From NCBI GenBank assembly GCA_947447005.1, contig CANFHO010000015.1:1-39247 (forward strand): a stretch of DNA of 39,247 bases. Reading direction: 5' to 3'. Source of the stretch: Chitinophagaceae bacterium. Lineage in GTDB: Bacteria; Bacteroidota; Bacteroidia; Chitinophagales; Chitinophagaceae. Below, piece by piece: positions 1 through 39,247 of the stretch (positions are counted from its first letter, which is position 1; each line of letters opens with the position of its first letter). Both the position numbers and the translations under genes were made by a program. The notes under the pieces were generated by a model. The model did not search any database, was not told where the DNA came from, and saw nothing but the letters and a program-made list of their open reading frames with translations.

Positions 1-126
1 AATATTGCCCAACGCTCAGGACATACCCTTCAGATTGATCCAACCAACGGACATATTTTAAACGACAAGGAGGCGATGAAATATTGGAGCAGGGAATATG
101 AAAAAGGATGGGAGCCGAAGATTTAA
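1..126 (+). CDS. C-terminal fragment of Gfo/Idh/MocA-like oxidoreductase (5' truncated by window)
   Basis: Open frame 1 from base 1 to TAA at 124-126: NIAQRSGHTLQIDPTNGHILNDKEAMKYWSREYEKGWEPKI, resembling the C-terminus of Bacteroidota Gfo/Idh/MocA dehydrogenases. Confidence 0.6.
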   Translation, partial: NIAQRSGHTLQIDPTNGHILNDKEAMKYWSREYEKGWEPKI

Positions 127-182
127 GTAAAATACATTGAGTTTTTTCTAACCCCTATCACCTAACATCTAACACCTTGCAT

Positions 183-1280
183 ATGACCAAAACACGCCTC
201 TACTCGCTTGATGCGCTTCGCGGATTTGATATGATATGGATCATGGGTGCGGAAGAACTTTTCCATACCATGGCCAAAATCTCTCCTACCCCATTTTGGG
301 AAGGCTTATCAGCCCAATTTGAACATCCTATCTGGAATGGGTTTACAGCCTATGATCTTATCTTCCCATTGTTTATTTTCCTGGCAGGCGTTTCAACACC
401 CTATTCCATTGGAAGATCGCTTGAAGAAGGTAAAAGCAAACAAAGCCTCATGCTGCGTGTCATTAAAAGAGGTTTGATACTTGTGCTGTTAGGAATGATT
501 TATAACAACGGACTACAAATCAGACCTATCAGTGATTTTAGGTTCATGAGTGTACTTGGCAGGATAGGTATTTCCTATATGTTTGCCAATATCATCTACT
601 TGTATGCAAAAGAAAAATTCCATATTTTTTGGTTCAGCGGATTTTTGATTTGCTATTGGCTGATCCTGAAATTCACATCTGCGCCGGGTTTCCCCATAGG
701 CGACTTAACAGAGCCCGGAAATTTTGCTTCGTATGTTGACAGAACAATTCTTCCTGGTAAATTATCAAGAGGCATTCATGATACTGTTGGATTTTTCAAT
801 AATATACCTGCCATCAGCACAGCGCTTGCAGGCATCATGGCAGGAAGCTTTTTGAAAAAGGCATCCATGACGCCTTCAAAACAGGCAAGAACTTTGGCCA
901 TCGCAGGTATTGTTTCACTGATCCTATCTCAACTTTGGAACCTTGATTTTCCCATCAATAAAAATCTTTGGTCTAGTTCATTTGTACTGCAAACAACAGG
1001 ATTAAGTCTTTTGCTTTTTTCACTGTTCTACTATATCATCGACGTACGTGGTTATAAAAATTGGGCATTTGTATTCAAGGTGATTGGCATGAATTCCATT
1101 CTGATTTACATGTCGGGTAAATTCATCAGTTGGTCATATGCCACCAAAGGTTTCTTTCAATGGGTGGGAGACCTTTCAGGTGATCCTTACAATGCGCTAT
1201 TGATGGCAATATGTGTGTTGGTGGTGAAGTGGGTTTTCCTTTATTTCCTATATGAAAAGAAAGCATTTTTAAAAGTCTGA
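183..1280 (+). CDS. DUF5009 / NagX-like membrane acyltransferase family protein
   Basis: N-terminal RLYSLDALRGFDMIWIMG and multiple TM segments; first gene of a nag operon. ATG at 183 preferred over TTG at 177. Confidence 0.85.
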   Translation: MTKTRLYSLDALRGFDMIWIMGAEELFHTMAKISPTPFWEGLSAQFEHPIWNGFTAYDLIFPLFIFLAGVSTPYSIGRSLEEGKSKQSLMLRVIKRGLILVLLGMIYNNGLQIRPISDFRFMSVLGRIGISYMFANIIYLYAKEKFHIFWFSGFLICYWLILKFTSAPGFPIGDLTEPGNFASYVDRTILPGKLSRGIHDTVGFFNNIPAISTALAGIMAGSFLKKASMTPSKQARTLAIAGIVSLILSQLWNLDFPINKNLWSSSFVLQTTGLSLLLFSLFYYIIDVRGYKNWAFVFKVIGMNSILIYMSGKFISWSYATKGFFQWVGDLSGDPYNALLMAICVLVVKWVFLYFLYEKKAFLKV

Positions 1281-1291
1281 AAATTTATCAA

Positions 1292-2029
1292 TTGAAAATA
1301 CAAATTCACACAACCCCTGCAGCATTGGGAGAATCAGCAGGAGCAGAAGCCGCGATGCTTATAAAAAAAGCAGTTCAGGAAAAAGGTTTTGCAAACATTA
1401 TTTTGGCGACCGGAACCAGCCAATTTGCAACATTGGAAAGATTGCTTCAAGACACGGATATTGATTGGAGTAAAATTACCATGTTCCATCTGGATGAATA
1501 CATTGGATTGCCCATCACACACCCTGCCAGTTTTCGAAAATACCTGAAGGAACGTTTCATTGAAAAAGTTCCATCACTGAAAGCATATTATTTGATAGAT
1601 GCCGAAACCGATCCTGTTGGAACATGTGCTGCGTTGGGAGAACTGATAAAAAATCATCCCATAGATGTTGCACTTGCAGGAATTGGAGAGAATGGTCATT
1701 TGGCTTTCAATGATCCGCCTGCAAACTTTGATACAGTAGAACCATATATCATTGTTGATCTTGATGAAGCCTGCAGAAAACAACAATGGGGTGAAGGATG
1801 GTTTGAATCGTTGGAGGCTGTTCCAAAGCAAGCAATTAGTATGTCTGTAAAACAGATTTTGAAATCAAAACATATTATCTGTTCTGTTCCAGATGAAAGA
1901 AAAGCAGCAGCAGTTAAAAACAGTCTTGAAAATGAAATTAGCAATCTGGTTCCTGCCAGTATTTTGAAAACACATCCTCATTGCAGCATGCATCTGGATG
2001 AAGCATCGGCGATGCTGTTAAACAAATAA
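1292..2029 (+). CDS. nagB: Glucosamine-6-phosphate deaminase / NagB-family protein
   Basis: FHLDEYIGLP, GIGENGHLAFNDPP motifs; TTG start; operonic with NagA. Confidence 0.85.
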   Translation: MKIQIHTTPAALGESAGAEAAMLIKKAVQEKGFANIILATGTSQFATLERLLQDTDIDWSKITMFHLDEYIGLPITHPASFRKYLKERFIEKVPSLKAYYLIDAETDPVGTCAALGELIKNHPIDVALAGIGENGHLAFNDPPANFDTVEPYIIVDLDEACRKQQWGEGWFESLEAVPKQAISMSVKQILKSKHIICSVPDERKAAAVKNSLENEISNLVPASILKTHPHCSMHLDEASAMLLNK

Positions 2030-2035
2030 AAAAAT

Positions 2036-3352
2036 ATGTCGCAACAAATTGAAATAAGCGCTCTTACAAAGAATCAAACAAGGATATCAATCATGATCAT
2101 TGGTATGCTATTTTTCATCTTTGGATTTGTATCCTGGGTAAACTCTATCCTGATTCCTTACTTCAAGATTGCATGCGAGCTTACACATTTCAAGGCATAT
2201 TTGGTGACCTTTGCTTTTTATATTTCCTATTTTGTCATGTCTGTCCCAGCATCTTTCTTATTGAAAAAAACAGGTTTCAAAAAAGGGATGATGACCGGTT
2301 TCTGGACCATGTCTGTTGGCGCGTTTATTTTCATTCCTGCTGCGATGAGTCGCACATATGAAATTTTTCTAATCGGTTTGTTTACCATTGGTGCAGGACT
2401 CGCCATTTTACAAACTGCTGCCAATCCATATATCACTGTACTTGGGCCAAAAGAAAGCGCAGCCCAACGCATCAGCATCATGGGAATTTGCAACAAAGGT
2501 GCCGGAATCCTTGCTCCGCTTGTATTTGCGGCAGTAGTACTGAAGGCAACAGATACCAATTTGTTTGCACAATTACCTTCTATGGATGCTTTACAAAAAG
2601 CACAAGCGCTTGATGAATTGGTAAGACGAGTAATACCTCCCTATGCAGTTGTGGGAACGGTTTTATTCTTTTTAGGTTTGCTTGTACGCTTTTCACCCCT
2701 ACCTGAAATTGATACAGAAAAGGAGTCAACAGCATTGGCAGCGGCAAATGCAGACAAGAAAAGTATTTTCGATTTTCCTCATCTCATTCTAGGTGCAGTT
2801 GCGATATTTCTGCATGTTGGCACTCAGGTCATCTCAATCGACACTATTATAGGATATGCCAACTCGATGAACATGCCATTGCTGGAAGCAAAGTCTTTCC
2901 CTTCCTATACACTTGCTGCAACGATCATCGGATATGTTTCTGGTATCATACTCATTCCGAGATGGGTTAGTCAGGTACAGGCATTGAGATTTTGCACCCT
3001 ACTCGGACTGTCATTGACTTTTTTAATCATTGCTTCTCACGGGCAAGTTCATTTTTTAGGACATAGCAGTGATATTTCAATCTGGTTTGTGGTGATGCTG
3101 GGCCTCGCAAATTCATTGGTATGGGCAGGTATATGGCCCCTTGCATTGGATGGACTTGGAAAGTTCACAAAGTTGGGTGCCTCCATCATGATCATGGGTT
3201 TAAGCGGAAATGCAATCATGCCTCTTTTCTATGGATATGTTGCAGACATGTTTGATGTACGAATTGCTTATGCAGTGCTGATACCTTGTTATCTTTACCT
3301 TGTATTCTATGCAGTATACGGACACAAGATCAGAAGATGGAAAATACAATGA
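2036..3352 (+). CDS. Sugar MFS transporter (FucP/NagP-like)
   Basis: About 12 TM segments, FFIFGFVSWVNSILIPYFK N-terminus and GAGLAILQTAANPYI motif of the FucP/NagP group. Confidence 0.85.
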   Translation: MSQQIEISALTKNQTRISIMIIGMLFFIFGFVSWVNSILIPYFKIACELTHFKAYLVTFAFYISYFVMSVPASFLLKKTGFKKGMMTGFWTMSVGAFIFIPAAMSRTYEIFLIGLFTIGAGLAILQTAANPYITVLGPKESAAQRISIMGICNKGAGILAPLVFAAVVLKATDTNLFAQLPSMDALQKAQALDELVRRVIPPYAVVGTVLFFLGLLVRFSPLPEIDTEKESTALAAANADKKSIFDFPHLILGAVAIFLHVGTQVISIDTIIGYANSMNMPLLEAKSFPSYTLAATIIGYVSGIILIPRWVSQVQALRFCTLLGLSLTFLIIASHGQVHFLGHSSDISIWFVVMLGLANSLVWAGIWPLALDGLGKFTKLGASIMIMGLSGNAIMPLFYGYVADMFDVRIAYAVLIPCYLYLVFYAVYGHKIRRWKIQ

Positions 3353-4530
3353 GCAACAGGATTCACATTTACAACGGAAAAATAATTCTTCACAATAAGA
3401 TCATTGAAAATGGTACTGTATTGGTTGAAGATGGTAAGATCATAGGAGTAGAATCATCAAATCAAGATTTCCCAGAAGCGATTGAAATAGATGCAAAGGG
3501 GAAATACATCTCTCCAGGATTTGTTGATATACATGTTCATGGTGGTGGTGGTTTTGATTTCATGGATGGAACCGAAGAAGCATTTTTGGGTGTTGCTAAT
3601 ATTCATGCACAACATGGAACCACTTCCATGCTGGTTACCACCACTACTGCTGACAAAGAAGGAATGCTTCAGGTGCTGGATACCTATGAAACAGCTTCTC
3701 TCAAAAACACCAAAGGCGCTTCTTTTATGGGTATTCATTTAGAAGGACCTTATTTTGCCATGAATCAAAGAGGAGCACAAGATCCAAAATACATTCGTGA
3801 TCCTGATCCTGCTGAATATATGGAGCTGCTTCATCATTCCAAATCTATTAAACGATGGAGTGTAGCGCCTGAAAGAAAAGGTGCGATTGAATTCGGAAGA
3901 ATTCTGAATGAAAGAGGCATCATTGCTTCCATGGCACATACTGAAGCTGTATATGAAGAAGCACTTGAAGCATATCATAATGGATATAGCTTGCTTACAC
4001 ATTTCTATTCGGCTATGTCGGGTGTAACACGTAAAAATGCAAAGCGTTATGCTGGTGTAGTTGAAACTGGTTATTTACTTGATGATCTGGATGTGGAGAT
4101 CATCGCTGATGGAGTGCATCTTCCTTCACCACTGTTGAAACTCATTTACAAGATCAAAGGTCCCGAACATACCGCCCTCATCACGGATGCCATGCGTGCG
4201 GCAGGTATGCCAGAGGGAGAATACATGCTCGGACATATTAGCAATGGATTGCCTGTGATTGTTGAAGAAGGTGTGGCTAAGTTGCCCGACAGATCATCAT
4301 TTGCCGGCAGCGTTGCATTGACAGACAGGTTGGTAAGAACCGTGATACACATGGCAGACATCCCATTGATCGATGCCATCAGGATGATGACACTTACACC
4401 AGCCCGAATCATGAAACAACAAGACAGCATTGGCTCTCTCGAAAAAGGAAAAGATGCTGATATTGTTCTCTTTGATGAACAGATCAATATTTCAAACACC
4501 ATCATCAAAGGAAAGATCGTCAAGGCATAA
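3349..4530 (+). CDS. nagA: N-acetylglucosamine-6-phosphate deacetylase
   Basis: GKYISPGFVDIHVHGGGGFDFMDG, GIHLEGPYF, AHTEA, LITDAM motifs; ATGA overlap with the upstream stop supports start 3349. Confidence 0.93.
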   Translation: MSNRIHIYNGKIILHNKIIENGTVLVEDGKIIGVESSNQDFPEAIEIDAKGKYISPGFVDIHVHGGGGFDFMDGTEEAFLGVANIHAQHGTTSMLVTTTTADKEGMLQVLDTYETASLKNTKGASFMGIHLEGPYFAMNQRGAQDPKYIRDPDPAEYMELLHHSKSIKRWSVAPERKGAIEFGRILNERGIIASMAHTEAVYEEALEAYHNGYSLLTHFYSAMSGVTRKNAKRYAGVVETGYLLDDLDVEIIADGVHLPSPLLKLIYKIKGPEHTALITDAMRAAGMPEGEYMLGHISNGLPVIVEEGVAKLPDRSSFAGSVALTDRLVRTVIHMADIPLIDAIRMMTLTPARIMKQQDSIGSLEKGKDADIVLFDEQINISNTIIKGKIVKA

Positions 4531-4531
4531 G

Positions 4532-5449
4532 ATGAAGAGAATACTGCTTGCAATATTATTTCTATTTGTTCTGAACACTTCCTATGCACAGCAAGAAAAA
4601 CCATATTTGCTCGTATTAGGAACACTGCAGGATGGAGGATCCCCACATATTGGTTGCACCAAATCATGTTGCGCAACAATTGATTCAATAAAAAAAGTGA
4701 GCTCTATTGGATTGATCGATCCGATCTCTAAAAAGAATTTTCTTTTTGATGCCAGTCCCGACATGGTTTCACAATGGCGAATGTTAAACGAAACAATTCA
4801 TCAGCCTATCCATAAAATGCCTGACGGAATATTCCTGACACATGCGCATATTGGGCATTATACAGGATTGATGTATCTCGGAAGAGAGGCACTCGGGTCA
4901 AAAAATGTTCAAGTGTTTACCATGCCACGCATGAAAACATTTTTGGAAACGAATGGCCCCTGGAGTCAGCTTGTTTCCTTGAATAATATTCAACTGCTTG
5001 AAATGAGGGAGAGGGAATTTATAAAGCTGAGTGAACAAATTTCTGTTGAAGCAGTCAGAGTTCCGCACCGCGATGAATTTTCAGAAACAGTAGGCTACAT
5101 CATCAAGGGTCCTCAAAAGAAAGCATTGTTTATCCCAGACATTGACAAGTGGGAGAAATGGGATCGTGATTTAATTGCTATGATCAAAGAAGTTGATTAC
5201 GCATTTTTGGATGGAACATTTTACGATACCAAAGAGTTGAACAACAGAAAGATGTCGGAAGTTCCCCACCCATGTGTGATTGAAACGATGGAAAAACTTT
5301 CAACCCTATCATCAACTGAAAAAAATAAACTCTGGTTTATTCATTTGAATCATACCAATCCGTTGTTGAACAAAAATAGTGAACAATACAGAAACCTTAT
5401 GGGCAAAGGGTTTCATGTGGCAGAAATGAAAATGCAATTTTTACTTTAA
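4532..5449 (+). CDS. Secreted PqqB-like MBL-fold metallohydrolase
   Basis: Signal peptide MKRILLAILFLFVLNTSYAQ; LGTLQDGGSPHIGCTKSCC and THAHIGHYTGL as in PqqB-like MBL proteins. ATG at 4532, just after the nagA stop. Confidence 0.8.
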   Translation: MKRILLAILFLFVLNTSYAQQEKPYLLVLGTLQDGGSPHIGCTKSCCATIDSIKKVSSIGLIDPISKKNFLFDASPDMVSQWRMLNETIHQPIHKMPDGIFLTHAHIGHYTGLMYLGREALGSKNVQVFTMPRMKTFLETNGPWSQLVSLNNIQLLEMREREFIKLSEQISVEAVRVPHRDEFSETVGYIIKGPQKKALFIPDIDKWEKWDRDLIAMIKEVDYAFLDGTFYDTKELNNRKMSEVPHPCVIETMEKLSTLSSTEKNKLWFIHLNHTNPLLNKNSEQYRNLMGKGFHVAEMKMQFLL

Positions 5450-5535
5450 GCATTTTTTCAGTTGATGATGACTAAAACTTAATCCAGGATCATAGAATCG
5501 GTTATAAAAAAAATTTACATTCATGAAAATTCATC

Positions 5536-5958
5536 ATGAACAGAAAAGAATTTTTTGAAATGTTAGGAGTTTCTATTCCAATAGCGTTTGTTACATGCAA
5601 TATGGAAGCATGCAAACATGATTCAGTCGCACTTCCTGCATCAGACTTGATTGACTTAACCATAGATTTGAATGATACCCAATACAGCAAACTGAAGAAT
5701 CAAGGTGGCTTTGTCTTTGTTCCTGATAAAGTTGATATCATCATTGCGCATACAATCAAAGATGAATATGTAGCTGTTAGTGCAAGATGTACACACCAGG
5801 GTAGTTTAGTTGCATACTATCCTTCAGATATATTTTTTTGCAGTAGGCATGGTGCAAAATTTTCTACAAATGGAGCTGTCACCCAAGGTCCTGCTGTCAA
5901 TCCACTGACTCAATACAAAACACATTTGAGTGGGACCAAGCTGAGGGTATTTTCATGA
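5536..5958 (+). CDS. Small Rieske [2Fe-2S] domain protein, exported or lipoprotein-like N-terminus
   Basis: CTH...CSRH Rieske ligand pattern (CTHQGSLVAYYPSDIFFCSRHGAKF). Confidence 0.8.
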   Translation: MNRKEFFEMLGVSIPIAFVTCNMEACKHDSVALPASDLIDLTIDLNDTQYSKLKNQGGFVFVPDKVDIIIAHTIKDEYVAVSARCTHQGSLVAYYPSDIFFCSRHGAKFSTNGAVTQGPAVNPLTQYKTHLSGTKLRVFS

Positions 5959-7056
5959 AAGCGAATACGTTAGTAAAACATCATCATTGATTCTTTCAAC
6001 ATTTTTCAAATTCAGTTTTTTTGCTTCGGATATACTCATGGCATCAAGAGATTGAAAGAGTGAATTAGCTTGTACATCTGGCAAGATTTTAGGAGCAATA
6101 AATACTACAAGCTCATCCAACCAATGATTTTTCAACAAGGTAGTTGCGAATGTTGATCCACTTTCAACCAATAGATGGCATATGCCTTTCTTCAATAAAA
6201 CTTCACCAAATGTTTTAAGATCCATCAAACCTTCGTTGTCAAATGGAATATATAGAATTTCGACATTGGGCATTTGAATTGATTCCTCATTCATTTCTTT
6301 ATCACTAACAAGATAAATAACTGAATCTGTTCTTTTATAAAAAACAGAGAGATGTTGGTTTTGAAGAAGCTCAAGTTTTCTATCGATACAAACTACATTT
6401 AACTCCTTTTCATCTTCATGATCCAATCTGATATTCATTGTTGCATCATCCTGAATGATTGTTTTGTAGGTTGTGAGAATAGCATCTGTGTTTGCCCGAA
6501 ATCTTTGATGAACAATCTTCCTGCTTTCAGCATTTGAAATCCATTTGCTATCACCATATCGATCTGCAATTTTACCATCCAGTGTTATGGCAGACTTCAA
6601 CTGAATAAAGGGCCTGTTTTTAATGTGATTGGTAAAAAATACCTTATTCAATTCCTGTGCTTCTGGCAACAAAATTTCATTCACTTCAACCCCATTTTCT
6701 TCCAAATACTTTTTTCCGCTTACAAGTGGATTGGGATCGTATGATCCAATGAACACTTTTTTAATTCCTGATTCCAAAATCAGATCCGTACATGGAGGTG
6801 TTTTCCCATGATGCGAGCATGGTTCCAGGGTAACAAAGAGAATGCAATTTGTAAGGTCAGTTCTATGATTCAGAGCCTGCCTGATGGCATGAACCTCTGC
6901 ATGTGGTCCGCCATGGCTTTGATGAAATCCTTCGCCTATGATTTGCTGATTTTCATCACAAACAACAGCACCAACAAAGGGGTTGGGGCTGATCCGTTTG
7001 TAATCTGCTTTTTTAGATAATTCAATGGCATAAGACATCATCCGCTCTGAAAACAT
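5953..7056 (-). CDS. ribD: RibD bifunctional deaminase/reductase
   Basis: HAEVHAI, PCSHHGKTPPCTDLI deaminase motifs; RPFIQLKSAITLDGKIADRYGDSKWIS reductase motif. Confidence 0.93.
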   Translation of the reverse strand: MFSERMMSYAIELSKKADYKRISPNPFVGAVVCDENQQIIGEGFHQSHGGPHAEVHAIRQALNHRTDLTNCILFVTLEPCSHHGKTPPCTDLILESGIKKVFIGSYDPNPLVSGKKYLEENGVEVNEILLPEAQELNKVFFTNHIKNRPFIQLKSAITLDGKIADRYGDSKWISNAESRKIVHQRFRANTDAILTTYKTIIQDDATMNIRLDHEDEKELNVVCIDRKLELLQNQHLSVFYKRTDSVIYLVSDKEMNEESIQMPNVEILYIPFDNEGLMDLKTFGEVLLKKGICHLLVESGSTFATTLLKNHWLDELVVFIAPKILPDVQANSLFQSLDAMSISEAKKLNLKNVERINDDVLLTYSLS

Positions 7057-7094
7057 GGACGTATATTTGCTGCAAAATTACAATAGTAGTCAAC

Positions 7095-7697
7095 ATGTTT
7101 ACAGGAATTGTAGAAAAGGGTTTCGTTTCAGCCATCAAGACACAAGGTGAAGGTTTGATTATAACGGTACATCACCCGAATATTGACCAAGGATTGAAGT
7201 TGGGTGATAGTGTTGCCATTGACGGAGCCTGTCTTTCCATCATAGAAAAAGATGAAAATGGCTTTACATTTTTTGCAACATCCGAAACGATTGATAAAAC
7301 CATCATCCAATCTTATCAGGTTGGAAGGATTGTAAATGTGGAATTCCCGCTCAGACCCATGGATTTTTTAGGCGGACATCATGTACTTGGGCATATAGAT
7401 ACAAGTGGCAAAGTTATTTCCGTTGATAGGAATGAAGCATTCTGGTTTGTGGATATTGCGATTCCCGAACATTTTTCTCAGTATGTTGTTTATAAAGGTT
7501 CGATAGCTGTAAATGGGGTGAGTTTGACTGTAAATAATGTAACCGAATTGGTTATCAATTTGTGTCTGATCCCGGTTACGCTGGAGAAAAGTAGTCTTGG
7601 GATATTGGAAGCTGGAATGAACGTAAATCTGGAATTTGATATCCTCGCAAAATATACTGAACGAATACTAACGAAAAAGTCTTCTGCAGATGTTTGA
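7095..7697 (+). CDS. ribE: Riboflavin synthase (alpha subunit family)
   Basis: MFTGIVE start, duplicated lumazine-binding domains, GHHVLGHID and KGSIAVNGVSLTV motifs. Confidence 0.92.
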   Translation: MFTGIVEKGFVSAIKTQGEGLIITVHHPNIDQGLKLGDSVAIDGACLSIIEKDENGFTFFATSETIDKTIIQSYQVGRIVNVEFPLRPMDFLGGHHVLGHIDTSGKVISVDRNEAFWFVDIAIPEHFSQYVVYKGSIAVNGVSLTVNNVTELVINLCLIPVTLEKSSLGILEAGMNVNLEFDILAKYTERILTKKSSADV

Positions 7698-8889
7698 TGA
7701 ATTAAGTGATGCGCTGAGTGAATTTAAAAAAGGAAATCCAATTATTGTCACCGATGATGAATTGAGAGAAAATGAAGGTGATATTATTTTCCCGGCATGT
7801 TATTCTACTCAGGAAAAATTGAATTTTTGTGCCCAGTTTGGAAGGGGATTGGTTTGCATTGCCATAGACCAGGCCACTGCAAACAGATTGGAATTAAAAC
7901 CTTTAAGATCCAATCAGTCTGATAAGTTTCACACAGCTTTTTTTGACCCTATAGATGCTGCGCATATGCATGGTACAACTACCGGTATTTCGGCAGCAGA
8001 AAGATCAAATACCGCTTTATTGGTATCTGATAAAAATTCCAAGCCTTCAGATTTCATCAAACCAGGACATTTATTTCCTGTGGTTGCAAAAGAAAAGGGA
8101 TTGCTTGAAAGAGAGGGACATACAGAAGCTGCAGTTGATTTATGTAAAATGAGTGGATTGTCGCCTGCTGCCATTATTTGTGAAATCATGGATGATGCGG
8201 GAAACATGTTGCGCGGTCAGGCCATTTTTGATTTCGCTAAAAAGCATAAAACAAAAATCGTTTCTGTTCAGCAATTGATTGAAAAAAGAAAAGAAGAAAA
8301 AAATATTATCCAATACGCTGATTCTATTTTGCCAACCCAACATGGCACATTTAAAATTAAAGTTTTCAAAAACCTGGATGACCAAACAGAGCATGTATGC
8401 TTGATCATGGATTCGAAACCCGATCAAAAACCGCTTGTTCGTTTACACAGTGAATGTTTAACAGGTGATATTTTTGGAAGTTACCGATGTGATTGTGGAA
8501 ACCAGCTTCAATCAGCATTGGAGGCGATTTCAAAAAGAGGTCATGGAATGTTGGTGTATATCAGATCTCATGAAGGTAGAGGTATAGGCATAGGAAATAA
8601 AATTGCTGCGTATGCCTTACAGGATCATGGTGAAGATACGTACAATGCCAATAAACGACTTGGCTTTCAGGCAGATCAACGTGATTATTCAGATGCAATT
8701 GGTATTCTCAAAATGGAGAACTATACCGATATTGATTTAATCACCAACAACCCAGAAAAAATCAATTCGCTCATACAAGCAGGTATTCTGGTTGAGCAAT
8801 ATTCAATTCCATCAAAATTGAATGCATTCAACGAAAAATATTTGCAGGACAAAAAAAATATTGGAAACCATCAAATTAAAATGATATGA
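7690..8889 (+). CDS. ribBA: RibBA: DHBP synthase / GTP cyclohydrolase II
   Basis: DDELRENEGDIIFPA, REGHTEAAVDL; VRLHSECLTGDIFGSYRCDCGNQL, GRGIGIGNK. Confidence 0.94.
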   Translation: MFDELSDALSEFKKGNPIIVTDDELRENEGDIIFPACYSTQEKLNFCAQFGRGLVCIAIDQATANRLELKPLRSNQSDKFHTAFFDPIDAAHMHGTTTGISAAERSNTALLVSDKNSKPSDFIKPGHLFPVVAKEKGLLEREGHTEAAVDLCKMSGLSPAAIICEIMDDAGNMLRGQAIFDFAKKHKTKIVSVQQLIEKRKEEKNIIQYADSILPTQHGTFKIKVFKNLDDQTEHVCLIMDSKPDQKPLVRLHSECLTGDIFGSYRCDCGNQLQSALEAISKRGHGMLVYIRSHEGRGIGIGNKIAAYALQDHGEDTYNANKRLGFQADQRDYSDAIGILKMENYTDIDLITNNPEKINSLIQAGILVEQYSIPSKLNAFNEKYLQDKKNIGNHQIKMI

Positions 8890-9302
8890 TAGCTGTGATC
8901 AGATCCCGATTCAATGAAGAAATAACACAAATGCTGTTGAATGGATGTGTAAAGGAATTGGAGGCAAGAGAAGTTTCGTTTGATTTGTTTGAATGTCCTG
9001 GTTCTGTTGAAACAGTAGGTCTGTCAAAAAAATTAGCGGATGCAAACAAATATGATGCCATTATCGTTATAGGAGCCATCATCAAAGGAGATACAGATCA
9101 TTACGAATATGTTTGTCAGTATGTCACAAACGGATTAAGCATTGTTTCAACACAAATTGAAATACCATTGATATTTGGTATTCTTACAACCCAAACAGAA
9201 GAGCTTGCATTGGTTAGGGCTGATGAAGAACAAATGAATAAAGGCAAGGAGTTTGCAGAAACAGCCATGGAAATGAGCAATATTTTCAGAGGTATTCAAT
9301 AA
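8886..9302 (+). CDS. ribH: 6,7-dimethyl-8-ribityllumazine synthase family (short, 138 aa)
   Basis: IAVIRSRFNEEIT, GAIIKGDTDHYEYVC, FGILTTQTEELALVRA, NKGKEFAETA; ATGA overlap with ribBA. Confidence 0.88.
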   Translation: MIAVIRSRFNEEITQMLLNGCVKELEAREVSFDLFECPGSVETVGLSKKLADANKYDAIIVIGAIIKGDTDHYEYVCQYVTNGLSIVSTQIEIPLIFGILTTQTEELALVRADEEQMNKGKEFAETAMEMSNIFRGIQ

Positions 9303-9326
9303 GTATTCACTTAGTAAACCAGAAAA

Positions 9327-10151
9327 TTATTTTCTCAGACCTTGCGATTTAAGATAGGCTATCAGCTCTTCAGGCTTATCTGATTGCATACCAGATACTC
9401 CCAATTGCAATGCCTTGTTCCAAACGGCTATTCCTTCAGATGATGATTGAACGTCTGGCCAAATATGCTTATTCAATGATTTCATCAGTTCAACATTTTC
9501 CTTCGTCAGTTCATAAACATTGCCATCCATAACATCCGGATTGGCAAACTTGATAAATTCCTCAAAAGTCATTGATTTTAGTTTGCTCATGATCAAAGGA
9601 ATTTCAGGATGGAGTTTCCGCCAATCTTCAAACTGCTTGACTGAATTGATATAAACGGCAACACGATGTTGCATTTTATATTGTGAGATCTTTTCATATG
9701 CTCGTTCTACTGAGGCATCTTTAAAATCCAGGTATATATTAATTTTGTCTTTGCAGGTTGCTAGAATTTCATCAAACGTTGGAATTGAAAATGAACCCCA
9801 TTCTGGGTGATTGACATCTTTCACGCGCAAAACAGACAGACTATCAAAAGAGGTATTTCTGATCACTTTTGATATACCTGTCATTCTTCTGGTATCACCA
9901 TCATGCATAATCACCAGCTGTGAATCAAGCGTTGTTCTTAGATCAATTTCTACATAATCAGCACCCGCTTTAATAGCATCTTTTATTGCCTGAACCGTAT
10001 TTTCAGGCGCATGCTCATGATTTCCCCTATGTGCAACAACGATTGGTGTGTTTTTGCTTTTGGGCAATTTAGGAAATTGGGCAAATACACATTGAATGTC
10101 CACACAAATCAGTGCAATTAAAAACATTCCTGATAGCAACGTGTTCCTCAT
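9327..10151 (-). CDS. Secreted glycerophosphodiester phosphodiesterase family protein
   Basis: Signal peptide; VAHRGNHEHAPENTVQAIKDAIKAGADYVEIDLRTTLDSQLVIMHD GDPD motif. Confidence 0.92.
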   Translation of the reverse strand: MRNTLLSGMFLIALICVDIQCVFAQFPKLPKSKNTPIVVAHRGNHEHAPENTVQAIKDAIKAGADYVEIDLRTTLDSQLVIMHDGDTRRMTGISKVIRNTSFDSLSVLRVKDVNHPEWGSFSIPTFDEILATCKDKINIYLDFKDASVERAYEKISQYKMQHRVAVYINSVKQFEDWRKLHPEIPLIMSKLKSMTFEEFIKFANPDVMDGNVYELTKENVELMKSLNKHIWPDVQSSSEGIAVWNKALQLGVSGMQSDKPEELIAYLKSQGLRK

Positions 10152-10159
10152 AGATAAGT

Positions 10160-11299
10160 TTATTTTGAATAAGTGCCACCAATTACCTGATCACACAAGC
10201 CAAAAGAAAGTGTCATTCCAGCACCACTGAGTGCATTGATCATTTTGACACCTGGTAAAATGTCAAGAACAATTTCTGTAGAACCATCCAACATTTTAGG
10301 ATAAATTCCATTCCATGATGCTGCGATTTTTTCAGAAGGGAATCGTGCAAATTTTTTCAGATAATCCAGGATAAGTTCATTGATGAAAGACTTATCAAAT
10401 GGATCATGAGATGGTCCATATTCATGTGAGTCACCCACAATAATTTCACCAGAACTATTTTGTGACACCATCACATGGATTCCCCATTTTACATATTCGG
10501 GCATTGTTTCTTCAACAAAGGATTTATATTTTTTTAATGAATCGCCCGCTTGCTTGAAGCTGGTGTAATGTGTTAATGACAATCCGCCGCACAATGATGG
10601 CCCCATTCTCCAATTGTCGGGTTGTGTTTCAAAACGCATCATTTGTAATTTGCATTTTGTGAGAGGCAACTTTGCAGTTACTTCAGGGAATAGATTTTCA
10701 AAATCAGGTCCGTTGCAAATGAAGATTTCATCTGCTTCTAAGACTTGATTTCCGGCAAAAACCTTACTGGTTTCAACTTTATTAACATGTGTATTCCACT
10801 TGAATTCTACATCATAATTTTCAGACAGGAATGAAGGAATATTTCTAATGGCTTTGGGAGAGTCAAGTATCATTTCATCAGGGCTAAAAATACCCCCCTT
10901 AAGTCCACTACCGGTGATTGCACTGGACATGCTTGATGCGCTGGATGCATCCAGTACTTGATAATTTCTTTCTTTGCCTGTTGTTGCAAAAAAATCTTGA
11001 ATGACTTCCATTTCCATATCTGAGTAGGCTAAATGCAAAGAGCCAACAGGATCTCGCCAGATATTAGCCTTTTCACAAGTTTCAATCCATATAGATTTAG
11101 AAAGCAATGCTCTTTCATAAAGATTTCCATCGGGTTGACCAATTGGCCATATCATTCCAAAATTTCTGATAGATGCTCCTACTGCAAAATCACTTCGGTC
11201 TATAACGGTCACTTTATACCCTCTGGTTGCCAATGCACGAGTACATGCCAAACCAACGATACCAGCACCAATTACAATTGCATTTTTTTTCATAGTCAT
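10160..11299 (-). CDS. TIGR03364-type FAD-dependent oxidoreductase (phosphonate-associated)
   Basis: VIGAGIVGLACTRALATRGYKVTVIDR dinucleotide fold; GASIRNFGMIWPIGQP; C-terminal DAO fold. Confidence 0.85.
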   Translation of the reverse strand: MTMKKNAIVIGAGIVGLACTRALATRGYKVTVIDRSDFAVGASIRNFGMIWPIGQPDGNLYERALLSKSIWIETCEKANIWRDPVGSLHLAYSDMEMEVIQDFFATTGKERNYQVLDASSASSMSSAITGSGLKGGIFSPDEMILDSPKAIRNIPSFLSENYDVEFKWNTHVNKVETSKVFAGNQVLEADEIFICNGPDFENLFPEVTAKLPLTKCKLQMMRFETQPDNWRMGPSLCGGLSLTHYTSFKQAGDSLKKYKSFVEETMPEYVKWGIHVMVSQNSSGEIIVGDSHEYGPSHDPFDKSFINELILDYLKKFARFPSEKIAASWNGIYPKMLDGSTEIVLDILPGVKMINALSGAGMTLSFGLCDQVIGGTYSK

Positions 11300-11303
11300 T
11301 TAT

Positions 11304-12614
11304 TTAGGAATATGTGATCGTGATTTCTTTTTTTTCTGTTTGTCTGAAATACAAAAAAGAAAATAAAGCAAATAAAGCGATGATAAATCCAACTACAAGT
11401 GAACTGGTTTTGAAAAAATCAATCCAGCTTACATTGGGCGTGCCAAAATTTTTATAAAGTAATATTATCATACTCCCGAAGTAGCCAGCAGCATCTGCTG
11501 TATACATTAAAAATCCAATGTTGCTTTTATATCTAAAATGTGCAATCCATCTTTCAAAGAGCAGGGCATGAAAACCAATATATGGGAGGTACATGGCAAA
11601 ACCAGAAAGGATCATCCATAGGACTGGCGATATTTTTCCAAGGTTGAAGAAAAGTGTTGTACATATCAGTATCAATCCTGAAAAAAATATAATATGAAAC
11701 ATAGAGAAAAAAGCAACGCCATTGTTTTTGATCATGATCATGCAGGCGATGATAATCAGTACAAAAAAAGCGATAGGTAATTCAGAATAGACCAATATTT
11801 CAGGGGTTTTCCCGTAACCAAGTGATGTCCAAAATTCAACTGCAAAATTGTCTCGCATATCTCTGAATACAGTAAGACAAACATAAATACCCACGGTGAG
11901 TAATATGCCCAAACCAAATCTTTTCGTAAAGTTTTTTCTTTCTGTATTGTTCATAGGAACACGCATGGTTCTGGAGGCCTTATCTGATTCTGTTGGTGCT
12001 TCCAATTTTTTCAACATTTGAATTCCAAGAATAAGAATAGGCAAAAACAACGAAGCAGTGATGAAAGGCATCCAAGTTTCACTTACGTGATAAGTAACCA
12101 ATAAGTATTTTCCAACAGCCTTAACTAAACCTGAAGAGATGATAAAACTCGATGCCATCACGGCACCTAACAATTCTGTTGATTTTCTTCCTTCTAAAAA
12201 ACTGAATACAACTCCCCATATCATCCCAAGTGGTATGCCATTTAAAAACATGAATAAGATTCCGTATGGTGATGGTAAGAGACCAAAAAAGAAAATGGTA
12301 ACATATGCAAATCCCATTAAAAAAAACAAGTATTTGACACGCTGGTCATTTCTCATTTCAGAAACCACTTTTATACCAAGATATTTTGACAAAGTGTATC
12401 CCAATAATTGAGCAATGATCAATAAGATTTTATAATCCATGCCCAGAACCTTGATTCCTTCAAAAGAAGCAGCAGTGAAGGGTTTTCTAAAGGCATACAT
12501 ACTCAGGTACGTAATAAATGATGCTATCGATGCCTGAATGATAAACAACAATTGCTTGTTGTTCCTGATATCAGATTTCAATACTTTTTCGGTTTGAACT
12601 TCTTTTGCAGTCAT
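11304..12614 (-). CDS. DUF5690 family MFS-like membrane protein
   Basis: About 12 TM segments; FITYLSMYAFRKPFTAASFEG N-terminus; located inside the phosphonate block. Confidence 0.75.
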   Translation of the reverse strand: MTAKEVQTEKVLKSDIRNNKQLLFIIQASIASFITYLSMYAFRKPFTAASFEGIKVLGMDYKILLIIAQLLGYTLSKYLGIKVVSEMRNDQRVKYLFFLMGFAYVTIFFFGLLPSPYGILFMFLNGIPLGMIWGVVFSFLEGRKSTELLGAVMASSFIISSGLVKAVGKYLLVTYHVSETWMPFITASLFLPILILGIQMLKKLEAPTESDKASRTMRVPMNNTERKNFTKRFGLGILLTVGIYVCLTVFRDMRDNFAVEFWTSLGYGKTPEILVYSELPIAFFVLIIIACMIMIKNNGVAFFSMFHIIFFSGLILICTTLFFNLGKISPVLWMILSGFAMYLPYIGFHALLFERWIAHFRYKSNIGFLMYTADAAGYFGSMIILLYKNFGTPNVSWIDFFKTSSLVVGFIIALFALFSFLYFRQTEKKEITITYS

Positions 12615-12617
12615 TGT

Positions 12618-13343
12618 CTAATTGAATTCTTTCATGATGAGATCTGGTAACTGCTTTACACTATCAATGATATGGGTATGCGGATATTTAATGAGTGTTT
12701 CTCTGGCATTTGCTCCACTCAATACTCCAATATTGCCTTTGCACCCGGCATTGTAGCCAGATAAAAGATCTGCGGGAGTATCGCCTATTTTTATTACTTC
12801 ATGAATACTTTGAATACCCAATTCATACATGGCTTTATAGATCAAATAAGGTGCAGGTCTTCCTATGCCATCTGTATTTTCAACATCCAATGCGATATCA
12901 ATCAATCCACGTTCTCTCCATTGCAAACCTTCCATGATGGCCATGTTTACATCTCGATGGAAACCAGTATCGGTGGCAATTTTGATGCCATTTTCCTTGC
13001 ACCAAATAAAAGTTTGTTCTGCACCATCCATTGCCTGAATATTTTTCCTATAGAAATCAATCATTAAAACAGAATAATGATCAAATATTTCCAAAGCCTT
13101 TTCGTGGTATTCAGGAAACCTGTATGATTCAAGATGCTCGATTTCAGCAGGAACTCCATTGTCGCGTGCAATCATGAATTCATACAGATGAATTTTGTTG
13201 GTTCCGATGGTTTTTTCAAAATCTGAAAGAGTTGCAGATAGTCCAAATTCCTTAGCTGCATTAAAAAGACATTTTGCTACCGCATTGTCATCACTGACTG
13301 TTGTTCCTGAAAGATCGAAAACAACAAGTTTAATTTTTCCCAT
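12618..13343 (-). CDS. Phosphonatase-like HAD hydrolase (copy 1)
   Basis: VVFDLSGTTVSDDN nucleophile motif, IKIGDTPADLLSGYNAGC C-terminal HAD motif. ATG at 13343 preferred over the longer ORF. Confidence 0.85.
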   Translation of the reverse strand: MGKIKLVVFDLSGTTVSDDNAVAKCLFNAAKEFGLSATLSDFEKTIGTNKIHLYEFMIARDNGVPAEIEHLESYRFPEYHEKALEIFDHYSVLMIDFYRKNIQAMDGAEQTFIWCKENGIKIATDTGFHRDVNMAIMEGLQWRERGLIDIALDVENTDGIGRPAPYLIYKAMYELGIQSIHEVIKIGDTPADLLSGYNAGCKGNIGVLSGANARETLIKYPHTHIIDSVKQLPDLIMKEFN

Positions 13344-14448
13344 CTGTATTTTTTTTTGAAGGATAAACACCTACCCGATGCGGGTTTCCTAAAATGGCAT
13401 AATCGTATGCATTTTTAACCTCATCAAGAGAATATTCTTGTCCTATCAATTTTGAAAATTGAAATGTTGACATGGTATCTTCAATAAACTCAACTGCATG
13501 AATCAAATCTTGCTCATTGTAATTATGAAGTCCTTTGATTGTCCAAATATTTCTGACTAATTTTTCTGCATTGATTTGCAGGTCTGCTTGTGGGAATGTG
13601 GAGCCTATCAATACCAGGGTTGCGCCAATATTCATGGTGTCGAAAGATGACATAATCACTTCGGGAATTCCTGTAAAATCGATAACTACATCTACTTTCT
13701 TTTTGACATCCGCTGTAGACAAAGAAAATTCTGGTGCTTCATTTTTTTCAGGTACTATGATTTTATCAGCGCCAAAATTCAAAGCAGTGATTGCTCTTTG
13801 TTCATTGGCATCGAGGGCCAATACTTCTTTAGCTCCCATTTTTTTTGCCATGGCACATGCAATGGTTCCCAACATACCTGTGCCGCAAATCATTACAATT
13901 TGATTCTTGATTATTCCCGCCATACGCATGGCCCCTGCAACCGTAGCCACTGAACAATTGATCAATGAAGCAACAGGATCAGAAACTTTTTCATCAACAA
14001 TGATGATGGGTGTATTTTTTCTTAGAATGATATACTCTGCAAGTCCGCCATGCAAATTGCTTTCCATGGTTATTTGTTCATGTCCATATTTGAAAAGATC
14101 ATGAGACTTTTGAGGTATTCCCTTTTTTGAATATTCGGATGTGGGGTCGCTTGCATAGATACCCCAGGTAACTCTGCTATCTATTATCAAAGGCAATCCT
14201 CTGAGATCTTTCGTGGGTGCGCCAGGACCAAGTTCCACTATATGCCCAGTGATTTCATGTCCGAGAATGGTTGGATTTTTTTCGGTGCGTTTTCCCTGAA
14301 AAGTATAAATATCACTTCTGCAGATGGTAGTATAACTTATTTTAACAAGTATCTCGCCTGTTTTGAGTGCAGGAATTTCGATTGTCTTTTTATGAAAAGA
14401 CATGGTAGCATTATCAAACTCAATATAGGATGAAACTCTATTCATCAA
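13330..14448 (-). CDS. Zinc-dependent alcohol dehydrogenase, phosphonate-catabolism-associated (TIGR03366-like)
   Basis: CRSDIYTFQGKRTEKNPTILGHEITGHI MDR Zn motif; GTGMLGTIACAMAKKMGA cofactor fold; HAD genes on both sides. Confidence 0.85.
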   Translation of the reverse strand: MMNRVSSYIEFDNATMSFHKKTIEIPALKTGEILVKISYTTICRSDIYTFQGKRTEKNPTILGHEITGHIVELGPGAPTKDLRGLPLIIDSRVTWGIYASDPTSEYSKKGIPQKSHDLFKYGHEQITMESNLHGGLAEYIILRKNTPIIIVDEKVSDPVASLINCSVATVAGAMRMAGIIKNQIVMICGTGMLGTIACAMAKKMGAKEVLALDANEQRAITALNFGADKIIVPEKNEAPEFSLSTADVKKKVDVVIDFTGIPEVIMSSFDTMNIGATLVLIGSTFPQADLQINAEKLVRNIWTIKGLHNYNEQDLIHAVEFIEDTMSTFQFSKLIGQEYSLDEVKNAYDYAILGNPHRVGVYPSKKNTDGKN

Positions 14449-15124
14449 TCAGATTTTTCAATTCATCCAATGAAGAAATGATATGATCAGGCATGTATTC
14501 CTCAAGTTGCTTATGAGAATAAGCACCTGTGGTTACTGCAACCACCAACCCACATCCTGCCATTTTTCCTTCCTGTATATCAACCATGGTATCACCCACT
14601 TTAATTACTTCCTTTGAATTAGTAATGCCAGCTTGTGCCATGAGTGAATTGATCATGAAAGGGAATGGCCTTCCTTTTTCAACTTCATCACTTGCAATGA
14701 TGAAATCCAGGTATCCTTTTTCAAGCCATTGCATTCGATCTACGATGGCATCAACAATCAATCTTGGAAAACCAGAATTCAATGCAACATATATTCCATT
14801 TTCCTTGAAAAACTGGAAGATCTCTTCTGCCCCTGGAAGAGCCTCAACCTCTGAAGAAGAAGTATAAAATTGAATCATTTCATTCATGAAAATATTATGG
14901 ATATAGTCCACATTTTCCTGTGTGAATTGAACCCCTTTTCTCTCCAACATAGTAGCAATGGCTTCGGTTTTTTTAAATCCCATCAATGGATTGATTTCTT
15001 CAAAAGAAACTTCCACACCAAATTGAACAAAAGCTTCAACAAAAGCTATAGCTACAAAATCTTTGTCAACCAAAGTTGTGCCTGCGATATCTAATACGGC
15101 AAGTTTAAATTTGCTGTTCATCAT
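14438..15124 (-). CDS. Phosphonatase-like HAD hydrolase (copy 2)
   Basis: LAVLDIAGTTLVDKD; MGFKKTEAI; IKVGDTMVDIQEGKMAGC. Confidence 0.85.
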   Translation of the reverse strand: MMNSKFKLAVLDIAGTTLVDKDFVAIAFVEAFVQFGVEVSFEEINPLMGFKKTEAIATMLERKGVQFTQENVDYIHNIFMNEMIQFYTSSSEVEALPGAEEIFQFFKENGIYVALNSGFPRLIVDAIVDRMQWLEKGYLDFIIASDEVEKGRPFPFMINSLMAQAGITNSKEVIKVGDTMVDIQEGKMAGCGLVVAVTTGAYSHKQLEEYMPDHIISSLDELKNLIDE

Positions 15125-15128
15125 AAAA

Positions 15129-15701
15129 TTATTTGAGGTTGCTGTTTAATAAATGATCAAGTGCCATTTGCTTGTATTTGGACATATCAGGCAAAGGCTT
15201 GTTTGTAATTTTTGCCTTGTCATCCCATTCTCTCATTTTGATATAATCTGAAAACATAGGATCCGTTTCAAATGCATGTGCTTCTTCGGCAGTCATTACG
15301 CCACCTTGATGTTCCAAAGTGATCTTACTAGCATCCGACAGTTTTTGATAATAGTCGTGATATTTGAACGTCAGAAAGCGTTTAGCTTCAACATGACTTT
15401 TAACCAATTTTGCTATTCGAACCGAAAAACCTCTTTGGATTAAATAATCATATCCAATGCCTTCATGATCCATCACACCAACACCATCCATCATTTCAAC
15501 TGGCATGATGAATTCACAGAGGTGTCCGATATCATGAAAAAATGCAGCCAATATAACTTCAGTGTCATATCCTTCTTCTTCTGCAAGCTGTGCAGCCTGA
15601 CACATGTGTTCGATCTGCGAAACAGGTTCTCCTATATAGTCAGACTTACCATAAATTTCATACAAAGAGAATACCTCTTCTATAACTGCATGTGGTTCCA
15701 T
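15129..15701 (-). CDS. HD-domain mixed-valent diiron oxygenase-like protein (PhnZ/TIGR03276-like)
   Basis: YIGEPVSQIEHMCQAA, AAFFHDIGH, MDHEGIG, KSHVEAKRFL, MREWDDKAK. Confidence 0.85.
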   Translation of the reverse strand: MEPHAVIEEVFSLYEIYGKSDYIGEPVSQIEHMCQAAQLAEEEGYDTEVILAAFFHDIGHLCEFIMPVEMMDGVGVMDHEGIGYDYLIQRGFSVRIAKLVKSHVEAKRFLTFKYHDYYQKLSDASKITLEHQGGVMTAEEAHAFETDPMFSDYIKMREWDDKAKITNKPLPDMSKYKQMALDHLLNSNLK

Positions 15702-15709
15702 GAATTGAA

Positions 15710-18427
15710 TTATTTTTTCTTTGATTTGCTATTTTGTTCCTTGTAGTGATTCTTTCTCATGTCATCTTCATCATCCATTTCTGGGCCTTTCATTACTTTT
15801 CTCCAGTCAATACCTCTGTTGTATTTTTTCATGGCTGTTTCCGGCTTGAAAATTCTTTCATCCGATTTTTCCAAATCATAAGTAGAATAATCAGGAACTG
15901 AGGTGAAAAAATCTTTCAAGAGAGAAGCTGTTACATCATATTGGTTCACATAAGATACACCTAAAATATTATAAATAGTTTTCAGGATGGAACCAAAATT
16001 TGCATGGGTATGGGAAACATAACCACGTTTAACATATGGACCAGCCATCATAAGTATGCTTCGATGAGCGTCCACGTGATCTACTCCTCCTTGCGGATCA
16101 TCTTCAGTGATAATAACCAGTGTATTTTTCCAATAAGGTGTTCTTGATAAGAAATGAAGAATTCTACCAATGGCAAGGTCATTGTCTGCCACAAAACTTT
16201 GCGGAAACAAATATCCATCTGCTGGTCTTGCACCAGATGTGTGATCATTTGGAACTTGCATGGTAATTAATCCAGGCATGGTATCTTTTCCATTCAACCA
16301 CATCTTAGTGAACTCAGATTCAAATTGATCCATACGAAACTGATCAGGAATATTACTATTGAAACCAGCATAGTTGTGGCTTGTTCTGGAATACAAAGCT
16401 TTTTGCATTGGCACCATTACACCATGGCCTGCACCAGTAGCCGTATCCATCCACTCTTCCCTTACATGCGCAGTTTCATTGGCTTCGCCAAAATTATAAA
16501 ATGAAACTCCTTTTCTTTCCAATGCTTCCCAGAGTCCGCCCTTTTCTGCAAAATCTTCAGGATCCATGCTTCCTGTTGACCCAGGAAATCTTCTTCCGGG
16601 TGCATCAGAAAGGAGCATGGCAGTTTTAGAAGTTTTAGAGTTTGTTTCAACCCATTCGTTTGGTATCACACCCATCATCCAGTGATGACCATGGATGGAT
16701 GCATCGCTGTCGCAATAGAAATTATCGCTGAAAGAATATTTGGTTGCAATTTTTTTATGATTGGGAGTAACTCTTGCTTTTAAGATGGTATCTTTTCTCA
16801 GATAAAGATCTACGTCTACTCCAAATCTTGCCAAGGTGCTATCACCATTGGCTTGTTTTAGATAACCAAAAATTTCATCGTATGTTCTGTTCTCCTTGGT
16901 GATATAAACAATGTGTTTGATAGGTGAATCTACTTCTGCAAAATCAGTTGGCAGAGGATTGTTTTCATTTTTTATGGGAGATGTTACAAATGTATTATCC
17001 AATACACGCTGCGTATATAGTTTCAACTGATCTGCATTGGGAATGTCGATGGATTGAAATGTTGCCAATTGAATATCGCCTACATATGTTCCTTGTTCAG
17101 GAGCTTTAAAACCCTTACCTCCGTTGGGCCCTGCGCCTAACCCTCTTCCGCTAACAGCATAAATTTTTTGGTTCTCTTTAGAATATATCACACGTGAAGG
17201 ACCCCAACCAGTTGGTATATGTCCAACCGTGGAATCTGTTTTTAAATCAATCACTGCAAGTGAATTAAAACCTAGCAGTGCTACATACAATCTTGAATTT
17301 TCTTCATCAAGTGAGAGGCCAAATGGCAAAAAGCCTCTGTACTTATCAATTCTCTTATCAGCAGTGATTACAATATCTTTGACTACCCTTCCATTTTTAT
17401 AATCAATCACTGAAATATTATCATTTGTTGCATTGGAAACATAGGCATAATGATTCCCAACAACTATAGAGTTCGGACTAGATCCTCCGATGACTTCTGC
17501 ATCTTCAATCCATTGTCCTACCAGTTTTCCTGTTTTGATTTTATAACTTACCTTATTACTATCCAGATCAATCACAAAAACACTCATCGCTTCAGGAGAA
17601 TTGGGATCCCCAACTCCCGGAATTTTTTTACCATCAATGATGGTTCCGTTGATCGACTCCTTTGAATTATGTGCATAAGGATGACGGTCAATAAGCATTT
17701 TATTGTAATTGCTATCGTTGATGCCTTCTATCAAAGGATATGCATACATTCCTACATTAGCCACCAATACTGTTTTTTTATCGGGGCTCAATGCCAATCC
17801 GAAAGGCAATCTTCCAGATGGAATAGTGGATTTTAATTTTTTTGTTTTTAGATCGATGCGCACTACTCTGTAATTCGCAAGATCAAGGGCAATGAGCTCT
17901 TCTTCTGCATCATTATAAATAAGATCAGAAGTTAAACTATGATTGTAATTTTTAGCACCTATCCTGCCATTTAAGGAATAACGATCTATTATTTTAAGAG
18001 AATCAATATCATATGAAATGATATCTCCTTTATCTCCACCACTCAAAAAAACGATATTGCTGTTTTTATAGAAAGAAACACCCAACATGGAACCTTTTTC
18101 GAAGGGCGACTTAATTTTTCCCTTATAATCCGGAATTCTTGTAATTGAATTCTTCTGAAGATCAATGATCGAGAAAACCCCATTGTGTAGTGTAACTATT
18201 TTTTTCCCATCCGGTGAAAGTTTCATTCCAAATGGATCATGTGTCAATCTCAATACATTTCCTGCAGGAGTAACATATCTTCCAGAAGGAAGAACAGAAA
18301 TACCGTTTGGATTGACCATGGCAGTCTCATTTTTACCAGGAACCTGCAAACTGACTTTATTTTGTGCGTATAACTGGCCCTGACCTAAAACAGTGAGAAT
18401 GAATACAATTGAAAAAAATAGTTTCAT
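15710..18427 (-). CDS. Secreted bifunctional YVTN beta-propeller / phosphoesterase (PF04185-like)
   Basis: Signal peptide; repeated beta-propeller motifs (e.g. PFGLALSPDKKTVLVANV); C-terminal IVYITKENRTYDEIFGYL and HTHANFGSILKTIYNILG. Confidence 0.88.
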   Translation of the reverse strand: MKLFFSIVFILTVLGQGQLYAQNKVSLQVPGKNETAMVNPNGISVLPSGRYVTPAGNVLRLTHDPFGMKLSPDGKKIVTLHNGVFSIIDLQKNSITRIPDYKGKIKSPFEKGSMLGVSFYKNSNIVFLSGGDKGDIISYDIDSLKIIDRYSLNGRIGAKNYNHSLTSDLIYNDAEEELIALDLANYRVVRIDLKTKKLKSTIPSGRLPFGLALSPDKKTVLVANVGMYAYPLIEGINDSNYNKMLIDRHPYAHNSKESINGTIIDGKKIPGVGDPNSPEAMSVFVIDLDSNKVSYKIKTGKLVGQWIEDAEVIGGSSPNSIVVGNHYAYVSNATNDNISVIDYKNGRVVKDIVITADKRIDKYRGFLPFGLSLDEENSRLYVALLGFNSLAVIDLKTDSTVGHIPTGWGPSRVIYSKENQKIYAVSGRGLGAGPNGGKGFKAPEQGTYVGDIQLATFQSIDIPNADQLKLYTQRVLDNTFVTSPIKNENNPLPTDFAEVDSPIKHIVYITKENRTYDEIFGYLKQANGDSTLARFGVDVDLYLRKDTILKARVTPNHKKIATKYSFSDNFYCDSDASIHGHHWMMGVIPNEWVETNSKTSKTAMLLSDAPGRRFPGSTGSMDPEDFAEKGGLWEALERKGVSFYNFGEANETAHVREEWMDTATGAGHGVMVPMQKALYSRTSHNYAGFNSNIPDQFRMDQFESEFTKMWLNGKDTMPGLITMQVPNDHTSGARPADGYLFPQSFVADNDLAIGRILHFLSRTPYWKNTLVIITEDDPQGGVDHVDAHRSILMMAGPYVKRGYVSHTHANFGSILKTIYNILGVSYVNQYDVTASLLKDFFTSVPDYSTYDLEKSDERIFKPETAMKKYNRGIDWRKVMKGPEMDDEDDMRKNHYKEQNSKSKKK

Positions 18428-18447
18428 AATTAAGGGTTTTAAAAATA

Positions 18448-18478
18448 AGTTGGCGAAACTTAAAAAGTTTCGCCAACT
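18448..18478 (-). terminator. 14-bp perfect stem-loop between susD-like gene and phosphoesterase gene
   Basis: AGTTGGCGAAACTT-AAA-AAGTTTCGCCAACT; on the minus strand it is followed by TATTTTTAAAA. Confidence 0.75.
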
Positions 18479-18521
18479 ATGTTCAACATAAGGTCAGACT
18501 GTATAAAGGATGAGAAAATGC

Positions 18522-20111
18522 TTATTGGATAATCCACATTTTAGCGAAGATGTCGTCGTTGCCAGCGTACTGACTTTGAACAGCAGCATCCCTGTTTGCC
18601 TTATTGGTACTCAATTCAGCAGCAGGATACTGGAAGCGCAATGGAATGTTTCCATTGGTGCTGATACCAGATCCAGTTGCAAATGCAGGTACACCTGTTC
18701 TTCTCCACTGGTAGTAACCTTCGAGACCTGAGTTACGAGCGAAAGAAAAATATTTTTGCAAAAGAATTTGATTCAAACCAGTTGCGTTGTTACCAGCATA
18801 TTTTACTTCAGTCTGTGCAAAATAATCTGCATAGTTGAAAGTGATACTTGTTGTAACATAATCAGCCAAAGTGATTGCACCAGCACGTTGGAAAGTAACG
18901 GTATTTGCTCCATCGTTTACCCCATAGTAAGCGAAGTTAGCTTTGATACCATTTTGATACCAAGTATCTGCATTGCCAGTTGCCCAACCTCTGTTGATAC
19001 CTTCAGCAATGTTCAAACACATTTCTGAATAGCTAACAAGTGGGGTATTTTCGGCAGTGTATCCATCATAGTAACGTTTCCTGTTGTACAAAGAAAATTT
19101 ACCATTTTGGACACCTGCAGCCATATTTGAAAGATCCAAACCAGTTGAGGCTCCAACAAATGAATTGTAAGAAGTATCCGAAAATCCAAGACCTCTAGCA
19201 GGTTCTGCCACTTTCATCACACGAAGATCTTTCAAAGCAGCAAGGTTATTTACCCAAGTAGCTGCCAGGTTGTAACGCAATGCGTCAAAACCAAAAGATT
19301 CTTTGTTGTCAGGATATTTGTTGTTAACTGCGTTATAAACAAACTCAAGGTTATCAGATCCAGAAGTCATCAAAGGATATTTCGCTGGATTGCTGATGAT
19401 ATCACTGAATTGTTGTTTTACTTTCAAATCAGTGTCAGCATCTTTCTTAGACAATTGGATCAAAACACGTAAACGAAATGCATTTACCACTTTTTGCCAA
19501 GCTTTGATTGCATCCAATGGGTTTTTAGCACCACTTGTTCTCTCCAAGAAGAAGATATCACCTTGCAATGAAACGTCAGACTTCGCAATAAGAGCTGAAA
19601 ACATAGTGTTAGACTCTTCAAGCAAAGCCAGAGACTGGATGAACACTTGCTTTTGTGAATCATATTTTGGAGTTGGCGTTGCCAATTTTTTCAATGCCTC
19701 AGACATTGGAATATCTCCCATTTTCAAAGACATGTTTACGAACATGTATGCTTTCAAAAATTTACCGATAGCCGCGTAAACGTTTACGTCTGCACCAGTT
19801 GTTTTCTTTGCTTCTGTTTCCATTGCAACCACATTGTTCAATGTGCTATATGTAAGACCTGCAGCACCTGTCCAATACCTATTATCGCCATAATAAGTAT
19901 AGTTACGACAAGTAAATTGGCTCCATCTCTCTTCATCGCTGTCAGGATACACAGGCAAACCACTCAAAATACCTCTCAAAATCAAATATGGAGGAACAGA
20001 TACCGGTTGGTTTGGGTTCAAGCTGTACTCTTCAAACTTCTTGGTACAGCTGCTCAATACGATGGCAATGATCACCATCAGCATTGAACCTATTTTAATA
20101 AAATTTTTCAT
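18522..20111 (-). CDS. SusD/RagB-like outer-membrane lipoprotein
   Basis: Lipobox MKNFIKIGSMLMVIIAIVLSSC; SusD-like fold region; directly downstream of SusC. Confidence 0.92.
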   Translation of the reverse strand: MKNFIKIGSMLMVIIAIVLSSCTKKFEEYSLNPNQPVSVPPYLILRGILSGLPVYPDSDEERWSQFTCRNYTYYGDNRYWTGAAGLTYSTLNNVVAMETEAKKTTGADVNVYAAIGKFLKAYMFVNMSLKMGDIPMSEALKKLATPTPKYDSQKQVFIQSLALLEESNTMFSALIAKSDVSLQGDIFFLERTSGAKNPLDAIKAWQKVVNAFRLRVLIQLSKKDADTDLKVKQQFSDIISNPAKYPLMTSGSDNLEFVYNAVNNKYPDNKESFGFDALRYNLAATWVNNLAALKDLRVMKVAEPARGLGFSDTSYNSFVGASTGLDLSNMAAGVQNGKFSLYNRKRYYDGYTAENTPLVSYSEMCLNIAEGINRGWATGNADTWYQNGIKANFAYYGVNDGANTVTFQRAGAITLADYVTTSITFNYADYFAQTEVKYAGNNATGLNQILLQKYFSFARNSGLEGYYQWRRTGVPAFATGSGISTNGNIPLRFQYPAAELSTNKANRDAAVQSQYAGNDDIFAKMWIIQ

Positions 20112-20149
20112 ATAATTATTTTCAATTGTTAATAATGCTGAAAGCTTGA

Positions 20150-23100
20150 TTAGAATTTCACATTCACGTTAAAGCCATAGCTTCTTGTAGTTGGTGTTTG
20201 CAAGCCATACTCTCTGCTGTTTCCACTATAAATAGTTCTTCCTGCGTATTGGTCAACATCCAAATCTTTGAATGCTTTAGGGAAGAAATACAAGAGGTTA
20301 CGACCAACCAATGACACATCGATGCTGCTGATGAAACTCTTATTGAAGAATTTAGCAGGCAAAGCGTATGTCAATGTCAATTCACGAAGCTTAGCAAATG
20401 TTTTAGCAACTGTGGTATATTCTGGTTGGTTGAAAGTTGAACTCACATAATCTTGAATCCATCTTACTTTAGAGGCATTTTGTTTGAACTGAAGTGCAGA
20501 CATATTTGTGATGTGGCCATCAATTGGATCAAATGTGATACCAACACCATTAGACACCTGAGCACCTTGTCCTACATAAATACCAGCATAACCAGCATCT
20601 TTGTAATGGTAGAATTCATATTCACGAGCAGCACCGATTGCACCTTCAACAGTTGAAATATCACGACCACCTTCAACACCTTTACGCTTGACATAGTCTT
20701 GAATCAAACCACCCACTTTACCATCAAATTGGAAACCAAGGCTGAATGATTTGTAGTTGATTTTATTATAGATAGCCCAGCTGAATTTCACGTCTGCATT
20801 ACCCAAGTATTGAGCTTTAGGCAATTTAACTACATAGCCAGATGCATCGTGAATCATTTGTCCGTCTGGTGTCCTTGCTATCAAAGTACCATACAATTTA
20901 TCTACCCTATCACCTTGCTTAAACTGATAGTTTGAGAAAGCTGCTGGAAGATCAGTATACCTTTCAGTAAATGTAGACCAGTTAACCAATACGTTCCATC
21001 CGAAGTTTTTCTTCATGATAGGTGTACCAGTCAATGACATTTCGATACCCTTGATTTGTGTTTTTACAGCGTTGGTTGTATATCCAGATATACCTGTTGT
21101 TTGAGAGATTGGGTAGTTACGGATATTTGGACCAAGTGTATTTGCATACGCTGTAAAGCTGAAACCTAACCTGTTCTTCAAGAATTTAACATCCAAACCA
21201 ATTTCATTGCTTGAAGTCTTAGATACCTGCGTATTTGAATCCAATGCAGAAGTTGGAGCATAAGCACCAGTTGTATTGTTATACACTGTACCAATACTGT
21301 ATGCTGGAGCAGACAATGCATATGTTGGTCCACCATAAGTAGATACATAAGCAGCACCATAACCAACAGGATAACCTGCAGGACCAGCATATTGTGTAGT
21401 ACTTGGAGATTTTGCAATTGCTGTACTAGCCCTTACTTTCAAGAAAGAAACAACTTCTGGAAGTTTCACATAATCAGAAATAACTGAAGCTGCTGTGAAT
21501 GAAGGATAGAAGAATGCATTTTTGTTTGCAGGCTGAGCAGAATGTTTATCCATACGGCCGTTTGCAGACAAAGTCAAATATTTGTTTACATCCAGGTTTG
21601 CAGAATAGTAAGAAGACAATACCAACATGTTTGCAGTATTACTATATGCCATTACCGGATTCAATGAGTTTGCAAATGTATACAAACCAGGAACGTTCAA
21701 ATAGTTTGTAGTGGTGAAGCTTGAATTGTATTGGAAAGAACGAGCGTTTCCACCCACAAATGCATCCAGGTTCATGCCCAAAGGCAAAGACTTCTTATAC
21801 TTAACAATAGCTTCAACGTTGTTGTCGAACATTGCTCTAACATCTTCACGATAATCCCCTCTTTCACCTTCACGACCATAAGGGTGAGCTGAATAAGGCA
21901 TTTTTTCGTTGCGCATTACGTTGAATGTACTTACGTTAGCTCGAACAACTGCCTCGAGGTTAGAGTTGATCTTATAGGTAAGACCCAAGTTACCATAAAC
22001 GTCATTTTTATAGTGGCCTCTAAGCCACTCATAGCTCATGAACCATGGGTTGTGGTAACGCTGATATTCTGCGAAAATCGCTTGTGTACCAACTTTACCA
22101 GGCTGCCATATACCACGGATATCTGGAGCCATTACATCCCAGTCAGCACCAGTCCAAATGGTAATGTTATAGATGATAGAGTTTGGACCGTAGTTTACAT
22201 CTGGGAAGTTAGGAGTGAACTGACGATTGTAGTTCAGGTTACCTTCCAATTTCAACTTGCTTGTAAGATCATAGCTAGCGCTGATATTAAAGTTAGCTGT
22301 ATTCAATTTTGTATTTGGAACAATACCTTTTTGATACGATTGGCTCATTGACATACGGATGGAAGAACGATCCGTAGTTGAACTGAAGCTTACGTTGTTG
22401 GTTGTCAACAAACCAGCTTGAATAAAACGAGCAAGGTTGTTTTTACCACGAGCCAAATAAGGGGTACCTTTTCTAACACCTGTTACTGGATCGATAGGAG
22501 AATCATATTGAGGAATCAACTGACCATCAAATTTAGGACCCCAAACATCATAGTCGTTATCGTTGATACCACCACCTTTACCATCACCAAAAGAATACTG
22601 AGCGTAATCACCACCACCATACAAATCTTGTGTTCTTGGCAATGCGATGAAACCTTTATCTAATTGAGTAGAAGAGTTGAATTCGATTTGATAACCTTTA
22701 GCAGTCTTAGCTCCTTTCTTTGTAGTAATCAAAATCGCACCATTCTGCGCACGGCTACCGTAGATTGCTGTTGCAGCAAGACCTTTCAAGATTGTGTAAG
22801 ACTCAATATCATCTGGGCTAAGGTTCCATGTATCAGAGTTGATTGGCATACCATCAACAACATACAATGAGATGTTTTGACCACGCAATGAAACTGCTGG
22901 AGCACCAAGAATTTCACGGCTGATGTTTACATCCAAACCTGCAATTTTACCAACCAAACCATTGATTGGATTTGGTTCTCTTGCTTTGATCAAATCAGAT
23001 CCTTTCACTTCCTGTACGGAATAACCTAGACGTTTGGTTTCCTTTTTGATACCCAACGCTGTTACTACAACCTCATTCAGGCTTTTTGCATCAACACTTA

Positions 23101-23395
23101 CAGAAATTACTTGTACTCCTGTTCCTTTGATTTTGTAATCAAAGGCTTTGATACCAACACCAGAAATGGTAAGTACATCACCATCAGCTGCGTCAATGGT
23201 GAATACACCATCTACATTGCTGGTAACACCTTTGTTTTTGCTTTTTAAAATAACTGATGCGCCTGATACCGGCTGACCTGCATCACTGGAAAGAATCTTA
23301 CCAGTAATGTTTTTTGTAGATTGCGCCATCATGGAAATTGTTGATCCGATGATGAGACAAACCACAAACAAGAACTTGTTCGTTAAATTTCTCAT
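20150..23395 (-). CDS. SusC/RagA-like TonB-linked outer-membrane protein
   Basis: Signal peptide, carboxypeptidase-like N-domain ITGKILSSDAGQPVSGASV, plug VVVTALGIKKETKRLGYSVQEV, C-terminal aromatic barrel strand. Confidence 0.95.
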   Translation of the reverse strand: MRNLTNKFLFVVCLIIGSTISMMAQSTKNITGKILSSDAGQPVSGASVILKSKNKGVTSNVDGVFTIDAADGDVLTISGVGIKAFDYKIKGTGVQVISVSVDAKSLNEVVVTALGIKKETKRLGYSVQEVKGSDLIKAREPNPINGLVGKIAGLDVNISREILGAPAVSLRGQNISLYVVDGMPINSDTWNLSPDDIESYTILKGLAATAIYGSRAQNGAILITTKKGAKTAKGYQIEFNSSTQLDKGFIALPRTQDLYGGGDYAQYSFGDGKGGGINDNDYDVWGPKFDGQLIPQYDSPIDPVTGVRKGTPYLARGKNNLARFIQAGLLTTNNVSFSSTTDRSSIRMSMSQSYQKGIVPNTKLNTANFNISASYDLTSKLKLEGNLNYNRQFTPNFPDVNYGPNSIIYNITIWTGADWDVMAPDIRGIWQPGKVGTQAIFAEYQRYHNPWFMSYEWLRGHYKNDVYGNLGLTYKINSNLEAVVRANVSTFNVMRNEKMPYSAHPYGREGERGDYREDVRAMFDNNVEAIVKYKKSLPLGMNLDAFVGGNARSFQYNSSFTTTNYLNVPGLYTFANSLNPVMAYSNTANMLVLSSYYSANLDVNKYLTLSANGRMDKHSAQPANKNAFFYPSFTAASVISDYVKLPEVVSFLKVRASTAIAKSPSTTQYAGPAGYPVGYGAAYVSTYGGPTYALSAPAYSIGTVYNNTTGAYAPTSALDSNTQVSKTSSNEIGLDVKFLKNRLGFSFTAYANTLGPNIRNYPISQTTGISGYTTNAVKTQIKGIEMSLTGTPIMKKNFGWNVLVNWSTFTERYTDLPAAFSNYQFKQGDRVDKLYGTLIARTPDGQMIHDASGYVVKLPKAQYLGNADVKFSWAIYNKINYKSFSLGFQFDGKVGGLIQDYVKRKGVEGGRDISTVEGAIGAAREYEFYHYKDAGYAGIYVGQGAQVSNGVGITFDPIDGHITNMSALQFKQNASKVRWIQDYVSSTFNQPEYTTVAKTFAKLRELTLTYALPAKFFNKSFISSIDVSLVGRNLLYFFPKAFKDLDVDQYAGRTIYSGNSREYGLQTPTTRSYGFNVNVKF

Positions 23396-23442
23396 AAAAA
23401 AATTCGTTTTGTGAAGCGAAAGTATTTTATGAAAAAGAAATG

Positions 23443-23498
23443 AAGGTTAATTGAATAAGAGCAAAACGTAAACTAAATAATAACGTAATGTAAATAAC
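23443..23498 (-). promoter_or_regulatory. Candidate operator: two adjacent 17-bp direct repeats plus a third degenerate copy upstream of susC
   Basis: Minus strand GTTATTTACATTACGTT / ATTATTTAGTTTACGTT (14/17 identical, adjacent), then 5 nt, then CTTATTCAATTAACCTT (12/17). Confidence 0.45.
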
Positions 23499-23542
23499 AC
23501 AAGCAAGAAAGTAATAATATATTAATATGGAAAAGTGAACTT

Positions 23543-25063
23543 TTATTGGATCAGTTTCAATGTAGCAGTCCTTTCACTTAGCAAATACAAATAATAGAAT
23601 CTTGTTGTAGATCTATTGCGTTTTTCTTCAATTTTATTCAACAATGTAATCTTATTAAAATAATGGCGGTATAAAACAACTGGGTCTTTGAAATAATTTG
23701 ATGTTGTAATATATAATAGACTATCTCTTTCCGGCAGACCACCGTTTATTTGATTAATCCAATGAAATTGATGGATGTCATTTACAGGCCCCAATGCAAA
23801 TGAACGCAATTCAGTTCCAGAAGTAATATATTCATTGATATGTGCAGCGGGAAACCAAGCAGAACTCACCAATGGAACTTTTTCAAGTTTGCTTCCTTTG
23901 ATTGCCTGCAGCATTTTAGCGCTAGATTCTTTCCAACCATACATATCCAGGGTAAAATCACCACTTCCATAGTGCAACATGTCTTTCTTATTTCCTATGG
24001 TTCCTGGAAAATAATTAATTACAGCTATGCCCAAAACCAAAACAACTGAAAACATGACAACCATAGCCCTCATCCACAAATTCAATTTTCCTTGTATAAA
24101 CTCTTGCTGCAATCCAGTTGATACCAAAATGATAATGGGTAAGTACGCTGGACCACTCCAATGCGGCAATGTTTCACGAGATAAAGAAAGTGCCCAAAAG
24201 CCAAACAACAATGGAAAACTCATTAAAAAAAGAAATTCTCTTTTCTTATCAAATGAAGCATTTGATTTTTTTATTGCCAACTGAATAAAAATAAATATCC
24301 AAACAATGGGGTTTTGATAAAATATTTCGCCCAAAATCTCTCTTACAAAATATTGAAAACTGATATGTCCTGCGAGACCAACTCTTCCGGTATAAAAGGA
24401 AAAATTTACCCAGTTATTCTTATAATTCCAATAAATGATTGGTATTAAAAATACAGCCGTGATCAACATTGATAAATATAAGTGCCATGTTGAAAATAAA
24501 TCTCGCTTATTAATCAAAATAAACAGAAAAAATCCAATCCACAAATAAGCTGCATGAAACTTGCACAGAATAGCGCAACCCGATAAGATACCAAACCATA
24601 TCAATAGTTCATGTTGTTGATTAATATCTATTGTTTCTGAAAAAAGCAAATAGGATGCAATATAAAAAGCCAAGGTCCAAAATAAGATCATTGGTGCATC
24701 TGGCATAATAAAAACTCCTGCTATGACACTAAAATAGAATGACATTGAAAATAAGATGGAAGAAATCAATGCCTGCTTTTTAGTGCCATATAATAATGTG
24801 GTTTTATATATGATGAAAGTTGATACGGATGATGCAACGATTGAAAATAACCTGTAAAACAAATGATGTTTTACATGCAAATTGAAACTGAAAATTTTCG
24901 AAATCAATCCAACCATCAATGGATGGTCATAATAATGGTAAGATGGATAACGTGCATATTGAAGATAATAAACTTCATCATTGCCTAAAGGAATACCAAA
25001 TCCCACAATCAAATGAATGATAGTAGAAATTACAATGACCTGTTTTATGTTAAGCTGCAACAT
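23543..25063 (-). CDS. GT39 / ArnT-like membrane glycosyltransferase
   Basis: DEVYYLQYARYPSYHYYDHPLMVGL N-terminal loop motif and many TM segments. Confidence 0.85.
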   Translation of the reverse strand: MLQLNIKQVIVISTIIHLIVGFGIPLGNDEVYYLQYARYPSYHYYDHPLMVGLISKIFSFNLHVKHHLFYRLFSIVASSVSTFIIYKTTLLYGTKKQALISSILFSMSFYFSVIAGVFIMPDAPMILFWTLAFYIASYLLFSETIDINQQHELLIWFGILSGCAILCKFHAAYLWIGFFLFILINKRDLFSTWHLYLSMLITAVFLIPIIYWNYKNNWVNFSFYTGRVGLAGHISFQYFVREILGEIFYQNPIVWIFIFIQLAIKKSNASFDKKREFLFLMSFPLLFGFWALSLSRETLPHWSGPAYLPIIILVSTGLQQEFIQGKLNLWMRAMVVMFSVVLVLGIAVINYFPGTIGNKKDMLHYGSGDFTLDMYGWKESSAKMLQAIKGSKLEKVPLVSSAWFPAAHINEYITSGTELRSFALGPVNDIHQFHWINQINGGLPERDSLLYITTSNYFKDPVVLYRHYFNKITLLNKIEEKRNRSTTRFYYLYLLSERTATLKLIQ

Positions 25064-25074
25064 GTGATCTACGT

Positions 25075-26310
25075 TTACACTCTCCTAAGCAGGCGTTTTC
25101 TGAATGAAAATGGTTTGAATAATGGGAATACGCCAGATAAATACCAGATACTGAATACAATCCACAAACTAATAAGTATCAATGAAAATATGTCATTTCC
25201 TGGCATTTTTTTGAGATATGTACTCGCTATGAAATTTCTAGATTCCAATTGATGTTTGTACCTGTATACTGGATTCAGTATGTATTTGATTCCATCATAA
25301 GTTTCAAATACACATCTTAAATAACTGCTATCACTTGAAAAAGGTACGGTAACATGTAAGCTGTTGTTCCCATGATAAACAAGTGATCCTCCTTGTCCAA
25401 ATATATCAATCGATTTTACAGGATGAACAAAATTGACATGCATGTTATCGTGCATGATTTCAATATTGTTTAAACTCAAATTGCTTTTCTTTATTTTTTG
25501 AATTTTTTCGAATATCGTTTCGCCAGTCACCTGAGGAAGCCACATTACAATATTGCTTCCATTTTTTAAGGAAGCAATTGCTTCTTTGGCATCTTTTGTA
25601 GGAGCATAAATCAGGTTGCAAAATCTACTCAATTGATTGTTGTTATGAATATCATGGAGATCATCATTGCCAACTGCATATACATGATTGCCATTGGACA
25701 AAGCAGTATCCCATTGAGAAAATGAATTGGCAGCAGGATTCAATAATTCAATACAATCATAATTTTTAAGGTATTTCAAATCATTGTTTGTATATCCGTT
25801 TAACAAATCAGGATGATTCAATACAATCAGGGCAGAAGTGTCTTCAGCAATCTGACTTAGAATGGTCTGTTTATTTGCAAGCGTTTGAGGAAGAAAATAA
25901 TCTTTCCAAGTAACATGACTTGCGTTGATAATCAATTGATGGGTTTTTTTCAAATTATATCCATGTTCATAAACAGGTATATAGTTTTTGGCCGTATCAA
26001 AAGATTTATCAATATGTTGATATTGTGAAACTGAATGAAAACCATAACCCATTTGTGAATATCGATTCCATATTTCATTGGCTGAACCCTTTCCATTAAA
26101 TAAACCAAACCCCAAGGTGGCATGTGCATGAAAGTTTGCAGGGGTATAATGATTCGGGTTAATTGATTTGTAGGGGTTACAAATTTTATCTCCGCTGAAT
26201 TTTTCTGTTAATAAAAATTCATATTTAGGTGAAAAAACATATTGGTCAACGATGATGCAGAAAAAGAATGTTACTAACAGGTATACCCCAATATGCAAAA
26301 CGATTTTCAT
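25075..26310 (-). CDS. Membrane-anchored PHP-domain-like protein
   Basis: NFHAHATLG, VLNHPDLLN, GNDDLHD PHP-like metal motifs; TM segments at both ends. Confidence 0.65.
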   Translation of the reverse strand: MKIVLHIGVYLLVTFFFCIIVDQYVFSPKYEFLLTEKFSGDKICNPYKSINPNHYTPANFHAHATLGFGLFNGKGSANEIWNRYSQMGYGFHSVSQYQHIDKSFDTAKNYIPVYEHGYNLKKTHQLIINASHVTWKDYFLPQTLANKQTILSQIAEDTSALIVLNHPDLLNGYTNNDLKYLKNYDCIELLNPAANSFSQWDTALSNGNHVYAVGNDDLHDIHNNNQLSRFCNLIYAPTKDAKEAIASLKNGSNIVMWLPQVTGETIFEKIQKIKKSNLSLNNIEIMHDNMHVNFVHPVKSIDIFGQGGSLVYHGNNSLHVTVPFSSDSSYLRCVFETYDGIKYILNPVYRYKHQLESRNFIASTYLKKMPGNDIFSLILISLWIVFSIWYLSGVFPLFKPFSFRKRLLRRV

Positions 26311-26457
26311 TGCTGCAATCTAATATTACATATTTGAATGAATTATTACAAATCATTATCAAAAAAATAATTTAAATCGAAAAATATATTAATTCTATGT
26401 TAAGACAAAAAGAAAAGATTTTAATTTAATCTATCATGAATCATAATGATAAAAAAA

Positions 26458-26479
26458 AGCCACTTGAGAACAAGTGGCT
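26458..26479 (-). terminator. Intrinsic terminator hairpin downstream of the micro-ORF
   Basis: AGCCACTTG-AGAA-CAAGTGGCT perfect 9-bp stem; minus-strand T8 tract follows. Confidence 0.8.
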
Positions 26480-26537
26480 GTGTACTAAAAACTGTTGTAT
26501 AAAACAATGAGAAAACACGGATTGAACTTCCAAGATG

Positions 26538-26627
26538 CTAGAAAATAACTGTAAGTAATTTGAACAAAATGATTGTTCCGATAACTGTTGTGATAACGAT
26601 AGCTTCGAAATTGATTTTGCTTTTCAT
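26538..26627 (-). CDS. 29-aa predicted single-TM micro-protein
   Basis: ATG..TAG reading MKSKINFEAIVITTVIGTIILFKLLTVIF; below the supplied ORF track cutoff; followed by an intrinsic terminator. Confidence 0.5.
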   Translation of the reverse strand: MKSKINFEAIVITTVIGTIILFKLLTVIF

Positions 26628-26666
26628 ATTACTTTAAATTTTTCAAATTAAAGATGTTTAAAAAAA

Positions 26667-26688
26667 GGCCACATGAGAACAAACGGCC
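26667..26688 (-). terminator. Imperfect terminator-like hairpin, related in sequence to that at 26458-26479
   Basis: GGCCACATGAGAACAAACGGCC preceded on + by A7; shares A7(A/G)GCCAC(A/T)TGAGAACAA with the downstream element. Confidence 0.5.
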
Positions 26689-26798
26689 GGATCTATCACC
26701 AATTAATGCTTAAGACTAAATCGATACAAAAGTCTGAATTAGAAATAAACTTAATATTTCCAATAATGAAATTTTATATTAAGTTTTTGAAGAAAAAA

Positions 26799-26822
26799 AA
26801 CCGGAACCAATTGGTTCCGGTT
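26799..26822 (-). terminator. Intrinsic terminator of the Oar-like gene
   Basis: Perfect palindrome AACCGGAACCAATTGGTTCCGGTT with minus-strand T tract. Confidence 0.85.
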
Positions 26823-26861
26823 GATGACTGTACAATATAATCTAACCCCTCATTTAAATTA

Positions 26862-29800
26862 TTAGTTGTTGAATATATACCTGATACCAAATTGTATCTG
26901 ATATACATCATCCAATGTTTTGGACTTCAGGAATGAATCTTTCAAAAGAATAGTTGAACCATTCAAAACTTGTGTACCCAATTGGAAAAGAGGTTGTCCT
27001 GCAGTATTGCGACCAGCATAGGTAAGTGGTTGTGTTGTTGTTGAAACATAACCTACACCCCATTTGTTGTTCACAAGGTTTCCTGCATTCAATACATCAA
27101 CCCTAAAACGAATGATGTTATGCTTGCCTTGCTTACCAACTTTTACAAAGAAATCTTGTTCAGCACTGAAGTCAACTCTTGTCAACCATGGAAACTCTGC
27201 GCCATTACGTTCTGCATAATTTCCTTTTCTTGTGCTCAGATATTTATTTCCGGCAATATAGTCCTGGAAAACTGAATTTTGTTCAGCAGCAGTGAATGTT
27301 CTAGTGCCTACTGTCTTATCCTTGAAAAGAATATTATTGTCGGCAGTTGGAACATAGATCAAATCATTGAACTGACCATCACCATTTGCATCGTTAGAAT
27401 ACATGTAAGAAATCTTACCGCCACTTGCTGAAACTGCACCCAATGTAAAGGTTGTTCCACCACCAAAATTCTTACCATAGTTCAACTTGTAGCTAAGCAA
27501 GCCTACAAAGCGATGACGAAGATCATTGTCTGAATATCCCATCTTCAAGAAATTCTGACCATAAATGGATGGAGTATTTGCATTTACGGTACTACCTACT
27601 GAAGAAAGATCATATGCTGTACCGTATGTATAACCGAACATTCCACCCCAATTCTTCGTAATAGGCTTTTCTAATTTAGCAGTAGCCGTGTAGCTGTAAC
27701 CAACATTGTTGTTTGTCAATACATACGCATTTCCAAGTGTTGAATTCACATTTCTTGCATTCGTTGCTGCTGTTCCTGAAAGATCCAATGCAGGGAAAAT
27801 CGCTCTTTTATCAGGACCTGCTGCAAACTTAAGGCTTGGGTAGTTCAGGTTAACATCGATGTAATGCAATGCATTGATATTCTTGTTGATGATGAATTCT
27901 GCAGAAGCAATGATACCACCTATTGGAAGTTTTTGGTCAATGCCAATATTGCTCTTCCAGTTCATTGGGAACTTCAAGTTTGGATCACTATAGTTCAGAT
28001 TGTATCCACGCAACAATGAAACATCAGTTGTAGTTGGTTTGTAACGTGTTGGATCCAACGTAAATGGATATGCATTGGTTGCAGTGCCTGTTACATTGAT
28101 CAAACCGATATTTACCCCATTGTTACCCAATTGATTGCTAATCAACACATAAGGCATCCTTGAAAGGAACAAGCCTGATCCACCACGAACCTGTGTTGTT
28201 TTGTTTCCAAAAACATCCCAGTTAAATCCGATACGAGGTGATACATACATTCTTGATTTTGGCATTTCTGCTGTATTGATTCTGTATGCAGAAAAATATG
28301 GACTTCTGAAATCAAGGCTTGACACGTAAGAGTTTGCATAATCAGTAGCTGTGTTCGTAATTGCCAGATAATCCAAACGAACACCATAGTTCAAACGAAA
28401 ATTCTTAGATACCTTGAATTCATCTTGTGCATAGGCACTAAAGATATCATCCTTGAAAGTCTGCCAAGGCTTCTTTCCATCAGGAAGAAGTGTGTAACGA
28501 TAGTTGAATCTGTTGGCGGTTACAGGAGAAGTTGTCAGATTTGGATTTGCCAAATATGCCAACGCTGCAGTTTTGAAATCTGCAATGCTGTTGAATGTCC
28601 AAACACCATTCGATCCATAAAAGAAAAGGTTGTTTGAAACAAAATGCTCATAGCTGGCACCCACTGTAATGTTATGCTTACCTCTGATGAATGTGGTATT
28701 GTTTGTTACATTGAATGTTGAATAATTCAATTTGTTATCTGGAGTGAATGGATCAAAACCAAGAGAAGTATATGTGCTACCTCCAGAAAGAATGTCAATT
28801 GTTGGGAACATAGCTGTTCTGTATTTCCTGTCTTCAATTTGCTTATTGAATGTTACAAGGAATTGGTTGCTGACGTTGTTCTTCAAATTTGAATTCAACT
28901 CAGCAACAATAGAACGTGTATTATCCATGATGATATAACCAGTGTTCTGACCAGAAATTGCAGTAGCAAGGTTTTGTCTGTTACCATTACCAGCAGTATT
29001 TCCTGAGCTGGAACCGCTGATAATGGCATCACTTTGTGAATCATGGTGAGAATAACGGATGGTCAATTTGTGTGCATCACTGATGTTATAATCCAAACGC
29101 AACAAATATTTTTTACTCAGTGCCTCATTGTTGAAATTGTCCAGAGCACCAAGGTCGTACTTGAAATTATCTTTCATGAATGTTTTCAAATCCTGAAGAT
29201 CAGCAAGTGTTGTTCTGGATACATTTCCAACAGCTCCTGGAGCATTGGCAACCCAATCAAGTGCAGGTTTTGCACCTTTTACAAATTCACCATTTGCAAA
29301 GAAGAACAATTTGTTTTTGATGATTGGTCCACCAACACGGAAACCTTGGGTAGCTGAAGTAAATGGAACTTTTGGAACGTTTGCTACATCACTGTATGCT
29401 TTCACACCGGCAAGATCACGGTTGTTCCACAACGTATACACTGAACCGCTGAAATCATTGGTACCACTGCGCGTTACTGCATTCACATTTGCACCTACGA
29501 AACCAGACTGCTTAATATCATATGGAGTGATATTCACCTGAACTTCTTCCAAGGCATCCAAAGAAATCGCTGTTGAACCTGTACGGCCACCTGCTTGCGC
29601 CTGATTTCCTAAACCGAATCCGTTGTTGAAAACAGAACCATCTACGGTGAAGTTGTTAAACCTACTATCTTGTGCAGCAAATGAACGACCATTTCCGTAG
29701 GCGTTATACTTAGTAACATCATTGATTGTTCTACCAATGGTAGGAGTTACTGCAATGACTTGTTTTCCAAGGGTTACTGAAGCGCCATTTGCTTTTGAAT

Positions 29801-30182
29801 TGAGAATGGGATTTGCAGCACCACGAACAACCACAGTCTGCATTTCCTTGATATCGTTTTTCAAAACTACATCTACGTTGGCTGAGTTACCCAATGCAGC
29901 ATATATATTGTTCTCTTCATATGCTTTAAAACCTGCATGTGATATGGTAACCTTGTATGGTCCACCCACACGTACGTTTAAAATAGTGTATACACCCGCT
30001 TTGGTGGATACAGCAGTGTACCTTGTTCCTGAAGGCTGATGAATAGCAACAATGCTAGCACCTTCAAGACTTTTATTGTCGCCTGATTTTACAGTTCCTG
30101 TAATATTACTTCCCGTTACCTGGGCAAAACCGCTGATGGCAGCGATAAGCAACATTGATAGGATCATCAATTGTTTTCTCAT
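26862..30182 (-). CDS. Oar-like TonB-dependent receptor with carboxypeptidase-regulatory N-domain
   Basis: Signal peptide MRKQLMILSMLLIAAISGFAQ; ITGTVKSGDNKSLEGASIV; plug VDGSVFNNGFGLG...; start moved from 30269 to 30182 to place the signal peptide. Confidence 0.9.
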   Translation of the reverse strand: MRKQLMILSMLLIAAISGFAQVTGSNITGTVKSGDNKSLEGASIVAIHQPSGTRYTAVSTKAGVYTILNVRVGGPYKVTISHAGFKAYEENNIYAALGNSANVDVVLKNDIKEMQTVVVRGAANPILNSKANGASVTLGKQVIAVTPTIGRTINDVTKYNAYGNGRSFAAQDSRFNNFTVDGSVFNNGFGLGNQAQAGGRTGSTAISLDALEEVQVNITPYDIKQSGFVGANVNAVTRSGTNDFSGSVYTLWNNRDLAGVKAYSDVANVPKVPFTSATQGFRVGGPIIKNKLFFFANGEFVKGAKPALDWVANAPGAVGNVSRTTLADLQDLKTFMKDNFKYDLGALDNFNNEALSKKYLLRLDYNISDAHKLTIRYSHHDSQSDAIISGSSSGNTAGNGNRQNLATAISGQNTGYIIMDNTRSIVAELNSNLKNNVSNQFLVTFNKQIEDRKYRTAMFPTIDILSGGSTYTSLGFDPFTPDNKLNYSTFNVTNNTTFIRGKHNITVGASYEHFVSNNLFFYGSNGVWTFNSIADFKTAALAYLANPNLTTSPVTANRFNYRYTLLPDGKKPWQTFKDDIFSAYAQDEFKVSKNFRLNYGVRLDYLAITNTATDYANSYVSSLDFRSPYFSAYRINTAEMPKSRMYVSPRIGFNWDVFGNKTTQVRGGSGLFLSRMPYVLISNQLGNNGVNIGLINVTGTATNAYPFTLDPTRYKPTTTDVSLLRGYNLNYSDPNLKFPMNWKSNIGIDQKLPIGGIIASAEFIINKNINALHYIDVNLNYPSLKFAAGPDKRAIFPALDLSGTAATNARNVNSTLGNAYVLTNNNVGYSYTATAKLEKPITKNWGGMFGYTYGTAYDLSSVGSTVNANTPSIYGQNFLKMGYSDNDLRHRFVGLLSYKLNYGKNFGGGTTFTLGAVSASGGKISYMYSNDANGDGQFNDLIYVPTADNNILFKDKTVGTRTFTAAEQNSVFQDYIAGNKYLSTRKGNYAERNGAEFPWLTRVDFSAEQDFFVKVGKQGKHNIIRFRVDVLNAGNLVNNKWGVGYVSTTTQPLTYAGRNTAGQPLFQLGTQVLNGSTILLKDSFLKSKTLDDVYQIQFGIRYIFNN

Positions 30183-30388
30183 CTGTTTGGTTTTATATTT
30201 TAATAAATAATTGATACAATTTATTCGAAAGCGAATGGCAGCAATAGTCGGAGTTCTATTTTCCGCCACAAAGTTGTAGATATAACATTGCGTTTCTGTA
30301 ATTGTATTGTTACCAAAAGTTTAATTCATTGTGAACGACTCATTTTAAAATCGAGAAATGTTCATTACTTTTGTATAACGACTTTTAT

Positions 30389-31627
30389 ATGCGTCCAATA
30401 AAAATTGTATTTCTCTCGTGCTTTTTTCTTTTTTCAGCATCACATCTTCATTCTCAATCATTTTCTCGTATTGACAGCATCATCGAAAATGAAATTTCCA
30501 AAAACAATATACAAGGCGCGGTAGCACTTGTTTTACATAATGGAAAAACTGTTTTGGATAAAGCATATGGTTACAGAGATGTAAACAGGACTTTACCCAT
30601 GACCACCAATTCTATTTTTAGAATTGCATCTCAAACAAAAGCAATCGTATCTGTTGCGATGCTTCAATTGGTTGAAAAAGGTAAAATCGGACTTGATGAT
30701 CCCATTGAAAAATGGATTCCTTCTTTCAAAAACCAAAAGGTTGTTGGCGCTTTCAAAGATTCACTCGTATTGGTTCCAAAAACAAGACCCATCACCATCA
30801 GAGATTTATTGAGTCATCAATCAGGTATATCTTCTGCAGATGAATATCCATATTTGAAGACTTTATTTGTAAAATATGGTTTAGACAGAACCTTTCCAGG
30901 TAAATTCAATACCCTTGAAGAAGAGGTTTATAAAATTTCTCAGATGCCTCTTGTGCATCAACCTGGGGAAAGGTTCAGTTATGGACTCAGCACAGACGTC
31001 GTTGGAAGAATCATTGAAATAGTCTCTGGATTAAATCTCAATGAATATTTGATCAGGAATATTTTTCTTCCATTGAACATGAAGGATACATATTTCTACC
31101 TGCCTAATGATAAGAAAAACAGGCTGGCTACAGTAAGCTATAAAGACACTAAAAATATTCTAAAAGAATTCACTGAAGCAAATGACCCAGTAAATTTCCC
31201 GCTACTACAACATGCTACCTATTTTTCTGCCATTGGCGGATTGGTTTCTACTACACTGGATTACAGTCAATTTCTTCAATGTTTATTAAATGGGGGAAGA
31301 ACTCCATCAGGGAAGAAAATTCTTAGGCCAAAAATGATTGATTCATTACTTACAAATCAACTGGGTTCCAAAACATTCATTTTTGGGGGACAGAAATCGC
31401 TCAATAATTTTGGACTTGGGGTAGGACTTACAACAAAAGCTGGCGAAAGTATCAACAAGGCAAACGATGGATCTTTTTTCTGGGGTGGCGCGTTCAATAC
31501 TGCCTATATGGTGGATCGCAAAAGAAATTTGATTACGCTTTTCTATTTCCAAAGAACACCCTTTGTATTGCCATACCTACTGTCCAAACTTGAAAAAACG
31601 ACCATCGAAGTAATAGACAATAAATAA
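30389..31627 (+). CDS. Secreted serine hydrolase, class C beta-lactamase fold
   Basis: Signal peptide; SIFRIASQTKAIVSVAML (SxxK), RFSYGLSTDVVGRIIE. Confidence 0.9.
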   Translation: MRPIKIVFLSCFFLFSASHLHSQSFSRIDSIIENEISKNNIQGAVALVLHNGKTVLDKAYGYRDVNRTLPMTTNSIFRIASQTKAIVSVAMLQLVEKGKIGLDDPIEKWIPSFKNQKVVGAFKDSLVLVPKTRPITIRDLLSHQSGISSADEYPYLKTLFVKYGLDRTFPGKFNTLEEEVYKISQMPLVHQPGERFSYGLSTDVVGRIIEIVSGLNLNEYLIRNIFLPLNMKDTYFYLPNDKKNRLATVSYKDTKNILKEFTEANDPVNFPLLQHATYFSAIGGLVSTTLDYSQFLQCLLNGGRTPSGKKILRPKMIDSLLTNQLGSKTFIFGGQKSLNNFGLGVGLTTKAGESINKANDGSFFWGGAFNTAYMVDRKRNLITLFYFQRTPFVLPYLLSKLEKTTIEVIDNK

Positions 31628-32466
31628 TGAGTATAGATTTTCAACTTTTCATTCAATCAGCCTTGGCTGAAGATATTGGATCTGGAGACATCACAACGCT
31701 GTCGACTATTCCAGTGGAAACTATAGGTTGCGCTGAGTTTTATGTGAAAGAAGATTGTGTGATTGCAGGGATTGAACTGACTAAAATGATTTGCAAGGAA
31801 GTTGATCCTGACATGGAATATAGTTTTCTCGTAGAAGATGGAATGGAAATCATAGGATATCAGAAAATTGGAAAAATCAATGGCAATATTGCATCCATTT
31901 TAATAGCAGAACGATTGATATTGAACTGCATGCAAAGAATGAGTGCTATTGCAACAAAAACAAGAAAATTATCAACATTGCTCGCCCCTTATGGAATCAT
32001 GGCAGCAGATACCAGAAAGACAACTCCCAATTTCAGGATATGCGAAAAAATGGCTGTGAAAATTGGAGGTGGATTCAATCATCGATTCGGATTGTATGAT
32101 GCTATTTTGATCAAGGACAACCACATTAAAGCGGCTGGAGGAATTAAAAATGCGATTGAGTCATGCGAAAAATATTTAATAAGTACTCAACAAAAATTTC
32201 AGGTGATTGTTGAGGTTAAGGACTTGCATGAATTTAATATAGCCAAGAATTATGCCATAGTCGATAGGCTTTTATTGGATAATTTCAAACCTGAAATCAT
32301 CCGTGATACCCTCCAATATAATATCACAAAAAAGAAAATTGAAATATCAGGTGGCATATCCATGGACAACATTCATGACTACTTGATTGAAGGCGTTGAT
32401 TTAATCTCCATGGGAGATCTTACTCATCATATTTCCTCCATTGATATTTCATTGAAAATTATATAA
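31627..32466 (+). CDS. nadC: Nicotinate-nucleotide pyrophosphorylase (carboxylating)
   Basis: ALAEDIGSGDITT, ADTRKTTPNFR, LIKDNHI, ISGGI motifs. Confidence 0.95.
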   Translation: MSIDFQLFIQSALAEDIGSGDITTLSTIPVETIGCAEFYVKEDCVIAGIELTKMICKEVDPDMEYSFLVEDGMEIIGYQKIGKINGNIASILIAERLILNCMQRMSAIATKTRKLSTLLAPYGIMAADTRKTTPNFRICEKMAVKIGGGFNHRFGLYDAILIKDNHIKAAGGIKNAIESCEKYLISTQQKFQVIVEVKDLHEFNIAKNYAIVDRLLLDNFKPEIIRDTLQYNITKKKIEISGGISMDNIHDYLIEGVDLISMGDLTHHISSIDISLKII

Positions 32467-32493
32467 ATCTTTCTCATTAATAATACTGCTGTA

Positions 32494-33441
32494 ATGACAG
32501 AGAATCTGAACGGTGTACTTGACTTAAAATCATCCATTCTTGAATTGAAGAAAAAGAAAAATGCCATCATTCTGGCACATTATTATGTGGCAGATGAAAT
32601 TCAAGAAATTTCTGATTTTATCGGTGACAGCCTTGCTCTAGCGCAAGCTTCGAAAAAGGTTCAATCTGATATTATTGTATTCTGTGGGGTACATTTCATG
32701 GCTGAAACAGCTAAAATTTTGAACCCCACAACAAAAGTTCTTCTCCCTGATATTGCTGCTGGATGCTCATTGGCTGATTCTGCACCCGAAAATGATTTTC
32801 GCTCTTTCATCAATCAATACCCTGATGCTGTCGTTGTTAGTTATATAAACTGCAGTTCTGAAGTAAAAGCCATGAGCGATTATATATGCACCTCATCAAA
32901 TGCAATTGAAGTAGTAAACTCCATACCGGCAAACAAAAGAATAATATTCGCACCAGATATCAATCTTGGAAAGTATGTGCAATCAGTAACTGGAAGGGAT
33001 TTGATTTTGTGGAATGGCTCTTGCATGGTTCATGTGAATATTTCTTTGGATAAACTTCAATCCCTCTTAAACCATCATACAGATGCTGAATTGATAGCAC
33101 ATCCTGAATGTCCTTCAGAAATTCTTGACAAAGCACACTTCATAGGATCCACAAAAGCATTGTTGGATTATGTACAACGTTCATACAAAGATAAATTCAT
33201 TGTGGCAACAGAATCAGGAATTCTGTACAAGATGAAAGAAGCAGCACCTGAAAAAATATTTATTGCTGCTCCAGCTGTTCAAAGCAATTCTTGTGCATGT
33301 TCTGAATGTCCTTACATGAAGTTAAATACGCTTGAAAAGCTTTACAACACTCTTTTTCATGAAACACCTGAAATAATGGTGAATGAGAAAACACAGGAAG
33401 GGGCTTTAAAAGCATTGAATAACATGCTTGCATTATCTTAA
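32494..33441 (+). CDS. nadA: Quinolinate synthase
   Basis: ILAHYYVADEIQEISDFIGDSLALAQ, GVHFMAETAKIL, HPECPSEI, SCACSECPYMKLN. Confidence 0.96.
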   Translation: MTENLNGVLDLKSSILELKKKKNAIILAHYYVADEIQEISDFIGDSLALAQASKKVQSDIIVFCGVHFMAETAKILNPTTKVLLPDIAAGCSLADSAPENDFRSFINQYPDAVVVSYINCSSEVKAMSDYICTSSNAIEVVNSIPANKRIIFAPDINLGKYVQSVTGRDLILWNGSCMVHVNISLDKLQSLLNHHTDAELIAHPECPSEILDKAHFIGSTKALLDYVQRSYKDKFIVATESGILYKMKEAAPEKIFIAAPAVQSNSCACSECPYMKLNTLEKLYNTLFHETPEIMVNEKTQEGALKALNNMLALS

Positions 33442-34949
33442 TGAAAGAAACACATTTTGATATTATTATAGTTGGGTCAGGGGTAGGTGGACTTTCCACC
33501 TTACGTTACATTACAGAATCTGAAATATTCAAAAGCAAGAATGTAAAAATTGCGCTTATTTCAAAATCTGATTTGAATATCACCAATACAGATTGGGCAC
33601 AAGGAGGTATTGCTGCAGTAAAATCTATACAAGATAATTTTGAAAAACATATTGAAGACACGATCATTGCCGGAGCTCATGAAAATGATGCATACGTCGT
33701 TAGAAAAGTGATAGCATCGGGCCCATCCATCATGAATGATCTTATTCGATGGAAAATTCATCTTGACAAAATTGATGATGAATTTGATCTAGTAAAAGAA
33801 GGTGGTCATTCCGAAGCACGCATTTGGCATTGGAAAGACCAAACAGGACATGCACTTCAGAACTGTCTTCTCAATGACTTAAACAACCAACCTGAAATAA
33901 AGATATTCGAGCATATCTGCATTGTACAGTGTCAAAAAGACAAAGAAGATGTATTTCATATACAATCGATTTCTACCAAAAATGAGGATTTATCTGAGTT
34001 CACTGCACCTATACTCATCCTTGCAACAGGAGGCATTGGCTGCTTATATGAAAAGACAACCAACCAATACATTTCCACTTGCGACGGAATAGCAATTGCT
34101 AATCAATTGGGTGCAACTATTCAAGATTTCAGTTATGTGCAGTTTCATCCTACAGGACTATACCATGAAGGACAGGTTTCATTTCTTATTTCTGAAGCCC
34201 TACGTGGAGCAGGTGCAGAATTGAAAAACAAATACATGGAATCTTTTATGTCAGGATATGATAAGAGAGGTTCACTGGCTCCAAGAGATGTTGTTTCAAG
34301 AGCTATTTTAGCAGAAATGCAGAAAACAAGTGAACCATTTGTTTTTTTAGACACTACATTGATTCCAGAAGATTATTTTCATACCCATTTCCCCTTTATT
34401 ATAGCACATTGCAAAAAGAAATTGAATATTGATCCAAGCCAAAATCCAATACCAGTGGCTCCAGTGCAACATTATTCTTGTGGCGGTATCAAGGTTGATG
34501 AACATGGAGAAACAAATATACCAGGCTTATTTGCAGTAGGTGAGGTTGCTTGCACTGGTTTGCATGGTGCGAATAGATTGGCATCGAATTCGCTTCTTGA
34601 AGCAGTTGTGTTTGGAAAGTTTATTTCTGAGAAAATCACAAAGAATTACTCTTACCCTACAAATAAACCCAAGCCGTTTATTTTTGACGCTATGAAACTC
34701 AAGAATCTGAATAGGACAAAAATCCAAGCTTTGATGAGCAAATATGCAAGCGTGGTTCGATCAAACGAAGGAATGAGAATGTGTTTAAAAGAATTGCTTG
34801 AAATGCAATCAAGTTCAACCATATCTGAGTCTGTAAATTTGGAAGTCGTTGAAAATAACAACCTGCTCCAGGCTGCTATTATACTAATAAAAGATGCCAT
34901 AAATAAGCCATCCAATAAAGGTACACACTACAATGTAGACCTGGCTTAG
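33441..34949 (+). CDS. nadB: L-aspartate oxidase
   Basis: FAD fold; DWAQGGIAAV, QFHPTGLY, GEVACTGLHGANRLASNSLLEA. Confidence 0.95.
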   Translation: MKETHFDIIIVGSGVGGLSTLRYITESEIFKSKNVKIALISKSDLNITNTDWAQGGIAAVKSIQDNFEKHIEDTIIAGAHENDAYVVRKVIASGPSIMNDLIRWKIHLDKIDDEFDLVKEGGHSEARIWHWKDQTGHALQNCLLNDLNNQPEIKIFEHICIVQCQKDKEDVFHIQSISTKNEDLSEFTAPILILATGGIGCLYEKTTNQYISTCDGIAIANQLGATIQDFSYVQFHPTGLYHEGQVSFLISEALRGAGAELKNKYMESFMSGYDKRGSLAPRDVVSRAILAEMQKTSEPFVFLDTTLIPEDYFHTHFPFIIAHCKKKLNIDPSQNPIPVAPVQHYSCGGIKVDEHGETNIPGLFAVGEVACTGLHGANRLASNSLLEAVVFGKFISEKITKNYSYPTNKPKPFIFDAMKLKNLNRTKIQALMSKYASVVRSNEGMRMCLKELLEMQSSSTISESVNLEVVENNNLLQAAIILIKDAINKPSNKGTHYNVDLA

Positions 34950-35046
34950 ATGTAATAAACGCCCTTCCCAAAAATTGGTATCTCAACTGACACAGATCAT
35001 AGTATTTCAGTGAAAATTATAAGTATTTGTACCCAAATACTTCATC

Positions 35047-35217
35047 ATGAATATGTTAGTAATTGCAGGTGTGCTTGTTCCGGTTATCGCATTGGTCATT
35101 TTCATCATCAAAAGAAATATGAAAGATAAAAATGAGCTGGAAGACTATATCAAACACGACTACCCCGGCTCTACTGAAAAAGCAACTGACGTGGAATTAG
35201 AGGAAAAGACCCATTAA
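35047..35217 (+). CDS. 56-aa small membrane protein, unknown function
   Basis: MNMLVIAGVLVPVIALVIFIIKRNMKDKNELEDYIKHDYPGSTEKATDVELEEKTH; N-terminal TM and charged tail; below ORF-track cutoff. Confidence 0.6.
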   Translation: MNMLVIAGVLVPVIALVIFIIKRNMKDKNELEDYIKHDYPGSTEKATDVELEEKTH

Positions 35218-35282
35218 GACACAATACTTGATCTTTTGTTAACATAGTTTCATATACTTTTACAAGTATATAATACCATATC

Positions 35283-35999
35283 ATGAAGCCACTTTTCATT
35301 CTTCTCTCTTCATTTTTCATTCTGAACAACGCATCTTCCCAAACCCTAAAGGGGTTGATCAATAAAGCCAAACAAGTTGCGGCTGGCAAACCAGGAGCAC
35401 TCACCAACGATGAAATCATTGCAGGCTTGAAAGAGGCTTTGTCGAATGGCGCTACCAAAGGAACAGATTTGCTTTCTAAGGAAAATGGATTTTTCAAGAA
35501 TGAATTGCTTAAAATCATTCTTCCTCCCGAAGCACAAAAAATTGAAAAAACACTTCGCAGTGTAGGGTTGGGAAAACAAGTAGACGACGCCATTCTCACC
35601 ATGAACCGAGGAGCTGAAGATGCCTGTAAACAAGCTACTCCAATATTCGTCAATGCCATCAAACAAATGAGTGTAACAGATGCGCTGGGTATCCTCAAAG
35701 GAGCAGACACTTCTGCTACATCTTATTTAAGAGGTAAAACCAACGCCGCATTGGCCGAAGCATTCCGACCAGTAATCAATGCATCACTGGAGAAAGTGGG
35801 TGCCACCAAATACTGGAGCACCATGGTGAACAGCTACAATAAGTTCAGTCTACAAAAGGTCAATCCGGATCTGACAGGGTATGTTACAGACAAAGCCCTG
35901 CAAGGTGTATTCACACAAATAGCATCTGAAGAAAAAAACATTCGTAAAGACCCCTTGGCACGCACATCAGACTTATTGAAGAAAGTATTTGGAAACTAA
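35283..35999 (+). CDS. DUF4197 domain-containing exported protein
   Basis: Signal peptide; LTNDEIIAGLKEALSNGATKGTDLLS...VDDAILTMNRGAEDA. Confidence 0.88.
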   Translation: MKPLFILLSSFFILNNASSQTLKGLINKAKQVAAGKPGALTNDEIIAGLKEALSNGATKGTDLLSKENGFFKNELLKIILPPEAQKIEKTLRSVGLGKQVDDAILTMNRGAEDACKQATPIFVNAIKQMSVTDALGILKGADTSATSYLRGKTNAALAEAFRPVINASLEKVGATKYWSTMVNSYNKFSLQKVNPDLTGYVTDKALQGVFTQIASEEKNIRKDPLARTSDLLKKVFGN

Positions 36000-36040
36000 A
36001 CAGATTGTATAATGTGTATCTTCATTGAATATTTAACACA

Positions 36041-36985
36041 ATGAAGAAGCTGTTTTCATTTCTACGCTGGACATTATTGGCATTGCTGGCAATCATTGTC
36101 ATTGCAGTTGCTTTGCTCTATAAATCAGATATTCCTGCTGATACGATTAAAGCCAAATACACCAACAACGAATCTAAGTTTATGCCCCTCATGGGAATGC
36201 AAGTGCATTACCGCGATGAAGGAAACATGAATGATACCTTGCCAATTGTATTGATTCATGGCACTTCTTCCTCCCTGCACACGTGGGATAGCATCACGCC
36301 GGGATTGATAAAATTCAAAAGGGTAATTCGTTTCGATCTTCCCGCCTTCGGACTCACAGGTGCGAGTCCTGAGAGGAATTATTCAACTGAATTTTACAAT
36401 ACCTTTATTGACTCGCTGTTGACAAAACTGAATGTCAATCAATACATCATTGGTGGAAATTCACTGGGTGGTGGCATTGCATGGAATCAGGCAGTTGCTT
36501 TTCCTGATAAAGTGAAGAAACTCATTCTCATCGATGCGTCTGGCTATCCGCGAAAAAATGAAAAGGGATCCATTGGTTTCAAACTCGCAGCCATGCCTGT
36601 CATTGGCAATGCTCTTGTTTATCTCACACCAAAATCATTGATCAAAAAAAGTCTTGAGAATACGTATGCAAACAAAAGTCTGGTGAATGACGCGTTGGTA
36701 ACACGATATTTTGAACTGCTCTTGCGTGAAGGCAACAGAAAAGCTACATTAGACATTTTCAGAAGAAAAATGCAACCCACTCCGGAAAAGATCAAAGGGA
36801 TTAAGATTCCTACGTTGATCATTTGGGGTGATGAAGATCAATTGATTGATGTTAGCAATGCATATCAATTTCAAAAAGATATCAAAGGTAGTCAGCTGTT
36901 AGTAATCAAACACGCAGGACATGTACCTATGGAAGAAACACCATTCGTTGTTGAAAAGGCTATTGCTGATTTTCTGCAGAAGTAA
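36041..36985 (+). CDS. Alpha/beta hydrolase
   Basis: VLIHGTSSSLHTWD, GGNSLGGGIAW nucleophile elbow, GDEDQLID, HAGHVPMEE. Confidence 0.92.
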   Translation: MKKLFSFLRWTLLALLAIIVIAVALLYKSDIPADTIKAKYTNNESKFMPLMGMQVHYRDEGNMNDTLPIVLIHGTSSSLHTWDSITPGLIKFKRVIRFDLPAFGLTGASPERNYSTEFYNTFIDSLLTKLNVNQYIIGGNSLGGGIAWNQAVAFPDKVKKLILIDASGYPRKNEKGSIGFKLAAMPVIGNALVYLTPKSLIKKSLENTYANKSLVNDALVTRYFELLLREGNRKATLDIFRRKMQPTPEKIKGIKIPTLIIWGDEDQLIDVSNAYQFQKDIKGSQLLVIKHAGHVPMEETPFVVEKAIADFLQK

Positions 36986-36993
36986 TAGTTGAA

Positions 36994-39123
36994 TTATTTT
37001 TTCGTCATGTAATTGAATCGTATTTCACCGTAGGTGGATGGTTTTCCTTGAACGGGTTCTTCAATGGAAGATGAAAAAGTGCCATCGGCATTTTTACTAA
37101 CGTTGATTTTCCTCCAACTGTAATTTCCTTTTTCATAATCAAAACTTACTCCATCGTCATCATATAACATATAACTGGAAGCCTTGCTACCATAATAACG
37201 GATTTCCAGATCCGTTTTCTGATCAGGCTTGGGTGAATGCAACATAGGCTTCATCATCGGTATGATTCCTCCATCTTTTACATACACAGGAATTTTGGAA
37301 AGTCCGGGTGTTACATTGATTGTTTCACCATCGCCAGCAAATTCTCCGGAATAAAAATCGTACCATTTGCCTTTGGGAAGAATCACTTTTCTTGAAGTCT
37401 CCCCTTTAAACATCGGTGCAACAAGAATATATTCACCTGCCATGTACTGGTCTTTTATATTGGATGGTTTAAAACGACCTTTCACATTTTTTACCTCTGA
37501 TAGCAATCCAGCTGATTGTATAAATCCATCTTCCAAATACATCGCCCTGAATGGAGGAATACCTTCATAATGATACTTTGCAAATTCTGTATACCAATAA
37601 GGCATCATTTGCATTCTCAACAAGGCAAACGCTTTGATGTCTTTTTCCACTTCCGGAAAGCTCCAAGGCTTTGTTCCGTCAGTCCATGCATTGATCATGG
37701 CCATGGGTGAAAAAACATTCGATTGAAACCTTCTCAACCATTCTTCGGCAGAATCAGATGAACGCACTTCGGGTGTCCACAATACGCCTGCAAACCCACT
37801 GTTGGCAAGGGCTGTAATGAAATCCCTGTGTTCATAGTAGTCATTATAAATCACATAAGGCATGGATGCTGCACCTCCATTGGACGCACGCACCAAACCA
37901 AAGGTTCTGGAATTTGATTTTCTAAACATATCCATCGAATAGCGCATGGCTAATACACCATATGTTTGTCGCATTTGCTCTCCACTCACGCCAGAAGGAA
38001 ACTTCGCAACATCAGGCCAAAGCCAATTGTCAAACCCATCTACTTCATCAATCTTATATCCACTCACACCCAAATCAACCTGATCCTTTTTCAATTGATC
38101 AAAGAACAAGCTTCTTGCCTTTGGTACATTGAAATCAGGAATTTGTCCGAGCCAAACGGTGTGAGATGAAGTATAAGGTTTGATAGCATCGTAAAAGGGG
38201 GCATAAGGAGAAACATATGGATTGATCCATAAATTCAATCTGACACCTTTCTTCAACATATCTTGTACGAAATTGGAAGGCTGCTGAAACCTTGTTTTAT
38301 CCCATGAGAAAGTTCCTGGATAAGACTTGCTTTGCCAGCCTGGTTCCAGTCCGATTATATCCAAGGGATACCCCTTTTCTTCAAACAACCTGGCTTCTTC
38401 CTGAACATCCTGAGCAGTAAACAATGTTTTGACACGCTGCACGAAACCCAATCCCCACCTGGGTGGGAGGCAACCACCGCCATTCAATAAATTATATCTC
38501 TTGACCACATCGATCGGTTGAGGCCCTGCAAAAACATATACCTCCACACCTGCAGCTGGAACCAATATTTCAACTGCATCTGAATAAGGAGAAGCCGACC
38601 ATTGTTTATCTGTATTGCGATCGCGGGGTTCCGGGAACTCGGGACTATCCTTTCTAACTCCAGTACCAGCCCACACTTTGATATATCTGGCAGAGTTTAT
38701 GAAAACACCATATCCGTTTGAAGAAACATAGAAAGGTGTTGGAGCATGCGTTCTGCCATTGTCTTCACCACCATAATGATCCACATGCAATTCCATGATA
38801 CGACCTCGTTGTTGAACGGATTTAAAATTCAACCCAAAGCCATACAGTTGTTCTTCCTTTTGCAATGGAAAACGCAGATATGTCTTCCCATCCACAATTT
38901 GAATATCAATATCTTTTTTTGAAAGTGGAAACACTGCGGAACCTAATTTTCCCAAAGCAGATGCATTGGCTACTGCACCAGAGGCATTCAATAGATTATA
39001 GTTTTCAGGTTTACCTATCACCCCTTTCCAAATACCTGGATATGTTTCAGTCCATTGTACCTGCTGTGCAAAAAGATGTATTATGGAACCAAGTGCAATC
39101 AATAGACTAAGTATTTTCTTCAT
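36994..39123 (-). CDS. Secreted glycoside hydrolase family 31 protein
   Basis: Signal peptide; LDIIGLEPGWQ, GYKIDEVDGF, GLVRASNGG GH31-type regions. Confidence 0.9.
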   Translation of the reverse strand: MKKILSLLIALGSIIHLFAQQVQWTETYPGIWKGVIGKPENYNLLNASGAVANASALGKLGSAVFPLSKKDIDIQIVDGKTYLRFPLQKEEQLYGFGLNFKSVQQRGRIMELHVDHYGGEDNGRTHAPTPFYVSSNGYGVFINSARYIKVWAGTGVRKDSPEFPEPRDRNTDKQWSASPYSDAVEILVPAAGVEVYVFAGPQPIDVVKRYNLLNGGGCLPPRWGLGFVQRVKTLFTAQDVQEEARLFEEKGYPLDIIGLEPGWQSKSYPGTFSWDKTRFQQPSNFVQDMLKKGVRLNLWINPYVSPYAPFYDAIKPYTSSHTVWLGQIPDFNVPKARSLFFDQLKKDQVDLGVSGYKIDEVDGFDNWLWPDVAKFPSGVSGEQMRQTYGVLAMRYSMDMFRKSNSRTFGLVRASNGGAASMPYVIYNDYYEHRDFITALANSGFAGVLWTPEVRSSDSAEEWLRRFQSNVFSPMAMINAWTDGTKPWSFPEVEKDIKAFALLRMQMMPYWYTEFAKYHYEGIPPFRAMYLEDGFIQSAGLLSEVKNVKGRFKPSNIKDQYMAGEYILVAPMFKGETSRKVILPKGKWYDFYSGEFAGDGETINVTPGLSKIPVYVKDGGIIPMMKPMLHSPKPDQKTDLEIRYYGSKASSYMLYDDDGVSFDYEKGNYSWRKINVSKNADGTFSSSIEEPVQGKPSTYGEIRFNYMTKK

Positions 39124-39247
39124 GGCAATTCTAAGTTGAGTATTCAGTGTTGAAGATAGAAATTATACCGTGAGATGGGAATTAAAAAATGTTGAGGGAA
39201 GTTGAGGGAGTTTAGTTGTTTAGGCGTTTTGTTGTTTAAACTTTAAT

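Follow-up and report, generated by a model that had tools for sequence, protein, structure and literature searches.

The locus, from a Chitinophagaceae bacterium, occupies positions 9327 to 23395 of the window, which is the whole stretch of 39,247 nucleotides analysed. It raises the question of why an outer-membrane SusCD pair shares a gene run with enzymes that resemble those of phosphonate catabolism. In nature, phosphonates often occur as constituents of lipids and glycans, and the usual cargo of SusCD is a large ligand. No bacterial import route for lipid- or glycan-bound phosphonates was found described in the literature, and the locus is a candidate for such a route.

Organization of the locus

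The locus consists of ten consecutive genes, all on the minus strand. All ten ORFs lie where the initial annotation placed them, and their families were confirmed as the best matches of Pfam and NCBIfam profiles. The genes are:

20150..23395, minus strand: SusC/RagA-type TonB-dependent outer-membrane transporter, 1081 aa (TIGR04056, 433 bits, over cut-off)
18522..20111, minus strand: SusD-like surface lipoprotein, 529 aa (PF12771/PF12741; N-terminal signal ending in LSSC)
15710..18427, minus strand: secreted bifunctional protein, β-propeller plus PF04185 phosphoesterase, 905 aa (N-terminal signal peptide)
15129..15701, minus strand: PhnZ-like HD-domain mixed-valent diiron oxygenase, 190 aa, predicted cytoplasmic (TIGR03276, 205.5 bits)
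14438..15124, minus strand: HADa, PhnX-like phosphonatase, 228 aa (TIGR03351, 181.5 bits)
13330..14448, minus strand: zinc-type alcohol dehydrogenase (ADH), 372 aa, accessory module (TIGR03366, 298.7 bits)
12618..13340, minus strand: HADb, second PhnX-like HAD, accessory module (TIGR03351, 178.3 bits)
11304..12614, minus strand: DUF5690 inner-membrane transporter, divergent relative of organophosphate:phosphate antiporters (PF18943, 498.8 bits, over cut-off)
10160..11299, minus strand: FAD-dependent amine oxidoreductase, PbfD/HpnW type, 379 aa (TIGR03364, 392.2 bits)
9327..10151, minus strand: secreted glycerophosphodiester phosphodiesterase (GDPD), 274 aa, with signal peptide (PF03009, 90 bits, over cut-off)

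The intergenic gaps range from -11 to +94 bp, with 38 bp between SusC and SusD, 94 bp between SusD and the phosphoesterase, and then 8, 4, -11, -11, 3, 4, and 8 bp. HADb starts at an ATG at 13340, and an alternative GTG is located at 13370. A PMT_2 (ArnT-like) gene lies upstream in the window; it was excluded from the locus because its relatives adjoin only a few homologous loci.

The initial annotation invoked four phosphonate TIGRFAMs. One of the four, TIGR03364, exceeds its curated cut-off (285.1 bits). TIGR03276 (cut-off 214.6), both copies of TIGR03351 (218.9), and TIGR03366 (328.1) score below theirs, yet they are by far the best matches.

The cytoplasmic enzymes

The FAD enzyme is the member that passes its family threshold. 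In the same TIGR03364 family, PbfD1 of A. baumannii converts N-methyl-AEP to phosphonoacetaldehyde, and oxidation of (N-methyl-)AEP to this product has been shown for PbfC and PbfD enzymes (PMC10590968).

The PhnX profile gives 125 and 103 bits on the two HADs (cut-off 220). Because the PhnX and TIGR03351 cut-offs are both missed, HADa and HADb are called PhnX-like rather than PhnX. HADa retains Asp12 and the Schiff-base Lys53 of PhnX (K52 in HADa), and the Asp and Lys are likewise conserved in HADb. The PhnX-type Asp nucleophile and the cap-domain Lys are invariant in 16 HAD sequences, and the 2ioh chain has an arginine at the position aligned with the Schiff-base lysine. A literature search for an activity of TIGR03351 PhnX-like HADs returned none. 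The ADH is found only in loci L051, L053, and L057, along with L055, which is cut by a contig end, and always directly follows HADa. HADb is 68–77% identical to the ADH-partner HADs of three other loci.

The HD protein aligns with PhnZ (4n71) with an E-value of 1e-42 and 45% identity, and shares 37% identity with TmpB. The diiron metal motif H...HD...H...H...D and the YxxE loop (reference PMC8177086) are intact, and residues Y22xxE25, H32, H56, D57, H79, H103, and D160 are invariant in 20 homologs. The protein is filed only as PhnZ-like because its score lies below the TIGR03276 cut-off, which is exceeded in only 11 of the 57 matching genomes of the family. A hydroxylase partner was not found within the locus. 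In a deltaproteobacterial metagenome-assembled genome (L077), a single protein fuses an HD domain to a PhnY*-like hydroxylase. Its HD part is 61% identical to the HD protein of the locus and exceeds the cut-off with 223 bits, and its hydroxylase part matches NF052437 with an E-value of 1e-62. At the sequence level, this fusion lends indirect support to the HD enzyme acting on a 1-hydroxyphosphonate. Two PhyH proteins encoded elsewhere in the genome were weighed as candidates for the absent PhnY* and rejected. They share 22–25% identity with the hydroxylase domain of the fusion, score only 49 and 25 bits against NF052437 (cut-off 500), and their genes are unlinked to the locus.

The outer-membrane and secreted proteins

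The lipobox of SusD (LSSC) was recognized by reading the sequence. The secreted phosphoesterase has copies of about 64% identity in the loci of many relatives. Its candidate metal and catalytic residues, E512, N513, D728, H729, E775, D776, D777, and H784, are invariant in 21 homologs. The structure model of this 905-residue protein is poor (pLDDT 67), and the best fold matches are propeller proteins only. Pfam and NCBIfam profiles assigned none of the ten proteins to a CAZyme family, and Pfam profiles found neither a glycosidase nor a lipase besides the phosphoesterases in the locus. SusCD thus stands beside phosphoesterases and an inner-membrane transporter without CAZymes, which is the arrangement of a Pus locus.

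The DUF5690 transporter

Searching PDB sequences with a DUF5690 profile yielded no match, and fold search and profile–profile comparison were therefore used. The AlphaFold2 model has a pLDDT of 91, and SLC37A4/G6PT is among its top PDB matches. Global hhalign comparison with GlpT/UhpT/UhpC yields an E-value of 4e-7, as against 0.12–0.66 for six other MFS sets; local mode is weaker (0.0019). R43/K44, K77, and R251 align to R45/K46, K80, and R269 of GlpT, and R43, K77, and R251, which correspond to the two arginines of the substrate site and the lysine of TM2, are invariant in 42 homologs. By these comparisons, DUF5690 is specifically related to the organophosphate:phosphate antiporters (OPA). 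It shares with GlpT, UhpT, and SLC37 the fold, the RK.F motif of TM1, the SK motif of TM2, and the aligned later arginine, but has only about 15% identity to them and belongs to a separate Pfam family. E. coli glpT is likewise paired with a gene for a secreted GDPD, glpQ.

DUF5690 accompanies the HD gene closely. Among 197 genomes of the family, it is present in all 54 that carry the HD gene (Fisher p 4e-24) and lies within 10 kb of 52 of the 57 HD matches. Phylum-wide, it occurs in 13 of 13 HD genomes compared with 34 of 345 overall. Of 102 DUF5690 sites in the family, 45 are near neither HD nor PhnW, and several of these have a HAD or FAD gene. The cargo may be broader than phosphonates, since DUF5690 is also present without recognizable phosphonate genes. 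The literature searched contained no mention of DUF5690, and the locus gives this family a testable role.

Conservation of the gene set

Fifty-nine long HD-containing loci, nearly all from Bacteroidota, were compared. SusCD, a secreted phosphoesterase, DUF5690, and the FAD gene occur together in 48 of these loci and in none of 20 random 20-kb windows, a contrast favored by scanning the controls with proteins of this very locus and drawn from loci that were picked by their HD gene and are phylogenetically non-independent. Individually, SusC is present in 51 loci (6/20 controls), SusD in 50 (0/20), and a GDPD-like gene in 17. The FAD gene (54 loci) and the HAD gene (47) are as constant as the phosphoesterases, at least one of which accompanies the set in 49 loci. 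The set adopts two rearranged architectures. In Chitinophagaceae, a single operon runs SusC-SusD-phosphoesterase-HD-HAD-DUF5690-FAD. In Mucilaginibacter and Pedobacter, two divergent units, FAD-DUF5690-HAD-HTH/cupin and HD-SusC-SusD-phosphoesterase-GDPD, are found. The initial annotation had staked its reading on related enzyme families and a conserved gene order; the families match and the set is conserved across Bacteroidota, so this test did not refute it. No SusCD pair was detected in 10 of the 59 loci. Three loci in which it was not found (L091, L098, and L116) keep DUF5690 with HAD or FAD genes, and SusCD is therefore not indispensable.

The locus had been described as lacking PhnW, C–P lyase, and glycosidase. 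This extends to the whole genome for PhnW and PhnJ, and PEP mutase was not found there either. These absences led to the rejection of phosphonate biosynthesis and of a C–P lyase or PhnW route encoded outside the locus, so that neither synthesis nor those two routes explain the genes. Among relatives, 12 of the 197 family genomes encode a true PhnW that scores over its cut-off. All 12 contain DUF5690, which PhnW directly adjoins in six. In four genomes, one of the same genus, no more than 10.5 kb separates PhnW from the HD gene.

Proposed function and alternatives

From its gene content, the locus very probably serves phosphonate catabolism. It is best read, with reasonable confidence, as a Pus-type (SusCD-based) locus for phosphonate esters that feeds two C–P-cleaving routes. 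SusD and SusC would capture and take in a phosphonate-bearing compound whose size or polarity keeps it out of porins; a phosphonolipid, a piece of phosphonoglycan, and a glycerol ester are examples. Outside the cytoplasm, P–O esters would be cut by the secreted phosphoesterase and GDPD, releasing small aminophosphonates. DUF5690, antiporter-like by kinship, would import these, probably in exchange for phosphate. Two parallel routes with intact active sites may follow in the cytoplasm. In one, the FAD oxidase and HADa would convert AEP or N-methyl-AEP to phosphonoacetaldehyde and then to acetaldehyde and phosphate. In the other, the HD oxygenase would cleave a pre-hydroxylated headgroup, for example (R)-1-hydroxy-AEP, to glycine and phosphate; a substrate that arrives already hydroxylated would account for the lack of a PhnY*-like hydroxylase in the locus. 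The ADH–HADb pair, present in few relatives and always together, might add a third step or route, either from 2-hydroxyethylphosphonate through phosphonoacetaldehyde to acetaldehyde or in disposal of the aldehyde product.

That SusCD itself imports phosphonate esters is likely, to a similar degree as the whole scheme. It could instead be a high-affinity scavenger of small aminophosphonates, either free or in simple esters (AEP, N-methyl-AEP, glycerol-AEP), with no lipid or glycan involved. The PF12771 type of SusD, unlike the PF07980/PF14322 PusD of F. johnsoniae, would suit this alternative, as would the lack of a glycosidase or further lipase and the relatives that keep DUF5690 and the enzymes without SusCD. 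The secreted phosphoesterases of the 49 loci would, however, be superfluous for free AEP, and SusCD cargo is usually large; we consider a small ligand unlikely. Still less probable is a general Pus locus for scavenging phosphodiesters, with the phosphonate enzymes as a minor side branch. Secreted GDPD and phosphoesterases, the likeness of DUF5690 to glycerol-3-phosphate and hexose-phosphate antiporters, and the phosphodiesterases of Flavobacterium Pus loci (PMC8115612) agree with it, but a Schiff-base HAD, an amine oxidase, and PhnZ are unnecessary for such scavenging, and the FAD and HAD genes are no less constant than the phosphoesterases. It is very improbable that the enzymes merely resemble phosphonate enzymes and act on other substrates, such as amino-sugar phosphates. 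The three sub-threshold TIGRFAM scores and the lack of a published TIGR03351 HAD activity would fit, whereas the PhnX-specific Lys and the PhnZ-specific YxxE are both invariant, and the HD–PhnY* fusion and the adjoining PhnW genes also argue against it.

Use of phosphonate esters thus remains the preferred reading. The original proposal of outer-membrane capture, headgroup release, inner-membrane import, and C–P cleavage is partly supported. It is strengthened by the families, the catalytic residues, the phylum-wide set, the antiporter kinship of DUF5690, the PhnW neighbors in relatives, and the PhnZ–PhnY* fusion. The idea is not wholly new, because a phosphate-starvation SusCD (PusCD) adjoining phosphonate-degrading enzymes had already been noted in Flavobacterium (PMC8115612). 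A broader generalization is tentative, namely a phylum-wide outer-membrane system for macromolecular phosphonates, with DUF5690 as a class of phosphonate:phosphate antiporters and three headgroup routes (amine oxidase–HAD, HD oxygenase, and ADH–HADb).

Comparison with known systems

The Flavobacterium PusCD system differs from the present locus in several respects. Its PusD1 and PusD2 belong to PF07980/PF14322 and the SusD here to PF12771. The main text of that study names no PhnZ, HAD, FAD, or DUF5690 genes and assays no phosphonate. Induction by low phosphate was demonstrated for PusCD (PMC8115612).

The hpnW-phnX-phnSTU-lysR-phnHD cluster of Achromobacter similarly combines a TIGR03364 FAD oxidoreductase, a phosphonatase, and a TIGR03276 HD protein in an operon without PhnW. 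It possesses an ABC transporter and LysR in place of SusCD, secreted phosphoesterases, and DUF5690, and its HAD is a true PhnX rather than PhnX-like (PMC11203657). The present locus bears on the joint role of HpnW and PhnHD, a question raised in that work. The hydrolytic PbfD/PhnX pathways also couple an FAD amine oxidase to a phosphonoacetaldehyde-cleaving HAD without PhnW, but no outer-membrane import or esterase module is described for them, and the HAD of the present locus falls within a sister clade, TIGR03351 (PMC10590968). The oxidative PhnY*/PhnZ and TmpA/TmpB pathways use an HD mixed-valent diiron oxygenase with the same full active site (PMC8177086, PMC10574752). Their partner hydroxylase is missing from the present locus and appears in fused form in L077.

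In Maribacter forsetii, an expressed SusCD pair (P177_RS04595/04600) adjoins an alkaline phosphatase, an FAD-dependent oxidoreductase, and a ‘phosphonatase-like hydrolase’ (PMC11345257). The pair was assigned to the laminarin pathway, and its kinship with the present locus is a lead only. SusCD pairs without CAZymes, such as this one, may function in the uptake of phosphorus and not of carbon.

Gene content and flanking genes

The initial annotation placed ten ORFs on the minus strand; all ten were confirmed at these positions, with intergenic gaps of -11 to +94 bp, and curated models upheld their family assignments. The four TIGRFAM models named for the enzymes gave a mixed result: TIGR03364 scores over its cut-off, but TIGR03276, TIGR03351 and TIGR03366 fall 4 to 19% under theirs. 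Despite these scores, the latter three are the best matches for their proteins by a wide margin. The TIGR03351 paralogues, HADa and HADb, are 35% identical to one another. The locus is flanked by the following genes.

5953-9302, ribE, ribBA and ribH on the plus strand and ribD on the minus strand, riboflavin genes
23543-26310, upstream of susC, genes for a PMT_2 (ArnT-like) glycosyltransferase and for a product with no Pfam match

A gap of 24 bp separates the end of ribH from the GDPD gene, which is convergent with it; the riboflavin genes adjoin an operon containing a FAD enzyme. Four relatives (L034, L037, L044 and L045) have PMT and PAP2 genes after the locus.

Conservation of the gene set

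The HD gene is present in 54 of 197 genomes of the same family. SusC, SusD, secreted phosphoesterase, HD, HAD, DUF5690 and FAD enzyme are found together, wholly or mostly, in nearly all of 20 extracted neighbourhoods. A named survey yielded 80 loci, the bulk from Chitinophagaceae, Mucilaginibacter and Pedobacter and the rest from Cyclobacterium, Ohtaekwangia, Algoriphagus, Imperialibacter, Thermoflexibacter and others. Among the 59 survey loci of at least 18.5 kb, to which gene counts were restricted, DUF5690 occurs in 56, the FAD enzyme in 54, SusC in 51, SusD in 50, HAD in 47 and a secreted phosphoesterase of any kind in 49; SusCD, phosphoesterase, DUF5690 and FAD enzyme occur jointly in 48. 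In a comparison set of 20 arbitrary 20-kb windows drawn from these genomes, SusC occurs in six and no other locus gene in any.

The partner set is kept, but the order varies: in Mucilaginibacter and Pedobacter, a FAD-DUF5690-HAD-HTH/cupin block is divergent from HD-SusC-SusD-phosphoesterase-GDPD. Retention of the same partners despite rearrangement supports a functional link better than a fixed order would. An XRE-type HTH and cupin protein adjoins 33 of the 59 long loci (e.g. L034:16028-16597) and is likely their local regulator; none was seen in the window.

Active sites and proposed routes

The HD protein matches PhnZ (PDB 4n71; E 1e-42, 45% identity over 179 positions) and is 37% identical to TmpB. 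Twenty homologues share without exception H32, H56-D57, H79, H103, D160 and, in the YxxE loop, Y22 and E25; these are the diiron ligands and the substrate loop that PMC8177086 describes in PhnZ and TmpB. The best PDB match of both HADs is phosphonoacetaldehyde hydrolase. Both keep the catalytic Asp and the Schiff-base-forming lysine of the cap domain, each invariant in 16 sequences. The alignment register is fixed by variant chains 2ioh, with R at the lysine position, and 1swv, with A at the Asp.

Genome-wide searches of the source genome found no PEP mutase or PhnJ, and no PhnW over the cut-off. Since PhnW is lacking, the FAD enzyme likely supplies phosphonoacetaldehyde in its place. PbfD1, of the same family, oxidizes N-methyl-AEP to phosphonoacetaldehyde, and a similar PhnW-free supply was proposed for PbfD2 (PMC10590968).

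As PhnY* is absent, the HD enzyme would need a headgroup hydroxylated beforehand, such as hydroxy-AEP, which is known from a polysaccharide of Acanthamoeba and a lipid of Bdellovibrio stolpii (PMC8154272). A bound, hydroxylated headgroup would fit an outer-membrane importer and esterases. In L077, a locus from a deltaproteobacterium-labelled MAG, an HD domain is fused to a following PhyH domain (9977-11389). The former is 61% identical to the window's HD protein and exceeds the TIGR03276 cut-off (223 bits); the best model for the latter is the methylphosphonate hydroxylase PhnY*. This fusion supports a 1-hydroxyphosphonate as the predicted substrate of this HD clade.

Within the set of loci examined, ADH and HADb are confined to the window, L051, L053 and L057, and the order is HADa-ADH-HADb in every case; L055 has ADH and is truncated at a contig end. 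Their joint occurrence suggests a putative third route, for example from 2-hydroxyethylphosphonate to phosphonoacetaldehyde.

The DUF5690 transporter

The DUF5690 model, of high confidence (pLDDT 91), predicts an MFS fold. In a PDB fold search, human SLC37A4/G6PT structures hold several top places, and other MFS proteins score similarly. For the kinship with GlpT/UhpT/UhpC, profile comparison in global mode is more specific, giving E 4e-7 against 0.12 to 0.66 for six other MFS sets from Bacteroidota. Joining the Bacteroidota relative L176, picked post hoc for its TM1 motif, to the antiporter set brings E to 7e-11. The invariant R43-K44, Y73, K77 and R251 align on R45-K46, Y76, K80 and R269 of GlpT, whose two arginines bind phosphate.

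Genomic co-occurrence agrees with this kinship. DUF5690 is present in all 54 HD genomes of the family (p 4e-24) and in 12 of 12 genomes with true PhnW, lying within 300 bp of PhnW in six. Across 345 genomes of the phylum, 13 carry the HD gene and 34 carry DUF5690, including all 13 with HD. DUF5690 is also found without a recognisable phosphonate gene nearby (loci L159, L161, L164, L165 and L167-L173), and its cargo may thus be broader than phosphonates. Some of these sites share neighbouring genes (clusters c2, c7 and c8).

Comparison with known systems

Achromobacter has the same enzyme set in its hpnW-phnX-phnHD cluster (PMC11203657), but the uptake part of the present locus is specific to Bacteroidota. 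In the open-licence literature, neither an account of this gene set nor a paper on DUF5690 turned up. SusCD beside phosphonate enzymes has been noted before: one sentence in PMC8115612 reports low-phosphate-induced SusCD complexes co-located with such enzymes in Flavobacterium. In Maribacter forsetii, the SusCD pair P177_RS04595/04600 was assigned to the laminarin pathway, although it lies beside genes for an alkaline phosphatase, a FAD-dependent oxidoreductase and a phosphonatase-like hydrolase (PMC11345257).
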